NCBI RefSeq assembly: GCF_033095865.1
Contig: NZ_AP019365.1
Coordinates: 1,461,501-1,525,500, forward strand
Source of the DNA: Pseudomonas sp. KU43P
GTDB taxonomy: Bacteria > Pseudomonadota > Gammaproteobacteria > Pseudomonadales > Pseudomonadaceae
Length of the DNA stretch: 64,000 bases
Direction of reading: 5' to 3'
This document shows positions 1-64,000 of the stretch, piece by piece; the first letter of the stretch is position 1; each line of letters starts with the position of its first letter. The notes below the pieces were generated by a model. It was not told where the DNA came from and made no database searches. It was given only the letters and a program-made list of their open reading frames with translations. Both the position numbers and the translations under genes were made by a program.

Positions 1-738
1 GCCTTGGTCACTGCTCAGCGTGACGCCATTGCTATCCAGTTTCCCGCCATTGACCTGCCCCTGCACGAAGCGCACGCCGTTGGCCTTGGCCGCCTCGAAC
101 AATTCGCAAACCACGCGGTAGGGGTCGAGAAAATGCCCCGTACGGGGGAAGAACAGGCCACCCAGGATCGACGGGTTCAACTGCGGCGCAGCGTCATGCA
201 CCGCGCCGGCCGACCACATGTCCAAAGGCACACCCTGCTGCTGCATGCGTACACGCAACGCTTGCAGTGCCTGACGCGACTCGGGTCGTTCGAACACCAG
301 CAGCGACCCATCTTCCTTGAACAGGTCGCTGCGCCCGATCGAGCCCAGCAAGCGCTGCCAGGCGCCGAGGCTGCCTTCGTTCAACGCGCGGATGCCGGCC
401 ACGCTACGCTGGAACGGTGCCGGGCGCAGGTTGAGCAGCAGCCGGGTGAACCAGGGCAGGGCCTTGGGCAGGTATTTCCAGTCCAGCCGCAACGGGCCCA
501 TCGGGTCCAGCAGCATGCGCGGCAGGCGTTTGAGGATCGACAGGTCGGCGATGGGGAACACCTGCTCGGTCGCCAGGTGCCCGGCATTGCCGTAGGACGC
601 GCCATGGCCTGGTGCCTGGCGGTCGATCAGCAGCACCCGGCGGCCCTGGCGGGCCAGTTGCAGGGCGCAGGCGACGCCGACGATGCCGGCGCCGACCACG
701 GCGATATCGGTGTCCGCTGAAGAGTGGGCGTCGTGCAT
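1..738 (-). CDS. FAD-dependent D-hydroxyproline dehydrogenase-like oxidoreductase (C-terminus cut by window edge)
   Basis: Only about 246 N-terminal codons are visible; the gene continues past base 1. The protein opens with a Rossmann FAD-binding segment, AVVGAGIVGVACALQLARQG (residues 13-32), followed by LLIDRQAPGHGASYGNAG, typical of DadA-like D-amino-acid dehydrogenases. The ATG at 738 has GGGAAGG as ribosome site and lies 3 bp after the stop of the aldehyde dehydrogenase, so the two are co-transcribed. Next to an epimerase, an imine deaminase and a semialdehyde dehydrogenase, the likely role is oxidation of cis-4-hydroxy-D-proline to pyrroline-4-hydroxy-2-carboxylate. The substrate is inferred from neighbours; the family call is firm. 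Confidence 0.82.
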   Translation of the reverse strand, partial: MHDAHSSADTDIAVVGAGIVGVACALQLARQGRRVLLIDRQAPGHGASYGNAGHLATEQVFPIADLSILKRLPRMLLDPMGPLRLDWKYLPKALPWFTRLLLNLRPAPFQRSVAGIRALNEGSLGAWQRLLGSIGRSDLFKEDGSLLVFERPESRQALQALRVRMQQQGVPLDMWSAGAVHDAAPQLNPSILGGLFFPRTGHFLDPYRVVCELFEAAKANGVRFVQGQVNGGKLDSNGVTLSSDQG

Positions 739-741
739 GCT

Positions 742-2319
742 TCAGCCTTCCCGCTTGCCGTCGAGCAACCGCCGCAGACGCAGCGGGTTGTCATGTCGCA
801 ATGCCTGGGGGAGCAAGCCATCGGGGAAGTCCTGGTAGCACACCGGGCGCAGGAAGCGCAGGACCGCCGCGGTGCCCACCGATGTGCTGCGGGCATCGGA
901 TGTGGCCGGGAACGGGCCGCCGTGGACCATGGCATCGCAGACTTCCACGCCGGTTGGCCAGCCATTGACCAGGATGCGCCCGGCCTTGCGTTCCAGGGTC
1001 GGCAGCAGCGCCCGAGCGCTGTCGAGGTCGCCGTCGTCCAGGTGCAGGGTGGCGGTCAGCTGGCCTTCCAGGTGTTCGGCGAGCTGTCGCACTTGCTCTT
1101 CGGTTTCGCAGGCGACCACCAGCGAGGCGGCGCCGAACACTTCGGCCTGCAGCGCCGGGTCGGCGAGAAATGCATTGGCCTGGGTGACGAACAGCTGCGC
1201 CTGGCACTGGTTGGGGCCCTGCTGCGGCAGGCCGCTGGCGGCCACCTGGGCATGGGCGTTGTCGGCCAGTGCAGCGACGCCAGCGGCGTAGGCGCCGTGG
1301 ATGCCAGGGGTGAGCATGGTCTGCGCCGCGGCTTGGCGCACGTGCTCAGCGGCAGTCGTGATGAAGCGTTGCAATGCCGGCCCCTGGCGGGCGATGACCA
1401 GGCCGGGGTTGGTGCAGAACTGGCCTGCACCCTGGGTCAACGAGGCGACGAAGCCTTGTGCCAGTGCTTCGGCGCGGGCCTGCAGGGCCGCGTCGAACAG
1501 GAACACCGGGTTGATCGAGCTCATTTCCGCATACACCGGGATCGGCTCCGGGCGTGCCTGGGCGGCCTGGCACAGGGCGATGCCGCCGCTGCGCGAACCG
1601 GTGAAGCCGACGGCCTTGATGCGCGGGTCGCTGACCAGGGCGATGCCGACTTCACGGCCCGCGCCATAGAGCAGCGAAAACACCCCTTCAGGCAGCCCGC
1701 ACCGTTTCACGGCGCGGGCCACGGCCTGGCCGACCAATTCGCTGGTGCCTGGGTGGGCGCCGTGGGCTTTCACCACCACCGGGCAGCCGGCCGCCAGGGC
1801 CGAGGCGGTGTCGCCACCGGCCACCGAGAAGGCCAGCGGGAAGTTGCTGGCGCCGAACACCGCGACCGGGCCCAGTGCTACCTTGCGCTGGCGCAGGTCG
1901 GCGCGAGGCAGGGGCTGGCGCTCGGGCAGCCGGTTGTCGACCCGCACATCCAGCCATTCGCCGTCGCGTACCACACGGGCGAAGGTGCGCAGTTGCGTGC
2001 AGGTTCGGCCACGCTCGCCCAGGATGCGCGCCTTGGGCAGGCCGCTTTCGGCCACGGCGCGGTCGATCAGTGCATCGCCGAGCGCTTCGATCTGCTCGGC
2101 GATGGTTTCAAGAAACACCGCTCGTTGTTCGGGCGACGTCTCGCGGTAAGGGTCGAACGCTGCCCAGGCCAGGGCACAGGCCTGGGCCACGTGTTCGCCG
2201 GTGCCGCCGGCGTATGCGGGTTCAAGCGCCTGGTTGGTGGCCGGGTCGATGGCGCGGATGGCTGCTTGGCTGCCGGTCACGGCGCGTTGGCCGATCAGCA
2301 GGTTGCCTGTCAGGGTCAT
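742..2319 (-). CDS. alpha-ketoglutarate semialdehyde dehydrogenase
   Basis: 525 residues, the usual length for the hydroxyproline/sugar-acid branch of the aldehyde dehydrogenase superfamily. Residues [16 protein letters not shown] bind cofactor, EMSSINPVF supplies the general-base region near residue 264, and GQFCTNPG carries the catalytic cysteine near residue 300. It would oxidise 2,5-dioxopentanoate to 2-oxoglutarate, the last step of hydroxyproline breakdown. The frame is open upstream, but ATG 2319 is preferred because AAGGA lies 7 bases before it; the upstream extension is REP DNA. It sits between the imine deaminase and the FAD dehydrogenase, with a REPIN in the gap to the deaminase. 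Confidence 0.9.
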
Positions 2320-2363
2320 GGGGCGTCCTTGGGTGTTGGGTTCGGGAAAGCGGGCCGCTGTGC

Positions 2364-2447
2364 GGCCCATCGCCTGCAAGCCGGCTCCCACATCGGGGCA
2401 TCACAGGTTTCGGTGCTGTGGGAGCCGGTTTGCCGGCGATGGGCTGC
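2364..2447. repeat. REPIN (inverted REP pair)
   Basis: Two REP arms, GCCTGCAAGCCGGCTCCCAC and its imperfect complement, face each other around a 20-25 base spacer. The left arm carries one mismatch to the window consensus (CCTGC for CCGGC). It lies in the gap between the deaminase and dehydrogenase genes of the hydroxyproline cluster. Confidence 0.93.
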
Positions 2448-2462
2448 ACAGCAGCCCCGGGA

Positions 2463-3410
2463 TCAGGCCAGGTTCTGCTCGGCCGACCAGTTGGCGTACC
2501 AGTTGCGGAACAGCGCGTACTGCTGTTCGGCGTAGTTGCGCTGGGCATCGGTGAGTACGTCGGTCTCGTTGAAGTGCAGGCTGTACTCGGTGTCGCCGTT
2601 GAGCACCATCAGGTGCTTGTAGTACAGCACCAGGTCGCAGCCTTCATCGAACGACGACAGCACCGCCAGCGCCGACTCCAGCTCACGGGCCTGGCGGCGG
2701 GCGCGGGCATCGCCCTTGGCCGCCTGCTTGCTCAGGCTCACCAGTTGCAGCACCTCGCGCGGCAGGGCGTTGCCGATGCCGGTGATGGCGCCGGTGGCGT
2801 TGCAGTTGACGAAGCCATGCACCACCTGGGTGTCGACGCCGACCATCAGGGTCACGTCGTCATCCTTGGAGGTGATGTGCTCTGCCGCGTAGCGCAGGTC
2901 GGCGCCGCCACCGAACTCCTTGAAGCCGATCAGGTTCGGGTACTCACGGCGCAATTCGAAGAACAGATCGGCGCGGGTGGCGAAGCCGTAGTAAGGGCTG
3001 TTGTAGATCACTGCCGGCAGTTTCGGCGCGGCGGCGAGGATCGCCGAGAAGTGGTGCTTCTGGGCGATCAGCGAGGCGCCGCGGGACAGCACGCGGGGGA
3101 TGACCATCAGGCCGGCGGCGCCGACCTTGGCCGCATGGGCGGCGTGGGCCACGGCTTCGCGGGTGTTCACCGCACCGGTGCCGACGATGGTCGGAATGCC
3201 GGCGGCCACCAGGCGTGCCACGCCTTCCTGGCGCTCGGCCTCGGTCAACAGCGGCCAGTCGCCCATCGAGCCGCAGTACACCACCGCGCTCATGCCGGCC
3301 TCGATCAGCTCCTGGCCCTTGCGCACCAGGGCGTCGAAGTCCGGTTTGCGGGCGGCGGTGCACGGGGTCATCAGGGCGGGCATGCAGCCGGTGAAGATGT
3401 TGTCGCTCAT
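2463..3410 (-). CDS. lhpC: pyrroline-4-hydroxy-2-carboxylate deaminase (DapA family)
   Basis: 315 residues with the DapA/NAL TIM-barrel pattern. The Schiff-base lysine is K164 in IGFKEFGGG and the catalytic tyrosine is Y136 in AVIYNSPYYGF. GTGAVNTREAV replaces the usual GTGSNST phosphate-loop-like stretch. In hydroxyproline catabolism this family deaminates and dehydrates the cyclic imine to alpha-ketoglutarate semialdehyde. ATG 3410 follows AAGGAG by 8 bases; a GTG three codons upstream overlaps that ribosome site and is rejected. Neighbours are the epimerase upstream and the semialdehyde dehydrogenase downstream. A generic DapA-like aldolase is the alternative, but the context argues strongly against it. 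Confidence 0.88.
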   Translation of the reverse strand: MSDNIFTGCMPALMTPCTAARKPDFDALVRKGQELIEAGMSAVVYCGSMGDWPLLTEAERQEGVARLVAAGIPTIVGTGAVNTREAVAHAAHAAKVGAAGLMVIPRVLSRGASLIAQKHHFSAILAAAPKLPAVIYNSPYYGFATRADLFFELRREYPNLIGFKEFGGGADLRYAAEHITSKDDDVTLMVGVDTQVVHGFVNCNATGAITGIGNALPREVLQLVSLSKQAAKGDARARRQARELESALAVLSSFDEGCDLVLYYKHLMVLNGDTEYSLHFNETDVLTDAQRNYAEQQYALFRNWYANWSAEQNLA

Positions 3411-3464
3411 GGGTGTCACTCCTTGCAGTGTTCAGTCGGGGTTGCGAATAAAAGACCTGGGCCG

Positions 3465-4391
3465 TCAGATGCCCCAGGCAAAGGGATCCTGTTCGTCGAT
3501 CAGCAGGGTGCTGTCGGCGGTCATGTAGGCGCGGCCGGTGATGAATGGGCGAATACGCTCGCCTTCGCGCTGATAGCGGCCGTGGAACTGGCTGCCGGTG
3601 ATGCTCGCCTGGACCCAGGTCTGGCCTTCGGCGAGCTTGCCGTCGGCGGCCAGGCACGCAAGCTTGGCGCTGGTGCCTGTGCCGCAGGGGGAGCGGTCGT
3701 AGGCCTTGCCGGGGCACATGACGAAGTTGCGGCTGTCGGCGTTGGCGTCATCGGCAAACAGCTCGACATGGTCGATCAGGGCGCCGTGCTCGCCAGTGAT
3801 GCCCTGGGCTTCGAGGGCCTTGAGCATGGCCCAGGTGTACTCGGTGAGGGCTTCGCGGTTGTCCAGCTCGATGCGCTGGCCATGCTCGGACACCAGGAAA
3901 AACCAGTTGCCGCCCCAGGCGATGTCGCCGTGAACCATACCGTGGCCGGGCACCTCGACCGGCACCTGCTGGCGGTAACGGTAGGCCGGCACGTTGCCGA
4001 CAGTGACCGCACCGTCTTCATGCAACGTGGCGGTGACCTGGCCGACCGGGGTGTCGATCTTGTGTTCGCCCGGCTGGATCATGCCTAGATGCTGCAGCGA
4101 GGCGACCAGGCCGATGGTGCCGTGGCCACACATGTTCAGGTAGCCGGTGTTGTTGAAGAAGATCACCCCGCAGGTGGCGTCGGCCGACACCGGTGGGCAG
4201 TACAATGCGCCAACCAGCACGTCGTTGCCGCGTGGTTCCAGCAGGCAGGCGCGGCGCCAGTGGTCGTGCAGCTCGCGCAGTTCGTCGCGTTGTTCGGCCA
4301 TGTTGCGGCCTTGAAGGCTGGGGAAGCCTTTCATCACCAGGCGGGTCGGTTCGCCGCCGGTGTGGGAGTCGATGATGTGAACGTGTTTCAT
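3465..4391 (-). CDS. lhpA: 4-hydroxyproline 2-epimerase
   Basis: 308 residues of the proline racemase family. Both catalytic cysteines are present: C88 in NMCGHGTIG and a second one in [13 protein letters not shown]. The pair abstracts and returns the alpha proton, converting trans-4-hydroxy-L-proline to cis-4-hydroxy-D-proline. Family knowledge distinguishes this enzyme from the dehydratase branch, in which the first cysteine is threonine. It is the first enzymatic step of the cluster and is followed after 54 bases by the imine deaminase. ATG 4391 starts [17 protein letters not shown], the standard N-terminus of the family. Confidence 0.93.
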
Positions 4392-4419
4392 GGCATCTCC
4401 GAATCTTTGTGGTTATTGC

Positions 4420-4502
4420 GGGCCTCATCGCCGGCAAGCCGGCTCCCACAATCACTGCGCACGCCGGACCCTGTGGGAGCCGGCTTGCCGGCGATAGGGC
4501 CA
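4420..4502. repeat. REPIN
   Basis: Near-perfect inverted REP pair beginning GGCCTCATCGCCGGCAAGCC and closing GCCGGCGATAGGGCC, between the permease and epimerase genes. Its outer ends differ (CTCAT against ATAGG). Confidence 0.93.
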
Positions 4503-4509
4503 GCAGCCG

Positions 4510-6126
4510 TCACGAAGCCAGTGCAGCCGGGCGCTTGGCTGTGTGCACCTCGTGGCTTGTTTCGCTTTCATCCTCGCCTTCCAGGCGCACCAGGTGAGCC
4601 GGTACCCCGGTGGCAGCGCCCCAGTAGTAGATGCCCAGTGCACAGGCGGCCACGGCAAGGGTGTCGAACGGGTGAGCAAGGACGCCCAGCCCGCCGAAGC
4701 TCCCCAGCCAGGACAACAGGATGGTCACCGCGTAGAAGCCGATCAGCCACGCCGAGGAGCGCACTTGCTGGGCCAGCGACAGGTGTTGAGTGGGCACGAA
4801 GCGGCCGCACAGTAGGTACAACACGAACATCACGATCTGCAGGGCCAGCAACCACGACACGGTGTTCCAGCCGGACCAGTACACGATCAGCGCGGCGATG
4901 ATGAATGACAGCGGGCCGAGCACACCCATGCCCATCACCCGGAACGGGCGCGGCATGTCGGGTGCATTGCGGCGCAGGGCGGCGACGGTGACCGGGGCCA
5001 CGGCGTAGCTCAGTACCAGGGCGGCGGAGACCACGTTGATCAGCGCTTCCCAGGACGGGAACGGCAGGGTCCAGAACACCGACAGGCCGAAGGTCAGCCA
5101 CAGGGCAGGGCGCGGGATGCCGGACTGCTCGTCGATGCGGGTGAAGTACTTGAAGAAGGTGCCGGTCTGCGCCCAGCCGTAGACCACGCGGGGGGTAGCG
5201 TTCATGTAGATGTTGCCGCAGCCGCTGGGCGAGATCACCGCATCGGCCACCACCAGGTAGGCCAGCCAGCCGACGCCCAGGGCCAAGGCGATGTCGCGGT
5301 AGGGCAGGGCCAGCTCCTTGGTGACCGCAGCCCAGCCATTGCTGAGCATTTCGGTCGGCACGCTGCCGAGGAAGGCCAGTTGCAGCAGGGCGTAGATCGC
5401 GGTCGAGAGCAGTACCGAGAGGATCAGCGCAATCGGGATGGTGCGCTGCGGGTTCTTCACTTCACTGGCCACCGAAATGATCGGTGTCAGGCCCAGGTAG
5501 GCGAAGATGATGCCGCCGGCCGACACCGCCATTTCCACGCCGGACAGGCCGAACGGAGCAAACCCCTGGACCTCGAAGTTCTCCGGTTTGAAGAAGGTGA
5601 ACAGCACGCCGATCACCAGCAGCGGCACGATGAACTTGAACACGCTGACCAGGTTGTTGGCCTTGGCGAAGGTCTTCACGCTGCGGTAGTTGAGGAAGAA
5701 GAACAGCCCCAGCAAGGCGAACTGCACCAGCCAGCCAAGCACGGTGGGGTCGCTGGAGCCGGCCTTGGTCAGCCCGGGGAACCAGGCGGCGGCGTATTGG
5801 CGAGAGGCGACCACTTCGATGGCGATCAGGCTGGAAAAGGCGATCAGCGTGATGAAGCCCATCAGGTAGCCGAGCAGCGGGCCGTGGGAATACACCGGGT
5901 AGCGCACCACACCGCCGGCACGCGGCAGGGCGGCGCCAAGCTCGCAGTAGACGATGCCCAGCAGCAACACGGCAAAGCCGCCGAGGAACCAGGAGAGGAT
6001 GCCGGCCGGGCCGGCGATGGCCGACACGTGGCTGGCGGCGAACAGCCAGCCGGAGCCGAAGATGGCGCCGAGGCCGATGAAGGTGAGGTCGAGCAATGAC
6101 AGCTGTTTCTTGAATTTGCCTGACAT
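4510..6126 (-). CDS. APC-family amino-acid permease, probably for hydroxyproline
   Basis: 538 residues with twelve or more hydrophobic helices, starting KKQLSLLDLTFIGLGAIFGS, the first-helix signature of the APC superfamily. The C-terminal 40 residues are hydrophilic. ATG 6126 is preceded by AAAAGGCG, and the open frame beyond it is not needed. It lies directly upstream of the epimerase in the same direction, with only a REPIN between, so it probably imports hydroxyproline for the pathway. Substrate is inferred from context. The stop sits 8 bases from the end of the REPIN. Confidence 0.85.
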   Translation of the reverse strand: MSGKFKKQLSLLDLTFIGLGAIFGSGWLFAASHVSAIAGPAGILSWFLGGFAVLLLGIVYCELGAALPRAGGVVRYPVYSHGPLLGYLMGFITLIAFSSLIAIEVVASRQYAAAWFPGLTKAGSSDPTVLGWLVQFALLGLFFFLNYRSVKTFAKANNLVSVFKFIVPLLVIGVLFTFFKPENFEVQGFAPFGLSGVEMAVSAGGIIFAYLGLTPIISVASEVKNPQRTIPIALILSVLLSTAIYALLQLAFLGSVPTEMLSNGWAAVTKELALPYRDIALALGVGWLAYLVVADAVISPSGCGNIYMNATPRVVYGWAQTGTFFKYFTRIDEQSGIPRPALWLTFGLSVFWTLPFPSWEALINVVSAALVLSYAVAPVTVAALRRNAPDMPRPFRVMGMGVLGPLSFIIAALIVYWSGWNTVSWLLALQIVMFVLYLLCGRFVPTQHLSLAQQVRSSAWLIGFYAVTILLSWLGSFGGLGVLAHPFDTLAVAACALGIYYWGAATGVPAHLVRLEGEDESETSHEVHTAKRPAALAS

Positions 6127-6262
6127 GGGTGCGCCTTTTTGTAGGTTTTGGATAGGCAGGTCTGATGTCACGTGATGCGGCTTTTACGGCCGCACTCTTG
6201 TAGGTATGGGCGGCTTGCGTGGGGCATAGAGTGAACCGGGTGGGGGTGGGGGTTCTTGATGG

Positions 6263-6305
6263 TTTTCTGCAGGGAGGATGACGAAATCGGCACAGTTGCA
6301 GAAAA
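6263..6305. promoter_or_regulatory. interrupted inverted repeat in the permease/araC intergenic region
   Basis: TTTTCTGCA at 6263-6271 and its exact complement TGCAGAAAA at 6297-6305 are separated by 25 bases. The pair lies in the 376-base gap between the divergent permease and AraC-type regulator. A two-site operator for that regulator is possible. The rest of the gap (6127-6262 and 6306-6381) shows no gene and no clear promoter. Confidence 0.35.
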
Positions 6306-6381
6306 AGATGGTGCGCGAACTGGCGCGGTGGATAGGCTGTAGGTCATGCCGGACAAGGGCTTGAGAGATTTACTGACAGGG

Positions 6382-6477
6382 CCGGCCCAATCGCCGGCAA
6401 GCCGGCTCCCACAGGTATCCTGCAAGGCTCGGGTCCGCTGCCGTTAACTGTGGGAGCCGGCTTGCCGGCGATGAGGC
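6382..6477. repeat. REPIN
   Basis: Inverted REP pair with a long spacer of about 40 bases. It lies just upstream of the araC-type gene, so it is in a 5' region rather than between 3' ends, which is less usual for these elements. Confidence 0.92.
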
Positions 6478-6502
6478 GGTAAAGACAATGGAGAGATGAC
6501 CG

Positions 6503-7285
6503 ATGACAAACGAGCCCCTGGCAACCCTCAACCAGCACCTCGCCCAGCACCGCCCCGCCACCCTCGAAGCTCTGCTGGCCAGCGTCTCCCTGCTGCTGCC
6601 GATCCTCGACGCCATCCCCAACGCCGCGATCTTCATCAAGGACCCGGACGCCCGCTACGTGCTGGCCAACACCACGCTGGTCCAGCGCTGCGGCCTCAAG
6701 CGCCTGCAGCCGCTGCTGGGCAAGACCAGCGCCGAAGTCTTCCCGGCGCAGCTGGGCCCCGGCTACACCGAGCAGGATCGCCGTGTGCTGCAACAGGGCT
6801 TGATACTCGAAGACCAGCTTGAACTGCACTTGTACGGCAGCCGTGAACCCGGCTGGTGCCTGACTCATAAGCGCCCGCTGTACAACCCGGCAGGCGAGAT
6901 CATCGGCCTGGTCGGCATCTCCGTCGACCTGCAGTCAGCCGCCGACACCCACCCGGCCTACCAGCGCCTGGCGGCCGTGGACGAGCACATCCGCGGGCAT
7001 TTCCATCAGCCGATCAGCATGGGTGAGCTCACCCGCATCGCGGGCATTTCCGTAGCGCAACTGGAGCGCTACTGCAAACGGGTATTCCACCTGACGCCTC
7101 GGCAGATGATCCACAAGGCCCGCCTGGAGCATGCCCACCGTCTGCTGCACAGCGACCTGCCGATCACCGAGGTGGCGCTACAGTGCGGCTATACGGACCA
7201 CAGCGCGTTCAGCCGGCAGTTCAAGCAGCTGACTGGTTTCACCCCAAGGCAATATCGGCAGGCGACAGCGCCTCAGGTGGGTTGA
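6503..7285 (+). CDS. PAS-domain AraC-family transcriptional regulator
   Basis: 260 residues. Residues about 25-140 form a PAS-like sensor (IPNAAIFIKDPDARYVLANT, then GEIIGLVGISVDLQ). Residues about 160-258 are a double helix-turn-helix AraC domain with ISVAQLERYCKRVF and ITEVALQCGYTDHSAFSRQF. ATG 6503 follows GGAGAG at a workable distance. Divergent from the permease and its hydroxyproline genes, it is the likely pathway activator, sensing a ligand through PAS instead of the usual cupin arm. The last 13 bases overlap the end of the convergent LysR gene. Confidence 0.85.
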   Translation: MTNEPLATLNQHLAQHRPATLEALLASVSLLLPILDAIPNAAIFIKDPDARYVLANTTLVQRCGLKRLQPLLGKTSAEVFPAQLGPGYTEQDRRVLQQGLILEDQLELHLYGSREPGWCLTHKRPLYNPAGEIIGLVGISVDLQSAADTHPAYQRLAAVDEHIRGHFHQPISMGELTRIAGISVAQLERYCKRVFHLTPRQMIHKARLEHAHRLLHSDLPITEVALQCGYTDHSAFSRQFKQLTGFTPRQYRQATAPQVG

Positions 7286-8160
7286 TACAGCGCGCGGGCC
7301 TCGTCGAAACATTGCTCGGCAATCGCCGAGCGCGGTTCGCTGCGTCGCAGCAGCAGGCCCACCGGGCTGTGGATGCTGGCGTCGGTGATGGGGATGATGC
7401 GCAGGTGTTCGCTCAGGTCTTCGAGGCCGAAATGCAGCGGCATCACCGCGCAGCAGACGCCGGCGGTGATGGCCTGGATGAGCTGGAAGCTGGAGTCGCT
7501 TTCCAGCACCGCCATGGGTTCCAGGCCGCGGCTGCGCAAGCTCAGGTCCAGCGACTGGCGGTAGTGCATGCCTTTGCTCAGCAGGCCCAGCGGCAGGTCG
7601 GCCAGCTCGCTCCATTGCAGCTCTGCTGTATCGAGCTGGAAGTGCCGGGTGTCGTACAGCAGGCCCATGGTGGTGGTGCCCAGTTCGATCACTTCGAAGA
7701 AACTGGCGTTGACCTGGTCCAGGTAGCAGATGCCCAGATCGAGCTGGTTGCGGCTCAGGCCGTCCATGATCTGCTCGGTGCTGTGGGTGCTGAGCTGGAA
7801 CTGCAGCTCGGGGTACTTTTCGCGCAGCGGCATCAGCAGGTTCATGGTGTTGAAGCTGGCCAGCGGCACACTGCCCAGGCGCAGGCTGCCGACCACTTGG
7901 CCACGGCAACTGGCGGCCTCGGCCTGCAGGCCGTCATGGGCGGCGAGCAGGGTGCGGGCCCAGGCCAGGATACGCTCGCCGGCTTCGGTGAAGCCTTCGA
8001 AACGCTGGCCGCGCTTGACCAGTACCAGGTCCAGTTCGTCCTCCAGGTTGCGCAGGCGCATGGACAGCGTCGGCTGGGTGATATGGCACAGCGCCGCAGC
8101 CTGGCCGAAGTGGCGGGTCTGGTCGAGGGCGATGAGAAACTTGAGCTGCTTGATGTCCAT
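7273..8160 (-). CDS. LysR-family transcriptional regulator
   Basis: 295 residues: N-terminal winged helix (MDIKQLKFLIALDQTRHFGQ, then ITQPTLSMRLRNLEDELD) followed by a periplasmic-binding-like effector domain. It is divergent from moaB. The gap between them contains a 17-bp motif, GCCATATCGATTGGACG, that recurs only before the molybdopterin oxidoreductase gene 2.8 kb away. The simplest reading is that this regulator controls both promoters. Convergent overlap of 13 bases with the AraC-type gene is clear from the sequence. Target assignment is inference. Confidence 0.87.
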   Translation of the reverse strand: MDIKQLKFLIALDQTRHFGQAAALCHITQPTLSMRLRNLEDELDLVLVKRGQRFEGFTEAGERILAWARTLLAAHDGLQAEAASCRGQVVGSLRLGSVPLASFNTMNLLMPLREKYPELQFQLSTHSTEQIMDGLSRNQLDLGICYLDQVNASFFEVIELGTTTMGLLYDTRHFQLDTAELQWSELADLPLGLLSKGMHYRQSLDLSLRSRGLEPMAVLESDSSFQLIQAITAGVCCAVMPLHFGLEDLSEHLRIIPITDASIHSPVGLLLRRSEPRSAIAEQCFDEARALYQPT

Positions 8161-8230
8161 GAGGAAGCCTGGGGTTGGTTATGGCAGACCTTAACCAAGT
8201 CTGCGATAGATGTCATTGATCGGCCGGTTC

Positions 8231-8268
8231 GCCATATCGATTGGACGCCTTGGCGCAGTGCCTCTAGC
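8231..8268 (+). promoter_or_regulatory. candidate promoter/operator upstream of moaB, copy 1 of shared motif
   Basis: GCCATATCGATTGGACG spans 8231-8247. Its TTGGAC (8241-8246) can serve as -35 and TCTAGC (8263-8268) as -10 with a 16-base gap; moaB starts 32 bases further on. The identical 17 bases occur at 11002-11018. The CCA...TGG core is a partial palindrome, as expected for a LysR-type site. Confidence 0.5.
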
Positions 8269-8300
8269 GTTGCGGCATAGCCCATTCAAGGAGCCACGCC

Positions 8301-8840
8301 GTGCGCGTCAAACCCGATGCGGTCTTCGTACCGCTCAACATCGCCGTGCTGACTGTCAGCGATACCCGCAGTTTCGACAACGATACCTCCGGCGAACTGC
8401 TGGCCAACCGTTCGGTGCAGATCGGCCATCGCCTGGTGGCGCGGGTGCTGCTCAAGGACGACCTGTACAAGATACGCGCCCAGGTTGCGACCTGGATCGC
8501 CGACGACAAGGTACAGGTGGTGCTGATCACCGGCGGCACCGGCTTTACCGGGCGTGACAGTACCCCGGAAGCGGTGCAGTGCCTGTTCGACCGGCATATC
8601 GACGGTTTTGGCGAGCTGTTCCGGGCGCTGTCGATTCTCGATATCGGTAGCTCGACCGTGCAGAGCCGGGCCTTGGCCGGTATGGCCAACGGTACCCTGG
8701 TGTGCTGCCTGCCAGGCTCGACCGGGGCTTGCCGTACGGCGTGGGAGGGGATTCTGGCCGAGCAGTTGGATGCGCGGCACATGCCCTGCAATTTTGTGAA
8801 GCATCTGAAGCCGATCCAGCCCTGCGAGAGTCGCGGTTGA
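8301..8840 (+). CDS. moaB: molybdenum cofactor biosynthesis protein MoaB
   Basis: 179 residues of the MogA/MoaB family. LTVSDTRSFDNDTSG near residue 16 and VLITGGTGFTGRDSTPEA in the middle are the molybdopterin-binding loops; VCCLPGSTGACRTAWEGIL follows near residue 140. It takes part in molybdopterin adenylation or assembly in the cytoplasm. The start is GTG at 8301 with AAGGAG 7 bases before it. Its neighbours are moaA and a molybdopterin oxidoreductase, so this copy probably serves that enzyme rather than general cofactor supply; no moaC, moaD or moaE lies nearby. Confidence 0.93.
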   Translation: MRVKPDAVFVPLNIAVLTVSDTRSFDNDTSGELLANRSVQIGHRLVARVLLKDDLYKIRAQVATWIADDKVQVVLITGGTGFTGRDSTPEAVQCLFDRHIDGFGELFRALSILDIGSSTVQSRALAGMANGTLVCCLPGSTGACRTAWEGILAEQLDARHMPCNFVKHLKPIQPCESRG

Positions 8841-8847
8841 CTGCGCT

Positions 8848-8924
8848 GGCCCTATCGCCGGCAAGCCGGCTCCCACAGGTACCGCGCAAACCCTCGTGGG
8901 AGCCGGCTTGCCGGCGATAGGGCC
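8848..8924. repeat. REPIN
   Basis: Inverted REP pair, arms GGCCCTATCGCCGGCAAGCC and complement, filling nearly the whole gap between the convergent 3' ends of moaB and the bestrophin-like gene. Confidence 0.95.
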
Positions 8925-8925
8925 C

Positions 8926-9825
8926 TCAACTCAACACATAATCCACCGGCAGCAACGCCGGTGGCAGTGGCTCCACCTCCAGCGCCCCCAGCACATCCCG
9001 CTCCACCGTGCGCACCAGCGCATCCATCGGCAGGTCGTTCTCGTCCCGCCCGAACGGGTCTTCCAGTTCGTTGCCAATCGCATCCAGCCCAAAGAACGTA
9101 TAGCCGACGATGGTGGTGAACAGCGGCGCCAGCCAGCCCAGCGGCTCGGCCAAGGCAAACGGCAGCAGCAGGCAGAAGATGTAGATGGTGCGGTGCAATA
9201 GCAAGGTGTAGGGGAAGGGCAGCGGCGTGCCCTTGATCCGCTCGCAGGTCGCCTGGACCTCGGTCAGGCCGGCCAGGCGCTGCTCCAGCAAGGTATAACG
9301 CCATTCGCTGATAAGTTGCTGTTCGGCCAGGCGTGAGCACTGCACGCCGATCTCGCGCAGGATGCCGTCACAGACGTTGTGCGCGACCACCGGCGTGTTA
9401 TCGCCCAGCCAAGGCCGTGCGGCGCCCACTTCGTCCTCGTTGCGCAAGCGTGCACTCAGCGCGTGGGCAAAGCCGCACAGGCTGCGCAACAGCTCGGCAC
9501 GCAACCGGGTGTCGGCGATCACCGTGCTCTCGCGCACGAACGAACGCGTCTCGATGATCAGCTTGCCCCACGCCTTGCGCCCTTCCCACCAGCGGTCATA
9601 GCAGGCGTTGTTACGAAAACTCATGAAGATCGACAGCGACAGGCCGAGCAGGGTGAAGGGCGTGGCACTGACCGGGTAGAAAAACGCCGGGAAGTGGCGC
9701 TCGACCAGCACGATCAATGCGGCCAGCAAGGTGACCATCAGGCAGCGCAGGGCAATGCGCTTGACGATCGAACCCTTGAGGGTGAACAGCACACGCAGCA
9801 CATCGGGGCGGGGGTGGACGATCAT
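8926..9825 (-). CDS. bestrophin-like (UPF0187) membrane channel protein
   Basis: 299 residues. Two hydrophobic helices at about 28-60 (LMVTLLAALIVLVERHFPAF) precede SLSIFMSFRNNACYDRWWEG, the diagnostic bestrophin signature with RNNxCYDRWWEGR. A second hydrophobic pair lies near residues 210-245. The family forms pentameric anion channels; bacterial members have also been reported as cation channels. It is the second gene behind moaA (21-base gap, same strand). Its link to molybdenum metabolism is not established. No strong ribosome site is visible before ATG 9825. Confidence 0.85.
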   Translation of the reverse strand: MIVHPRPDVLRVLFTLKGSIVKRIALRCLMVTLLAALIVLVERHFPAFFYPVSATPFTLLGLSLSIFMSFRNNACYDRWWEGRKAWGKLIIETRSFVRESTVIADTRLRAELLRSLCGFAHALSARLRNEDEVGAARPWLGDNTPVVAHNVCDGILREIGVQCSRLAEQQLISEWRYTLLEQRLAGLTEVQATCERIKGTPLPFPYTLLLHRTIYIFCLLLPFALAEPLGWLAPLFTTIVGYTFFGLDAIGNELEDPFGRDENDLPMDALVRTVERDVLGALEVEPLPPALLPVDYVLS

Positions 9826-9845
9826 GGAAATCCAGAGGCAGCGGG

Positions 9846-10850
9846 TCAGCCGCCGGTCATGTTCATGAAGCGCAGGATCTGCACATCGCCACCCACCTCG
9901 AAGTGGTGGCGGTAAGGCTTGAGGTGCAGCGAGTCGCGGATGGCTTTTTCCAGCCGTTCGGCGTTACCTGGGTGAGCCCGCAGCACTTGCTTGAGGTCCA
10001 CCGAGTGTTCGTTGCCCAGGCACAGCAGCAGCCGGCCTTCGACGGTCAGGCGTACACGGTTGCAAGTGGCGCAGAAGTTGTGGCTGTGCGGCGAGATGAA
10101 GCCGACACGGGTATTCGCGGCTTCTGCCAGGCGCCAGTAGCGCGCCGGGCCTTGGGACGACTCGGTCGATTCGATCAGGGTGAACTGCTCGGCCAGGCGT
10201 GCGCGCACTTCATCGCTGGAGCAGAACGACTCGCCGCGTTCGTGCTCGCTGATAACGCCCAGGGGCATTTCCTCGATGAAGGTGATGTCCAGTTCGCGGT
10301 CGATGGCGAAGCGCACCAGGTCGACCAGTTCGTGGTCGTTGCGGCCCTTGAGCACCACGCAGTTGAGCTTGATGCGCTGGAAGCCGGCGCGGCGGGCGGC
10401 GTCGATGCCGGCGATTACCTGTTGCAGGTCGCCGGTGCGGGTCAGTTGCTTGAAGCGTTCGCTATCCAGGCTGTCGAGGCTGATGTTCAAGCGTGACAGC
10501 CCGGCGTCGAACAGCGGCTGGGCCAGCCGCCCCAGCTGCGAGCCGTTGCTGGTCATGCACAGTTCGCGCAGGCCGGGCAGGGCGGCGATGCGCCCACACA
10601 GGTCGACGATGCCCTGGCGCACCAGCGGCTCGCCGCCGGTCAGGCGGATCTTGCGGGTACCCAGGGCGACGAAGCGCTCGGCCACCTGGAACAGCTCTTC
10701 GAGGCTGAGGATCTGCTGGCGCGGCAGGAACTGCATGTCTTCGGCCATGCAATAGACGCAACGGAAGTCGCAACGGTCCGTCACCGACATCCGCAGGTAG
10801 TCGATTTTGCGGTTGAAGCCGTCGATCAGGGGCCGGAGGGTCTGTTCCAC
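9846..10850 (-). CDS. moaA: GTP 3',8-cyclase MoaA
   Basis: 334 residues. C27, C31 and C34 in RCDFRCVYC bind the radical-SAM cluster, [12 protein letters not shown] is the SAM-binding GGEP motif, and [20 protein letters not shown] holds the second iron-sulfur cluster. The protein ends in Gly-Gly (NMTGG), essential in this family. It makes the cyclic intermediate of molybdopterin synthesis. It is divergent from the molybdopterin oxidoreductase across a 253-base region that holds the shared 17-bp motif, and the bestrophin-like gene follows it. Confidence 0.95.
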
Positions 10851-11001
10851 GTGGGCGCTCAGAAGAGTGGAGGTGTTAGGTCCAAGCTATTACCTGGCGG
10901 GGCGCGCGTCAAATTGCTTTGCCCGACTGTTTGATAAGTCTCCTCTATCAAGGCCGGTAAGCGCCGCCAACCCATGATCGAAACGGCCTATCACGCCGTC
11001 A

Positions 11002-11040
11002 GCCATATCGATTGGACGGCTCTACACCGGCCTCCATAGG
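11002..11040 (+). promoter_or_regulatory. candidate promoter/operator upstream of the molybdopterin oxidoreductase, copy 2 of shared motif
   Basis: GCCATATCGATTGGACG at 11002-11018 is identical to the copy before moaB. TTGGAC (11012-11017) and CATAGG (11035-11040), 17 bases apart, can form a sigma-70 promoter reading toward the oxidoreductase. The flanks differ, so this is a short shared site rather than a duplication. Confidence 0.5.
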
Positions 11041-11103
11041 CTAGGAAAAAGCCGGACAACCCGATCCGACGCCTCTTTTCAATGCCGCGTGAGGATTCAC
11101 CCC

Positions 11104-13434
11104 ATGAGCCAGGACCAACACATCAGGGACTACAAAGGCCCCGCAGCCGGCTGGGGCGCGCTCAAGAGCGTGACCAAGAGCTGGCTGGGCAGCGAGAACG
11201 CCTTCAAGAACCTGCGGGCCATGCTCAAGACCAACCAGAACGGCGGCTTCGACTGCCCGGGCTGTGCCTGGGGCGAGTCGCCGGAAAGCGACATGGTGAA
11301 GTTCTGCGAGAACGGCGCCAAGGCGGTGAACTGGGAGGCCACCGGCCGCTCAGTGGACCCGGCCTTCTTCGCCAAGTACAGCGTCAGTGCCCTGGCCGAG
11401 CAGACAGATTACTGGCTCGAGTACCAGGGCCGGCTGACCCACCCCATGCGCTACGACGCCGCCACCGACCATTACGTCGAAACCACCTGGCAAGAGGCGT
11501 TCGCCCTGATCGCCAAGCACCTGCGCTCGCTCGATTCGCCCAACCAGGCCGAGTTCTACACTTCGGGCCGGGCCAGCAACGAGGCGGCGTTCCTCTACCA
11601 GCTGTTCGTGCGCGCCTACGGCACCAACAATTTCCCCGACTGCTCGAACATGTGCCACGAAGCCAGTGGCGTAGGCATGTCGGAAACCCTCGGGGTCGGC
11701 AAGGGCACGGTGGTGTTCCATGACCTGGAGCTGGCCGACGCGATCTTCGTCATCGGCCAGAACCCCGGCACCAACCACCCGCGCATGCTCGAACCGCTGC
11801 GTGAGGCAGTCAAGCGCGGTGCCCAGGTGGTGTGCTTCAACCCGCTCAAGGAGCGCGGCCTGGAGCGTTTCCAGCACCCGCAGCACCCGTTCGAGATGCT
11901 CAGCAACGGCTCAGAACCGACCAACACCGCCTACTTCCGCCCGGCCCTGGGCGGCGACATGGCGGCCATGCGCGGTATTGCCAAATTTCTCCTGCAGTGG
12001 GAACGCGAGGCCCAGGCCAAGGGTGAGCCGGCGGTGTTCGACCATGCCTTCATCGCCGAGCACACCAGTGGCGTGGATGCCTACCTGGAGGCGGTGGATG
12101 CCACCTCGTGGGCACACATCGTCGAGCAGTCGGGCCTGACCCTGGCCGAGATCGAGCTGGCCGCGCGCATGTACCGCAAGGCCGAACGGGTGATCATGTG
12201 CTGGGCCATGGGCGTGACCCAGCACCGCCACTCGGTGCCGACCGTGCAGGAGCTGGTCAACCTGCAACTGCTGCGCGGCAATGTCGGCAAGCCGGGTGCC
12301 GGCCTGTCGCCGGTGCGCGGCCACAGCAACGTGCAGGGTGACCGCACCATGGGCATCGACGAGAAGCCCAAGGCGGCCTTGCTCGATGCCCTGGAAAAAC
12401 GCTTCCAGTTCCGCGTACCTCGCGTCCACGGGCATAACGCCGTGCTGGCGATCAAGGCCATGGAGGAGGGGCGGGCCAAGGTATTCATCGGGCTGGGCGG
12501 CAACTTCGCCCAGGCCACGCCGGATACGCCACGTACCCACGCGGCCATGCGCAACTGCGCGCTGACCGTGCAGATTTCCACCAAGCTCAACCGCTCGCAC
12601 CTGGTCACCGGCGGCGATGCGCTGATCCTGCCGTGCCTGGGCCGTACCGAGATCGACCTGCAGGCCGAAGGCCCGCAGGGGGTCACCGTGGAGGACACGT
12701 TCAGCATGGTGCACATTTCTCACGGCCAGCTTCGCCCGCGTTCACCGCACCTGCGCTCCGAGCCCTGGATCGTGGCGGGCATGGCCAAGGCCACCTTGGG
12801 CAATGCGCCGATCGACTGGGAGTATGCCGTGGCCGATTACGGCCGAATTCGCAGCATGATCGCCGACGTCATTCCAGGCTTCGCCGATTTCAACGAGCGC
12901 CTGCAGCATCCCGGCGGCTTCCACCTGGGCAACAGCGCGGCCGAACGCAACTGGCGTACCGCCACCGGCAAGGCCCGTTTCAGCCCCAGCGCATTGCCCG
13001 AGCAACTGGTCAACGCCAAGGTGCTGGCGCGGGGGGAAAAGCCGGACCTGATCCTGCAGACCATGCGCTCGCATGATCAGTACAACACCACGTTGTATGG
13101 GCTCGATGACCGCTATCGCGGGGTGTTCGGGCTGCGCGAGGTGGTGTTCGTCAGCGAGGCGGACATTCGCCGGCTGGGCTTTGAGCCCGGTGAACATGTG
13201 GATTTGGTGTCGTTGTGGGAGGACGGTGTGGAGCGGCGGGTGTCGGGGTTCCGTCTGGTGCCCTATGACATTCCGGATGGGCAGGCGGCGGCGTATTACC
13301 CGGAGACCAATCCGCTGGTGCCGTTGGAAAGCTATGGCGAGGGGACCTACACGCCGACGTCCAAGTTCGTGGCCATTCGCTTGGAAAAGGCCAAGCCGGG
13401 GAACCGGATCGAGGCGGTGCTGGCAGTTGATTGA
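11104..13434 (+). CDS. FdhF/YdeP-family molybdopterin oxidoreductase alpha subunit
   Basis: 776 residues. The N-terminal FDCPGCAWGE with a later cysteine near residue 63 is typical of the YdeP group. FPDCSNMCHEASGVGMSETL sits where formate dehydrogenases carry the metal-ligand Cys/Sec region. VIGQNPGTNHPRML, GNVGKPGAGLSPVRGHSNVQ and the C-terminal MRSHDQYNTTLYGLDDRYRG are molybdopterin-guanine-dinucleotide contacts. ATG 11104 is chosen because GAGGA precedes it; the open frame begins five codons earlier. No partner subunit gene is adjacent. Related proteins are annotated as formate-dehydrogenase-like or acid-resistance proteins, and the substrate cannot be read from the sequence. Confidence 0.9.
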   Translation: MSQDQHIRDYKGPAAGWGALKSVTKSWLGSENAFKNLRAMLKTNQNGGFDCPGCAWGESPESDMVKFCENGAKAVNWEATGRSVDPAFFAKYSVSALAEQTDYWLEYQGRLTHPMRYDAATDHYVETTWQEAFALIAKHLRSLDSPNQAEFYTSGRASNEAAFLYQLFVRAYGTNNFPDCSNMCHEASGVGMSETLGVGKGTVVFHDLELADAIFVIGQNPGTNHPRMLEPLREAVKRGAQVVCFNPLKERGLERFQHPQHPFEMLSNGSEPTNTAYFRPALGGDMAAMRGIAKFLLQWEREAQAKGEPAVFDHAFIAEHTSGVDAYLEAVDATSWAHIVEQSGLTLAEIELAARMYRKAERVIMCWAMGVTQHRHSVPTVQELVNLQLLRGNVGKPGAGLSPVRGHSNVQGDRTMGIDEKPKAALLDALEKRFQFRVPRVHGHNAVLAIKAMEEGRAKVFIGLGGNFAQATPDTPRTHAAMRNCALTVQISTKLNRSHLVTGGDALILPCLGRTEIDLQAEGPQGVTVEDTFSMVHISHGQLRPRSPHLRSEPWIVAGMAKATLGNAPIDWEYAVADYGRIRSMIADVIPGFADFNERLQHPGGFHLGNSAAERNWRTATGKARFSPSALPEQLVNAKVLARGEKPDLILQTMRSHDQYNTTLYGLDDRYRGVFGLREVVFVSEADIRRLGFEPGEHVDLVSLWEDGVERRVSGFRLVPYDIPDGQAAAYYPETNPLVPLESYGEGTYTPTSKFVAIRLEKAKPGNRIEAVLAVD

Positions 13435-13449
13435 TCTGTTGGCTTCAAC

Positions 13450-13543
13450 GGCCCTATCGCCGGCAAGCCGGCTCCCACAGGCACCCCACTGAACCGCAGG
13501 GCAGTGGACCACCTGCGGGAGCCGGCTTGCCGGCGATAGGGCC
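13450..13543. repeat. REPIN
   Basis: Inverted REP pair between convergent genes. The arms are standard; the second arm has CTGCGGGAGCC in place of CTGTGGGAGCC. Confidence 0.94.
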
Positions 13544-13560
13544 GGTAGATCCAGCGACGC

Positions 13561-14022
13561 TCAGGAACGATGCACCGGAAACGCCGTGGTGTACTTCATC
13601 TGCTCCATGGCAAAACTGGACGTGATATTGGAAAGCCCGTCGGTACTGGTAATCAGCTTTTTGTAAAACCGGTCATACGCGGCAATATCTCCCACCACCA
13701 CCCGCAGCATGTAGTCCCAGTCCCCGGACATTCGGTACACCTCCATCACCTCCTCGAACCCCGTCACCGTCGAAGCAAACTGCTCCAGCCACGCACTGTC
13801 GTGGCGCTGGGTCTTGAGCTGGACGAACACCGTCAACCCCAGCCCCAGGCGTTCGGGGTCGAGCAGGGCGACCCGGCCGAGGATGTAGCCGTCCTCCTCC
13901 AAGCGCTTGACCCGTTTCCAGCACGGGGTGGTCGACAGGTTCACCGCTTCGGCAAGGTCCTTGAGCGAGATCGAGGCGTCGCGCTGGAGCAAGGTAAGAA
14001 TGTGCTGGTCGAAGCTGTCCAT
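13561..14022 (-). CDS. Lrp/AsnC-family transcriptional regulator
   Basis: 153 residues. Helix-turn-helix at about 18-45 (ISLKDLAEAVNLSTTPCWKRVKRLEEDGYI), then the RAM effector domain with VMEVYRMSGDWDYMLRVVV. Divergent from a gamma-family PLP enzyme of sulfur amino-acid metabolism, which it probably controls. Two AGAAAAAT-TTTCC repeats stand about 31 bases apart in the gap and look like its operator. The call is secure at family level; the effector amino acid is unknown. Confidence 0.92.
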   Translation of the reverse strand: MDSFDQHILTLLQRDASISLKDLAEAVNLSTTPCWKRVKRLEEDGYILGRVALLDPERLGLGLTVFVQLKTQRHDSAWLEQFASTVTGFEEVMEVYRMSGDWDYMLRVVVGDIAAYDRFYKKLITSTDGLSNITSSFAMEQMKYTTAFPVHRS

Positions 14023-14040
14023 ATCGATCGGGAACCGGTA

Positions 14041-14086
14041 AGAAAAATATTTCCCAGACTACCCCAGCGCTAGAAAAATTTCCTGG
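14041..14086. promoter_or_regulatory. candidate Lrp-type operator: two phased direct repeats
   Basis: AGAAAAATATTTCCCAG (14041-14057) and AGAAAAATTTCCTGG (14072-14086) repeat with 31-base spacing, about three helical turns. The A+T-rich core is itself nearly palindromic. They stand just upstream of the Lrp-type gene start and before the divergent PLP enzyme gene. Confidence 0.45.
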
Positions 14087-14159
14087 AGGGGTGGGCGTTG
14101 TAGCGGCCTTTGGTTGTGCGATAGTTGCAGCCTTACCACTCCTGCCAATGGGCCTGACC

Positions 14160-15332
14160 ATGTCCGACAAGCCGCGCAATTTCGCCACCCTTGCCATCCA
14201 CGCCGGCGAGCAGTCCAGCGTCGCTGACAACGCGATCTTCCCGCCGATCTACACCGCCAGTTCCTACATCAAGCGCAGCCTGGACGATAACCCCGAGTAC
14301 GCCTACAGCCGCGTCGGCAACCCCACCCGGCATGCCTACGAAAGCTGCGTTGCTGCGCTGGAGGAAGGCGTTGGCGCGGTCGCCTGCGCATCCGGGGTGA
14401 ACGCCACGGCCACCGTGCTCGAGCTGCTGCCCAAGGATGCCCACGTGGTGGTGATGAACGGTGTCTATGGCGGCACCTTCCGCATCCTCGAAGACTATCG
14501 GGGGCGCACCTCGGGGCTGACCACCACCTACGTTGACCTCAACGACCTGGATGCCGTGGCGGCGGCCATCAGGCCTGAAACCCAGCTGATCTGGATCGAG
14601 TCGCCGACCAACCCGTTGCTGCACCTGGTCGATATCAAGGCCGTGTGCGACCTGGCGCGGGCGCGTGGCATCCTCACCTGTATCGACAATACCTTCTGCT
14701 CGCCTTGGAACCAGCGCCCGATCACCCTCGGCGTGGACCTGGTGATGCATTCGGCCAGCAAGTACATTGGTGGCCACTCCGACCTCACCGGTGGGGTGGT
14801 GGTGGCGGCCAACGAAGCGCTGCTGGGCCGCCTGCGCAAGATCAGCATGGCGGTCGGCGCCATCCAGGGGCCGTTCGACTGCTACCTGGCGCTGCGTGGC
14901 CTGAAGACCCTTGACGTGCGCATGGAACGCCAGTGCGCCAACGCGCTACAGGTGGCGCGCTTTCTCGAAAACCACCCACAGGTCGAGCAGGTGTTCTACC
15001 CGGGGCTGGAGAGCCACCCGCAGCATGAACTGTGCAAGCGCCAGATGCGCGCAGGCGGGGCGGTGGTGGCGATGAAGGTCAAGGGGGCTGATCGGGCGGC
15101 GCTCAATCGCCTGGTAGAGGCCTTGGGCATCTTCGTGCTGGCCGACTCGTTGGGCGGGGTGGAGAGCATGATCAACCACTCCTGGAGCATGTCGCATAAC
15201 TCCCTGAGCCCGGAACAGAAGGGGCTGATGGGGATTAGCGAGAACCTGCTGCGGCTATCGGTGGGGATCGAGGATTACCGGGACCTGATCGAGGATCTGG
15301 AGGGGGCACTGAAGGCATCGGCTGGGGTGTGA
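14160..15332 (+). CDS. Cys/Met-metabolism PLP enzyme (cystathionine gamma-synthase/lyase type)
   Basis: 390 residues. The PLP lysine lies in MHSASKYIGGHSDLTGG, IESPTNPLLHLVDI and CIDNTFCSPWNQRP are cofactor contacts, and LADSLGGVESMINHSWSMSH is the substrate-carboxylate region. It resembles the MetB/cystathionine gamma-lyase branch more than methionine gamma-lyase, which usually has a cysteine near residue 115. Reaction: gamma-elimination or replacement on homoserine or homocysteine derivatives. ATG 14160 gives the standard N-terminus SDKPRNFATLAIHAGEQ; ATG 14148 is an alternative, and neither has a strong ribosome site. Probably regulated by the divergent Lrp-type protein. Confidence 0.88.
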   Translation: MSDKPRNFATLAIHAGEQSSVADNAIFPPIYTASSYIKRSLDDNPEYAYSRVGNPTRHAYESCVAALEEGVGAVACASGVNATATVLELLPKDAHVVVMNGVYGGTFRILEDYRGRTSGLTTTYVDLNDLDAVAAAIRPETQLIWIESPTNPLLHLVDIKAVCDLARARGILTCIDNTFCSPWNQRPITLGVDLVMHSASKYIGGHSDLTGGVVVAANEALLGRLRKISMAVGAIQGPFDCYLALRGLKTLDVRMERQCANALQVARFLENHPQVEQVFYPGLESHPQHELCKRQMRAGGAVVAMKVKGADRAALNRLVEALGIFVLADSLGGVESMINHSWSMSHNSLSPEQKGLMGISENLLRLSVGIEDYRDLIEDLEGALKASAGV

Positions 15333-15340
15333 AGGTTGCT

Positions 15341-15419
15341 GGCCCCATCGCCGGCAAGCCGGCTCCCACAGACGTTCCAGTGGGGTACCTGTGGGAGCCG
15401 GCTTGCCGGCGATGGGGCC
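15341..15419. repeat. REPIN
   Basis: Inverted REP pair with symmetrical outer ends (GGCCCCATCGCC / GGCGATGGGGCC), located between the convergent PLP enzyme and YdcH-like genes. Confidence 0.95.
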
Positions 15420-15440
15420 GATTGATTCAGCTTGAATCCA

Positions 15441-15677
15441 TCAGGATTTATGCGTCTCAATGATCCGTTCGATCTTGTCCTTGATCAGCAGGCGCTCCTT
15501 GCGCAGGCGGTTGACGGCATCGTCGTTGGTGCCATTGCCTTCGGCGGCGACCACCTCCTTGTCCTTGGCGTTGTAATCCTTGTGCAGCTTGTGTAGGTCC
15601 TGGTCCTTGTCTATCAGTGCCTGGAATGCGTCAGCGGTAACGTGCAAGTCAGCGAGCAGATCATGCGGAACTGGCAT
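15441..15677 (-). CDS. YdcH-family (DUF465) small protein
   Basis: 78 residues, charged and helical. VNRLRKERLLIKDKIERII is the conserved C-terminal signature of DUF465 proteins, with a preceding LHKLHKDYNAKDKEV segment. The length matches the family. ATG 15677 starts MPVPHDLLADL. The function of this family is not established; the sequence suggests a short coiled-coil protein. It is divergent from the isomerase-like gene with a gap of 116 bases. Confidence 0.85.
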   Translation of the reverse strand: MPVPHDLLADLHVTADAFQALIDKDQDLHKLHKDYNAKDKEVVAAEGNGTNDDAVNRLRKERLLIKDKIERIIETHKS

Positions 15678-15793
15678 TTCTTCACCTCTGTCAGGTTGTC
15701 GTTAAGGTCCTGACCTTTGAGGATAGACGCCTTTGCGCGGGTAGGGGACTGGGGTAGGCTGTCGCATCCCCCCTCATGCCTGGAGCCTGCGCC

Positions 15794-16159
15794 ATGCCTC
15801 ATCTGAACCTGGAATACAGCGACAACTTGCCGGCCCTGAACGTCGACGTGCTGCTGTTGCGCCTGAACCACGCCCTGGTCGGCAGTGGCCAATTCGCCGA
15901 CGAGGCAGATATCAAGAGCCGCGCCCAGGCGTTCCAGCACTATCGGGTGGGTATCGCGCCGGGTGAACGCGCCTTCGTTCATGTGCGCCTGGCAATCCTT
16001 GGCGGGCGTTCGGTCGAGGTCAAGCAGCAGCTCTCCAACAGCTTGCTGGAGGTGCTGCGCGAGGCCACCACGGAGCATACCGGCGTGGACCTTCAGCTTT
16101 GCGTGGAAGTGCTCGATATCGAACGCGAGCCGTACGCCAAGCTTCGCCTGCCAGGCTGA
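15794..16159 (+). CDS. 5-carboxymethyl-2-hydroxymuconate isomerase-family protein
   Basis: 121 residues of the tautomerase superfamily (HpaF/CHMI type). Translation from ATG 15794 puts proline at position 2, the catalytic N-terminal proline after methionine removal (MPHLNLEYSDNL). VHVRLAILGGRSVEVKQQLS in the middle carries the conserved Arg and is typical. The upstream in-frame ATG at 15776 would bury the proline and is rejected. No homoprotocatechuate pathway genes are adjacent, so its physiological role is uncertain. Confidence 0.85.
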   Translation: MPHLNLEYSDNLPALNVDVLLLRLNHALVGSGQFADEADIKSRAQAFQHYRVGIAPGERAFVHVRLAILGGRSVEVKQQLSNSLLEVLREATTEHTGVDLQLCVEVLDIEREPYAKLRLPG

Positions 16160-16322
16160 ATGGCAGCTGAACAAACTTCAGTTATCAGGTGAAAAGTGCC
16201 GTTTCACGGATTTATTGGCGTCTTTTTCACAAAAAATTGATGGTGCGCTTTCTAGAGTTTCGCCACTTTCCCACGGTGCCGTCTGCCCGGGGGTTGATAA
16301 TCACTCTTGATTGCGAACACCC

Positions 16323-17960
16323 ATGCCGAACTTCAAATCCCTGCGGACCGAATGGGTCACGCTGCTGGCCAGCGTGTACCTGCTGATCGGCTTCAACATG
16401 TTTCTCTGGGAACACCTGCAGCAGGTGGTGCCGGCCGGGCTAGCGGGGCTGTGGCTGAGCCTGGCGTTCGCGGCGTTGATGCTGTTCGCGTTCAACCTGA
16501 TATTGACCCTGTTTGCCTTCCGTTATGTATTGAAGCCATTGTTGATCGTCTTGTTCATGAGTGGCGCGGGCGTCGCTTACTTCATGAACCAATATGGTGT
16601 ACTTATTGACGCCGGCATGTTCCGAAACATGGCCGAGACCAATGCGGCAGAAGTGCGTGACTTGCTGTCTTTCAAGTTTGCCGCTTATATCCTGTTGTTG
16701 GGCGTAGTGCCGTCGCTATTGCTGTGGAAGGCGCCGATCAGCTACCGCGCCTGGCACCGGGAGTTGCTCGGTAAACTGGTGGTCAGCGGCGCCTGTGTGG
16801 TCGCCCTGGGCGCGGTGGCGCTGGTCAACTACCAAGGGCTGTCGTCGTTGTTTCGCAACCACCACGAACTGCGCCTGATGCTCACCCCGAGCAATATCGT
16901 CGGAGCCTCCATCGGTTATGTCAGCGAGCGCGTCGGCACGGCTGCCCGGCCGTTCCAGAACTATGGCGAAGATGCCAAGCGTGATGCTGCCTGGCAGCAC
17001 CATGAGCGAAAATCGCTGACGGTGCTGGTGGTGGGTGAGAGCGCCCGGGCGGACCATTTCGGCGTGCTGGGCTATGACCGCGATACCACGCCGAAGCTAG
17101 CCAAGGAGCAGGGCCTGCTGGCGTTTTCCGATGTGCATTCCTGCGGCACTGAAACGGCCGTGTCGGTGCCTTGCATGTTCTCCGGCATGCCGCGCAAGGA
17201 TTACGACGCCCGTGTGGCGAAGAACCGCGAAAGCCTGCTGGACATCCTCCAGCGCGCCGGCCTGGTCGTGCAATGGCGCGATAACCAGTCGGGTTGCAAA
17301 GGCACCTGCGATCGCGTGCAGTTCATCGATGTCAGCAACCTCAAGGACCCGGCGCTGTGCGCCGACGGTGAATGCCATGACGAGATCCTCTTGCAAGGCC
17401 TGGCCGAGCTGATCGACACCCTCGACAAGGACACCGTGCTGGTGCTGCACCAGATGGGCAGCCACGGCCCCGAATACTTCAAGCGCTACCCCATGGCAGG
17501 CGAACGTTTCACCCCCGTGTGCCAGAGCAATGCCCTGAACCAGTGCAGCGAGCAGGAAATCATCAACGGCTACGACAACACCCTGGTCTATACCGACAAG
17601 GTGCTGTCGTCGCTGATCGACACCCTGCGCAGCAAGCAGGACAAGGTCGACACGGCGATGATCTACCTGTCCGACCACGGCGAGTCGCTGGGCGAGTACA
17701 ACCTGTTCCTCCACGGCACGCCTTATGCCATCGCTCCGGAGCAGCAGAAGCACGTGCCCCTGCTGACCTGGTTCTCCGACAGCTACAAGGAAGACTTCGG
17801 CCTGGACACCGATTGCCTGGCCAAGCTCAGCGATGCGCCGCTGTCGCAGGACAACCTGTTCCACTCGATGCTTGGCCTGTTGCAGGTGCGCACCGAGGTC
17901 TACCAGCAGTCGCTGGACATGTTCGCCAGCTGCCGGCCGTGGTTGGCAGCCAAGCGCTGA
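16323..17960 (+). CDS. eptA: lipid A phosphoethanolamine transferase
   Basis: 545 residues: about five N-terminal membrane helices (to residue ~175), then a periplasmic sulfatase-fold domain. VVGESARADHFGVLGYDR supplies the zinc-binding glutamate, CGTETAVSVPCMFSGM carries the catalytic threonine, and YLSDHGESLGEYNLFLHG completes the metal site. It transfers phosphoethanolamine to lipid A, which lowers binding of cationic peptides such as polymyxins. ATG 16323 is preferred to TTG 16311 by homology of the N-terminus, although no ribosome site is clear. No PmrAB-type two-component genes are adjacent. The 163-base upstream gap is A+T-rich. Confidence 0.93.
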   Translation: MPNFKSLRTEWVTLLASVYLLIGFNMFLWEHLQQVVPAGLAGLWLSLAFAALMLFAFNLILTLFAFRYVLKPLLIVLFMSGAGVAYFMNQYGVLIDAGMFRNMAETNAAEVRDLLSFKFAAYILLLGVVPSLLLWKAPISYRAWHRELLGKLVVSGACVVALGAVALVNYQGLSSLFRNHHELRLMLTPSNIVGASIGYVSERVGTAARPFQNYGEDAKRDAAWQHHERKSLTVLVVGESARADHFGVLGYDRDTTPKLAKEQGLLAFSDVHSCGTETAVSVPCMFSGMPRKDYDARVAKNRESLLDILQRAGLVVQWRDNQSGCKGTCDRVQFIDVSNLKDPALCADGECHDEILLQGLAELIDTLDKDTVLVLHQMGSHGPEYFKRYPMAGERFTPVCQSNALNQCSEQEIINGYDNTLVYTDKVLSSLIDTLRSKQDKVDTAMIYLSDHGESLGEYNLFLHGTPYAIAPEQQKHVPLLTWFSDSYKEDFGLDTDCLAKLSDAPLSQDNLFHSMLGLLQVRTEVYQQSLDMFASCRPWLAAKR

Positions 17961-18062
17961 ATCCATCCTTCGCGCAGCCCATGGAAGGCGCGGCGGTCGC
18001 CAGGTTTCACCCACAGTGCCCGCGCCGTATATACTGCGCGCCAACGTTAGTGGGAGAGCCTC

Positions 18063-19196
18063 GTGGCCATCGAAATACACTGGATCCGTGACGACCAGAC
18101 CCTGGCCGAAGGCTGCCGCAAGTGGCGTCAACTGCCCTTTGTGGCCGTTGACACCGAATTCATGCGGGTCGACACCTTTTACCCCAAAGCCGGCCTGATC
18201 CAGGTCGGTGACGGCCAGTGCGCTTTCCTCATCGACCCGTTGCTGATCAATGACTGGCAGCCGCTTGCTGACCTGCTCGACGACAGCGCCGTGGTCAAGG
18301 TGCTGCATGCCTGCAGCGAAGACCTCGAGGTGCTGTTGCGCCTGACCGGCAAGCTGCCGCAGCCGCTGTTCGACACGCAACTGGCCGCCGGTTACCTGAA
18401 CCTGGGTTTCTCAATGGGCTATTCGCGCCTGGTGCAGGAGGTGCTCGCCATCGAGCTGCCCAAGGGCGAAACCCGCTCCGACTGGCTACAGCGCCCGCTG
18501 TCGGAAACCCAGGTCAGCTACGCCGCCGAGGATGCCGTGCACCTGGCCGAGCTGTTCGCCGCCCTGCGCCCGCGGCTGTCTGACGACAAATACGCCTGGG
18601 TGTTGGATGACGGCGCCGAACTGGTCGCGGCCCTGCGCCGCGAAGTCGAACCGCAAACCCTGTATCGCGACGTCAAGTTGGCCTGGAAGCTGAGCCGTCA
18701 GCAACTGGCCGTGCTGCGCGAGCTGTGCGCCTGGCGCGAACGCGAGGCCCGCAGCCGCGATGTGCCGCGCAATCGCATTCTCAAGGAGCACTCGTTGTGG
18801 CCCATGGCCAAGACCCAGCCGGACAACCTGTCGGCGCTGGCCAAGATCGAAGAAATGCACCCGCGCACCATCCGCCAGGACGGCGCCCACCTGATCGAGC
18901 TGATCAAGCGCGCAGGCAGCCTGCCGCCTGAGCAATGGCCACCGGCACAGCCCGAGCCGCTGCCGATCGAAGCCTCCGGCATCCTCAAGCGCCTGCGCGC
19001 CATCGGCCAGGCCGAAGGCGAGCGCTTGGGGATCGCCCCGGAGCTGATGCTGCGCAAGAAGACCCTGGAAGCGCTGCTCAAGAGCGGCTACCCCAATGGC
19101 CCCTATCAACTGCCCGATTCGCTGCGCGGCTGGCGCCGTGAGCGCATGGGCCAGGCCCTGCTGGATGAGCTGGCAGGCGCCGGAGAAACCCGATGA
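18063..19196 (+). CDS. rnd: ribonuclease D
   Basis: 377 residues. The DEDD exonuclease motifs are visible: [15 protein letters not shown] (DxE), [15 protein letters not shown], and [16 protein letters not shown] (Exo III). An HRDC domain follows near residue 210 ([20 protein letters not shown]). It trims 3' ends of tRNA precursors. The start is GTG 18063, preceded by GGGAGAG. The ycgL gene overlaps its last 4 bases (ATGA), so the two are translationally coupled, as in other pseudomonads. Confidence 0.95.
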
Positions 19197-19486
19197 AACG
19201 TATCTGCTCGATCTACAAGAGCCCCCGCAAGAACGAAATGTACCTTTACGTGCTCAAGGCCGAGGGCCTGGAGCGTGTGCCCGAGGGCTTGCTGCCGTTC
19301 TTCGGCACTCCCGTGCACGCCTTCGACCTGGTGCTGACCCCCGAGCGCAAGCTGGCCCGCGAAGACATCGCCAAGGTGCTGGAGAACCTCGACAACCAAG
19401 GCTATCACCTGCAGATGCCGCCGCAGGACGATGACTACATCGAGCACCTGCCCGAAGAGCTGCTGCGCCGTAACGACCCTGCTTGA
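19193..19486 (+). CDS. ycgL: YcgL-domain protein
   Basis: 97 residues with the YcgL pattern: [19 protein letters not shown] at the start, [14 protein letters not shown] in the middle, and [20 protein letters not shown] near the end. The start codon overlaps the rnd stop. The family is small and conserved in gammaproteobacteria next to rnd or minCDE; its molecular function is not known. Confidence 0.92.
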
Positions 19487-19488
19487 CC

Positions 19489-20421
19489 ATGCGCGTTCTG
19501 ATCGCTGAACACAGCCACGACCATTACGCCCGATTGCTCGCCGAGGCCGCCCCTGATCTGGAAATCCTGACCAGCGGCGATTCGGCCGAACTGGCCGCCC
19601 AAGCCCCGCAATGCGCTGTCTGGCTGGGCCAGCCAGACCTGCTGGCGAGCCTGCTGCGCCAGGGCCACAAGCCGGCCTGGTTGCAATCGACCTGGGCGGG
19701 CATCACGCCGTTGCTGGCCGAGGGGTTGCCGCGGGATTACCGCCTGAGCCGTGCGGTGGGCATCTTTGGCCAGGTGATGGCCGAATACATGCTCACCTAC
19801 ATGCTCGGCCACGAGCGCGAAGTGCTGTCGCGCCTGGTCAGCCAGGTCGAGCGGCGCTGGGACGACCGCCCCGGGCGAACGCTGGAAGGCCGCAAGGTGC
19901 TCATCGTCGGGACCGGTGACATCGGCCAGCGCGTGGCCGAGTTCCTCGTGCCCTTCGGTGTGAGCGTGTACGGCATCGCCAGCAGTGCCCGCAGCCAGGC
20001 ACCGTTCGTCGAGGTGGCAGGGCTCTCGGAGCTGCCGCGTCTGGTTGGCGAGGTGGACTACGTGCTCAACCTGCTGCCGGACACCCCGGCCACGCACGAT
20101 CTGTACGATGCGGCGCTGTTCCGCCGCTTCCAGCCCACGGCGCTGTTCATCAATGCAGGGCGTGGCGCGGCGGTGGTCGACGCTGATCTGGTCGAGGCGT
20201 TGAAGGAAGGGCACCTGGCGGGTGCAGTGATCGATGTGTGCCGGCAGGAGCCGCTGCCGCAGCGCCACCCGTTCTGGACAGCCTGGGGGTTGTTGCTGAC
20301 CGGGCACAGCTCGGCACCGACCTCGCCGGCGGCGATGGTGCGGTTGTTTGTCGAGAATGCGCGGGCGTATGCGGCGGGGCAGGGGCTGCGTGGGGAAGTG
20401 GATTTCGCCAAGGGTTACTGA
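19489..20421 (+). CDS. D-2-hydroxyacid dehydrogenase (glyoxylate/hydroxypyruvate reductase A-like)
   Basis: 310 residues. VLIVGTGDIGQRVAEFL near residue 140 is the NAD(P)-binding motif. FINAGRGAAVVDADLVEAL carries the catalytic arginine, VIDVCRQEPLPQRHPFW the glutamate, and LLTGHSSAPTSP the histidine. It probably reduces short 2-oxoacids. ATG 19489 is two bases after the ycgL stop; a TTG two codons upstream is unnecessary. It therefore forms the third gene of an rnd-ycgL unit. Confidence 0.9.
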   Translation: MRVLIAEHSHDHYARLLAEAAPDLEILTSGDSAELAAQAPQCAVWLGQPDLLASLLRQGHKPAWLQSTWAGITPLLAEGLPRDYRLSRAVGIFGQVMAEYMLTYMLGHEREVLSRLVSQVERRWDDRPGRTLEGRKVLIVGTGDIGQRVAEFLVPFGVSVYGIASSARSQAPFVEVAGLSELPRLVGEVDYVLNLLPDTPATHDLYDAALFRRFQPTALFINAGRGAAVVDADLVEALKEGHLAGAVIDVCRQEPLPQRHPFWTAWGLLLTGHSSAPTSPAAMVRLFVENARAYAAGQGLRGEVDFAKGY

Positions 20422-20430
20422 TGCCTGTAT

Positions 20431-20510
20431 CGGCCTCATCGCCGGCAAGCCGGCTCCCACAGTGAAAGTACCGCTGTACCCGTGGGAGCTGGCTTGCCAG
20501 CGATAGGGCC
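20431..20510. repeat. REPIN (right arm degenerate)
   Basis: The left arm is canonical. The right arm reads GGGAGCTGGCTTGCCAGCGA, with compensated changes inside its own short palindrome (GCTGGC...GCCAGC), so its hairpin is retained. Confidence 0.92.
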
Positions 20511-20527
20511 AGGGCAGGCGCCATCAA

Positions 20528-21121
20528 TTACAGGCTGAAATCACCTTCCGCCGCCAGCTCGCTCAGCGGCTTGCGCGGGCTCGGCACTTCGCGCGCCTGC
20601 AGGGCCTCGTCGAGGCTGGCCTTGTCGCCCAGCTTGCCGATCGCCACCATGGCATGCAGTTCGTAGCCTTCCGGCACCTTCAGCTCGGACCGCGCCAGTT
20701 CCTTGTCGAAGCCGGCCATGCCGTGGGTGTGCCAGCCGCTGATGCTCGCCTGCAGCGCCAGGTGACCCCAGGCGGAGCCGGTGTCGAAGGTGTGCCACAG
20801 GGCCGGTTTTTCCTCGGTGGAGCCAGGGGCCGCGAAGGTGGTCTTGGAAATCACCAGCACCAGCGCCGACGCCTGCTGCGCCCAGCTGCGGTTGAACGGC
20901 ACCAGCAGATCCAGGTAGCGCGCCCAGTTCGGCGTGTCGCGGCGCGCGTAGAGGAAGCGCCACGGCTGCGAGTTGTAGGCCGACGGCGCCCAACGCGCGG
21001 CTTCCAGGAAGCTCAACAGCGTCTGTTCGCTGATCGGCTCGGCGGTGAAGGCGCGTGGCGACCAGCGGTTGATGAACTGCTCGTTGATGGCGTAATCGGC
21101 GATGCGGGGGGTGGCGCTCAT
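20528..21121 (-). CDS. nitroreductase-family FMN protein
   Basis: 197 residues. RWSPRAFTAEPISEQTLLSF begins the fold and ARWAPSAYNSQPWRFLYARR is the canonical FMN-phosphate loop of nitroreductases. LQASISGWHTHGMAGFD and AMVAIGKLGDK complete the family pattern. It is expected to be a cytoplasmic NAD(P)H-dependent flavin reductase of unknown physiological substrate. It stands alone, divergent from the YcgN gene. Confidence 0.9.
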   Translation of the reverse strand: MSATPRIADYAINEQFINRWSPRAFTAEPISEQTLLSFLEAARWAPSAYNSQPWRFLYARRDTPNWARYLDLLVPFNRSWAQQASALVLVISKTTFAAPGSTEEKPALWHTFDTGSAWGHLALQASISGWHTHGMAGFDKELARSELKVPEGYELHAMVAIGKLGDKASLDEALQAREVPSPRKPLSELAAEGDFSL

Positions 21122-21265
21122 GGCTGCTCCTGCAAAGGGATGGGAAACGTTGCACGCTACTGCGTCCTCCCGTCACTGACAAGCGGTCTGGCGTTGCCGA
21201 ATGCCAGGCTCTAGACTGGCGCCGCCGCGCGCCGCGGCCCCGTATGAATGCAGGAAACCCGTGTG

Positions 21266-21715
21266 ATGATCGCTGAAAGCGCGCCGTTCTGGCGGCGCAA
21301 GACCCTCGAACAACTCGACCCGCAGGAATGGGAGTCGCTGTGCGACGGCTGTGGCCTGTGCTGCCTGCAGAAGCTCGAGGACGAAGACGACAACAGCGTC
21401 TATTACACGCGCATCGCCTGCAAGCTGCTCGACCTCGATACCTGCCAGTGCAGCGACTACCCCAACCGCTTCGCCCAGGTGCCCGATTGCATCCAGCTCA
21501 CGCCGGGCAAGGCCGATCAGTTCAAGTGGCTGCCGAGCACCTGCGGCTATCGCCTGGTGAGTGAAGGCAAGGATCTGCCGGCCTGGCACCACCTGGTCTG
21601 CGGTGACCGCAAGCAGGTTCATGAACAGCGTATTTCCCAGTCGGGGCGTATGCTCAGTGAACATGATGTAGATGAAGACGACTGGGAAGACCACCTGATC
21701 TTTCGCGCCAGCTGA
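21266..21715 (+). CDS. ycgN: YcgN-family cysteine-cluster protein (UPF0260)
   Basis: 149 residues. [15 protein letters not shown] near residue 30 is the cysteine-cluster signature, with further cysteines in [17 protein letters not shown] and near STCGYRL. The spacing suggests metal or iron-sulfur binding. ATG 21266 matches the usual start ([17 protein letters not shown]); AGGA is about 10 bases upstream. ATG 21248 is possible but would overlap that ribosome site. Function is uncharacterised. Confidence 0.92.
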
Positions 21716-21756
21716 ACGGCCTGGCCGGTCGCCTCTGGGGAACAAGGAGTTTCAGT

Positions 21757-22965
21757 ATGCGTTGCCAGCTGTTGCTGTTCCTGGGCCTTGTAGCCTGCTC
21801 GCCGGCCTGGGCGAAGAAAGTCGACCTCGACTACCAGGTGCGCCTGTTGCCCACCAGTGGCCAGGCCGAAGTGCGCCTGACCCTGGGCGAAGGCAGCGCG
21901 GTGCGCAGCCTGGATTTCGACTTGGGCAAGGCCAATGCCTACAGCGGCTTCCAGGCTGACGGCCAGTGGCAGCAGCAGGGCGAGCGGGGTGTCTGGCACC
22001 CGGCTGCGGGCAAGACCAGCCTCAGTTACCGGGTGAAGCTGGACCAGAAGCAGCGCAGTGGCGCCTACACCTCGCGCATGACGCCGCATTGGGCGCTGTT
22101 CCTCGGCGACCAGCTGGTGCCGCCGGCGCGGCTCGATCAGCAGGACGGCACCGAGCTGGTGGCGCGCCTGTCGGTCGATTTGCCCGAAGGTTGGAAAAGC
22201 ATCGAAACGTCCTGGCCGCGCATCGGCAAGGACAAGTTCCGCATCGATAACGTCTCGCGCCTGTTCGATCGCCCGACCGGCTGGATGCTCGCCGGCGATC
22301 TTGGCAGCCGCCGCGCACGCCTGGGCGAAACCGAGGTGACCGTGGCCGCGCCGGTAGGGCAGGGTATGCGGCGGATGGACACCCTGACATTGCTGACCTT
22401 CGTCTGGCCGCAGTTGCAGGCGGTATTCCCGCGCAACCCGCCCAAGCTGCTGCTGGTCGGCGCCCGCGATGGCATGTGGCGCGGGGCGATGGCGGCGGAG
22501 CATTCGCTCTATCTGCACAGCGGCCGGCCGATGATCAGCGAGAGTGGCAGCAGCCCCTTGCTGCGCGAGCTGGTGCAGTTGTTTGCGCAGATCCGTGTGC
22601 GGGATCACAGCGACTGGCTTGGCGAAAGCCTGACCGATTACTACGCCAACGAGCTGTTGCGCCGGGCCGGAGGGGTCAGCGATGACCGTTATCAGGTGTG
22701 GCAGGCGCGCTTGCAGAAGCAGGGTGCCAAGGTCACCCAGCTGCGTGGTGACCGAGCCAACCCGGCGCAGGTGGCGCGAGGTGTGTTGCTGTTGCAGGCG
22801 CTGGACAAGGAGATTCGCATCCACACCCAGGCCAAGCGCTCGTTGGATGATGTGACCCGGGCGCTGATGCGCCTGCCGAGTGTCAGCACCGAGGAATTCG
22901 TGCAGATCAGCGAGAGTGTGCTGGGGCGGCGTTCGGAGGTGCTGCAGAGCAAGGCCCTGCAATAG
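21757..22965 (+). CDS. secreted M61-peptidase-like protein lacking the zinc motif
   Basis: 402 residues with a signal peptide (MRCQLLLFLGLVACSPAWA, cleavage after AWA). The N-terminal half reads as a beta-sandwich. The C-terminal half has LLRELVQLFAQI followed by WLGESLTDYYANELLRRAG, which parallels the HExxH and WLxEGFxxYY elements of M61/M1 metallopeptidases. Both zinc histidines are replaced (RELVQ), so hydrolytic activity is unlikely. It follows ycgN by 41 bases on the same strand, with AAGGAG upstream of the ATG. Its role is unknown; it may be a periplasmic binding or scaffold protein. Confidence 0.75.
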   Translation: MRCQLLLFLGLVACSPAWAKKVDLDYQVRLLPTSGQAEVRLTLGEGSAVRSLDFDLGKANAYSGFQADGQWQQQGERGVWHPAAGKTSLSYRVKLDQKQRSGAYTSRMTPHWALFLGDQLVPPARLDQQDGTELVARLSVDLPEGWKSIETSWPRIGKDKFRIDNVSRLFDRPTGWMLAGDLGSRRARLGETEVTVAAPVGQGMRRMDTLTLLTFVWPQLQAVFPRNPPKLLLVGARDGMWRGAMAAEHSLYLHSGRPMISESGSSPLLRELVQLFAQIRVRDHSDWLGESLTDYYANELLRRAGGVSDDRYQVWQARLQKQGAKVTQLRGDRANPAQVARGVLLLQALDKEIRIHTQAKRSLDDVTRALMRLPSVSTEEFVQISESVLGRRSEVLQSKALQ

Positions 22966-22967
22966 TT

Positions 22968-23047
22968 GGCCCTATCGCCGGCAAGCCGGCTACCACCGGC
23001 ACCGAGCACACCCCCGATCCCGTGGGAGCCGGCTTGCCGGCTATAGC
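22968..23047. repeat. REPIN (left arm variant)
   Basis: Inverted REP pair. The left arm ends GGCTACCACC instead of GGCTCCCACA, and the right arm closes GGCTATAGC rather than GGCGATAGGGC, so it is more decayed than most copies in the window. Confidence 0.9.
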
Positions 23048-23066
23048 GTCCGTGCAGGCAAATCCG

Positions 23067-23390
23067 TCACTCGCCCGTCACCGTCACCCCACGGGTCGCC
23101 GCCCTGGCACTGCGCTTGAGCGCTTCAAGTTCCGCGGCACTGCGCTCGATGTCCGAACGCAGGCGGTGATACTCCTGGCGATGTTGCTGCCACCAGGCCT
23201 TGGTCGAGCAATGCCCGCTGACCCCGCGGGCCACCGCCAGGCCACCGATCACCACCTGCAGCATGCCGATCAGGCCGCCATGGCGCAGCCCCTTGGTGAC
23301 CATCAGCGCCCCACCGGCCAGCGAACCAAGTCGCTCGAGCCCCTGGACATTGTGCTGCGAAGCGTCTGGAGTGGAATGGATATCAAGCAT
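23067..23390 (-). CDS. DUF2892-type small membrane protein
   Basis: 107 residues. Two glycine-rich hydrophobic stretches, GSLAGGALMVTKGL and GGLIGMLQVVIGGLAVARG (about residues 22-56), match the YgaP-like inner-membrane protein family. A charged helical tail with RQEYHRLRSDIERSAAELE follows. The N-terminal MLDIHSTPDASQHNVQGLERL is hydrophilic. No function can be assigned. It lies between a REPIN and the RNA methyltransferase gene. Confidence 0.75.
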   Translation of the reverse strand: MLDIHSTPDASQHNVQGLERLGSLAGGALMVTKGLRHGGLIGMLQVVIGGLAVARGVSGHCSTKAWWQQHRQEYHRLRSDIERSAAELEALKRSARAATRGVTVTGE

Positions 23391-23474
23391 GGCAAGGCCT
23401 CCCTGTAGTGTGTAAGCAGCTGACTCCCGACCAACGGCCGACGTTCACTCTGCTTGCTCCAAGGGCGGTCGGGC

Positions 23475-23945
23475 TTACTTGAACTTCGGCCCCGAACGGG
23501 TATTCAGCCCTTTGGCCAAACGGTCATACAGCACCACATTCACCGTCGCGGCGAGGTTCATGCAGCCTTCGGTCGGGATGTAGATCGTCTCTTCGCACCA
23601 CGCTCGAACCTCGGCACTCAAGCTGCCGTCTTCAGGCCCGAAGATGTAGATGGCACGGTCCGGGTGGGTGTACTCGGGCAACGGCCGCGCGCCTTCGACC
23701 AGTTCGACGGCCACTGGCGTGCAGCCCAGGGGAATGATGCGTTGCAGGTCGTCGATGCCGATCAGCGGAATGTCGTAGTGCACCCGCTTGGTATCGGTGA
23801 CGAAATCGCGCGCGCGTTCATAGCGCTTGCCGGTGTAGAACACCGAGTTGACGCCGTAGCAACCCGCTGCGCGCATCACCGAACCGACGTTCTCCGCAGA
23901 CTTGGGGTTGAACAGGCCGATGCAGCTGTACCGTTTGTTTGCCAC
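23475..23945 (-). CDS. SPOUT RNA methyltransferase (TrmH/TrmL family)
   Basis: 156 residues with the three SPOUT motifs: NVGSVMRAAG near residue 20, IYIFGPEDGSL near residue 100, and IPTEGCMNLAATVNVVLYDR near residue 125. The deep trefoil-knot domain alone is present, as in TrmL, which methylates the 2'-O of the tRNA wobble base. It is about the usual length for that group. Substrate assignment is by family only; other stand-alone TrmH-like proteins are possible. Confidence 0.9.
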   Translation of the reverse strand: MANKRYSCIGLFNPKSAENVGSVMRAAGCYGVNSVFYTGKRYERARDFVTDTKRVHYDIPLIGIDDLQRIIPLGCTPVAVELVEGARPLPEYTHPDRAIYIFGPEDGSLSAEVRAWCEETIYIPTEGCMNLAATVNVVLYDRLAKGLNTRSGPKFK

Positions 23946-24021
23946 GTGCCGGGGCCTTTCGCAAAAAAAGCGCGATTATACGGGCTTGCCGGCAGCAGCG
24001 GGGGATGGGAAGGCTCGACGG

Positions 24022-24393
24022 TCAGTCTTTCTTGAGCATGCCCGCCAGCCCGGCGAACGGGTTGTGGGTAGCCTTGGCGATGCTCGGGGTACTGGTGGAG
24101 CCTTCGCTGAAGTACTGCTGGTCGGTGTAGCGCGAGTGCTCATTGTCGTGGCAATAAAGGCACAGCAGCTCCCAGTTGGAGCCGTCCTGGGGGTTGTTGT
24201 CGTGGTTGTGGTCACGGTGGTGCACGGTCAGTTCGCTCAGGCGCTTGCCGGAGAACTCGCGGGCGCAACGCCCGCACACATGCGGGTACATTTTCAGCGC
24301 CTTGTCGCGGTAGCCCATTTCCTTGTCGCGCTTGGCGTCGGCGAGGATGCGGTCGAGGCGGGCGGTGGCGGCGGATGTGGAAGCCGAACTCAT
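24022..24393 (-). CDS. yajD: YajD-family HNH nuclease
   Basis: 123 residues. A zinc-bound HNH fold is explicit: HVCGRCAREFSG, then LTVHHRDHNHDNN, then LLCLYCHDNEHSRY. ATG 24393 (MSSASTSAATARLD) has AAAGGA 6 bases before it; the upstream in-frame ATG at 24420 is not used. The E. coli homologue is an uncharacterised HNH protein. No restriction or phage genes are near, so this is a housekeeping copy. Confidence 0.9.
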   Translation of the reverse strand: MSSASTSAATARLDRILADAKRDKEMGYRDKALKMYPHVCGRCAREFSGKRLSELTVHHRDHNHDNNPQDGSNWELLCLYCHDNEHSRYTDQQYFSEGSTSTPSIAKATHNPFAGLAGMLKKD

Positions 24394-24525
24394 GGTGTTT
24401 CCTTTGTTCTGATCAGGCATGTGACGGTTATGGCAATGAGTCTAGCGCGCTTACCGTGCAGGCGGACAGGCAAAAACATCAATAACGGCGTAGCCTGTAG
24501 GAAGGTTCCCGACAGGAGGTTGCTG

Positions 24526-24804
24526 ATGTTCCATGCGATCCTCACCGCGCTGCTGCTGGCCGCACTGCCTCTGGCCGAGGCGGCGAGCACGCCACCGCGC
24601 CTGAACACCCCCGTGCCCGGCGCGCCCGGCACGCCGACGCCCACACCGTACCCGCAGATCACCCCGAGCACGCCGCCCAAGGCCTACGACAACCAGCCTG
24701 GCGCGCCTTTGCTGCCGCCCATGCCGGTGCCGGGGCCGCCCAAGGACCAGCCGCTGCCAGGCTTGCGCCAGGAACCGGCGAAACCGCCGGCCGAAGACGA
24801 CTAG
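24526..24804 (+). CDS. small secreted proline-rich protein
   Basis: 92 residues. A signal peptide (MFHAILTALLLAALPLAEAA) is followed by a low-complexity tail rich in Pro, Thr and Gly, for example TPVPGAPGTPTPTPYPQ and LLPPMPVPGPPKDQPLPG. ATG 24526 is preceded by AGGAGG at 7 bases, a strong ribosome site. Its stop overlaps the stop of the convergent cyclic-nucleotide-domain gene by 3 bases. No recognised domain; an extended periplasmic or envelope-associated peptide is likely. Confidence 0.72.
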   Translation: MFHAILTALLLAALPLAEAASTPPRLNTPVPGAPGTPTPTPYPQITPSTPPKAYDNQPGAPLLPPMPVPGPPKDQPLPGLRQEPAKPPAEDD

Positions 24805-25268
24805 AGCGACAGCCGCTGGCCATCCTGCATGCGCAGGCGTTTCGACAACGCCACGGCCAGGGCGCGGATGATCCGCGCGGCGATGCGCGGTGCTTCGTTG
24901 AGCATCTTTTCCAGCGAGTCCTTGCCCAGGGTCAGCAGTTGGCAGTCGCTGGCGGCCACGCAACTGGCCGAACGGCGCTCACCGTCGAGCACGGCCATTT
25001 CGCCGAAGGCACGGCCACTGCGCAGGGTGGCGATCTCCACGGGGTGGCCGTTGCCATCGGTCTTGCGCACGCTGACCACGCCGCGGTGCAGGATGCACAT
25101 GAAGGTGCCGGCGTCGCCTTCGTTGAAGATGACTTCGCCTTCAGTCATGGCGGCCAGGCTGAAGTAGCCGGCGACGGTGTGGAAGTCGGCGAGCTGGAGG
25201 GAATCGAACAGGCCGCAGTCCATGAGCATGTCGCGGATTTCGGCGCTGAGGTGGGTTGGGTCGGGCAT
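24801..25268 (-). CDS. cyclic-nucleotide-binding-domain protein
   Basis: 155 residues forming a single CRP-type sensor domain: GEVIFNEGDAGTFMCILHRG, then GRAFGEMAVLDGERRSASCVA, the phosphate-binding cassette region. There is no C-terminal helix-turn-helix, so it is not a transcription factor by itself. ATG 25268 (MPDPTHLSAEIRDML) is chosen over an open extension that runs into a REPIN; AAGAAG precedes it. Its partner protein, if any, is not adjacent. Confidence 0.88.
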   Translation of the reverse strand: MPDPTHLSAEIRDMLMDCGLFDSLQLADFHTVAGYFSLAAMTEGEVIFNEGDAGTFMCILHRGVVSVRKTDGNGHPVEIATLRSGRAFGEMAVLDGERRSASCVAASDCQLLTLGKDSLEKMLNEAPRIAARIIRALAVALSKRLRMQDGQRLSL

Positions 25269-25317
25269 GTGTTGTTCTTCTTGGCGGCTGTTGTCCGAGA
25301 GCTTCGTTGAGGTTGAT

Positions 25318-25394
25318 GGCCCTATCGCCGGCAAGCCGGCTCCCACATTGATCAGCGCTGACCCTGTGGGAGCCGGCTTGCCGGCGATAGGGCC
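25318..25394. repeat. REPIN
   Basis: Perfectly matched REP arms GGCCCTATCGCCGGCAAGCC and complement. This is the last REPIN before the 11-kb REPIN-free stretch that contains the Rhs island. Confidence 0.95.
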
Positions 25395-25432
25395 ATCAGC
25401 ACTTGCGAAGCTATGACAACAAAATTCGCGTT

Positions 25433-27475
25433 TTACACCACACCCAGCTCATTGAAGACAAACGCGTATTCCAGCGCCACATCGCGCAGCCCCTGGTAGC
25501 GCCCGCTCATGCCGCCGTGGCCGGCCCCCATCTCGGTCTTGAGCAGCAACAGGTTGTTGTCGGTCTTCAGTGTGCGCAGGCGAGCCACCCACTTGGCCGC
25601 TTCCCAATACTGCACGCGGCTGTCGTTGTAGCCGGCGACCACCAGCATGGCCGGGTAAGCCTGGGCCGTGACGTTCTCGTAGGGCGCGTAGGCCTTGATC
25701 CGCTCATACACTTCAGGCGCTTGCGGGTTGCCCCATTCGTCGTACTCGGTGACGGTCAGCGGCAGTTCGGGGTCGAGCATGGTGTTGAGTACATCGACGA
25801 ACGGCACTTCGGCAATGGCGCAGCGGAACAGTTCGGGCCGCTGGTTGAGCACCGCGCCCATGAGCAGGCCGCCGGCGCTGCCGCCACTGATGGCCAGGCG
25901 TTCGGACGAGGTCACGCCCTGGGCGATCAGGTGTTCGGCGCAGGCGATGAAGTCGCTGAAGCTGTTGTGCTTGTGCTCCTGCTTGCCGGCGCGGTACCAG
26001 GCTTCGCCCAGCTCGCCGCCGCCGCGCACATGGGCGATGGCAAAACCCACGCCGCGTTGCAGCAGGCTCAGGCGGGCATGGGAGAACCACGGGTCGAGGC
26101 TTTCGCCATAGGCACCGTAACCGTACAGGTACAGGGGCACCGTCTGGCCCTGGTCCTGCTTGCGACGTACCAGGCTGATCGGCACCTGGGTGCCATCGGC
26201 GGCGGTGGCCCACAGGCGCTCGCTGACATAATCGTCGGCGTCGAAATCACCCAGCACCGGGGTTTGCTTGAGCACGGCCTGCTCGCCTGTGGCCAGGTCC
26301 AGCTGGCGCACCTGAGCGGGGCGGTTGAGCGCTTCATAACGCAGGCGCACGCGGCGGCTGGCGAATTCCAGGCTGTCCTGCACATACAGGCTGTAGGCGG
26401 CGTCGGGCAGTTCCACACGGTAGCTGGCAAGGCCCTGCGGGCGCACTTCGATGATCGGCAGGCCGCCTTCGCGCAGGCTCAGGGTAAGGGCGCTGGCATT
26501 CAGGCTGAGGCCTTCGAGCATCACATCGTCACGGTGTGCCACCATTGGTTGCCACTGCGCACGGGCGGGCACCTGATCGGCCGGGGCGTGGTAGAGCGCG
26601 AAGTTGATGCCGTCCTGGTTGGTGCGGATGAACCAGCACCATTGGCCGTCGAGCTGGCCATGGTCGGGGAAGTATTCGTGGCCTTCCATCCGCGGTGCCA
26701 GGCAGGTGAAATCGGCCTGGGGCGTGTGGGCATCGAGCACCCAGGCTTCACTGGTGGTCTTGCTGTTGAGCAGCAGCACCAACTGCAGTTCGGAGCTTGC
26801 GCGGTAGCAGTGCAGGAAGAAGCGACCGTCGGGCTCTTCGAACACGGTCTGCGCGTCGGCTTGGCCCAGGGTGTGGCGACGCAGGCGCCAGGGGCGGTGG
26901 GTGTCGTCCAGTTCGGCGAAGAACAGCGTCTGGTTGTCGTTGGCCCAGGTCAGGCTGCCGTCGCAGTCGTCGAAGGGCAGGGTGATCAGCGCGCCGCTGG
27001 CCAGGTCCTTGACGTACAGGGTGTAGATTTCGTCGCCACTGGTGTCGAGGCTGTAGGCCAGCAGGCGGTGGTCGGGGCTGATGCTGAAGGCGCCCAGCGA
27101 CAGGAAGCCACCATTGGCCAGGGCGTTGGGGTCGAGCAGCAGCTGCTCCTGGCTTTCGTCCACGGTGTTGGTGTCGTCCGCCGGGCGCGGGCAACGGTAG
27201 TGGCGTGGGTATTCGTCGCCCGCCGTGGTGCGGGTGTAGTACAGGTACGGGCCCCAGGGCGAAGGCAGCGACAGGTCGGTTTCCAGGATGCGGCCCTTGA
27301 TTTCTTCGAACAACTGTTCGCGCAGGGGCGCCTGGTCGGCCAGGCAGGCTTGCTGGTAGGCGTTTTCGGCCTGCAGGTAGTCGAGCACTTCAGGGGTGTC
27401 GCGCTGTTGCAGCCAGGCGTAGGGATCGGCGGCCTGATCCTGGCGGGCGATGGGGGGCTGGAGCGCGTTGGGCAT
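25433..27475 (-). CDS. ptrB: oligopeptidase B (S9 family)
   Basis: 680 residues. An N-terminal beta-propeller precedes a C-terminal alpha/beta-hydrolase domain. The catalytic serine is in LAISGGSAGGLLMGAVLNQR and the histidine in GAGHGGMSGRYQGLRD; PLYLYGYGAYGESLDPWFS is typical of this group. It cleaves short peptides after basic residues in the cytoplasm. ATG 27475 follows AAGAGA; the open extension beyond is not needed. It is divergent from the membrane protein gene at 27558. Confidence 0.93.
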   Translation of the reverse strand: MPNALQPPIARQDQAADPYAWLQQRDTPEVLDYLQAENAYQQACLADQAPLREQLFEEIKGRILETDLSLPSPWGPYLYYTRTTAGDEYPRHYRCPRPADDTNTVDESQEQLLLDPNALANGGFLSLGAFSISPDHRLLAYSLDTSGDEIYTLYVKDLASGALITLPFDDCDGSLTWANDNQTLFFAELDDTHRPWRLRRHTLGQADAQTVFEEPDGRFFLHCYRASSELQLVLLLNSKTTSEAWVLDAHTPQADFTCLAPRMEGHEYFPDHGQLDGQWCWFIRTNQDGINFALYHAPADQVPARAQWQPMVAHRDDVMLEGLSLNASALTLSLREGGLPIIEVRPQGLASYRVELPDAAYSLYVQDSLEFASRRVRLRYEALNRPAQVRQLDLATGEQAVLKQTPVLGDFDADDYVSERLWATAADGTQVPISLVRRKQDQGQTVPLYLYGYGAYGESLDPWFSHARLSLLQRGVGFAIAHVRGGGELGEAWYRAGKQEHKHNSFSDFIACAEHLIAQGVTSSERLAISGGSAGGLLMGAVLNQRPELFRCAIAEVPFVDVLNTMLDPELPLTVTEYDEWGNPQAPEVYERIKAYAPYENVTAQAYPAMLVVAGYNDSRVQYWEAAKWVARLRTLKTDNNLLLLKTEMGAGHGGMSGRYQGLRDVALEYAFVFNELGVV

Positions 27476-27557
27476 CGGGGATCTCTTGGCTGGGGGGCGC
27501 CTGCGCCCGGAAAAGTGTTTATCATAGGCATCTCTTTGCCTGGCTTGCACGATCACC

Positions 27558-28058
27558 ATGACCGAGAACGACTATACCCTCGCCTGGGGCCTCTACGCCG
27601 TGGCCGCCCTGGGCTGCCTGTGGGTGGGTTTCAAAATCACCGGCTGGATGTGGCGTTGGCTGCGTGAGCCGCTGCGGGTGATCCTGGCGGTGCTGCTGCT
27701 GACCCCGACCGTGGTCGACCCGGCCAAGGATGCCGTTGCCCCGGCCATCGCCATCACCGCCCTGGACCTGGCCTTCAAGGTCGGCAACAACGCCTGGCGG
27801 GCAATTTCCGACTTTGCCATGTACGGCATGATCGCCTTTGCGGTGTACGCGCTGTTCGTGCTGCTGCGCTGGCCGCTGGAAAAACGCGCCCGCGAGCGCC
27901 GCGAACAGGCCGAGGCCAGCGCCCAGCGCCAGGCCGCCGAGGACGCCCGGCTCGATGCTGGTGCGCCGTTGGCTGCCGAGCGCCACGACCGCTACCGCGA
28001 TGACCTGCCGCCCGCCGCGCCCTCTGGCGGCCGTGGCCGGGTCGAGCCCCGTTTGTAA
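27558..28058 (+). CDS. uncharacterised inner-membrane protein
   Basis: 166 residues with hydrophobic helices at about 8-30 (LAWGLYAVAALGCLWVGF), 40-55 and 95-115 (MYGMIAFAVYALFVLL). A basic, alanine/arginine-rich cytoplasmic tail follows (KRARERREQAEASAQRQAAE). I recognise no family. It is followed 15 bases later by the glutamine amidotransferase gene and then another membrane protein, so the three probably form one operon. Confidence 0.75.
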   Translation: MTENDYTLAWGLYAVAALGCLWVGFKITGWMWRWLREPLRVILAVLLLTPTVVDPAKDAVAPAIAITALDLAFKVGNNAWRAISDFAMYGMIAFAVYALFVLLRWPLEKRARERREQAEASAQRQAAEDARLDAGAPLAAERHDRYRDDLPPAAPSGGRGRVEPRL

Positions 28059-28073
28059 GCGGAGACTGCGAAC

Positions 28074-28847
28074 ATGTGCGAACTGCTGGGCATGAGCGCC
28101 AACGTCCCCACCGACATCGTCTTCAGCTTCACCGGCCTGATGCAGCGCGGCGGGCGAACCGGCCCGCACCGTGATGGCTGGGGCATCGGTTTCTACGAAG
28201 GCCGCGGCCTGCGCCTGTTCCAGGACCCTGCCGCAAGCAGCGAGTCGGAAGTGGCCAACCTGGTGCAGCGCTACCCGATCAAGAGCGAGGTGGTCATCGG
28301 CCACATCCGCCAGGCCAACGTCGGCCGGGTGTGCCTGTCCAATACGCACCCGTTCGTCCGCGAAATGTGGGGCCGCAACTGGTGCTTCGCGCACAACGGC
28401 CAGCTCGGCGACTTCAAGGGCGAGGCGACCTTCTACCGGCCCATCGGCGACACCGACAGCGAGGCCGCCTTCTGCGACCTGCTCAATCGCATCCGCGCTG
28501 CCTTCCCGGAGCCTGTCGAAGTGGAACAGCTGCTGACGGTGCTGGTCGAAGCCTGTGCCGAGTACCGCGGCAAAGGCGTGTTCAACTGCCTGCTCAGCGA
28601 CGGCGACTGGTTGTTCTGCTTCTGCTCGACCAAGCTGGTCCACATCACCCGTCGCGCGCCTTTTGGTGCCGCACGGTTGAAGGATGTCGACCTGATCGTC
28701 GACTTTCACACCGAAACCACCCCCAATGACGTGGTGACGGTGATCGCCACCGAGGCCTTGACCGAGAACGAGACCTGGCGGCGCTACGAGCCCGGCCAAT
28801 GGGGTTTGTGGCGGCACGGAGAATGCGTTTCGCAAGGCCAGAGCTAA
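28074..28847 (+). CDS. class II glutamine amidotransferase (YafJ-like)
   Basis: 257 residues. Translation begins MCELLGMSANVP, so Cys2 becomes the N-terminal nucleophile after methionine removal. HRDGWGIGFYEGRG, VIGHIRQANVGRV, NTHPFVREMWGRNWCFAHNG and IGDTDSEAAFCDLL are the Ntn-hydrolase motifs that bind glutamine. No synthetase domain is attached. The family is widespread as a stand-alone protein of unclear acceptor. GGAGA precedes the ATG. Confidence 0.92.
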   Translation: MCELLGMSANVPTDIVFSFTGLMQRGGRTGPHRDGWGIGFYEGRGLRLFQDPAASSESEVANLVQRYPIKSEVVIGHIRQANVGRVCLSNTHPFVREMWGRNWCFAHNGQLGDFKGEATFYRPIGDTDSEAAFCDLLNRIRAAFPEPVEVEQLLTVLVEACAEYRGKGVFNCLLSDGDWLFCFCSTKLVHITRRAPFGAARLKDVDLIVDFHTETTPNDVVTVIATEALTENETWRRYEPGQWGLWRHGECVSQGQS

Positions 28848-28856
28848 GGACGCTGC

Positions 28857-29378
28857 ATGTTCAGAAGTTACCTGCGGTTGCTGCTGTTCACCTTCGGCCT
28901 GCTGGCCGGTATCCAGGTCCCCGGGCTGGTCAAGGACTATAGCCAGCGGGTCGAGGCGCACTTGTTCGAATCGCGCCAGGCGCTCGATGGCTTCAAGCAG
29001 ACCGCCGAACGCTTCTTCAAGGGCGACCTGCAGGCGCTGGTGCGGCATTACCGCAGCAGTGACGACCCGGTGTTCAACAGCGATGCCAACAGTATCGAGA
29101 GTCTGTTGATACGTAATCAGCTGCTGGAGAACGAGTGGCAGGCGCTGCAGGGGTCGTGGGTGACGACGACCTGGCATGTGCTGGTGCAGCCGGATCCGCA
29201 GTTGCGCGAAGAGACGCTCAAGGGGTACAGCTATCAGATTCTGCTGGTACCCGAGGCGATAGGCTGGGGCGTTGGGGCAGGGTTTGTGCTGGCGTTTGTG
29301 GTCGAGAGCCTGTTGCTGGGGATTGGCTGGGTGCTTTTGGGTGGGCGGCGCAAGGCAGTTAAGGAGAGCTGGCGTTGA
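28857..29378 (+). CDS. DUF2937-family membrane protein
   Basis: 173 residues. A hydrophobic N-terminus (YLRLLLFTFGLLAGIQVPGLV) is followed by a charged helix with VEAHLFESRQALDGF, and two C-terminal hydrophobic stretches near residues 130-165 (GWGVGAGFVLAFVVESLLLG). This architecture matches DUF2937. The gene starts 9 bases after the amidotransferase. It is the last G+C-rich gene before the A+T-rich Rhs island. Confidence 0.82.
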   Translation: MFRSYLRLLLFTFGLLAGIQVPGLVKDYSQRVEAHLFESRQALDGFKQTAERFFKGDLQALVRHYRSSDDPVFNSDANSIESLLIRNQLLENEWQALQGSWVTTTWHVLVQPDPQLREETLKGYSYQILLVPEAIGWGVGAGFVLAFVVESLLLGIGWVLLGGRRKAVKESWR

Positions 29379-29399
29379 TGGACGATGACTAGGCTTTTG

Positions 29400-30180
29400 C
29401 TAGCGCTCTGTGGCCTGGGATTCTGACCTTAGTTCATATAGGGCTTGCTCAAGGCTGCTCACATCTGATCGATCACCGTCGCGATCATTCTTGCGAAGCC
29501 AAACGGGTGCTCTAATATAAAGAGCCCGTACCAAAGATGTTACAACCCTTAATTTATCAACTTGGCCAAGCAACAAAAACTTAAACTTATCGAAGTTTGA
29601 TGGAGTTCAGGAAATGGTTCGGTTGGTGTGTGGGGGTAGTATGTTCTCGCTAAAACATTCTTGTGCTCTTCATTTTCGGCAGGTTGCGCGCACAAAGTAT
29701 GGCGCTTGACGTTCTCGTAAAAGTCGTGATCATTGCGTGCTACACTTTGATTTTAATTCCGCGAGTGGCATTACTTTCAATTAACATCTTAACGCGAGCG
29801 GTGACTACGATTGTGGTACTTTCTCCTTGCGCTCTTACGGTATCGCTAGAAAGCTCCAGATCATGCTTTAAAACGATTTTGGTACGCCATTGTTGGCCAT
29901 CGGGTAAGCAACTAGGCAAGGCTCGCTTACAGAATTGCTCAAATCGAGCGCGAACAGCGTCATTGATGATGGCGCTTTATTTTAATAATTCAGGGTCTTC
30001 GCCCGTAAGAACCCTGGTCTTAAGCCAGTAGCTTTCTGGGTAGTCATCTTAAATGTATTGTATGAAGTTTCCGGTCATATCGTGATGGTTCGCCATTTGT
30101 CGTTGAAGCTCAGGATACCCTTTCTGTTTGTTTTTCATGTCTAATTGTAAATAATCAAATGAAGCTTTTGAGCAGGTTTG
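29400..30180 (-). pseudogene. extensively decayed gene of unknown family
   Basis: No long open frame survives, but three minus-strand frames read in sequence as one protein. The first runs from about 30180 through MANHHDMTGNFIQYI, DDYPESYWLKTRVLTGEDPE, SAIINDAVRARFEQFCKRAL and KIVLKHDLELSSDTVRAQGE. It is interrupted by stops at 30049-30051 and 29977-29979 and ends at 29740-29742. A second frame continues ARNDHDFYENVKRHTLCAQP and YYPHTPTEPFPELH (about 29750-29590). A third gives FDKFKFLLLGQVDKLRVVTS, RALYIRAPVWLRKNDRDGDR and SLEQALYELRSESQATER, with a stop at 29400-29402. Two nonsense and two frameshift changes are implied. It is A+T-rich and co-directional with the rhs genes. I cannot name the family; a displaced rhs-associated gene is likely. 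Confidence 0.55.
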
Positions 30181-30193
30181 TGTGGCTTTGTTT

Positions 30194-30616
30194 CTAGAGG
30201 CCTTTAAGAAAAGCCAAGTATTTTTTATCGAAGCCTTGGAAAGCTCTATCTCCACCCATGACGAACGCTTTCTTGAGCAGCTCTTTAGCGTGATCATTTT
30301 CATGCAAGCCAAGATAGGACGCACCCAAAATTATTAAGCTCGAAGTTTCGCGTGGGGGCTTGGTCTCAACTGCCACAAGCGCCCAATCTTTTGCGGTTTT
30401 GAAATCACTTGTCTTGAGGGACAGGCCAGACATACATTTGGCAATCCAATGAGAGAGGTCCCAGGCGTTTTGGGGAGCAGGGAGCATGCTCCAAGATGCT
30501 TTGTATTTTTCAAAGGCTTGACTGAATTTTCCAGATTCTTCGTATTCATTCCCTTCTTCTATTGTGGCAACAATTTTTTTAGATAGCTGCAAATTAGTTT
30601 CTGATAGTTCTTTCAT
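30194..30616 (-). CDS. putative immunity protein of the displaced Rhs toxin module
   Basis: 140 residues, A+T-rich. The sequence is helical and TPR-like (VATIEEGNEYEESGKFSQAF, then ASYLGLHENDHAKELLKKAF). ATG 30616 follows GAGAA and lies 7 bases after the stop of the toxin fragment, the normal arrangement for a toxin/immunity pair. A TTG start at 30652 would overlap the toxin and has no ribosome site. The immunity role is inferred from position; no immunity family is recognised. Its intactness beside a broken toxin fits selection for retained immunity. Confidence 0.6.
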   Translation of the reverse strand: MKELSETNLQLSKKIVATIEEGNEYEESGKFSQAFEKYKASWSMLPAPQNAWDLSHWIAKCMSGLSLKTSDFKTAKDWALVAVETKPPRETSSLIILGASYLGLHENDHAKELLKKAFVMGGDRAFQGFDKKYLAFLKGL

Positions 30617-30623
30617 AAAGTTC

Positions 30624-31009
30624 TCAGTAGCTGAAGCTTTCGTGTGGTCCAATGATTCTATCTGGAGATTTATATAATTCTATCAATTTCGCTCCTGCTG
30701 ATCTGTTGTGCGAATAATGTTCTAGTTCGTAGTTTTTTGGATCCAGCATCCATTTCCGAACCTCTTTGGATTTGGCACCAAAGAAGCCACCCCGCTCATT
30801 CCAGTATGTTACAGCATCACGCTTATGTGCCATGTCTGCTTCCCGAATGGGTACCATTGTCTATCACTCAGGCTTTTGAATTCCATTGCATCACCTTTAC
30901 CTCGAATTCGACCCTCATCTCTCATTCTTTCAATTACCAATTTCCCAGTTTTGCTGGTCTTGCCCGTCGGCCTGATGCGCATCGCGGGTGATCGCAGCCA
31001 AACTGACAT
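30624..31009 (-). pseudogene. displaced Rhs C-terminal toxin fragment, GH-E-like nuclease, with a one-base frameshift
   Basis: Two overlapping minus-strand frames join into one domain. The upstream frame reads RPTGKTSKTGKLVIERMRDE and MEFKSLSDRQW. The downstream frame reads VPIREADMAHKRDAVTYWNE, KSKEVRKWMLDPKNYELEHY and SHNRSAGAKL, ending at 30624. This tail resembles the GH-E/HNH-like polymorphic toxin nucleases (MAHK..., then PKNYELEHYSxNRSxGAK). Adding one C at 30854-30855 restores a continuous QWVPIREADMAHK. There is no RHS core attached, so this is a remnant of an earlier or alternative toxin tip. Family assignment is from memory of motifs. Confidence 0.62.
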
Positions 31010-31154
31010 TACCCTTCATGATGTAAGTTATCGGTCCAATATCTTCATGAATTTGCTTTCCCATCGGAAATTCAAGATGATCAGGGATGCCTTGATGGTC
31101 CTACTTGATCCAGTGCTTTTCCGGGTAGCTCACGGAAGGAATCAAAATCTTCAT
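30930..31154 (-). pseudogene. small decayed reading frame between the two toxin modules
   Basis: ATG 31154 follows AAGAGG and opens MKILIPSVSYPEKHWIK. A TAG at 31101-31103 (codon 18) interrupts it, after which the same frame continues DHQGIPDHLEFPMGKQIHED and GPITYIMKGN to a stop at 30930. The frame contains ITRDAHQA, encoded by 24 bases identical to part of the RHS core at 33221-33244. It overlaps the toxin fragment in another frame, so its boundary with that fragment is uncertain. Confidence 0.4.
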
Positions 31155-31237
31155 TGATAAGCACCTCTTATCGAATTTTGTTTGGTTTTATTTGTTGCAC
31201 CTAATCCTTGGTGATTATCACATGCACTTGCATGGGT

Positions 31238-31537
31238 TCAGTTTGGAATTGTCAATAAAGCTTCTTCAGTTCGCGCTCTTAACTCTGTAAGGTTATGAGC
31301 GACCGCCGAATAGGTAGGGTTTTCCCAGTCGAAATTTTTCACAACTACTGCAAAGAAATTTCCGCGCAGATCGAAGGATGGCCGCCATCCAATATCAAGG
31401 ATATATCCGTTGGGGAATTCGACTTGCAACATGTCTTCTTTGAGTTCGTCAGCGTGGAGTTCAAGTGCTTCTGTTTCTGGAAGATTGAAATCATCAAACA
31501 AAACTTTTCCGTTTTTTAAGTCAAGATTAGGTATCAT
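31238..31537 (-). CDS. putative immunity protein for the Rhs C-terminal toxin
   Basis: 99 residues, acidic and A+T-rich, starting MIPNLDLKNGKVLFDDFNLP. Its ATG (31537) overlaps the rhs stop in ATGA, so it is translationally coupled to the toxin, as expected for a cognate immunity gene. PNGYILDIGWRPSFDLRGNF and NLTELRARTEEALLTI suggest a small alpha/beta fold. No named immunity family is recognised. Role is inferred from position. Confidence 0.72.
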   Translation of the reverse strand: MIPNLDLKNGKVLFDDFNLPETEALELHADELKEDMLQVEFPNGYILDIGWRPSFDLRGNFFAVVVKNFDWENPTYSAVAHNLTELRARTEEALLTIPN

Positions 31538-31869
31538 GTTTTTGTCAGTCTCAAGAATTCATTAAGTGAAATTGGATGTCCGTGTATCGTCCCTGCGCTT
31601 TCTTCTACGCGTATCCATTGGCTGGATTTTCCTTCACTAGCTCCTATAATCTCATGCATATCCTTTACCTTCCAGGGTTTGCCATTGGTGACCTGCTGAC
31701 CAACCGAATGAACGTGGCGCTCCAGTAGTTCGATGTCTGTTCCTGGTTTGTACTTTGCGGGTCCCGTTTTGGTTGATTCAATAACTGATTTCCAGCTCGC
31801 ATTTTTTGGGGCCGCATGTTTATATCCATGGGGAGTCCATTGAGGCGGTTTTGTTAGCGAGCATGGAGA
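31534..31869 (-). other. C-terminal toxin domain of the Rhs protein
   Basis: The 111 residues after DSLGL form the variable tip. They include WTPHGYKHAAPKNASWKSVI, GPAKYKPGTDIELLERHVHS, KPWKVKDMHEIIGASEG and WIRVEESAGTIHGHPISLNE. Conserved-looking His, Arg, Lys and Trp residues and the short length suggest an RNase-like (BECR-type) or other nuclease fold, but I cannot place it in a named toxin family. The DNA is A+T-rich relative to the RHS core. Confidence 0.6.
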
Positions 31870-34800
31870 TAGACCTAAGCTGTCGCTCCAGCCCAAAGGG
31901 TTAGAGGCGTATTGGTAAAAATTGATGCTGCCTGCTAGTCCAATTGGGTCTTGAGTAATGAACCTTCCAATATTTTGATCGTAGTATCTGAACGTATTGA
32001 AGTGTAGCTCTGTTTCTAAGTCGAAGTATTGCCCTTGAAATCGAAGGTTCTGTTGAATTTTACTGGTTGACAGATGCTCTATTGCACCCCACGAGCGGTA
32101 AGCGGCTTGCCATACAATTTCGCCTTCGCGTGTGCTTAGCTCTAGCGGCGTTCCGATCTGGTCGTTATGGAAATAGTATATTTCTTGCTTTTTACCTTCA
32201 GCGTTGTCCACACGCGCCAACGGCGCATAGCTACCCGGCTCATACAGATACAAGATGCTCTGCCCAGGCATCTCCTCACGCAGCATCCGTAATCCTTGCC
32301 AGAGGAAGCGCTTCTGTTCCACCACTCCATCGATTTCCGCATGCTTGGCCACTCGCCGCCCCAGGCTGTCATACCGATAGTGCCCAGTACGCTCAAGCCG
32401 ACCCTCAACCCAGGTCTCTGCCCGAACCAATCGGTTCTCGCAGTCATAGGCAAAATGCTGCAGCTTGCTGTGCCCGGAGCTCTTCTCGATCAAGTTGCCC
32501 CAGGGGTCATAGCGATACTCGTGGTTCTGCCAGTTCGGGATCCGGTTGTCCCTGACCTTGGCGAACCGCCGCGCATTGAAGTCCAGGCGATTACCGGCCG
32601 GGTCGTAACGAAATTCCTCGCTGCCTACCAGTGAGCCGGTATCCCGGCTGCGCAACCGGCCATTGGCTTCATAGTCGTACTTGATCTCGCCGCGAAGCTT
32701 GTCCAGCGTGCGGGTCAACTCACCCGCGGGGTCGTACTGGTATCGCCGGTGGATCGGGTTGTAGGCATGTTCCACCAGCAGTGATGTGTGGATCCCAGCG
32801 TTGTGCACCTGGGAGAGTTTGTCGGCGGGTAAGGTCGACGCGAACTGCCAGGCCTTGCGCCCCATGGCGTCATAGCCGAAGCAACTGGTCAGCTTGCCCT
32901 GGGTCCGGTACACCTCGCGGTGCAGGTCGTCGCGCTCGATATCGCTGATCACCTGGCCGTCCAGGTTCAACTGGTGCAGGTGACCGCTGCCGTAGTACAG
33001 GTGGTTGAGCTTGCGCCCGTCCGGCAGGGTGAGGGTGGTCAGATTGCTCAGCAGGTCATATTCGTAAGCCAGGACGCCCTCGGCGGTGATTTCCTGCGTC
33101 AGGCGGCCGAGCAAGTCGTAGCGGTATCCCAGCGTCTCCTCGGTGACGCCGAGTTGCTTGCCGATGCCGCTTGGCGTGCGCCGGATGCTCAACAGGCGGT
33201 CCGCGTCGTCGTAGTCGAATGCCTGATGCGCATCGCGGGTGATCTTGGCCACAAGACGGCCAATCGCATCGCGCTCGAACAGCGTATGACGCTCGGGTTG
33301 CTCGGCGTTTTCGCCGTAGCCGGTCTCATCCAGTCGAATCAGGTGGCCGCCGGCGTTGTAGCTGAAGCGCCGGGTCAGGTTGTCCACCCGCACTTCTTCG
33401 ATCAGCCGGTCCGATGCGTCGTAGGCGAAGCGATAGCTCGCATGGTTTTCGTTGACCAAGGCCGTCAGCCTTAGCGCCTTGTCGTACTCGTAGCGAACGA
33501 ACGCCCCTTCGGCGTCCTGGCGATAGCTGGGGAGGCCACGCGAGGTCCGCTGCAAGCGCGTGATCTGGCCTTTACCGTCAGTGTGGCTGAGCACCTGCCC
33601 GAGGTCGTTGTAGGTAAAGGTTTCTGCCGAACCGTCCGGGTGATTGATGCGCAGCACTTCACCGTCGGGCTTGCGCTCCAGCATGGTGGTGTTGTTCAGC
33701 GCGTCGGTGACGGCGACCAGATGTTGGCGTTGGTCATAGCGGTAGTAGGTGCTCTTGCCTGAACAGTCCTGATAGCGCTCGACCTGGGCGTAGGCGTTCC
33801 ACCACAGGTACTTGGACTTGAAGGTTGGATCGATGATCGTGTGGGGGAGGCCATCGTCGCCGTTGAGGTACTCGGTCTTGTGACCCAGCGCGTCGAAGTC
33901 GGCGATCAGGTTGCCCTTGTCGTCGTAGCGGGACTTCCACACGCTGCCATCCGGGAAGCGGGTTTCGGTCACCAGCGGCGTGGCGAAATGGTGCTTGTAG
34001 CGCAGGGTGCGGCCGAGCGGGTCGGTTTCTTCGATCAGCCTGGAAAGGTCGTCGTGCTTGAACGCCAGATGGTTGCCATCCGGCAGTTCGATGCCGGCGA
34101 TATTGCCGAAGGCATCCAGGGCGATTGTGTAGCGTTCGCCGCCGAAGTCGCGGCTGGCGACGATGCGGTTGTCTTCGTTGTACTGGATCTGCAGTTCGCG
34201 GCCCAGCGCATCGGTGGCCCAGCTGGTTCGGGCAGCCGTGTCATAGCGCAAGTGGTAGTGCTCGCCGTCGCTGGTCGAATGTTCGACCACGCGCCGCTGA
34301 CCCTCGACCTCAGCCCAGCGGTACTCGCAGATCAGGCCCAGGGCATTGCTGTGGCGGTCCATGAGGCCATCGGCGTAGCCGAAGGTGCGGGAGGTATCGC
34401 CGTTGCGGTTGGTGACGTGGACCAGTTGGCCTGCGCTGTCGTAGCGATACTGCACGAGGGTTTCGACGGCAGCATCGTCAACGATGCGCTTGACCGATGT
34501 CAGGCGGCCGAAAGGGGCCTCGTAGTGCAGGTGCAGCCGTATCCCGCCGGGTGCGCTGATGTCGGTGAGGCAACCGTCGGCGTTGCGGGTGAGGTGCAGG
34601 TAATGGCCCAGGGCGTTTTCCAGGCGCTGCAGGGGCACTTCACGGTTGTCGTTGGGCACTTCGCCGAAATAGAAGAACAGGTTGTCGAGGGTCTGCAGGA
34701 TGTAGTGCCCACCGAGGGTGCGGACCAGCGTCAGTTGCTCGTGCGGGTTGTAAATGCGCTCACCCGGCTCGACATCGACGAAGGGAAGGCTGCGACCCTG

Positions 34801-35696
34801 GTTGTCCTTCAGGTACACGAAACAGCCTTGCGGCGCAGGCTCTGTTCCCAGGGCAAGGTCCAGCCACGCCCGAGCACGCTGCCGGTATCCAGGTCACTGG
34901 CGTAGAACCGTGACCATTCGATGGGCATGAGGCCGGGGATGACGAAATCGGTTTCGTCCGTGAGTACCTTGCGCCCGCAGGTGAGATCCACCGGGTTGCC
35001 GAGCAGCCCGCCCAGGGCGCGCTCCACGGCAGGGCCGATGATGTAGCGGCCTGCCAGGTAGCTGCCGGCGATGGCCAGCCCCACTTGCAAGGCACAGGGC
35101 CTGGCGGCCTTGAGGCCGGCCTGCAGGCCCATGGTCGCGACGTTGAACACCGAGCGGCCCATCGAGGCCACGACCATCAGCACATCGACGGTGACGCGCA
35201 GCTCGTCCGGCACCTCTTCGCTGACCTTGAGGTAGCGCTGGGTGCCGCCACCGATGAACACGTTGTTCGAGCCACTTGCGATCGTCGCGCCGCAGGTCAG
35301 CTTGTCACCCTTGCGCGCCGCTGCGACGCCGTTGATGAAGACATTGCCGGAACCCTCCGCAACCTGCACCGGCGCCGGGTGCTGCTCGCACACCGCGGTG
35401 CTTTGCACGACATGTGCGGCATTGCGGCCATTGATGAAGACGTTGGGTGAACAGCCAGGTCGCTCGATCTGTCCGGCGGGTGAGCCAAAGGTCGAGCCGA
35501 ACTCTTCGCCCAGCTTGGGCAGGGCGCTGGCACCCAGGCCGATGACCATGGCCAGCAGAATGCTGCCGAACCCGGCCGTGCAGATGATGAACGAGGCGGC
35601 GGCAACCATGGCCAGCCCGGCCACGGCACCCGCCAGGAACCCGGTCAGCGCCGAGGTGTGCTCGATATCGTCGCCCCAGCGTGCTGCTTCGAACAT
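31534..35696 (-). pseudogene. PAAR-RHS polymorphic toxin (type VI effector), split by a one-base frameshift
   Basis: The N-terminal frame (35696-34809) holds a paired hydrophobic segment (residues ~17-60), PAAR-like repeats (NVFINGRNAAHVVQ, NVFINGVAAARKGDKLTCGA, NVFIGGGTQRY) and the start of the RHS region (NPVDLTCGRKVLTDETDFVI), ending abruptly after WEQSLRRKAVSCT. The second frame (from 34818) resumes YLKDNQGRSLPFVDVEPGER, followed by some twenty YD-type repeats, the core-closing RYYDQNIGRFITQDPIGLAG, and a 111-residue toxin tip. One extra C at 34826-34827 would restore RRKGCFVYLKD and a 1387-residue protein. It follows the EagR chaperone gene by 5 bases. Either the effector is inactivated or the base is a sequencing error at a run of G. 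Confidence 0.85.
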
Positions 35697-35701
35697 GGCG
35701 C

Positions 35702-36316
35702 CTACTCCTGGGCAACTGCGGGGGCGCAGGTGATGTTGGCGACCATCGCATCGAAGGTGATCAACCAGCTGGCCAACGCCTCCTGGTCGGGGTCGACGAT
35801 CGTGGAGAGGGTGAGCGCCTGTGCTTGCTGGCCGACGCTCTCGGGGACCAGCAGCATCACGGCCTGGCAGTGCCGTGCCTCATCGGCGTTACAGAAGTGG
35901 TAATCCAGGCGCAGCGCGTCGTGACCGGCGAAGCTGCAGGCCTGCTTGCGGATGAGGGTGATTTCGGTGTGGCGCTGGCGTGCCTCTGCCAGGTGCTGTT
36001 CGAGCACTCGTTCGAGTGTCTGTCCCTGCGCAAGGGGACTGCGTTGCGTATGCAGGGTGACCTGATGCTGCCCGACCTGAAGTGTCGTGGTGCAAACGCG
36101 CAGCTCAAACCCTGGTGGCATGGACAGGCGCAAGCCGGCAAGGGTCAGTTCGTTGCGGTCGGGAACCAGTGGCAGCGGTCGGGCACGTTCTGCCAGTTTT
36201 GCGGCTTGCAAGGCCGCTTCAGCAGCGGCGTCACGTTCCGCCTGTTCCCTGGCCGCCTTTTCAGCGGCTTCACGCTTTTCTGAAATGCGGTCGTAGAGGC
36301 TGGTTCTTCTGATCAT
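35702..36316 (-). CDS. EagR-type chaperone (DUF1795) for the Rhs effector
   Basis: 204 residues. A charged coiled N-terminus (EKREAAEKAAREQAERDAAA) precedes a DcrB/DUF1795 domain with LRLSMPPGFELRVC, EITLIRKQACSFAGHDALRL and LSTIVDPDQEALASWLITFD. Such proteins bind the N-terminal hydrophobic segment of PAAR-RHS effectors and load them on VgrG for type VI secretion. ATG 36316 has AAGGCGG upstream. It directly precedes the PAAR-RHS gene, which has the predicted transmembrane segment. The coiled N-terminal extension is an addition to the usual single-domain form. Confidence 0.85.
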   Translation of the reverse strand: MIRRTSLYDRISEKREAAEKAAREQAERDAAAEAALQAAKLAERARPLPLVPDRNELTLAGLRLSMPPGFELRVCTTTLQVGQHQVTLHTQRSPLAQGQTLERVLEQHLAEARQRHTEITLIRKQACSFAGHDALRLDYHFCNADEARHCQAVMLLVPESVGQQAQALTLSTIVDPDQEALASWLITFDAMVANITCAPAVAQE

Positions 36317-36445
36317 GGCCGGCCGCCTTGTCTGACAGAGACGAGGCGGCCATGTGCTGCAGTGCGCATGGCAAAGGTATCTCCCTGATAATTTGGCTAG
36401 CCCGCTAGTGCGGTGCTCCTTGCTCTGGCCTTGGACCGCGCAGAG

Positions 36446-36473
36446 TTAATACCCGGGAAAATTGTGCTGTCAA
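36446..36473 (-). promoter_or_regulatory. candidate sigma-70 promoter of the eagR-rhs operon
   Basis: On the minus strand, TTGACA (36473-36468) and TATTAA (36451-36446) are separated by 16 bases. Transcription would start near 36439, leaving about 120 bases of leader before the chaperone ATG. The remainder of the 453-base gap (36317-36769) shows no gene, only this site and half a REPIN. Confidence 0.5.
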
Positions 36474-36732
36474 TGCGCTGCGCCCCAGAGAAATCAGGGG
36501 TCTCAGCCCTGTTAGGTGATGGCAGATTGCTTCATGAGGGCAATGTTGGCGGGGTGGCGGGAGGTAGCTGAGCCCTTGACCCATCGGGTCTGCAGATAGG
36601 CGAGTGGAAACCTGCAGGGCCTGTGAGCGAGGGGCATGTGAACAAGTTGTAAACGTTTGTGGCGATGGATCAGTTTCAGAAGTTTCCGTAGGAAGAGTTA
36701 CTGAGTTGGCGTATTCCAGTTCCGTCAGGTTC

Positions 36733-36763
36733 GGCCCTATCGCCGGCAAGCCGGCTCCCACAG
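36733..36763 (+). repeat. left arm of an IS-split REPIN
   Basis: GGCCCTATCGCCGGCAAGCC and the following GGCTCCCACAG form a normal left REP arm. The matching right arm lies beyond the insertion sequence at 38153-38182. Confidence 0.92.
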
Positions 36764-36769
36764 AGACCT

Positions 36770-38130
36770 GAGGGTGTCAGAAATTTTGTGTTCGGGCATA
36801 ACATGAGTAAGAGGTGCATGTATGCCAACCAAAAAGAAACCCCTGCGTGACCTGCCCAAAATCCCCAAAGAGCTGCTGGAGCAGTTCGGTGAGGGCCTGA
36901 TGACCGCAGAAGCTATCGAGGATGCCTCTGCGGCGTTCAAAAAGGCCTTGATCGAGCGTGCTCTGCATGCCGAGCTTGGTCACCACCTGGGTTATCCGCC
37001 GGGCGCGCAGCGCCCAGAGGATGAAACCAACCAGCGTAACGGCAAGAGTGGCAAGACGGTTTTGACCGGCGATGGCCCGCTGCGGCTGGAAATTCCTCGT
37101 GATCGAGACGGCAGTTTTGCGCCCATTCTGATCCCTAAGCACGAACGGCGGTACACCGGTTTCGATGACAAGATCATCGCCATGTACGCCCGTGGCATGA
37201 CGGTCAGAGAGATCCGAGCGTTTCTGTCCGAGCAGTATGGAACCGACGTTTCGCCCGATTTCATCAGCTCTGTGACAGACGAGGTCATGGAAGAGATTGG
37301 CGCGTGGCAACAGCGGCCATTGGAGCCGATGTACCCGGTCATTTTCTTTGATGCGCTGCGGGTGAAAATTCGCGAAGAAGGCCTGGTGCGCAACAAGGCC
37401 ATTTACCTGGCTTTGGGCGTTCTACCCGACGGGACGCGCGATATCTTAGGCATCTGGATCGAGAACACCGAGGGTGCGAAGTTCTGGATGAAGGTTTTTA
37501 ACGATCTCAAGACGCGTGGTGTCGAGGATGTGCTGATTGCCGTGACCGATGGCCTCAAAGGCATGCCAGAGGCTCTCAGCGCCGTGTTTCCAGAAACGAC
37601 GCTGCAGACGTGCATCGTGCACCTGATCCGCAACAGCCTCGACTACGTGGCTTGGGACAAGCGCCGGGCACTGGCCAAGGCGTTGAAACCGATTTACCAG
37701 GCCATCAATGCAGAAGCGGCTGAGCAGGCATTGGATGAGTTTGAAAACGGACCCTGGGGCAAACAGTATCCAACGGTCGTGGCAGCCTGGAGACGCGCCT
37801 GGGATCGAGTGATTCCCTTCTTTGTCTTCCCACCTGCCATCCGCAAAGTGATCTACACCACCAACGCTATTGAGAGCATCAACGCCCAGCTACGCAAAAT
37901 CATTAAAACTCGGGGGCATTTCCCGAACGATGAAGCAGCCACCAAGCTGATCTGGCTGGGGCTGCGGAACATCACGGCAAACTGGGGCTCGGCGGCGCAT
38001 GATTGGAAAAGTGCGATGAATCAATTCGCGATTCTGTACGGGGATCGGTTCATCAGGCCGACGTGGTGAAAATCGGGCCTGCCTAACGGCAGGCCATTAC
38101 CGGCCCGAACACAAAAAAACTGACAGTCCC
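36770..38130 (+). mobile_element. IS256-family insertion sequence, 1361 bp
   Basis: Flanked by an exact 8-bp duplication, AGAGACCT, at 36762-36769 and 38131-38138, the size expected for IS256. The ends are imperfect inverted repeats: left GAGGGTGTCAG, then TTTTGTGTTCGGGC; right, read inward, GGGACTGTCAG, then TTTTGTGTTCGGGC. One intact transposase gene fills the element. A GGCCTGCC/GGCAGGCC hairpin follows the transposase stop at about 38076-38095. Intact ends, intact gene and perfect target duplication indicate a recent insertion. Confidence 0.93.
36822..38069 (+). CDS. IS256-family transposase
   Basis: 415 residues with the mutator-type DDE core. Asp lies in VIFFDALRVKIREEGLV, the second Asp in VTDGLKGMPEAL, and Glu in TTNAIESINAQLRKIIK. 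TCIVHLIRNSLDYV between them is the diagnostic C/H stretch of the IS256 group. Length is normal and the frame is intact, so the element may be active. The start MPTKKKPLRDLPKIPKELLE at 36822 lies 52 bases inside the left end. Confidence 0.96.
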   Translation: MPTKKKPLRDLPKIPKELLEQFGEGLMTAEAIEDASAAFKKALIERALHAELGHHLGYPPGAQRPEDETNQRNGKSGKTVLTGDGPLRLEIPRDRDGSFAPILIPKHERRYTGFDDKIIAMYARGMTVREIRAFLSEQYGTDVSPDFISSVTDEVMEEIGAWQQRPLEPMYPVIFFDALRVKIREEGLVRNKAIYLALGVLPDGTRDILGIWIENTEGAKFWMKVFNDLKTRGVEDVLIAVTDGLKGMPEALSAVFPETTLQTCIVHLIRNSLDYVAWDKRRALAKALKPIYQAINAEAAEQALDEFENGPWGKQYPTVVAAWRRAWDRVIPFFVFPPAIRKVIYTTNAIESINAQLRKIIKTRGHFPNDEAATKLIWLGLRNITANWGSAAHDWKSAMNQFAILYGDRFIRPTW

Positions 38131-38152
38131 AGAGACCTCGCAGTTCACTTAC

Positions 38153-38182
38153 CTGTGGGAGCCGGCTTGCCGGCGATAGGGC
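38153..38182 (-). repeat. right arm of the IS-split REPIN
   Basis: CTGTGGGAGCCGGCTTGCCG followed by GCGATAGGGC is a normal right REP arm. Removing the IS and one copy of AGAGACCT rejoins it with the arm at 36733-36763 across a spacer of ordinary length. Confidence 0.92.
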
Positions 38183-38203
38183 GGGACTGGCACTGGAAAA
38201 CCA

Positions 38204-39115
38204 TCAGACCAGCACAATCCTCTGCGCCCCGACATCCCGCGCGTACCGCTCCAGCACCTGCCGGCATACCCCGACCACCTCATCCACCAACGCCACCCCG
38301 GTCTGCCAGGCGACGACCAGTTCCAGGCTCGGCGGTGGCTGCAAGCCTTCGAGCAGCACCAGTTCGCCGCGGCTCAGCTCTTCACCGACCAGCGCCGGCG
38401 GCAACGCACCGATGCCGAAGCCATCGCGCAGCAGGCGGGTAATCGCCGCCACCGAGTTCACGCAGTTCAGGCGCGGGGCCTGGGCGCCTGCGGCTTGCAG
38501 CATGCTGAGCACTTCCTGGTGGGGACGCGAGTTCTTCGAGAAGGTCACGATCCGCTCGCGGGCCAGTTCGGCCAGGGACGCGTAATCGCGGTGCTGGGCG
38601 GCACCAGCAGCCACCACCCAGCCCATGGGGTAGCGCGCCAGGTCCTGGCTGCGGATCGACCGCTCACGCAACAGGTCGGTCTGCAGGATCACATCGAGAA
38701 AGCCTTTTTGCAGCTGTTCGCGCAAGTTCAGCGCGGTATCGGCGACCAGTTCGATCTCTACCTGGGGATAGCGCTCGGACAGTTCCGCCACCAGTGCGCT
38801 CATCCAGGTGTGAATGACCGTGTCCATCACGCCAAGGCGAATGCGCCCGACCTTGGCGCGGTCGCTGTCCAGCGACTGCTTCATCGCCTTGGCGGTGTCG
38901 AGCATGCGCTCGGCGTACTCCAGCACCTTGGTGCCTTCCGGGGTCAGGCTGACGCCACGTGAGTCGCGCAGCAGCAGTTTCACCCCAAGGTCCGCCTCCA
39001 GCGCGGCGATGCGGCTGGAGACCGATGCCTGGGTGGTGAACAGTTTTTCGGCAGTGAGGCGAAAGCTCTTGAGCCGGGCGACCCAGACGAAGGTTTCGAG
39101 GAAGCGAAGGTTCAT
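38204..39115 (-). CDS. LysR-family transcriptional regulator of the 5-oxoproline cluster
   Basis: 303 residues. Winged helix at the N-terminus (MNLRFLETFVWVARLKSFRL, then TTQASVSSRIAALEADLGVK), effector-binding domain after residue 90. ATG 39115 gives the standard LysR start; the longer open frame is rejected. It is divergent from the MFS transporter and pxpABC with a 130-base gap, the normal arrangement for an activator of that operon. The effector, perhaps 5-oxoproline, is inference. Confidence 0.87.
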   Translation of the reverse strand: MNLRFLETFVWVARLKSFRLTAEKLFTTQASVSSRIAALEADLGVKLLLRDSRGVSLTPEGTKVLEYAERMLDTAKAMKQSLDSDRAKVGRIRLGVMDTVIHTWMSALVAELSERYPQVEIELVADTALNLREQLQKGFLDVILQTDLLRERSIRSQDLARYPMGWVVAAGAAQHRDYASLAELARERIVTFSKNSRPHQEVLSMLQAAGAQAPRLNCVNSVAAITRLLRDGFGIGALPPALVGEELSRGELVLLEGLQPPPSLELVVAWQTGVALVDEVVGVCRQVLERYARDVGAQRIVLV

Positions 39116-39245
39116 GATCAGTTTTTCTTGTTCCAGACCGGCGGTTTTTCTCGTTGGACGCACGTGACGCGGGCTCTGAACAATGGTGCCCAGGCCGCGA
39201 CGCCAGACGTCGCCCATAAAACAATACCAACAAGCCGAGGCAAGC

Positions 39246-40532
39246 ATGAACCCGACCGGCGTGCAGCAGCAGGTTTCGCCCTCATCTTCCACCGGGCCTT
39301 TCGCCTGGTACCGCGACATCGACTCCCAGCAACGTCGCACCTTCTGGAGCTGCAAGATCGGCTATGGCCTGGACGGCATGGACACGCAGATGCTCAGCTT
39401 CGTCATCCCCACGCTGATCATGCTGTGGGGCATCAGCACCACCGAGGCCGGGCTGATCCACACCAGCACCCTGATCGCCTCGGCCCTTGGCGGCTGGATC
39501 GCCGGCATTCTCTCCGACCGCATCGGCCGCGTGCGCACATTGCAACTGACCGTGCTGTGGTTCGCCTTCTTCACGTTCCTTTGCGGCTTCGCCCAGAACT
39601 ACGAACAACTGCTGATCGCCCGTACCTTGATGGGCTTCGGTTTCGGCGGCGAGTGGACCGCGGGTGCGGTGCTGATCGGCGAAGTGATCCGCGCCCAGGA
39701 CCGTGGCAAGGCGGTCGGCATGGTGCAGTCCGGGTGGGCCCTGGGCTGGGGGGTCACGGCGATCCTCTATGCGCTGCTGTTCTCCTGGCTGCCTGCCGAG
39801 CAGGCCTGGCGTGCGCTGTTCCTGCTCGGCCTGGTGCCAGCCATCTTCGTGATCTTCGTGCGTCGCCTGGTCAAGGACCCCGAGGTGTACCGCCAGGCCA
39901 AGGCGGTGGAGCAGGTCGAAGCGCCTTCGCACTTCTACGAGATTTTCGCCCCCGGCATGCTCTGGACCACTGTGCGCGCGTCCTTGCTGACCACTGGTGC
40001 GCTCGGTGGCTACTACGCCATCACCTCGTGGCTGCCGACCTTCCTCAAGAACGAGCGCGGCCTCAGTGTGCTGGGCACCGGCGGCTACCTGGCGATGGTG
40101 ATCGTCGGCTCCTACGTGGGCTACGTGATCAGCGCGTACCTGTCCGATATCCTCGGGCGCAAGAAGAACTTCATCCTGTTCGCCGTGGGTTCGTTCATCA
40201 TCGTGCTGCTGTATACGCAGATGCGCGTCAGCGATGACCTGATGCTGTGGCTGGGCTTCCCGCTGGGCTTCTTCGCCTCGGGCATCTTCAGCGGCATGGG
40301 CGCGTTCCTCACCGAACTGTTCCCCACCCGCATCCGTGGTTCGGGGCAGGGCTTCTGCTACAACATCGGCAAAGTGATCGCGGCGCTGTTCCCGTTGCTG
40401 ATCGGCCTGCTCAGCCAGCAGGTACCGCTGGGCCTGGGGATTGGCGGTTTTGCCGCGGTGTCTTACGGTGTGGTGATCCTGGCGGCCTTGAGCCTGCCGG
40501 AAACCCGCGGCAAGCAACTCAACGCGCGCTAA
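39246..40532 (+). CDS. MFS transporter, sialate/aromatic-acid symporter type
   Basis: 428 residues, twelve predicted membrane helices. ASALGGWIAGILSDRIGRVR between helices 2 and 3 is the MFS signature, with GFGFGGEWTAGAVLIGEVIR in helices 4-5 and AYLSDILGRKKN after helix 8. ATG 39246 (MNPTGVQQQVSPSSS) is preferred to the open extension. It lies 9 bases before pxpA. Co-transcription suggests it imports 5-oxoproline or a related small acid; that substrate is inference. Confidence 0.87.
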   Translation: MNPTGVQQQVSPSSSTGPFAWYRDIDSQQRRTFWSCKIGYGLDGMDTQMLSFVIPTLIMLWGISTTEAGLIHTSTLIASALGGWIAGILSDRIGRVRTLQLTVLWFAFFTFLCGFAQNYEQLLIARTLMGFGFGGEWTAGAVLIGEVIRAQDRGKAVGMVQSGWALGWGVTAILYALLFSWLPAEQAWRALFLLGLVPAIFVIFVRRLVKDPEVYRQAKAVEQVEAPSHFYEIFAPGMLWTTVRASLLTTGALGGYYAITSWLPTFLKNERGLSVLGTGGYLAMVIVGSYVGYVISAYLSDILGRKKNFILFAVGSFIIVLLYTQMRVSDDLMLWLGFPLGFFASGIFSGMGAFLTELFPTRIRGSGQGFCYNIGKVIAALFPLLIGLLSQQVPLGLGIGGFAAVSYGVVILAALSLPETRGKQLNAR

Positions 40533-40541
40533 GGTAGGCAC

Positions 40542-41321
40542 ATGAACATCGACACGGGAGCACGCCAGGTGAAACGCCTGCTACTCAATTGCGACATGGG
40601 CGAAAGTTTCGGTAGCTGGCGCATGGGCCGGGATGCCGAGGTAATGCCTTACATCGACTGCGCCAACATCGCCTGCGGCTACCACGCCGGCGACCCTGGC
40701 ACCATGCGCCGTACCGTGGCCCTGGCGCTTGAGCATGACGTCGCCATCGGTGCCCACCCGGCCTACCCGGACTTGGTCGGCTTCGGCCGCCGCTCCATGG
40801 CTTGCAGCAGCGAGGAAATCCGCGACCTGCTGCATTACCAGATCGGCGCCTTGCAGGGCATCTGCAAGGCCCTTGGCGCTCGTGTGGCCTACGTCAAGCC
40901 CCATGGCGCACTGTACAACGACATGATGGCCGACCCCCTCAAGCTGCGTGCCGTGCTCGAAGCCATGGCGGCTTACGACAGCAGCCTGCCGTTGATGCTC
41001 ATGGCCACCGCCGACAACAGCGCCGCCCAGGCCCTGGGCAACGAGATCGGCGTGCCGCTGTGGTTCGAAGCCTTTGCCGATCGCGCCTATACCGCCAGTG
41101 GCCACCTGCAGTCACGGCGCCTGCCGGGCGCGGTGCATCACGCCCCGGCGTTGGTGGTTGAACAGGCCCTGCGGCTGGCCCGGGGCGAGACGCTGGTGGC
41201 CGACGACGGCAGCGCGGTGCGCCTGCACGCCAGCACCTTGTGCGTGCACGGTGACAACGACAGTTCGGTGGCAGCGGTGCGGCAGATTCGCCAGGCCCTC
41301 GATGGGCTGGAGCAGGCATGA
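40542..41321 (+). CDS. pxpA: 5-oxoprolinase subunit A (LamB/YcsF family)
   Basis: 259 residues. [40 protein letters not shown] and [17 protein letters not shown] are the family signatures; [12 protein letters not shown] follows. PxpA, B and C together hydrolyse 5-oxoproline to glutamate using ATP. AAGGTAGG precedes ATG 40542. Its stop overlaps the pxpB start (ATGA). Confidence 0.95.
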
Positions 41322-42013
41322 AGCTACGCATCGAAGTGGTGGCGATCGACAGCCTGATGGTGCGCCTGTTCGACGCCATCGATGAAGCCAACATGCCGTG
41401 GATGCTCGCGGCCAGCCAGCGGCTGGGTGCGGCGTTCGGCGAGCACCTGCTGGACCTGGTGCCGTCCTATACCACGCTGATGGTGCAGTTCGACCTGCCG
41501 CCCAGCGAGGCGAGGGCACTGATCGTTCAAGCGTTGCACGGCTTGCAGCCGGACGCCGGAAGCGCGGGGCGTCGCCACCAGATCCCGGTGTGGTACCACG
41601 CCAGTGTCGGCCCCGAACTGCCCGTGCTGGCCGCCCGCAGCGGCTTGAGCGAGGACGAAGTGATCCGCCTGCACAGTGAGCGCGACTATCCGGTATTCGC
41701 TCTGGGCTTTGCCCCCGGCTTCGGTTTCATGGGGCTGGTGGACGAGAGGCTGGCCACACCCCGCCTGAGCACCCCGCGCAAGCGCGTGGCAGCCGGCAGC
41801 GTGGGCATCGCCGAGCGCCAGACGGCAGCCTACCCTGCGGTCTCGCCCGGTGGTTGGAACCTGATCGGGCGTACCCCCGTGCGCCTGTTCGACCGTGACC
41901 GTGAGGGTTACAGCCTGCTGCAACCCGGCGACCGGGTGCGCTTCGTGGCGGTTTCCCATGCCGAGTTCATGGCATTGGGCGGTGATGACACGGCGTTGGA
42001 GGCCGGGGCATGA
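41318..42013 (+). CDS. pxpB: 5-oxoprolinase subunit B (allophanate hydrolase subunit 1 fold)
   Basis: 231 residues. [40 protein letters not shown] and [20 protein letters not shown] are the KipI/PxpB motifs. Overlapping start and stop codons link it to pxpA upstream and pxpC downstream, which fixes stoichiometry of the complex. Confidence 0.94.
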
Positions 42014-42927
42014 AGCAGTTGACGATCGAGGCCAGCACCCCGCTGTGCCAATTGCAGGACGCCGGGCGTTTCGGCGTACGCCACCTGGGCGTGACCCAGG
42101 GCGGGGCGCTGGATTGGGTGGCGATGTACTGGGCGAATTGGCTGCTGGGCAACGCGCTGGAGGCAGCCGTGATCGAGGTGACGCTGGGCGGGTTCAGCGT
42201 GCTGGCCGAAGAGGACTGCGTACTGGCCCTGGCCGGCGCCGACCTGGATGCGCGGGTCGACGATCAGCCGCTGGCGCCCTGGCGCAGCTTCACCCTGGCC
42301 AAGGGGCAGCGGTTGACCTTGAAGCAGCCGAAGCAGGGCGTGCGCGCCTACCTTGCGGCGCCGGGCGGCTTCCACGGGGAAGCGGTACTCGGCAGTTGTG
42401 CCACCGTGGTGCGTGAAGCGCTGGGCGGTATCGATGGGCATGGCGCTGCGTTGGGCAACGGTCAGGTGCTGCGTTTCGCCGGTAGCTCGGCCGGGCAGCG
42501 AGAGGTGCCGCAAGCGCTGCGTCCGGTTTATGCGCAAAAGCCGCTGCTCGATCTGGTGATGGGCGCGCAAATCGGTGATTTCAGCGGCACCAGCCTGTTC
42601 GAGGCGTTCAACAGTGACTGGACACTGGACAGCCGGGCCGATCGCATGGGCATCCGCTTGTTGGGGCCGCAGTTGGTCTACCAGGGAGCGCCGATGATCT
42701 CCGAAGGCATTCCTTTGGGCGCGATGCAGGTGCCACCGGATGGGCAGCCGATCGTGCTGCTCAATGACCGTCAGACCATTGGCGGGTATCCGCGGCTGGG
42801 GGCGTTGACGCCGCTTGCGTTGGCGCAGCTAGCGCAGTGCATGCCAGGGGCGGCGGTGCGGTTCAAGGCGGTGGTGCAGGAAGAGGCTTGGCGGGGGCAG
42901 CAGGTGTATCTGCAGCGCTGGGGGTGA
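42010..42927 (+). CDS. pxpC: 5-oxoprolinase subunit C (allophanate hydrolase subunit 2 fold)
   Basis: 305 residues. LQDAGRFGVRHLGVTQGGAL near the N-terminus, then KQGVRAYLAAPGGFHGEAVL and ADRMGIRLLGPQLVYQGAPM, and LLNDRQTIGGYPRLGALTPL near the C-terminus are PxpC/KipA motifs. It is the last gene of the MFS-pxpABC operon; a REPIN follows the stop by 8 bases. Confidence 0.94.
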   Translation: MKQLTIEASTPLCQLQDAGRFGVRHLGVTQGGALDWVAMYWANWLLGNALEAAVIEVTLGGFSVLAEEDCVLALAGADLDARVDDQPLAPWRSFTLAKGQRLTLKQPKQGVRAYLAAPGGFHGEAVLGSCATVVREALGGIDGHGAALGNGQVLRFAGSSAGQREVPQALRPVYAQKPLLDLVMGAQIGDFSGTSLFEAFNSDWTLDSRADRMGIRLLGPQLVYQGAPMISEGIPLGAMQVPPDGQPIVLLNDRQTIGGYPRLGALTPLALAQLAQCMPGAAVRFKAVVQEEAWRGQQVYLQRWG

Positions 42928-42934
42928 GGCTGCT

Positions 42935-43027
42935 GGCCCTATCGCCGGCAAGCCGGCTCCCACAGGTACACCACGATTTCAAGATGTGTGGGGTTCCTGT
43001 GGGAGCCGGTTTGCCGGCGATAGGGCC
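42935..43027. repeat. REPIN
   Basis: Inverted REP pair between the convergent pxpC and VWA-protein genes. The right arm has GGTTTGCCGG in place of GGCTTGCCGG. Confidence 0.94.
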
Positions 43028-43042
43028 GGTACAGACTGACCG

Positions 43043-44221
43043 TTACTTGGACAGGTAGCGCATCCCTTCTTCCAACCCCTGCAAGGTCAGTGGATACATC
43101 TTGTCCTCGATCAAATCCCGCACCAGGTGGGTCGAGGCCGTGTAGTCCCAGGCCTGTTTCGGGTACGGGTTGATCCAGATGACCTTCTTGAATTTCTCCA
43201 TGAAGCGCTGAATCCACACGTAGCCTGCCTCTTCGTTCCAGTGCTCCACGCTGCCGCCCGGCTGGGTGATCTCGTAGGGCGCCATGGCCGCATCGCCGAC
43301 GAATACCACCTTGTAGTCATCGCCGTACTTGTGCAGCAGGTCGAACGTGGAATACCGCTCCGAAGTGCGACGTAGGTTGTTCTTCCACACCGACTCGTAC
43401 ACACAGTTGTGGAAGTAGTAATACTCCAGGTGCTTGAACTCGGTCTTGCAGGCCGAGAACAGTTCTTCGCAGACCTTGACGTGGGCATCCATCGAGCCGC
43501 CGATGTCGAACAGCAGCAACAGCTTCACCGTGTTGCGCCGCTCGGGGCGCATCTGGATGTTCAGCAGCCCGGCATCACGGGCGGTGTGGTCGATGGTGCC
43601 GTCGATATCCAGCTCCTCGGCAGCCCCTTCGCGGGCGAACTTGCGCAGCCGGCGCAGGGCCAGCTTGATGTTGCGTGTGCCCAGTTCGACCTGGTCGTCG
43701 AGGTTCTTGTACTCGCGCTGGTCCCACACCTTCACCGCCTTGCCCTGGCGCTTGCCGGCCTCGCCCACGCGGATGCCCTCGGGGTTGAAACCGCCCGAGC
43801 CGAACGGGCTGGTGCCGCCGGTGCCGATCCACTTGTTGCCGCCGGCGTGGCGTTCCTTCTGTTCTTCGAGGCGCTTCTTGAATGCTTCGATCAGCTTGTC
43901 CAGGCCCCCCAGGGACTGGATCTGCGCGCGCTCTTCATCGGTCAGCGAACGCTCGAATTCCTTGCGCAGCCAGTCTTCGGGGATCAACGCCTCAAGGTGC
44001 TGGTCGAGGTTCTCCAGGCCCTTGAAGTAGGCCGAGAACGCCCGGTCGAACTTGTCGAAATGGCGCTCGTCCTTCACCAGGATGGCCCGGGCCAGGTAGT
44101 AGAACTCGTCCATGTCGGCGAACACCACGCGCTTTTGCAGGGCGTTCAGCAGGTCGAGCAGCTCGCGTACCGACACCGGCACCTTGGCCGCGCGCATTTC
44201 ATTGAACAGGTTGAGCAGCAT
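43043..44221 (-). CDS. VWA-domain protein (CoxE-like) paired with a MoxR ATPase
   Basis: 392 residues. The C-terminal von Willebrand A domain has the metal-site motif LLFDIGGSMDAHVKVCEELF (DxGxS); FHNCVYESVWKNNLRRTSER and VFVGDAAMAPYEIT follow. The N-terminal half is a charged helical region with FAYIGTGGTSPFG-like loop sequence in the middle. It starts 12 bases after the MoxR-type gene. Such pairs act as chaperones that insert cofactors or mature metal enzymes; the client here is unknown. Confidence 0.88.
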   Translation of the reverse strand: MLLNLFNEMRAAKVPVSVRELLDLLNALQKRVVFADMDEFYYLARAILVKDERHFDKFDRAFSAYFKGLENLDQHLEALIPEDWLRKEFERSLTDEERAQIQSLGGLDKLIEAFKKRLEEQKERHAGGNKWIGTGGTSPFGSGGFNPEGIRVGEAGKRQGKAVKVWDQREYKNLDDQVELGTRNIKLALRRLRKFAREGAAEELDIDGTIDHTARDAGLLNIQMRPERRNTVKLLLLFDIGGSMDAHVKVCEELFSACKTEFKHLEYYYFHNCVYESVWKNNLRRTSERYSTFDLLHKYGDDYKVVFVGDAAMAPYEITQPGGSVEHWNEEAGYVWIQRFMEKFKKVIWINPYPKQAWDYTASTHLVRDLIEDKMYPLTLQGLEEGMRYLSK

Positions 44222-44233
44222 GGCCGGCTCCTG

Positions 44234-45079
44234 TCAGCGGTTGCCGCGCCGGCTCATGAAGGCCAGGCGTTCGAGCAACTGCACGTCCTGCTCGTTCTTC
44301 ACCAGGGCGCCGGCCAGCGGTGGAATGGCTTTGGTCGGGTCGCGCTCGCGCAGCACCGCTTCGCCGATGTTGTCGGCCATCAGCAGCTTGAGCCAGTCGA
44401 CCAGTTCGGAGGTGGACGGCTTCTTCTTCAGGCCCGGCACCTTGCGCACATCGAAGAACACGTCCAGCGCCTCACTGACCAGCGATTGCTTGATGTCTGG
44501 GTAGTGCACATCGACGATCTGCTGCAGCGTGGCGCGGTCGGGGAAGGCGATGTAGTGGAAGAAGCAGCGACGCAGGAAGGCGTCGGGCAGTTCTTTTTCG
44601 TTGTTCGAGGTAATGATGATGATCGGGCGCTGCTTGGCCTTGATGGTCTCGTCGATTTCGTAGACGTAGAACTCCATCTTGTCGAGTTCCTGCAGCAGGT
44701 CGTTGGGGAACTCGATGTCGGCCTTGTCGATCTCGTCGATCAGCAGGATCACCCGCTCCTCGGCTTCGAAGGCTTCCCAGAGCTTGCCCTTCTTCAGGTA
44801 GTTGCGCACGTCATGGACCTTGTCCACGCCCAGTTGCGAGTCGCGCAGGCGGCTGACCGCGTCGTACTCGTAGAGGCCCTGGTGGGCCTTGGTGGTGGAT
44901 TTGATGTGCCAGGTGATCAGGCGGGCGCCGAAGGAGGCGGCCAGTTGCTCGGCCAGCATGGTCTTGCCGGTGCCGGGCTCGCCCTTGACCAGGAGCGGGC
45001 GTTCGAGGGTGATGGCCGCGTTGACCGCCAATTTCAAGTCGTCTGTGGCGACATAGTCGCGGGTGCCTTCGAACTTCAT
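44234..45079 (-). CDS. MoxR-family AAA+ ATPase
   Basis: 281 residues. Walker A is LLVKGEPGTGKTMLAEQLA, Walker B is RVILLIDEIDKADIEFPNDL, and sensor 1 is PIIIITSNNEKELPDAFLRR. ATG 45079 (MKFEGTRDYVATDDLKL) is chosen over an extension into REP DNA. It precedes the VWA-domain gene by 12 bases, the classic MoxR-VWA pair. Confidence 0.93.
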   Translation of the reverse strand: MKFEGTRDYVATDDLKLAVNAAITLERPLLVKGEPGTGKTMLAEQLAASFGARLITWHIKSTTKAHQGLYEYDAVSRLRDSQLGVDKVHDVRNYLKKGKLWEAFEAEERVILLIDEIDKADIEFPNDLLQELDKMEFYVYEIDETIKAKQRPIIIITSNNEKELPDAFLRRCFFHYIAFPDRATLQQIVDVHYPDIKQSLVSEALDVFFDVRKVPGLKKKPSTSELVDWLKLLMADNIGEAVLRERDPTKAIPPLAGALVKNEQDVQLLERLAFMSRRGNR

Positions 45080-45109
45080 CGGGAGTGTCCTCTGTGGGGT
45101 GCCCGTTGC

Positions 45110-45203
45110 GGCCCTATCGCCGGCAAGCCGGCTCCCACAGGTGCTCCACACGTCTCGAAATCTGTGGGGTGGCTGTGGGAGCCGGCTTGCCGGCGATAGG
45201 GCC
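45110..45203. repeat. REPIN
   Basis: Inverted REP pair immediately upstream of the MoxR-type gene. The arms are canonical and the spacer is about 35 bases. Confidence 0.94.
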
Positions 45204-45308
45204 AGGGCAGGCAGCGTATGTTGTCATTTGCCAACGACTATAACGCGGGCCTCGGCAGCTGGAAACGCAGACCGGCTATTCAGTCCCTGAATGGCCCGTC
45301 ACACCCGC

Positions 45309-46382
45309 TCAGTCGGAATCGGGCGCCGACTTCTCATAACGTGCATTGAATGCCTGGATGAACCCGTTGCGCAGAATCTGCAAAAACGCTTCGAAGGCAC
45401 TGATGTCCTGCTGGTGCACGCTACCGCTCAGCTCCACGCGGGTGGCGAACTGGTTCTTCGGCTGGTTCTTCAGCACCGTTTCGCTGGCCCCCACCAGCGC
45501 TTCCCACACCGATCGGAAGAAGCCCTTGTTCTTGTTTTCCACGTCCTGCTGCCAGTTGAACACGTCGACATCACGCAGCAGGGGTTTGATATAGCCGTTC
45601 AGCCGGCCATTCTCCGCTTGGGCCTCGATCACCACATCGCCGTGCCCGGCATTGAAGTCGAACTTGCCGTAGGCGCTGGCGAAGTCGTTGAGCCTGCGCA
45701 GCTCGATGCCGGTGGCGCGCAGGCGGAACTGGAAGTCGTCGAAGTCGCTGAATGGGTCAAAGGTGGCGCGGCTCTCTACCTTGGCGTCGCCCAGCAGCAA
45801 CGCGGTGGCCTCGAAGCTGGCGTCGCGTCGGCCTTTCTGGTCGCGCACGTTGGTCAGGTTGCGGATGTTGGCATCCAGTTGGGTGGCCTTGAGGTCGACT
45901 GGCGGCTTGGAGTTGAAGTTGCGAAAGGTCAGGGTGCCATTGTCGATGCGCACTTCGTTGAGGGTGATGGGCAGCAGCTTTTCCAGCTGCTGGCGCCAAT
46001 CGGTGCCCTGGCCGGTCTGCGAGGCCTGCTTGCTGCCACCGTCGACGAAGTTGAGCACGGGCTTGACGAAGGTGACTTCGGCCACCACGGCGTGGTCGTA
46101 CCACAGCGAATGCCAGCTCACCGACAGGTCGATCAAGGGGGCATCGAGCAGCGGCACCGGCACCTTGCCGCTGGTCTTGACGATCTTCAGGCCATTGATC
46201 TTGTAGGCGCCGCGCCACCAGGCGAGGTCCACGTCGATGACCCGGCCACGATATTCGCCCATGTCGGCCAGCTTTTCGTTGAGGTAGTCGCGCACCAGGT
46301 AGGGGAGCGCCAGGTGCAAGGCCACCAGCAGCACGACCAGGCCGGCGAGGCCGAGCAGCGGCCAGCGGTAGCGAGCATTCAT
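45309..46382 (-). CDS. DUF748 (AsmA-like) envelope protein
   Basis: 357 residues. One N-terminal membrane helix (WPLLGLAGLVVLLVALHLAL) is followed by a periplasmic beta-rich domain with ALPYLVRDYLNEKLADMG, IRIDNGTLTFRNFNSKPPVD-like and LKATQLDANIRNLTN segments, as in DUF748/AsmA-family proteins. These are related to bridge-like lipid-transfer proteins of the envelope, though this short member is uncharacterised. It is divergent from cysK. Confidence 0.85.
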   Translation of the reverse strand: MNARYRWPLLGLAGLVVLLVALHLALPYLVRDYLNEKLADMGEYRGRVIDVDLAWWRGAYKINGLKIVKTSGKVPVPLLDAPLIDLSVSWHSLWYDHAVVAEVTFVKPVLNFVDGGSKQASQTGQGTDWRQQLEKLLPITLNEVRIDNGTLTFRNFNSKPPVDLKATQLDANIRNLTNVRDQKGRRDASFEATALLLGDAKVESRATFDPFSDFDDFQFRLRATGIELRRLNDFASAYGKFDFNAGHGDVVIEAQAENGRLNGYIKPLLRDVDVFNWQQDVENKNKGFFRSVWEALVGASETVLKNQPKNQFATRVELSGSVHQQDISAFEAFLQILRNGFIQAFNARYEKSAPDSD

Positions 46383-46513
46383 CGCAGGCTCTCCAAGGCA
46401 GGATGCTCGGTTGACCGCACACGCTGGCGTGGAGTTCGAACAGGCTTTACTGGCTTCGGGGGCAGGCTTACCCTTTAAGTCTTTCCCTGCTCATTCATGT
46501 CAAGGATCCTGCC

Positions 46514-47488
<975 letters not shown>

Positions 47489-47660
47489 TCCGCCCGGCCG
47501 CTGATCCGGCGCAATACTCGGCGGCCTGGTTTATTGCAAAATCTTCATGACTGAGATCCTGCCCAGGTTGTTTTTACCTGGGCGGGATGGGTTTATGATG
47601 GCCGGATGATTTTTTTGGCAGCAGGCAGCGCTGGCCTGTTTCCATTCCAAGGAGTGTTGC

Positions 47661-48596
47661 ATGACCTTATCCTTCCTCGCCAAGGCGGGTGTCCTGCTGG
47701 TGTTCTTCGCCAGTGTGCTGTTCGTGCACCTGCGCGGCAAGGCACGCCTGCCGGTGTTGCGCCAGTTCGTCAACCATTCGGCGCTGTTCGCGCCCTATAA
47801 CACCCTGATGTACCTGTTCTCTGGCGTGCCGTCCAAGCCCTACCTGGACCGCCAGCGTTTCCCGGAACTGGATGTGCTCAAGGACAACTGGCAGGTCATC
47901 CGCGAAGAGGCCATGCGCCTGTTCGACGAGGGCTACATCCGCGCCGCCGAGAAGGACAACGACGCCGGTTTCGGTTCGTTCTTCAAGAAAGGCTGGAAGC
48001 GCTTCTACCTGAAGTGGTACGACAAACCGCTGCCGTCCGCCGAGGCGCTGTGCCCGAAGACCGTCGAACTGGTCAGTAGCATCCCCAACGTCAAGGGGGC
48101 GATGTTCGCCTTGTTGCCCGGCGGCAGTCACCTCAACCCGCACCGCGACCCGTTCGCCGGCTCCCTGCGCTATCACCTGGGCCTGTCGACGCCGAACTCC
48201 GACGACTGCCGCATCTACGTCGACGGCCAGGTCTATGCCTGGCGCGATGGCGAAGATGTGATGTTCGACGAAACCTACGTGCACTGGGTCAAGAACGAAA
48301 CCGACGTGACGCGGGTGATTCTGTTCTGCGACATCGAGCGCCCACTGAGCAGCCCGTTGATGACCCGCATCAACCGCAAGGTCAGCGCCTTCCTCGGCCG
48401 CGCCACCGCGCCGCAGAACACCGATGATGAGCGCGTGGGCGGGATCAACCAGGCGTATGCCTGGAGCAAGCGCTTCAGCAACAAGATCAGCACCCGGGTG
48501 AAGCAGTTCAAGCGCGCCAACCCCAAGGCCTATCGCATTCTGCGGCCGGTACTGGCGGTGGTGGTCGCTTACCTGCTGTATCGCTGGTTGTTCTGA
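47661..48596 (+). CDS. lpxO: lipid A hydroxylase LpxO (aspartyl/asparaginyl beta-hydroxylase family)
   Basis: 311 residues. One hydrophobic helix at each end (residues ~7-23 and ~293-310). The 2-oxoglutarate/iron site reads GGSHLNPHRDPFAGSLRYHL (HxD) and ETYVHWVKNETDVTRVILF (distal His and Arg). It adds a 2-hydroxyl to a secondary acyl chain of lipid A at the inner membrane. AAGGAG precedes the ATG. Together with eptA, the window carries two lipid A modification enzymes, though not adjacent. Confidence 0.92.
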   Translation: MTLSFLAKAGVLLVFFASVLFVHLRGKARLPVLRQFVNHSALFAPYNTLMYLFSGVPSKPYLDRQRFPELDVLKDNWQVIREEAMRLFDEGYIRAAEKDNDAGFGSFFKKGWKRFYLKWYDKPLPSAEALCPKTVELVSSIPNVKGAMFALLPGGSHLNPHRDPFAGSLRYHLGLSTPNSDDCRIYVDGQVYAWRDGEDVMFDETYVHWVKNETDVTRVILFCDIERPLSSPLMTRINRKVSAFLGRATAPQNTDDERVGGINQAYAWSKRFSNKISTRVKQFKRANPKAYRILRPVLAVVVAYLLYRWLF

Positions 48597-48607
48597 TTGT
48601 CTGTTGC

Positions 48608-48671
48608 GCCCTATCGCCGGCAAGCCGGCTCCTACATGACCTGTAGGAGCCGGCTTGCCGGCGATAGGGCC
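48608..48671. repeat. REPIN, short-spacer form
   Basis: The shortest REPIN in the window. The arms form an almost continuous palindrome because the spacer is only about 6 bases, and the complementarity extends into CTCCTACA/TGTAGGAG. Confidence 0.95.
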
Positions 48672-48697
48672 CGGTCAGGCAACCCAAGGTGCAGCTA

Positions 48698-48726
48698 TTG
48701 CCCACCACCCGATACACCGCTATAGT
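48698..48726 (+). promoter_or_regulatory. sigma-70 promoter of the leader/EamA exporter transcript
   Basis: TTGCCC (48698-48703) and TATAGT (48721-48726) are separated by exactly 17 bases. Transcription starting near 48733 gives a leader of about 300 bases before the exporter gene, long enough for attenuation control. Confidence 0.6.
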
Positions 48727-48758
48727 CCGGTGCATTCACTTCCTCGAAGACCCTGTTC

Positions 48759-48920
48759 ATGCCAGCCATCCCTTCCACCACAAGCTTTGCCATCGCGCCA
48801 GTCGCGGGCATTGTCGTGCGTGGCAGCCAGCAGCCGGCCATGGTCAGTCATTACCCACCACCTGTCAGTGGCGTCGTAGGCGGCGTAGCTCCGCCTCTCT
48901 GCGTGGTCGTGCTGGGCTGA
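48759..48920 (+). CDS. candidate valine-rich leader peptide upstream of the EamA exporter
   Basis: A 53-codon frame starting at ATG 48759. Its C-terminal part is VSGVVGGVAPPLCVVVLG, with many Val codons in the last third, resembling branched-chain amino-acid leader peptides such as IvbL. It lies between a well-formed promoter and the exporter gene 114 bases downstream. GGCGG and CCGCC at about 48880-48895 can form a hairpin inside the Val run. No strong ribosome site precedes the ATG, and no terminator-like U-run follows. The rest of the 438-base gap has only the REPIN and promoter. Confidence 0.4.
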   Translation: MPAIPSTTSFAIAPVAGIVVRGSQQPAMVSHYPPPVSGVVGGVAPPLCVVVLG

Positions 48921-49034
48921 TCGGCTTCTGGCCGCATCCCTTCGCACACGCAACCTACTGAACACGGTCGGCTACTTCCCTTACTGAAGCACACGCCCAC
49001 CGTTCGGCTCATTTGCCCGAATACAGGTGCATAC

Positions 49035-49916
49035 ATGTCTGTCTTTTCCAAAGCATCCGTGGCCTCGGCGGCCACCACCAGCCTGTTCGTCCTGCTGTGG
49101 GGCAGCGGCGCAATCGTCTCCAAGCTCGGCCTGGCCCACGCCAGCCCCTTCGCCTTCCTGCTGTTGCGCTCGGCGCTGGCACTCACCGGGCTGTTGCTGA
49201 TCGGCCCCTTGCTGGGCCTGCGCTGGCCGCGTAGCCGGGGGGCGATCCTGCGCGCCCTGGGTACCGGCTGCGTGCTGCTCGGTGCCTACCAGATCTTCTA
49301 CCTGCTGGCGCTCGATACCCATGTCACCCCCGGCGTCATGGCCACGGTGATGGGCGTGCAACCCATCCTCACCGTGGTGCTGATGGAGCGGCAGCGCTCG
49401 TGGAGCCGGCTGTTCGGCCTTGGCCTGGGGCTGGGTGGGCTGGTGATGGTGGTCTACCAAGGCATCAACCTGGGCGGCGTGTCCCTGCTTGGCATGCTGT
49501 TCGCCTTGCTGGCACTGGCCAGTATGACCTTCGGTTCGATCCTGCAGAAACGCATCACCGACAACCCCATGGGCACGCTGCCGCTTCAGTATCTCGCAGG
49601 CTTTGCCATGTGCGCGGTGTTCGCGCCGCTGCAACCGCTGCATGTGGAGTGGAACGCCAGCTTCATCGGCGCGCTGCTGTGGATGGGCCTGGTGGTTTCG
49701 CTGCTGGCGACCCTGTTGCTGTACCGGCTGATCGCCAAAGGCAACCTGGTCAACGTCACCAGCCTGTTCTACCTGGTGCCGGCGGTGACTGCGGTGATGG
49801 ATTTGCTGATCTTCGGTAACCGCCTGGCGCCACTCAGCCTGCTGGGCATGGGCCTGATCGTGGTCGGCCTGCTGTTCGTGTTCCGCAAGCCGGCGTCGCG
49901 GCTGGCCGAAGCGTAG
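49035..49916 (+). CDS. EamA/DMT-family exporter
   Basis: 293 residues with ten membrane helices in two EamA repeats. LFVLLWGSGAIVSKLGLAHA is the start of the first, LGTGCVLLGAYQIFYLLALD follows, and the second repeat begins at about residue 150 (LGMLFALLALASMTFGSILQ). Members export amino acids or metabolites. The long leader and Val-rich upstream frame suggest an amino acid is involved, which is inference. Confidence 0.88.
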   Translation: MSVFSKASVASAATTSLFVLLWGSGAIVSKLGLAHASPFAFLLLRSALALTGLLLIGPLLGLRWPRSRGAILRALGTGCVLLGAYQIFYLLALDTHVTPGVMATVMGVQPILTVVLMERQRSWSRLFGLGLGLGGLVMVVYQGINLGGVSLLGMLFALLALASMTFGSILQKRITDNPMGTLPLQYLAGFAMCAVFAPLQPLHVEWNASFIGALLWMGLVVSLLATLLLYRLIAKGNLVNVTSLFYLVPAVTAVMDLLIFGNRLAPLSLLGMGLIVVGLLFVFRKPASRLAEA

Positions 49917-49922
49917 GGCGCG

Positions 49923-50393
49923 CTAGCGGAATTCTTCGGGGATGGTGTGGCGCAGCACGCCTTCCTCGAAGTCGAGGGTGCCGGCTTCACGTTGGGTCAG
50001 CAGGTAGTAGAGGAGGGTGTCGAGTGTATGCGTAGGCGGCACTTCGACGGCCAGCATCCTCACGGCCTTCTCGACCTGGCTGGGGCAGCCGAAGTCCTCG
50101 AGCGCTGCACGCACCTGTTCCAGGTCGCCAGCGGCCTTGACCAGGATACGGAGCACCGACGCGCCGCCACTGTGCTGCAGGGCTGCAAACCACGACTGCT
50201 CGCCATCCTCGCGGATGCTGATGGTGTCGCCGGGAGCGATGCCATAGGCATAGAAGGGGATGCTGTCGACCTGGTAGCCAGCGTCGGTGCGTTTCGCCCA
50301 GAGGCCTTCGACCGAAGCGGGTGGGTAGCCTTGGGCATCCTGCTCCAGGCGCCAGAGCACGATCTTGTAGGCTGAGGTTTGCTCAGGGGGCAT
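49923..50393 (-). CDS. DUF4265-family protein
   Basis: 156 residues. YKIVLWRLEQDAQGYPPASV, then GYQVDSIPFYAYGIAPGDTI and GASVLRILVKAAGDLEQVRA match the DUF4265 pattern. C-terminal LLYYLLTQREAGTLDFEEGV is typical. It is cytoplasmic and unrelated to its neighbours. The family has been seen near toxin/immunity loci in some genomes, but here it is solitary. Confidence 0.82.
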   Translation of the reverse strand: MPPEQTSAYKIVLWRLEQDAQGYPPASVEGLWAKRTDAGYQVDSIPFYAYGIAPGDTISIREDGEQSWFAALQHSGGASVLRILVKAAGDLEQVRAALEDFGCPSQVEKAVRMLAVEVPPTHTLDTLLYYLLTQREAGTLDFEEGVLRHTIPEEFR

Positions 50394-50444
50394 GGGGCGT
50401 TACGGGTCAGGAGGGCTGCCTATCGTAATGCGCTTTGGCTGTGT

Positions 50445-50541
50445 TGTCTGTACTGGCCTCATCGCCGGCAAGCCGGCTCCCACAAGGACAGCACTGACCG
50501 CCTGTAGGAGCCGGCTTGCCGGCGATGAGGCCAGTACACAC
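50445..50541. repeat. REPIN with extended palindrome
   Basis: REP arms extended outwards by TGTACTGGCCTCAT and its complement ATGAGGCCAGTACA, which makes the inverted repeat longer than in other copies. Confidence 0.94.
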
Positions 50542-50553
50542 AGCATCAAGATT

Positions 50554-51783
50554 TCAGAAGTAGTAACCGATGTTGATATTGGTCCGGTAATACCAGTCAT
50601 TGCTACCCACCGAGCTGGTGCTGGTCCACCCCGTACCATTCTCCGCTCCACCAAACGGGTTGGCATTTCGTGCCCAGGTCAGGTCGACCCAGGCCATGAT
50701 CGGCATGGCCAGAAACTGCGCGCCGACGGTGAACATCTGCGAGTCGTCCCAGCCATGCTTGTCCTTCATCATCCGGCTGTAGTCGGTGTACAGCTTGATC
50801 TTCTTCAACTGCCCCAGTTTCGGCGTGAACACGTCATAGCCGACGTTGAGCGCACCGATGGTCGCCTTCGAGGCAATCAGGTACGCCGGGGTCAGGCCAT
50901 TGCCGCCCATCAGCACCGCATCGTCGCTGACGCCGGCCGGGTTCTTCGGGTCGTACTCATAGCGGATCGCCTGCCCTGTCACGGTCCAGGGCCCCTGGTT
51001 GAACAGTGCGTGCACGCCGCCCGCCCAGTAGTCGCCGTCATCATGGGTGGTGGCGTTGTACAGCTCGGCGGCTGCCAGGGAAGCGCCGAGCTCGGTCTTC
51101 CAGCCATCGCCGCTGAAGGTACGGGCCACGCGGGCGTTGAGCTGGTTGCGCTTTTCGTTGTCCTGGCGCGATTGCGTGAAGGGCACGGCATTGTCGTCGA
51201 GGTCGGCATAGCGGCCGACCTCCGGCGAGTAGCGCAAGCTCGAGGGCAACATGCGCGGGAAGTAACCGAGCTGCAAATCCCATTGGGCATCCTTGTAGCT
51301 GTATTTCAGCCCGGTGCCGGCGCTGACGCCATAACCCATGAAGAACGGAATGTGGTAGCTCCAGCCGAACTGTGGGTAGGGCTCCAGGCCGAATGGCTTG
51401 AACGGCGCGCCGAATTGCAGGTTGGCTTGCGGGCTGAAGCGGTAGCCGATGTAGCCGCGGTCGATGGAACGCTTGCCATCGTCCTGGAACCAGTAGCCGA
51501 CATCGCTGAACAACTGGCGATGGCTGGCCTGCACGTCGAGTCGGAAGGTGTCGAAAAGGAAGCGGCCGTTGTTTTCGGTGGTGTCCCAGTGTTCGTCGCG
51601 GTAGTTGACGCGCAGCGCGCCCCCGATGTCTAGGCTGCTCTGGCCGTCGTCACTGCGCCAGGCAATGTGCGGGAAGGGCTTTTTCGCGGTGGGTGGCTGG
51701 TCCGGGGCCGCGGGGCCGGGTTCGGAGGCGAAGCTTGTGCAACTGCCGAGAATGAGACCGAGGCTTATCACATATCTGTTCAT
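50554..51783 (-). CDS. outer-membrane porin
   Basis: 409 residues with a signal peptide (MNRYVISLGLILGSCTSFAS) and alternating beta-strand pattern. It ends in phenylalanine (RTNINIGYYF), the outer-membrane sorting signal. DIGGALRVNYRDEHW starts the barrel and YIGYRFSPQANLQFGAPFKP, DWYYRTNINIGYYF are typical of the phosphate-selective/OprP-like or carbohydrate-porin superfamily. The substrate cannot be told. A sigma-54-type promoter lies about 100 bases upstream. Confidence 0.83.
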   Translation of the reverse strand: MNRYVISLGLILGSCTSFASEPGPAAPDQPPTAKKPFPHIAWRSDDGQSSLDIGGALRVNYRDEHWDTTENNGRFLFDTFRLDVQASHRQLFSDVGYWFQDDGKRSIDRGYIGYRFSPQANLQFGAPFKPFGLEPYPQFGWSYHIPFFMGYGVSAGTGLKYSYKDAQWDLQLGYFPRMLPSSLRYSPEVGRYADLDDNAVPFTQSRQDNEKRNQLNARVARTFSGDGWKTELGASLAAAELYNATTHDDGDYWAGGVHALFNQGPWTVTGQAIRYEYDPKNPAGVSDDAVLMGGNGLTPAYLIASKATIGALNVGYDVFTPKLGQLKKIKLYTDYSRMMKDKHGWDDSQMFTVGAQFLAMPIMAWVDLTWARNANPFGGAENGTGWTSTSSVGSNDWYYRTNINIGYYF

Positions 51784-51891
51784 GCCGTGCCCTGCAAGGT
51801 TGGGTGGTTTTCCGCAGGCAAAGGGGGAGCGTCGCCCTGAGTTGCGGGTTTATTGTTTTATGGGTGATATGTTGTTTTACGCAGGGAATAG

Positions 51892-51907
51892 AGCAGGTTC
51901 TGTGCCA
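51892..51907 (-). promoter_or_regulatory. sigma-54-type promoter of the porin gene
   Basis: On the minus strand the sequence is TGGCACAGAACCTGCT. It has GG and GC exactly 10 bases apart, as in the -24/-12 consensus TGGCAC-N5-TTGC. Start of transcription would be near 51881. A strongly A+T-rich stretch (51905-51975) lies upstream, suiting an IHF-bent enhancer contact. Confidence 0.55.
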
Positions 51908-52044
51908 AGCACTTCGATTAATAAAATAGTGAGTAAAAACAATTATTTATATTTGAAACAAAGCAGTTTGTGCCGTATCTGGAACGGGCCGAAAGTTGGG
52001 TTACCGTTATGCCCACTTGTTGTGCAAGTGTGCCTTTGTTTGTA

Positions 52045-52140
52045 TCAGTGAGGGCCTCATCGCCGGCAAGCCGGCTCCTACAGGGTTCCAGGCCTGTGGT
52101 GTACCTGTGGGAGCCGGCTTGCCGGCGATGAGGCCCACTG
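52045..52140. repeat. REPIN with extended palindrome
   Basis: Inverted REP pair with extra symmetry outside the arms (CAGTGAGGGCCTCAT / ATGAGGCCCACTG). It separates the porin promoter region from the terminator of the aromatic cluster. The left end, CAGTGAG, is unmatched at one base. Confidence 0.94.
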
Positions 52141-52148
52141 AGCAGGCC

Positions 52149-52175
52149 AAAAAAAACCGACCCCAAGGGGCCGGT
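52149..52175 (-). terminator. intrinsic terminator of the aromatic operon
   Basis: On the minus strand ACCGGCCCC and GGGGTCGGT pair (nine pairs, one G-T) around a 2-base loop, followed by a run of eight T. It lies 30 bases after the stop of the reductase gene, in the direction of that operon. Confidence 0.9.
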
Positions 52176-52204
52176 CAAGGTTACGCGTGAGCAACGCATT
52201 CACA

Positions 52205-53164
52205 TCAAAGATCAAGCACCAACCGCCGGCTCTTGCACCCGGACACACACACCATCATCGATCGGTTCGCCGCTCGTTCGGCCTTGGTCAGCACGCCATC
52301 GCGGTGGTCCACGTCGCCGTCCAGCACCCGCGTCTCGCAAGAGCCGCACACTCCCTCGCGGCAGCTGTGCTCGATGTCACAGCCCGCTTCGAGCAGTACA
52401 TCCAGCAGGTTCAGCCCAGGCTCGACGGTCACGGTCTTGCCGGACTTGCTCAACTCGACGCTGTAGCTGGCTTGTGCATCTGCAGACGGCTCCACCTGCA
52501 CGGCGGTGAAGCGCTCGATATGCGCATGCGGGTAGCCCAGCCGTTCGCAGGCCTGCTCGAAGGCATCCAGCATCGGCGTCGGCCCGCAGCAGTAGAAGTG
52601 CGTATCGGCAGGGCGACCCTGCAGGTAGCCGGCCAGGTCCGGCAGGCCGCCCTTTTCGTCGTTGAAGTGAGAGATCACCTTGGCACCAAGCCCGCTGATC
52701 TCCTCCAGCAGCGCGGCTTCGGCGCGCGAGCGGGCGCAGTAGATCAACTCGGCCGAACGCCCCATGGCCAGCAACTGGCGGAACATGCAGTAGATCGGCG
52801 TGATGCCGATGCCGCCGGCCACCAGCACGCTGTGGCTGGCGCGGGTGTCGAGGGCGAAGTTGTTGCGCGGCGGGGAGATCTGCAACTGCGTACCCACCCG
52901 CAGTTGCTCGTGAACATAGCGCGAGCCCCCGCGGCTGGCGCGGTCACGCAGGATGCCGACCACATAGCGGCCCTGGTCGCTCGGCGCGTTCAGCAGCGAG
53001 TAGCTGCGCACCAGGCCGTTGGGCAGGTGCAGGTCGATGTGCGAGCCGGCCTCGAACGGCGCGAACACGGTATCGCCCCAAGGGCGCAGCTCGACGCTGA
53101 TGATGCCTTCGGCTTCATGGCGCAGGGTATGCACCAACGCGCTGATGGTGGAGGAGTTGGACAT
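52205..53164 (-). CDS. PDR/VanB-family oxygenase reductase (FMN, NAD, 2Fe-2S)
   Basis: 319 residues in the phthalate dioxygenase reductase order. The FMN domain has RSYSLLNAPSDQGRYVVGIL, the NAD domain has VLVAGGIGITPIYCMF and FYCCGPTPMLDAFEQACERL. The C-terminal plant-type ferredoxin carries CDIEHSCREGVCGSCETRVL with the last cysteine in MMVCVSGC. It passes electrons from NADH to the Rieske oxygenase encoded just upstream. It is the last gene of the operon, before the terminator. Confidence 0.95.
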   Translation of the reverse strand: MSNSSTISALVHTLRHEAEGIISVELRPWGDTVFAPFEAGSHIDLHLPNGLVRSYSLLNAPSDQGRYVVGILRDRASRGGSRYVHEQLRVGTQLQISPPRNNFALDTRASHSVLVAGGIGITPIYCMFRQLLAMGRSAELIYCARSRAEAALLEEISGLGAKVISHFNDEKGGLPDLAGYLQGRPADTHFYCCGPTPMLDAFEQACERLGYPHAHIERFTAVQVEPSADAQASYSVELSKSGKTVTVEPGLNLLDVLLEAGCDIEHSCREGVCGSCETRVLDGDVDHRDGVLTKAERAANRSMMVCVSGCKSRRLVLDL

Positions 53165-53178
53165 CGGTCACCTCAAGT

Positions 53179-54213
53179 TCAGGCCAGTTGCCGGGTTTCG
53201 ATCAGGGCCAGTTGTTCCTTGGCCTTGCTTTTGAGGTAACGGCGCAGGCGCACCACGCCCAGGTCGTGCTGGTACAGGTTTTCGCGCTGGTTGGCGTCGA
53301 ACTCCATGAATTCCAGCAGCACCCGGTCCTGCTCCAGCACCGCCCAGTGGCGCGCCTCCAGGCGGTTCTTGTAAAGGAAGCGCCAGGTGTCGCGCTGCCA
53401 GCCGGTCAACGGCCGTGCGCGCCAGTGGAAAACCGCCGACAGCGCGCGGCTGCTCGGGGTGTAGCTGCCGATGATGGTGAAGTTGCCGCCTGGGCCACCG
53501 GTCTTCGGGTAGGGGATTTCCAAACGCAGCCAGTGGCAGCCGTTATCGAGGAATTCGGTCCAGTCGAAGTTGACCCCGCGCTGGCCTTCCTTCTCGAAGA
53601 AGAAGCCTTGTTCGGTGTCGCGGGTGACGAACTTGGCGGTGGCTTCGCCCTCGCTCATGGAGTGCGACATCTTGTGCAGGTAGGTGCCGTGCATCGGGTC
53701 CATGACGTTGTCGAGCACGTAGCGGTAATCACCTTTCCACTCGGTGTAGCAGAGGAAGCTGCTCCACTCGGGCGAGGTCAGCTGCTCGGGCAGCACCAGC
53801 TCGGGCGGTGTGTCCAGGTGCGGGTCGGTGGCGTTGAACAGGAAGATCGCGCCGGCGGCCTCGCGGGTATGGAACATTCGCGTCGGGCGGCTGCCTTCGA
53901 GCTTGCAGCCCGGGCTGCCCGGCACCTTGGTAACGGTGCCGTCGCAGCGCACTTCGACGCCGTGGTAAGGGCATTGCAGGCGGTCGCCCAGCACCGGCCC
54001 CTGGGACAGCGGGGCACCACGGTGCGGGCAGTGGTCTTCGAGGGCGTGGACGCTGCCATCGTTGTCGCGCCACAGGGCGATCTTGTAGCCCAGGCGGCGA
54101 ATCGAGACGGGTTTTTCGCTCAGCAGCTCCGACGGCAAGACCGGGAACCAGAGGTCTTTCAGGCCATTGGCCAGGTGTTGTTCAACAGGGTCGACGGTGA
54201 TGTGCATGTTCAT
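53179..54213 (-). CDS. Rieske-type ring-hydroxylating oxygenase (single alpha component)
   Basis: 344 residues. The Rieske cluster is bound by C62-H64 (HCPHRGAPLSQG) and C81-H84 (CPYHG). The mononuclear iron site is DNVMDPMHGTYLHKMSH near residue 170 (D-x2-H-x4-H). No beta-subunit gene is present, so it is of the alpha-only, VanA/phthalate-oxygenase type that often performs O- or N-demethylation or hydroxylation. It lies 15 bases upstream of its reductase. The substrate is unknown. Confidence 0.93.
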   Translation of the reverse strand: MNMHITVDPVEQHLANGLKDLWFPVLPSELLSEKPVSIRRLGYKIALWRDNDGSVHALEDHCPHRGAPLSQGPVLGDRLQCPYHGVEVRCDGTVTKVPGSPGCKLEGSRPTRMFHTREAAGAIFLFNATDPHLDTPPELVLPEQLTSPEWSSFLCYTEWKGDYRYVLDNVMDPMHGTYLHKMSHSMSEGEATAKFVTRDTEQGFFFEKEGQRGVNFDWTEFLDNGCHWLRLEIPYPKTGGPGGNFTIIGSYTPSSRALSAVFHWRARPLTGWQRDTWRFLYKNRLEARHWAVLEQDRVLLEFMEFDANQRENLYQHDLGVVRLRRYLKSKAKEQLALIETRQLA

Positions 54214-54233
54214 CTTGTTTTACCTCCGGAGGG

Positions 54234-54461
54234 TCATTCGCCCAGCCGTGCCATCAGGGTTTCAAAGGCTTCTTCGGTCCATTCTCCGCGGGTGAGCGGG
54301 CAGGGTGGGCCGGCCAGGTTGAGGTGGGCGAGCAATTCGCCAAGCTCGCTCACGCCATTGCCGTAGGCGCGTTCGATCGAGTCGCCGAGCAGGTCCTCGA
54401 ACGGCGTGCTGGGGCGTTTGCGTGCCTGGTGGGGCTGCAGGTAAACCTCGGTTGTGCTCAT
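54234..54461 (-). CDS. 75-residue helical protein of the oxygenase operon
   Basis: Short acidic protein: MSTTEVYLQPHQARKRPSTP, then FEDLLGDSIERAYGNGVSEL and WTEEAFETLMARLGE. Predicted all-helical, with a possible HTH-like C-terminal half. Similar small genes occur beside Rieske oxygenases and are annotated as recombinase-like helix proteins; no recombinase catalytic residues exist. ATG 54461 has GAGGT before it. It sits between the VOC protein and the oxygenase, and is probably a partner or assembly factor of the oxygenase. That role is inference. Confidence 0.65.
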   Translation of the reverse strand: MSTTEVYLQPHQARKRPSTPFEDLLGDSIERAYGNGVSELGELLAHLNLAGPPCPLTRGEWTEEAFETLMARLGE

Positions 54462-54471
54462 GGGATCGACC

Positions 54472-55440
54472 TCAATCTTGTTTGGGCTTGTCAGTGAGGA
54501 ATTTGCCTTGCGGCGCTTCGGCGTGCTGCTGGCGCCGGGTGTTGCCATCGATGCCGCCGGCGATCGCCCATTCGGCGAACACCGTCGGGCCGGGTTCGAA
54601 CTCGCGCGGCTGCCATTCGCCGGTCAGTTGGTCTTCGTCGGCGTAGTACTCGACCAGCGCGCCGGCGGGGTTCTTGAAGTACCAGAAGAACGCCGACGAC
54701 ACCGGGTGACGGCCAGGGCCGATCTCGGTGGCCCAGCCGCAGCGTGAGATGTGCATGCCGCCGCCGAACACCTCGTGCAGATCGCGCACGGTGAACGCCA
54801 CGTGGTTGAGGCCGGCGCGCGGGGCTGGCAGTTGCAGCATGAACAGGTCGTGGTGGCCACCCTCCTCGGCGGTGCGCAGGAAGGCGCCGCGGTTGGGGTA
54901 GCGGTCCGAGGCCTGGAAGCCGAAACGTTCGTGGTAGAACGCTTCGCAGGCATTGACGTCTTTCACGAAGAACACCACATGGCCCACTTCGATGGGCGTG
55001 GCGCGTTCGTAGACGGGGGCTGGCTTGTTGATGCGGCCCTTGGTCTGCCAGGTGTTGTGGCCGCTGCACTCAAGGTCCAGGGCGCGCTTGCGGGTGACCT
55101 GCAGGCGGATCGCCAGGCCGTTGGGGTCGGTGCAGCCGATGCGGCCGTTGCCTTCGACGAAACCAGGGTCGTTGGCGATGCGCTGGCTGTACAGTGCAAG
55201 GTCGGCCTGGCTTTCGACGCCCCACACCACTTCGCGCACGGTCGAGCCGGGCTCGATCGCTGGCGGCAGGCCGGGTTTGTCGATGGCCGCCAGCACCACA
55301 CGGCAGCCGTTGAGGGTTTCGAAGATCACTTCGTCTGGCTGCTCGCTGACCTTGTTCAGGCCCCAGTCGGCGAAGAAGCGCGCGCAGGTGGCGAGGTCTT
55401 CTACGCCGTAGGTGACTTCATCGATGCCCAGTACGCTCAT
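54472..55440 (-). CDS. VOC-superfamily protein, extradiol-dioxygenase-like
   Basis: 322 residues in two glyoxalase modules. The second has the metal ligands H in EVGHVVFFVKDV, H in GLNHVAFTVRDLHEV, and E in ALVEYYADEDQ, matching type I extradiol dioxygenases and their relatives. The first module lacks an obvious ligand set. It would cleave a catecholic intermediate or isomerise a product. The start ATG 55440 overlaps the stop of the aldehyde dehydrogenase (ATGA). Confidence 0.83.
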   Translation of the reverse strand: MSVLGIDEVTYGVEDLATCARFFADWGLNKVSEQPDEVIFETLNGCRVVLAAIDKPGLPPAIEPGSTVREVVWGVESQADLALYSQRIANDPGFVEGNGRIGCTDPNGLAIRLQVTRKRALDLECSGHNTWQTKGRINKPAPVYERATPIEVGHVVFFVKDVNACEAFYHERFGFQASDRYPNRGAFLRTAEEGGHHDLFMLQLPAPRAGLNHVAFTVRDLHEVFGGGMHISRCGWATEIGPGRHPVSSAFFWYFKNPAGALVEYYADEDQLTGEWQPREFEPGPTVFAEWAIAGGIDGNTRRQQHAEAPQGKFLTDKPKQD

Positions 55441-56915
55441 TGCCCTGCCTCCACGCCGGCCCAGGCCAGCGGTTGTTGGTTCATGCCCCAGTAGAGGCTC
55501 TTCTGTTCCATGTACTGCAGGATGCCCAGGCGGCCTTTTTCGCGGCCCAGGCCGCTGTCACGCCAGCCGCCGAACGGCGTCGAGATGGAAAACTGCTTGT
55601 AGGTGTTGATCCATACCGTGCCGGCTTGCAGCCTGCGGCCCAGGGCCCAGGCGCGTTTGTAGTCGCGGCTCCAGATGCCGGCGGCGAGGGCGTAGAGGCT
55701 GTCGTTGGCCTGGGCCAGCAGTTCTTCTTCGCTGTCGAACGGCATTGCCACCAGTACCGGGCCGAAGATTTCTTCCTGGCACACCTGCTGGTGGTTGGCC
55801 AGGCCTTCGAGGATGGTGGGCGGATAGAAATAGCCCGCGCCACTCGGGCGCTCGCCGCCCAGACGCAGGCGGCCACCTTCGGCCAGGCCCAGGGCCACGT
55901 AGCGCTCCACCGATTCGCGGTGGGCGGCGCTGATCAGCGGGCCCATCTGCGTGCGCTCGTCGGCCGGGTCGCCCAGGCGCAGTTGCGCGGCGGCGGCTGT
56001 CAGGCGCGCCATGAACGGCTCGTACAGGGCGCGCGCGACGAACAACCGGGAGCCGGCGATGCAGGCCTCGCCGGAGGAGCTGAAGATGCCGTAGAGCACG
56101 CCGGCGACCGCGTGATCGAGGTCGGCGTCGTCGAGGACGATGGTCGGCGACTTGCCGCCCAGCTCCAGCGACACCGGCATCATCTTGTCGGCGGCAATAT
56201 GGGCGATGTGCTTGCCGGTGCGGGTGCCACCGGTGAACGACACGCGCTTGACCAGCGGGTGGCGGGTCAGGGCATCACCGAGCAGCGAGCCCTTGCCCGG
56301 CAGCACGCTGACCAGGCCCTTGGGCAACCCGGCTTCTTCGCAGATGCGCGCCAGTTGCAGGGCCAGCAAAGGCGTGATTTCCGCCGGCTTGATCACCACC
56401 GCATTGCCGCCGGCCAGGGCCGGGGCAACCTTCTGCGCTTCGCTGGCGATCGGCGAGTTCCACGGGGTGATGGCCGCGACCACGCCCATCGGCTCGTACA
56501 CGCTCATGCTGACGAAATCGCCGCGCGACGGGGTGATGGTTTCTTCCAGCGTCTCGCAGGCAGCGGCGAAGAACTGGAAGGTGCCGGCCGCGCTGGCGAC
56601 CAGGGCACGGGTTTCGTTGATCGGTTTGCCGTTGTCCTGGCGCTGCAGTTGCGCCAGTTCCTCGGCGCGTTCGCGGATCAGTCCGGCAATGCGATACAGC
56701 ACGGCGGCGCGTTCGTGCGGTTTGCGCTGGGCCCAGCCGCTGTGCAGGAAGGCCTGGTGCGCGCCCTGCACGGCGGCCTCGACATCGTCCAGGCTGGCGG
56801 CGTTTAGCCAGGCCACTGGCTCGCCGGAGGCCGGGTAGCAGGTGGCGTAGCGTTCGCCGCCGCCCAGGCGCCAGGTGCCGGCGATGCAGATGGGTAAGGT
56901 CTGTTCCAGAGTCAT
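55437..56915 (-). CDS. aldehyde dehydrogenase of the aromatic cluster
   Basis: 492 residues. WNSPIASEAQKVAPALAGGN binds the cofactor, VSLELGGKSPTIVLDDADLD carries the general base, and FSSSGEACIAGSRLFVARAL the catalytic cysteine. FKQFSISTPFGGWRDSGLGR-like C-terminal sequence is normal for NAD-dependent members acting on aromatic or semialdehyde substrates. ATG 56915 is used; an upstream in-frame start overlaps the preceding gene. It is 11 bases after the aspartate-dehydrogenase-like gene. Confidence 0.9.
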   Translation of the reverse strand: MTLEQTLPICIAGTWRLGGGERYATCYPASGEPVAWLNAASLDDVEAAVQGAHQAFLHSGWAQRKPHERAAVLYRIAGLIRERAEELAQLQRQDNGKPINETRALVASAAGTFQFFAAACETLEETITPSRGDFVSMSVYEPMGVVAAITPWNSPIASEAQKVAPALAGGNAVVIKPAEITPLLALQLARICEEAGLPKGLVSVLPGKGSLLGDALTRHPLVKRVSFTGGTRTGKHIAHIAADKMMPVSLELGGKSPTIVLDDADLDHAVAGVLYGIFSSSGEACIAGSRLFVARALYEPFMARLTAAAAQLRLGDPADERTQMGPLISAAHRESVERYVALGLAEGGRLRLGGERPSGAGYFYPPTILEGLANHQQVCQEEIFGPVLVAMPFDSEEELLAQANDSLYALAAGIWSRDYKRAWALGRRLQAGTVWINTYKQFSISTPFGGWRDSGLGREKGRLGILQYMEQKSLYWGMNQQPLAWAGVEAGQ

Positions 56916-56925
56916 TGGCAGTCCC

Positions 56926-57729
56926 CTAGATGGAAATGGCATGGGCGTGGTTGCCGAGGGCGCGCACCACGCTGTAGACAGTCAGTGCCGAAGTCTTCGG
57001 GTTGGCCGCCAGCGGCTTGCCGCGCAGGCTCATCTCGAAGCGGCCGAAGGCGCCGCGGGCTTCGACCTGGTGCACGTTCTCCTCGCTCAGCGGGTCGGCG
57101 ATCAGGGTCACGCGGGTGCGGTCCAGGCCCAACCCCGCCAGCGACAGCGTGGCGGCGACGTTGGCGTTCTTCGGGTACAGCCGCGCTGCCTCGCGGGCGC
57201 TGCCGTCGAAGATCACCATCGCCTCGCCCAGCGTGTCCAGGTTGCAGACCTGCTCGGCTGGGGTGTTCTTCCAGGCCCGCGCCGGCTTGCGGCCGATGTA
57301 GGTGACCGCATCCAGGCCGCCGACCTTGGCCGCCGACAGCGCATCGATGCCGCCAATGGCGCCAGGCAGCAACTCGATGCGCGTGTTGCCACGTGCCGCA
57401 GCCGCCTCCAGGCGCTCGACCAGGCCCGGCTCGGAGAGCGCGCCCACCGAGACGATCAGGCACGCGATACCGCGTTCCAGCGCCGGCAGCACGTGCTCTT
57501 CGATGGCCATGTGGCCGGCGCACTCGACCAGCAGGTCGGGGTGTGCATCGGCGGGCAGGGCGGTGAGTACCCTTGGCGGCTGGCGGAAGCTGGCCAGGCG
57601 CTGGCGCACCAGGTCTTCGGAGCCGGCCGAGGCGATCACCGCATCGACGCACAGTTGCGGGTCGTTCTCCAGCAGTTCGAGCACGCTGACGCCAATGGCG
57701 CCGCAGCCGATCATGGTGATATGCAACAT
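56926..57729 (-). CDS. aspartate-dehydrogenase-like oxidoreductase
   Basis: 267 residues. MIGCGAIGVSVLELLENDPQ is the NAD-binding motif; LVECAGHMAIEEHVLPALER, LLPGAIGGIDALSAAKVGG and ANVAATLSLAGLGLDRTRVT match the L-aspartate dehydrogenase/NadX fold. In NAD synthesis it would form iminoaspartate, but no nad genes are near, so in this cluster it may act on an amino or imino acid produced by the pathway. The reaction is open. Confidence 0.8.
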   Translation of the reverse strand: MLHITMIGCGAIGVSVLELLENDPQLCVDAVIASAGSEDLVRQRLASFRQPPRVLTALPADAHPDLLVECAGHMAIEEHVLPALERGIACLIVSVGALSEPGLVERLEAAAARGNTRIELLPGAIGGIDALSAAKVGGLDAVTYIGRKPARAWKNTPAEQVCNLDTLGEAMVIFDGSAREAARLYPKNANVAATLSLAGLGLDRTRVTLIADPLSEENVHQVEARGAFGRFEMSLRGKPLAANPKTSALTVYSVVRALGNHAHAISI

Positions 57730-57739
57730 GGCGATGTCC

Positions 57740-59422
57740 TCAGGCCGTGGCCTTCTGCGCCTTGGTTTCGCTGTTGGGCGGGCCGGCGAACTGGGTGGCG
57801 AAGCCGCCGACGCTGAGCATGTCGACTTCCAGCAGGAACGGGCCTTGCTCGCCCAGGGCGCCTTCGAGCACGTTGCCGAAATTGTTGAGGTCGCTGACCA
57901 GGCCATGGCGCAGGCCGAGCGACTCGGCGAGCTTGGCGTAGTCCGGGGTGTGCAGTTCGACATAGGCATGACGGGCGCCGTAGATGGCGTCCTGGATGTT
58001 GCGGATCACACCGTAGCGCTGGTCGTTCATCAGCAGGATGACCACGTTGGCGTTCTCCTGCACCAGGGTCGCCAGCTCACCCAGGTTGAGGATGAAGCCA
58101 CCGTCGCCGGCCAGGGCGAACACCTTGCGCCCGGGGGCGGTTTCCGCCGCTGCCACCGCTGCGCCGATGCCCATTGCCAGGCCTTGGCCGATACCGCCAC
58201 CGAGGGCGTGCACGCCCGACAGCGGGTGGTACAGGTTGAGCAGGCGGTTGCCCCAGATGCTGTTGGACAAGGTCACGTCGCGCACCCAGGTGAAGTTGCG
58301 CCCGGTCTGCGCCTGCAACTGCTCGACCAGCGCTGAGTACGGGCCCAGGTCGGCAACCAGTTGCTTGCGTGCCTGTTCACGCACGGCCTTGAGCTCAGGC
58401 AGGAAGTTCGGGTCGATATTCAGGCGGCCCTGCAGGCGGTCGGCCAGGCCTTCCAGGGCCAGCGCGGCATCGCCGCAGATGAACAGGTCGCTGGGGTAGC
58501 TGCGGCCTTCGATGGCCGGGTTGACGTCGATGCGCAAGGTGGTGCGCGGCAGCTTCAGGGCGTACTTGAATGTCTCGTTGCTGCGCAGGCGCGAGCCGGC
58601 CACCACCAGGGCATCGCAGGTCTGCATGAAGCCTTCGACCAGCTTGTTCTGCGAGAAGGCGCCCAGGCAGCGGGCGTCGTCTTCGTTGACCACGCCGCGG
58701 CCCTGGGTCGAGGTGATCACGCCGACGCCCATGTCGAGCAGACGCTTGACCTGCGCGCCGGCATGCCGGGCGCCACCGCCCAGCCACAGCAGCGGGCGGG
58801 TGGCGCTGGCCAGGCGCTCGGCGACCAGGTCGAGTGCTTCGGCGGCCGGCGCGGCGACCGGAATCGGCAGCGGCGACAGGTCGGTCGGCATGGGGATGAA
58901 GGCCGACTGGATATCGATCGGGATCTCCACGCTGACCGGGCCGGTGGGGGCGGTCAGGGCGGTCTGCACGGCGAGCTTCAGGGTGCTCAGCGCGGTCTCC
59001 ACGCTGCGCACGCGGAAGGCCGCCTTGGACACTGCCTTGAGCATGGTCAGCTGGTCGCGTGCTTCGTGGATGTAGGCCAGCTCCTGGTCCAGATAGGGGG
59101 TTTCGATCTGCCCGGTGAGGTGCAGCAGCGGGGTGCCGGCGGTCAGTGCCTCGACCATGGCCCCGGCAGCATTGCCGGCTGCAGTGCCGGTGGAGGTCAG
59201 GCAAACGCCCAGGCCACCGCTGCTGCGGGCATAGGCGTCGGCCATGTTGGTCGCCCCGGCTTCGCCGCGGGCCATGACGAAGCGGATGTTGCCGCGCACG
59301 GCGAAGGCATCGAGGATCGGCATGTTGTGGATCGAGATCACCCCGAACGCCGCCTTGACGTCGCATTGCTCGAGGAACGCGGTGATGACGGCACCGACGG
59401 TGACAGTGTTTTCGTTACGCAT
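57740..59422 (-). CDS. thiamine-diphosphate-dependent enzyme (acetolactate synthase/benzoylformate decarboxylase family)
   Basis: 560 residues. VMARGEAGATNMADAYARSS contains the cofactor-activating glutamate, and GDGGFILNLGELATLVQENA with LMNDQRYGVIRN forms the GDG-x-NDQ thiamine diphosphate and metal site. VSVEIPIDIQSAF separates the domains. It probably decarboxylates or carboligates a 2-oxoacid intermediate. Its ATG at 59422 overlaps the end of the SDR gene by 8 bases. Exact activity cannot be read. Confidence 0.87.
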   Translation of the reverse strand: MRNENTVTVGAVITAFLEQCDVKAAFGVISIHNMPILDAFAVRGNIRFVMARGEAGATNMADAYARSSGGLGVCLTSTGTAAGNAAGAMVEALTAGTPLLHLTGQIETPYLDQELAYIHEARDQLTMLKAVSKAAFRVRSVETALSTLKLAVQTALTAPTGPVSVEIPIDIQSAFIPMPTDLSPLPIPVAAPAAEALDLVAERLASATRPLLWLGGGARHAGAQVKRLLDMGVGVITSTQGRGVVNEDDARCLGAFSQNKLVEGFMQTCDALVVAGSRLRSNETFKYALKLPRTTLRIDVNPAIEGRSYPSDLFICGDAALALEGLADRLQGRLNIDPNFLPELKAVREQARKQLVADLGPYSALVEQLQAQTGRNFTWVRDVTLSNSIWGNRLLNLYHPLSGVHALGGGIGQGLAMGIGAAVAAAETAPGRKVFALAGDGGFILNLGELATLVQENANVVILLMNDQRYGVIRNIQDAIYGARHAYVELHTPDYAKLAESLGLRHGLVSDLNNFGNVLEGALGEQGPFLLEVDMLSVGGFATQFAGPPNSETKAQKATA

Positions 59423-60212
59423 GGCGGGACAGGCCTCCGGATACATCGATATGACTGCCAGTGGTGTAGGCCGACAGGGGCGAAGCCAGGAACAGGATCG
59501 CCTGCGCCGCTTCCTTCGGCAGGCCAAGGCGGCCCAAGGGGATTTGTTTGCGTTGCGCCAGTTGCGCGGTCCATTGCGACCAGTCCAGCTCGCGCGCTTC
59601 GCGGGCTTCGAAGCGGCGCCGCCATTGCCCGGATTCGACCAGGCCGATGAGGATGCCGTTGACCCGGATGCCGTGTTCGGCGAATTCGAAGGCCATCGAG
59701 CGCACCAGGTTCTTCAGCCCGGCGCGAGCGGCCGAGGTGGCGACCATGTGGGGCTCGGGCTGGCTGGCCAGCAGCGAGTTGACGCAGACGATCGAGGCGT
59801 TCGCTTGCCCCTGCAGTTGCGCCATGAAGGCGCGTACCGGGTGGATGACCGAGAAGAACTTGAGCTGCAGTTCATCGCTCCAGGCCTGGTCGGTGGTGTC
59901 GGCGAAGGTCGACACACGGCCTTGGCCGGCGTTGTTGACCAGCACCTGGGCCGGGCCGAGCGCTTCCAGGCTGGCGGCGGCGAAGGCCTGCACGGAGGAG
60001 GCGTCGAGCACGTCGCAGACCTGGGCCAGCAGGCGTGCCTCGGGGAAGTGTTCGCGCAGCCGCGCTTCGGCGCTGCGCAGGCGTTCTTCGTTGCGCCCGC
60101 AGAAGGCCACCCGGGCACCGGCTTCGAGCAGCAGTTCGACGCAGGCGTAGCCGATACCGGACGAACCGCCGGTGACGATCACGGTGCTGTCTTGCAGTTG
60201 GTAAGGGTTCAT
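59415..60212 (-). CDS. SDR-family oxidoreductase with altered active-site residues
   Basis: 265 residues. TVIVTGGSSGIGYACVELLL is the NAD(P)-binding motif and VLVNNAGQGRVSTFAD the NNAG motif. The catalytic serine is in CVNSLLASQPEP. Where most SDRs have YxxxK, this protein reads ATSAARAGLKNL, so the tyrosine is threonine and the lysine arginine. It may be inactive as a dehydrogenase or belong to a divergent subgroup. It starts 2 bases from the IclR stop. Confidence 0.85.
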   Translation of the reverse strand: MNPYQLQDSTVIVTGGSSGIGYACVELLLEAGARVAFCGRNEERLRSAEARLREHFPEARLLAQVCDVLDASSVQAFAAASLEALGPAQVLVNNAGQGRVSTFADTTDQAWSDELQLKFFSVIHPVRAFMAQLQGQANASIVCVNSLLASQPEPHMVATSAARAGLKNLVRSMAFEFAEHGIRVNGILIGLVESGQWRRRFEAREARELDWSQWTAQLAQRKQIPLGRLGLPKEAAQAILFLASPLSAYTTGSHIDVSGGLSRHA

Positions 60213-60213
60213 G

Positions 60214-61041
60214 TTAGTCCCTCATCAACGCAGTGACGCGGCCGTGGCCTGCGTTGGGCGTGTAGTTGAGCAGCCGCGACAGCTCATCGGCGCTGGTGCG
60301 GACCTGCCCCAGCAGGTTGTCGAAATTGACATGGCCGATCTGCACGGTCGGGATGGTCAGGCCGAGCGCCGCGACCACCTGGCCGCTGGCATCGCGCACG
60401 GGGGCTGCGACCGTGGAGATGGTCGACTCGAAGAAGCCTTCGCCGCTGACATAGCCGCGCAGGCGATCGGCCTGGACCAGGTCGAACAGCTCCAGCACGG
60501 TCTTCGGCGTGCACGGCGAAAACTGTTCCAGATGTTCCTCGGGGTAGAGCTCGCGCAATTCGCCCAGGCTCAGGTCAGCCAGCAGGATGCGCCCCAGTAC
60601 CGTGGCGTGGGCCGGCAGGCGGGTGCCGACGGTGACGGCGCTGGAGAACACCGAGGGTGGCGAGACCTTGGCCACGTAGACGATCGAGCGGCCGTCGCGC
60701 ACCACCAGGTTGCTGGGGTAGTTGAGGTGATCGCACAGTCGGGCCAGCAACGGTTGGCCAAGCTCGGTCAGTTCCAGCGAGGCCAGGTATTCGAAACCCA
60801 GGCGCAGTACCGACATGCCCAGGCGGTACTCGTTGCCGCTGCGGGTGACGAAGCCCATGGTTTCCAGGGTGGTCAGCAGGCGGAAGATGGTCGAGCGTGG
60901 CAGCGACAGGCGCCGCGCCAGTTCGGGGGCGGTCAGGGTGCGGTTCTGCCGGCTGAATTCGCACAGCAGCAGCAGGCCGCGTTCCAGGCCGGGGACAATG
61001 TACTTGTCCTGGTTTTCCTTCAACGGATCCATATCGTTCAT
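60214..61041 (-). CDS. IclR-family transcriptional regulator
   Basis: 275 residues. Winged helix: LTAPELARRLSLPRSTIFRL; effector domain from about residue 90 with RLPAHATVLGRILLADLSLG and GEGFFESTISTVAAPVRDAS, GQVVAALGLTIPTVQIGHVN. The gene lies inside the operon, overlapping the alpha/beta hydrolase stop by 4 bases. It probably controls the cluster by feedback. Confidence 0.9.
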   Translation of the reverse strand: MNDMDPLKENQDKYIVPGLERGLLLLCEFSRQNRTLTAPELARRLSLPRSTIFRLLTTLETMGFVTRSGNEYRLGMSVLRLGFEYLASLELTELGQPLLARLCDHLNYPSNLVVRDGRSIVYVAKVSPPSVFSSAVTVGTRLPAHATVLGRILLADLSLGELRELYPEEHLEQFSPCTPKTVLELFDLVQADRLRGYVSGEGFFESTISTVAAPVRDASGQVVAALGLTIPTVQIGHVNFDNLLGQVRTSADELSRLLNYTPNAGHGRVTALMRD

Positions 61042-61886
61042 AGCACGCTACCTGTTTCAGAGGCGTCCAGGGCGCGGGCCAGCAGGCCCGTTACCGTGTC
61101 AGGTTGTTCGATGGCGCAGGCATGGCCGGCGCCGGGTATCAGCTTGAAAGGTGCCCCGAGTGCGGCGGCCAGGGCCTGGCAGTCGTCTGGGCGAGTGATA
61201 GCGTCGGCACTGCCGCAGTGCACCTCGCAAGGCACCGCTTGCGGTGCATGGCGCAACAGGTCGTCACCGCACAGCAGCTCGATGGCCTGGCGGTAGCCGT
61301 GTGGCAGCAGCCGCGCCATGTTCCACTGCACCCAGGCCAGCGCTTGGCTGCTGGCGCTGGCGGACAGCAGATGGGCACTGCGTTCGCGAGCCATCTGCGC
61401 GATGCCCATCTGCGCCAGGCTGTGCAGGCGCTTGCTGCGCACCGCCTGGCCTTGTTCGGGTTGCGCGCCATAGCCACGCGCCGGGCTGAGCAGTACCAGG
61501 CGGCTGACGCGATGCGGGTGGGCCTGGGCGAACGCGGCGGCGGTCAGCGCGCCGAGCGAATGCCCAACCAGCACGCAGCGCTCGATCGCCAGGGCGTCGA
61601 GCATGTGCAGCAGGCGCTCTGCGTAATCGCAAGCGTCTGGCGCAGCCACCGGCAATGGCGTGGACCGGCCGTACCCTGGGGCGTCCCAGGCGATCACCCG
61701 CGCCCGCTCGCTCAGGCCCAAAGCCACCTGCAACCAGCTGGCCGCGCCCGAGCCGATGCCGTGCAGCAGCACGATGGCGGCGCCGCTACCGGCTTCGCGC
61801 ACGGCTTGCTGGCCTTGGCCCAGGCGCAGCAGGCGCTCGCCAAAGCGCTGGTCGAGCTGGCCGTGCAGCGGGGTGATCGGCTGCAT
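61038..61886 (-). CDS. alpha/beta hydrolase
   Basis: 282 residues. IVLLHGIGSGAASWLQVALG is the oxyanion-hole region, VLVGHSLGALTAAAFAQAHP the nucleophile elbow with serine, and LIPGAGHACAIEQPDTV the catalytic histidine. Size and motifs fit meta-cleavage-product or ester hydrolases. The ATG at 61886 is 4 bases from the cupin stop. In the pathway it could hydrolyse a ring-cleavage product. Confidence 0.88.
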   Translation of the reverse strand: MQPITPLHGQLDQRFGERLLRLGQGQQAVREAGSGAAIVLLHGIGSGAASWLQVALGLSERARVIAWDAPGYGRSTPLPVAAPDACDYAERLLHMLDALAIERCVLVGHSLGALTAAAFAQAHPHRVSRLVLLSPARGYGAQPEQGQAVRSKRLHSLAQMGIAQMARERSAHLLSASASSQALAWVQWNMARLLPHGYRQAIELLCGDDLLRHAPQAVPCEVHCGSADAITRPDDCQALAAALGAPFKLIPGAGHACAIEQPDTVTGLLARALDASETGSVL

Positions 61887-61890
61887 CGGC

Positions 61891-62430
61891 TTACCCGCGC
61901 TTGATCGAGGCCAGCGGGTGCGCTGGCGGGTAGGTCGGGGTCACCGGCTTCTTGGCGCCGAGCATCACGCACATCAGCGCGTCTTCATCGCCGATGTTGA
62001 TCTCTTCGCGGTACACCCCCGGCGGCACCGAGATCAGGTCACGGTCGGTAAGGACGGTCTCGAAGCGCTCGCCATCCTTCTCGATGATCACCTTGAGCTT
62101 GCCGCGCAACACGAAGAACACTTCCTCGACGTCGGTGTGCAGGTGGGGCGGGCCCTCGTGGCCGGCCGGGATGACCATGGTGGAGAAGGTGAAGTGCTCG
62201 GACGGGATGGTGTTCATGTCGCTGCCCACGCCCGTGCCGCCGGTGCCCACGTAACGCATCTGCGCGCGGCGGAACTTGGGGTCGTAGTCGGCCTGGAACT
62301 TCAGCGCGTCCCAGTCGTAGCGGCGGGTTTCATAGCGGGCGATGCGGGTCTGCATCCAGCTGGCGAGGTCGGCGTCGGCCGGGCGGTCCCAGGATTTCGG
62401 GGCTTCGTTTTGCACAGAGAGGTCGGTCAT
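61891..62430 (-). CDS. cupin-domain protein
   Basis: 179 residues. One cupin motif is clear: PPHLHTDVEEVFFVLRGKLK (HxH with following E), then LISVPPGVYREEINIGDEDA for the second motif, where the usual histidine is tyrosine. A metal site with three ligands is likely. It may be a dioxygenase or an isomerase; a sensor role is also possible. AGGAG precedes ATG 62430. Confidence 0.82.
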   Translation of the reverse strand: MTDLSVQNEAPKSWDRPADADLASWMQTRIARYETRRYDWDALKFQADYDPKFRRAQMRYVGTGGTGVGSDMNTIPSEHFTFSTMVIPAGHEGPPHLHTDVEEVFFVLRGKLKVIIEKDGERFETVLTDRDLISVPPGVYREEINIGDEDALMCVMLGAKKPVTPTYPPAHPLASIKRG

Positions 62431-62445
62431 GAAGGTCTCCTTTGC

Positions 62446-63213
62446 TCAGGGCATGACGAACCCGCCGTTGACCGGCAGGGTTTGTCCAGTGATGAAGCGC
62501 GACAGGTCGGACAGGGCGAACAGCACCGCCCCACTGACGTCATCGGGCAGTTGCGGGCGCTGGATGGCCCGTTGTTCGGTGTACAGGCGGTGGCGGGCCT
62601 CGGGCACGTAGGCGGTGGCCTCGACCAGTACCAGGCCGGGGGCGATGGCGTTGACGGTGATGTTGGCATTGCCCAGCTCGCGGGCCAGGCTGCGGGTCAT
62701 GGCGATCACCGCGCCTTTGCTGGCGACATAGGCCAGCAGGTTGGGCGCGCCCCACAACGGGGTGTCGGAGGCCAGGTTGATCACCGCGCCACGGCCGCTC
62801 TCACGCAGTGCCGGCAGGGCGGCGCGGGTCATCAGCCAGGTGCCGCGCACGTTGACCTGCATGACCTGGTCCCAGGTTTCGATATCCAGCTCTTCGCAGC
62901 TCTTGCCGCCGGAGTTGGTGATCGAGGCGTTGTTGACCAGCCCGTCGAGGCCGCCCAGGCGCTTGACCGTGCGTTCGATGCAGGCCTCGATGGATTCGGG
63001 GCTGGCCAGGTCCAGGCTGACGCCGCTGACATCCAGGCCCATGCCGCTCAGCTCGCAGGCGGCCTGTTGCACGCGGCCGGCCAGCACATCGGCGATCACC
63101 ACCCGGGCACCGGCCTGGGCGATGGCCTGGGCGAAGGCATAGCCCAGGCCGCGGGCGCCACCGGTGACCAGCACGCGGCGGCCTTCGAGAAGGTTGTTGA
63201 AGCTGCTCATCAT
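62446..63213 (-). CDS. SDR-family oxidoreductase
   Basis: 255 residues. RVLVTGGARGLGYAFAQAIA binds NAD(P); GLVNNASITNSGG is the NNA motif; the active site is INLASDTPLWGAPNLLAYVA with YVASKG, the canonical Tyr-x3-Lys. C-terminal FITGQTLPVNGGFVMP is normal. It probably oxidises a dihydrodiol or alcohol. The ATG-ATG start (63213/63210) overlaps the permease stop. Confidence 0.9.
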   Translation of the reverse strand: MMSSFNNLLEGRRVLVTGGARGLGYAFAQAIAQAGARVVIADVLAGRVQQAACELSGMGLDVSGVSLDLASPESIEACIERTVKRLGGLDGLVNNASITNSGGKSCEELDIETWDQVMQVNVRGTWLMTRAALPALRESGRGAVINLASDTPLWGAPNLLAYVASKGAVIAMTRSLARELGNANITVNAIAPGLVLVEATAYVPEARHRLYTEQRAIQRPQLPDDVSGAVLFALSDLSRFITGQTLPVNGGFVMP

Positions 63214-63986
63214 TGGCTACTCAGCATGGCTTTGGGGAGGTAGTGCAGGACGCGCTTCTCGGCCCAGACCACGGCGCCATAGGCGAGCACGCCGATCAGG
63301 GTGAGCATGACGATGGCGACGAACACCCCGGCGGTGTTGCCCTGGCCTTCGGCATCCACCAGCAGGAACCCCAAGCCCTGGTTGCCACCGACCAGCTCGC
63401 CGACGGTCACCCCGATCACCGCCAGGGTCGAGGCGATGCGCAGGCCGGAGAACAGCGCGGCCATGGCCGAGGGGAACTCCACCAGGCGGAAGATCTGCCA
63501 GCGGCTGGCGTTCATGGTGCGCACCAGGTTGATCATGTCCGGGTCGACGGTGCGTATGGCCGAGAGCACGTTGATCATCACCGGGAAGAACACGATGAGG
63601 ATGGCGATGAGGATCTTGGGGTAGATGGTGTAGCCGAGCCACATCACGAACAGCGGTGCGAAAGCCACCTTGGGCGCGATCTGCAGGGCCAGGATGTAGG
63701 GCGAGAGCATGGCTTCGGCGGAGGGCGAGAGGCCCAGCGACACACCGATGGCCACGCCCAGCAGGGCACCGAGGGCGAAGCCGACGATGATCTCGAAGGC
63801 GGTGATCAGGGTGTGTTCGAACAGGCCACCGGACTGCCACATGACCAGGCTTTCCTGGGCAACGCGGCTCAGTTGCGGCATGACGAACTCGGGCATGCCG
63901 ACCAGCCCCGGGCCCCATTGCCAGAGCACCAGGAACAGGACCAGCAGGGCGACGCTGCCGGCCACGGACGGGTTGAGGTTTCTCAT
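63210..63986 (-). CDS. ABC transporter permease (nitrate/sulfonate/taurine type)
   Basis: 258 residues with six membrane helices. FEIIVGFALGALLGVAIGVS and APLFVMWLGYTIYPKILIAI, then LRIASTLAVIGVTVGELVGG are the SsuC/TauC permease motifs, with the EAA loop at TMNASRWQIFRLVEFPSAMA. AAGGTAAT lies before ATG 63986. The ATPase and binding-protein genes must lie beyond the right edge. The import substrate is probably the aromatic compound. Confidence 0.9.
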   Translation of the reverse strand: MRNLNPSVAGSVALLVLFLVLWQWGPGLVGMPEFVMPQLSRVAQESLVMWQSGGLFEHTLITAFEIIVGFALGALLGVAIGVSLGLSPSAEAMLSPYILALQIAPKVAFAPLFVMWLGYTIYPKILIAILIVFFPVMINVLSAIRTVDPDMINLVRTMNASRWQIFRLVEFPSAMAALFSGLRIASTLAVIGVTVGELVGGNQGLGFLLVDAEGQGNTAGVFVAIVMLTLIGVLAYGAVVWAEKRVLHYLPKAMLSSQ

Positions 63987-64000
63987 CGGGCGATTACCTT

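What the first reader, a model, noticed from the sequence alone, without database searches (positions are those of the whole stretch)
52149..63986. Thirteen-gene aromatic catabolic operon with no substrate I can assign
Thirteen minus-strand genes with overlaps or gaps of at most about 30 bases end in a strong terminator. They encode an ABC permease, two SDRs, a cupin, an alpha/beta hydrolase, IclR, a ThDP enzyme, an aspartate-dehydrogenase-like protein, an aldehyde dehydrogenase, a VOC extradiol-like protein, a 75-residue protein and a Rieske oxygenase with its reductase. Family knowledge supports a route of import, oxygenation, ring cleavage, hydrolysis, decarboxylation and aldehyde oxidation. 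The ThDP enzyme plus aspartate-dehydrogenase-like pair is not part of any aromatic pathway I know. No REPIN interrupts these 12 kb.
Basis: partly seen in the sequence, partly recalled or inferred. Interest (0 to 1): 0.7.

Follow-up and report, generated by a model that had tools for sequence, protein, structure and literature searches.

The report
Probable kynurenate-degradation operon in Pseudomonas
A 15-gene bacterial operon, conserved across many Pseudomonas species and found in more distant bacteria, looks like a gene set for breaking down kynurenic acid, a compound made from tryptophan, although no experiment has tested this yet.

Summary
In detail: thirteen same-strand genes (63986-52205), -23 to +20 bases apart, ending at a terminator. 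Past the right edge lie the binding protein and ATPase, so the operon has 15 genes; a putative porin follows. Fifty-five of 61 named loci keep all 16 genes in order; the catabolic core recurs in Burkholderia relatives, Acinetobacter, Klebsiella, alphaproteobacteria and a Streptomyces plasmid.

Best explanation: the kynurenate ("quinoline") pathway. Rieske oxygenase, reductase and SDR1 make 7,8-dihydroxykynurenate; VOC cleaves the benzene ring; ThDP enzyme and ALDH shorten the keto-acid side chain; cupin, hydrolase and AspDH open the pyridine ring, giving glutarate and iminosuccinate, the AspDH substrate. Carbon balances (10 = 1+5+4). Support: kynA and kynB adjoin the cluster in one unnamed genus; cupin-hydrolase-IclR-AspDH stand apart in three genomes. 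Against: one genus only, weak co-occurrence with kynA, no kynA in this genome, no experiment. The kynurenate chemistry is recalled. Confidence 0.55. Ten searches of the held open-access library found no gene assignment.

The parts
63210..63986 (-). ABC transporter permease; binding protein and ATPase follow upstream outside the window
   Evidence: PF00528 E 1.1e-29; on L007 the SBP is PF09084 NMT1 and the ATPase PF00005
62446..63213 (-). SDR1: proposed cis-dihydrodiol dehydrogenase
   Evidence: PF13561/PF00106; no match in the Vibrio cluster that also lacks the Rieske gene; next to the Rieske gene in the records
61891..62430 (-). cupin: proposed lower-pathway (pyridine-ring) enzyme
   Evidence: PF07883 E 1e-12; H96, H98, E102, E103 invariant in 24 sequences; grouped with hydrolase and AspDH apart from the rest in three genomes
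61038..61886 (-). alpha/beta hydrolase: proposed lactam or C-C hydrolase
   Evidence: PF00561; S110, D228, H255 invariant in 25 sequences
60214..61041 (-). IclR regulator, nearest NCBIfam subfamily PcaR/PcaU/PobR (below cut-off)
   Evidence: PF01614/PF09339; TIGR02431 174.6 bits, cut-off 284.75
59415..60212 (-). SDR2: proposed side-chain reductase
   Evidence: NF005468 449 bits, cut-off 266; role is inference
57740..59437 (-). ThDP enzyme: proposed 2-oxo-acid decarboxylase
   Evidence: NF005470 871 bits, cut-off 495; E59, G444-D445-G446, N471 invariant in 28 sequences
56926..57732 (-). L-aspartate dehydrogenase family protein: proposed iminosuccinate reductase
   Evidence: NF009827 461 bits, cut-off 226; aligned with solved AspDH 2dc1; His221 invariant in 28 sequences
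55437..56942 (-). aldehyde dehydrogenase
   Evidence: PF00171 E 3.5e-166; E260, C294 invariant in 28 sequences
54472..55440 (-). two-domain VOC type I extradiol dioxygenase: proposed 7,8-dihydroxykynurenate 8,8a-dioxygenase
   Evidence: PF00903; alignment to homoprotocatechuate 2,3-dioxygenase; H154, H213, E264, H197, H245, Y254 invariant in 26 sequences
54234..54461 (-). 75-residue PF20552 protein, gene directly before the Rieske gene: possible oxygenase accessory subunit
   Evidence: PF20552 E 7.2e-26; AlphaFold model of three helices, mean pLDDT 75.4, no PDB match at E<=0.001
53179..54213 (-). Rieske oxygenase alpha subunit (DdmC/VanA-like)
   Evidence: PF00355, PF19112; DdmC best PDB match; C62, H64, C81, H84, D172, H175, H180, D296 invariant in 27 sequences
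52205..53164 (-). PDR/VanB-type reductase with C-terminal 2Fe-2S domain
   Evidence: PF00111, PF00175
52155..52176 (-). intrinsic terminator of the operon
51892..51907 (-). sigma-54-type promoter of the porin gene
   Evidence: 10 of 11 consensus positions; 9 or more in 50 of 55 loci, 4.7% in shuffles
50554..51783 (-). putative outer-membrane porin, syntenic with the operon
   Evidence: in order with the other 15 genes in 55 of 61 loci; no Pfam match, so the name is inference

Best explanation
The operon imports and mineralises kynurenate (4-oxo-quinoline-2-carboxylate). Proposed order: Rieske oxygenase + reductase make the 7,8-cis-dihydrodiol; SDR1 oxidises it to 7,8-dihydroxykynurenate; the VOC extradiol enzyme cleaves C8-C8a, giving a 4,6-dihydroxypicolinate with a 3-carboxy-3-oxopropenyl side chain; SDR2 reduces the side chain; the ThDP enzyme decarboxylates the 2-oxo acid; ALDH oxidises the aldehyde to a carboxyethyl group; cupin and alpha/beta hydrolase open the pyridone ring and split C4-C4a, releasing glutarate and aminofumarate/iminosuccinate; AspDH reduces iminosuccinate to L-aspartate, keeping the nitrogen and using NADH made upstream. 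Carbon balance: 10 = CO2 + 5 + 4. Shown here: gene families, conserved active sites, conserved gene order, kynA/kynB adjacency in one genus, and cupin-hydrolase-AspDH standing apart in three genomes. Recalled: the older kynurenate intermediates and EC numbers. Inferred: every gene-to-step assignment and the lower-ring chemistry.
For: (1) An extradiol enzyme followed by a ThDP decarboxylase and ALDH rather than a hydratase/aldolase is what the kynurenate route needs (recalled). (2) C2, C3, C4, N1 and the 2-carboxylate of kynurenate are the iminosuccinate skeleton, which explains an AspDH in an aromatic operon (inference). That kynA/kynB neighbours would be looked for was noted, before the stretches were fetched. 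(4) In G249, G839 and G699 cupin-hydrolase-IclR-AspDH form a second gene group beside the rest. (5) The Vibrio nigripulchritudo cluster shows no Rieske and no SDR1 match while keeping cupin, hydrolase, VOC, SDR2, ThDP, AspDH and ALDH, as expected of a dioxygenase/dihydrodiol-dehydrogenase pair. (6) A RidA-family (imine/enamine deaminase) gene lies by the Rieske gene in L117, L163, L164, L169 and L170. (7) Genomes with the cluster have kynA somewhat more often: 5 of 12 against 21 of 137 in the genus (p 0.037) and 24 of 29 against 173 of 270 in family f30 (p 0.031), one-sided, not corrected for relatedness; 4 of 4 cluster genomes of family f39 have it. (8) The first gene and the porin have sigma-54-type promoters, compatible with nitrogen control but not specific.
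Against: No biochemical or growth data. kynA adjacency is one genus, so one event: 2 of the 30 unnamed cluster loci read, 0 of the 61 named loci and none of the plasmid loci (only fetched flanks). The own genome has no PF03301 match at 1e-10, so kynurenate would have to come from outside. 0 of 2 family-f33 genomes with the Rieske gene have kynA. Kynurenine aminotransferase was never searched for. Co-occurrence is weak and both groups are related by descent. The Rieske enzyme's best solved relatives are DdmC and ketosteroid hydroxylases, monooxygenases, not classical dioxygenases. Three A. baumannii genes that by name and number match its cluster rise together with sulfur-starvation genes (PMC12892962, passages read; sequences not compared). 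A TauE/SafE sulfite exporter gene lies near one Caballeronia NK8 cluster. Novosphingobium places AspDH between ThDP and ALDH, against a clean upper/lower split. ALDH, SDR2 or reductase is not found in some clusters, and L161 has Rieske, PF20552 and cupin without the other core genes in 20 kb.
Confidence: 0.55

Rival explanations
1. The operon degrades a different N-heteroaromatic acid (for example xanthurenate, quinaldate or another quinoline or pyridine carboxylate) by the same logic; kynurenate is at most a side substrate.
For: The gene logic only demands a fused or substituted N-ring. A FAD monooxygenase (nearest NCBIfam models 3-hydroxybenzoate and salicylate hydroxylase, below cut-off) is an optional member: between VOC and the PF20552 gene in 27 of 58 loci, elsewhere in 4, not in the locus in 27. 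Its relatives of 60% identity or more in plasmids, 6 of 169 matched records, all lie in records that hold the cluster (against 39 and 40), and the Vibrio cluster has it but no Rieske match. That fits a second entry such as xanthurenate, which already carries the 8-hydroxyl (inference).
Against: This genome gave no match to the FAD monooxygenase at 1e-20. kynA/kynB adjacency points to the kynurenine branch. Quinaldate without the 4-oxygen would not give iminosuccinate directly (inference).
Confidence: 0.2
2. The substrate is a benzenoid acid or an arylsulfonate taken up by the SsuA-like ABC transporter; AspDH merely supplies or removes ammonium.
For: The binding protein is nearest to the SsuA family (TIGR01728, 87.9 bits, cut-off 163.5). 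A. baumannii genes matching the cluster by name are co-listed with sulfur-acquisition genes. A TauE/SafE sulfite exporter lies near the cluster of Caballeronia NK8 pNK83.
Against: No desulfonating or sulfite-handling gene is among the recurrent core genes; the transporter is replaced by MFS or TRAP genes in other clusters; AspDH recurs in nearly all clusters read.
Confidence: 0.15
3. The enzymes demethylate or modify a plant O-methyl or N-methyl aromatic, with VOC and ThDP acting on a side chain rather than a ring.
For: Rieske subunit closest in PDB to dicamba O-demethylase.
Against: The match to DdmC is 76 bits and confined to residues 17-183; VOC keeps the full extradiol residue set; no C1 gene recurs in the clusters listed.
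Confidence: 0.07

Closest known systems
Kynurenate (quinoline) pathway of tryptophan degradation in Pseudomonas (EC 1.14.99.2, 1.3.1.18, 1.13.11.10; recalled; papers of 1961 and 1963 seen only in reference lists)
   Same: Same order of reaction types: ring dihydroxylation, dihydrodiol dehydrogenation, extradiol cleavage, oxo-acid decarboxylation, aldehyde oxidation (recalled).
   Different: Known as enzymology; no gene assignment in what I searched. The AspDH end step is my proposal.
kynBAU-antABC anthranilate branch
   Same: Also starts from tryptophan; kynA loci of five cluster-bearing Pseudomonas genomes (L181-L186) hold what read as kynB, kynU and anthranilate dioxygenase genes (by eye; not each locus shows all of them).
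   Different: Separate locus; goes through kynureninase and anthranilate dioxygenase.
VanAB / DdmC two-component Rieske oxygenases
   Same: Alpha subunit with VanA_C domain and PDR reductase.
   Different: Sits with SDR1, an extradiol enzyme and a PF20552 protein; several relatives have a ferredoxin plus HcaD-type reductase instead.
AruH-AruI-KauB arginine transaminase route (recalled)
   Same: Oxo-acid decarboxylation by a ThDP enzyme, then aldehyde oxidation.
   Different: No oxygenase or ring cleavage; aminotransferase instead of AspDH.

Membership tests
Rieske oxygenase alpha subunit | CxH...CxxH cluster site, bridging Asp, 2-His-1-Asp iron | tested here: met
   C62, H64, C81, H84, D172, H175, H180, D296 invariant in 27 sequences; positions up to H180 aligned with DdmC; D296 by invariance only
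Type I extradiol dioxygenase | 2-His-1-Glu iron site and second-sphere His/Tyr | tested here: met
   residue roles recalled from homoprotocatechuate 2,3-dioxygenase
L-aspartate dehydrogenase | NAD-binding domain plus Asp_DH_C, catalytic His | tested here: met
   PF03447, PF01958, NF009827 above cut-off, H221
L-aspartate dehydrogenase | activity on L-aspartate/iminosuccinate | not testable with these tools
   activity of relatives is recalled only
ThDP-dependent decarboxylase | cofactor Glu and GDG-Asn motif | tested here: met
   E59, G444-G446, N471 invariant in 28 sequences; fits the ThDP superfamily, not decarboxylation in particular
Kynurenate degradation pathway | a fitting enzyme family for each described step in one operon | tested here: inconclusive
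   families fit, but the step list is recalled and SDR2 as side-chain reductase is a guess
Kynurenate degradation pathway | genomic link to tryptophan-to-kynurenine genes | tested here: inconclusive
   adjacent in one genus; weak co-occurrence
Kynurenate degradation pathway | turnover of kynurenate | not testable with these tools
   needs growth and enzyme assays

The most novel reading that the evidence does not exclude
The operon is the missing gene set for complete kynurenate degradation, built as two modules: an exchangeable entry block (Rieske + SDR1 + PF20552 protein for kynurenate, or a FAD monooxygenase for xanthurenate) and a core that ends by converting the pyridone nitrogen and carbons directly to L-aspartate through iminosuccinate.
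Probability: 0.4. Interest if true: 0.75.

Novelty: new variant of a known kind. Interest (0 to 1): 0.6.

Why it matters
Kynurenate is an animal signalling metabolite, and its bacterial breakdown was described enzymologically around 1960 (recalled); I found no gene for it. If right, one deletion strain and one enzyme assay would assign several enzyme activities at once, explain a gene set present in many Pseudomonas and in soil and clinical bacteria, give AspDH a catabolic role, and let the ability to destroy kynurenate be read from genomes.

Tried and rejected
Rejected or corrected: (a) Co-loss of hydrolase and AspDH in three genomes, first read from 20-kb pieces, was wrong: both genes lie just beyond the pieces. 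(b) P0004 looked like a Rieske-RidA fusion; its sequence shows a truncated RidA part, so it is not counted. (c) The PF20552 protein gave a moderate model and no structural match, so its role stays open. (d) No palindrome shared by the upstream regions was firm enough to call an IclR site. (e) PAO1 locus tags PA3504-PA3511 were searched from recall and gave nothing on substrate; homology to PAO1 genes was not tested. (f) kynA co-occurrence was hoped to be strong and is weak. (g) The 1961 and 1963 papers and a 1996 quinoline review are not held. (h) Notebook entry 4 says that the kynA-neighbour expectation was written; one search lists only kyn genes and co-occurrence, and the neighbour check is. 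The report follows the latter.

Active-site alignments used 24-28 rows of 30 sequences offered per enzyme (17 of 30 for PF20552); loci without a match of over 85% cover and 33% identity were dropped. FAD-monooxygenase counts use the 58 of 61 loci that hold both flanking genes. Rieske counts in genomes are at E<=1e-100 and include the own genome. The empty answer had no positive control in its own call.
Full report
WHAT IS THERE. The 13 ORFs are real and tightly packed (gaps). The window is bases 1461501-1525500 of a 5.87-Mb single-contig genome. Taking the next bases shows a binding protein and an ATPase in the same direction, with gaps of 29 and 31 bases, so the operon has 15 genes and a complete ABC importer. 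It ends at a terminator at 52176-52155, and a putative porin follows at 51783-50554.

CONSERVATION. A scan of named genomes with the ThDP enzyme gave 61 loci; 54 of the 61 titles say Pseudomonas. In 55 all 16 genes stand in the same order, in 57 all 15 without the porin; the four others are L093, L095, L096 and L099, short, cut or variant. At E<=1e-100 the Rieske gene is in 12 of 149 genomes of the genus sample, 9 of 398 of the phylum sample and 29 of 299 of family f30; the first two counts include the own genome. Among plasmid records 26 hold the Rieske gene (E<=1e-40: Acinetobacter, Caballeronia, Burkholderia, Klebsiella, Cupriavidus, Novosphingobium, Streptomyces, Pseudosulfitobacter, Nitratireductor, Paracoccus) and 28 the ThDP gene (E<=1e-100).

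WHAT VARIES. The recurrent core is Rieske, SDR1, VOC, ThDP, ALDH, AspDH, hydrolase, cupin, IclR and usually SDR2 and the PF20552 protein. Exceptions: L096 and L166 show no ALDH match, some clusters no SDR2 or VanB-type reductase, and L161 only Rieske, PF20552 and cupin in 20 kb. The electron supply changes between a VanB-type reductase and a ferredoxin plus HcaD-type reductase, the transporter between ABC, MFS and TRAP. A Vibrio nigripulchritudo plasmid keeps cupin, hydrolase, VOC, SDR2, ThDP, AspDH and ALDH but shows no Rieske, SDR1 or PF20552 match; PF20552 is often missed by tblastn, so its absence is the weakest of the three. A FAD monooxygenase is an optional extra; its plasmid relatives of 60% identity or more, 6 of 169 matched records, all lie in records with the cluster. 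The own genome gave no match to it at 1e-20.

TWO GROUPS. In G249 and G839 (one genus) and G699 (another) the cluster is split. One group holds SDR1, IclR, SDR2, ThDP, ALDH, VOC, PF20552, Rieske and reductase (plus cupin in G699); 1.5-2.8 kb away a second holds cupin, hydrolase, another IclR and AspDH. I first misread this as loss and corrected it. Transcripts are not known and the gap was not annotated. It suggests that AspDH works with cupin and hydrolase, not with ThDP. Novosphingobium, with ThDP-AspDH-ALDH together, does not follow this.

ACTIVE SITES. Across 25-28 sequences the metal and catalytic residues of Rieske, VOC, ThDP, AspDH, hydrolase and ALDH are invariant, with VOC, Rieske, AspDH and ThDP placed by alignment to solved structures. 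The cupin (24 sequences) keeps His-x-His and Glu but not the usual last His (read from the sequence; motif recalled).

MECHANISM. An extradiol enzyme acting on a bicyclic catechol gives a 2-oxo acid side chain. A ThDP enzyme and an aldehyde dehydrogenase then remove CO2 and make an acid. This is the upper part of kynurenate degradation as I recall it. After it a 4,6-dihydroxypicolinate remains. Hydrolysis of its lactam and of the C4-C4a bond would yield glutarate and aminofumarate, the tautomer of iminosuccinate, which AspDH reduces to aspartate. The carbons add up: 1 + 5 + 4 = 10. Every enzyme then has a task, but the last three steps are my inference.

TEST OF THE IDEA. In one search I noted kyn genes and co-occurrence as things to check, and kynA/kynB neighbours, before fetching the stretches. 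Of 30 unnamed cluster loci read, G728 (L180) and G851 (L189) have kynA (PF03301) facing the reductase gene, 2 bases beyond it in L180 and a few in L189, then a kynB-like gene; neither stretch has a kynureninase match. They share a genus, so this is one event; a hand estimate, not computed, puts the chance of such a neighbour among some 30 loci at a few per cent. kynA is not in the fetched flanks of any of the 61 named loci nor of the plasmid loci. kynA presence is only mildly higher with the cluster (p 0.037 and 0.031; f39 4 of 4, f33 0 of 2). The own genome has none, so kynurenate would be taken up, which agrees with the importer and porin. Kynurenine aminotransferase was not searched.

REGULATION. 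Before the first gene a GG-N10-GC site scores 9 or more of 11 in 58 of 59 loci (3.2% in shuffles), the same 16 bases (TGGCATTGTTCATGCA) in 53; before the porin gene a more variable site does so in 50 of 55 (4.7%). RpoN control is therefore likely, besides the internal IclR.

LITERATURE. Ten searches listed no paper that assigns genes to kynurenate degradation. Passages read: PMC5610271 says that a degradation pathway was suggested in P. fluorescens, citing a 1963 paper. PMC5757984 lists A. baumannii hydrolase, AspDH, ALDH and ThDP genes as mucin-induced. PMC12892962 lists cupin, AspDH and ALDH genes with sulfur genes. PMC3758355 lists the AspDH gene among biofilm-only genes. The match of these locus tags to the cluster is by name and order only. 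No passage read tests a substrate. The library lacks most subscription papers, so an assignment elsewhere is possible.

VERDICT. A real, complete and widely conserved catabolic operon; kynurenate is the best single candidate at about 0.55.

Noticed in passing
L007:16200-16759 (window numbering 66200-66759, outside): A 28-bp unit repeated 20 times at 97% identity lies just upstream of the operon, between two opposed REP copies at L007:16178-16197 (-) and 16755-16774 (+).
   Followed up: partly
window, 30 places between 2369 and 52129: REP matches mostly come in opposed pairs; chance expectation 0.01. None falls in 52205-63986.
   Followed up: partly
L007:15959-15944 and window 51907-51892: Sigma-54-type promoters before the operon (nearly invariant across loci) and the porin gene (more variable); the activator protein is unknown.
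   Followed up: partly
L121:17235-18319: Vibrio nigripulchritudo plasmid cluster with no Rieske or SDR1 match but with the FAD monooxygenase, matched in two pieces.
   Followed up: no
L180:8063-9052: A gene that reads like a dihydrodipicolinate-synthase-family aldolase sits inside the cluster of G728; no locus of another genome held matched it. Family name read from the sequence, not searched.
   Followed up: no
L197: A 19.7-kb Burkholderia ambifaria plasmid carries a VOC relative (46%) with ALDH matches and a small FAD-dependent oxidoreductase gene but no other core match.
   Followed up: no
L076: Pseudomonas sp. T1-3-2 shows three binding-protein/permease pairs in its cluster, perhaps for several related substrates.
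   Followed up: no
L117, L163, L164, L169, L170: RidA-family gene next to the Rieske gene.
   Followed up: partly
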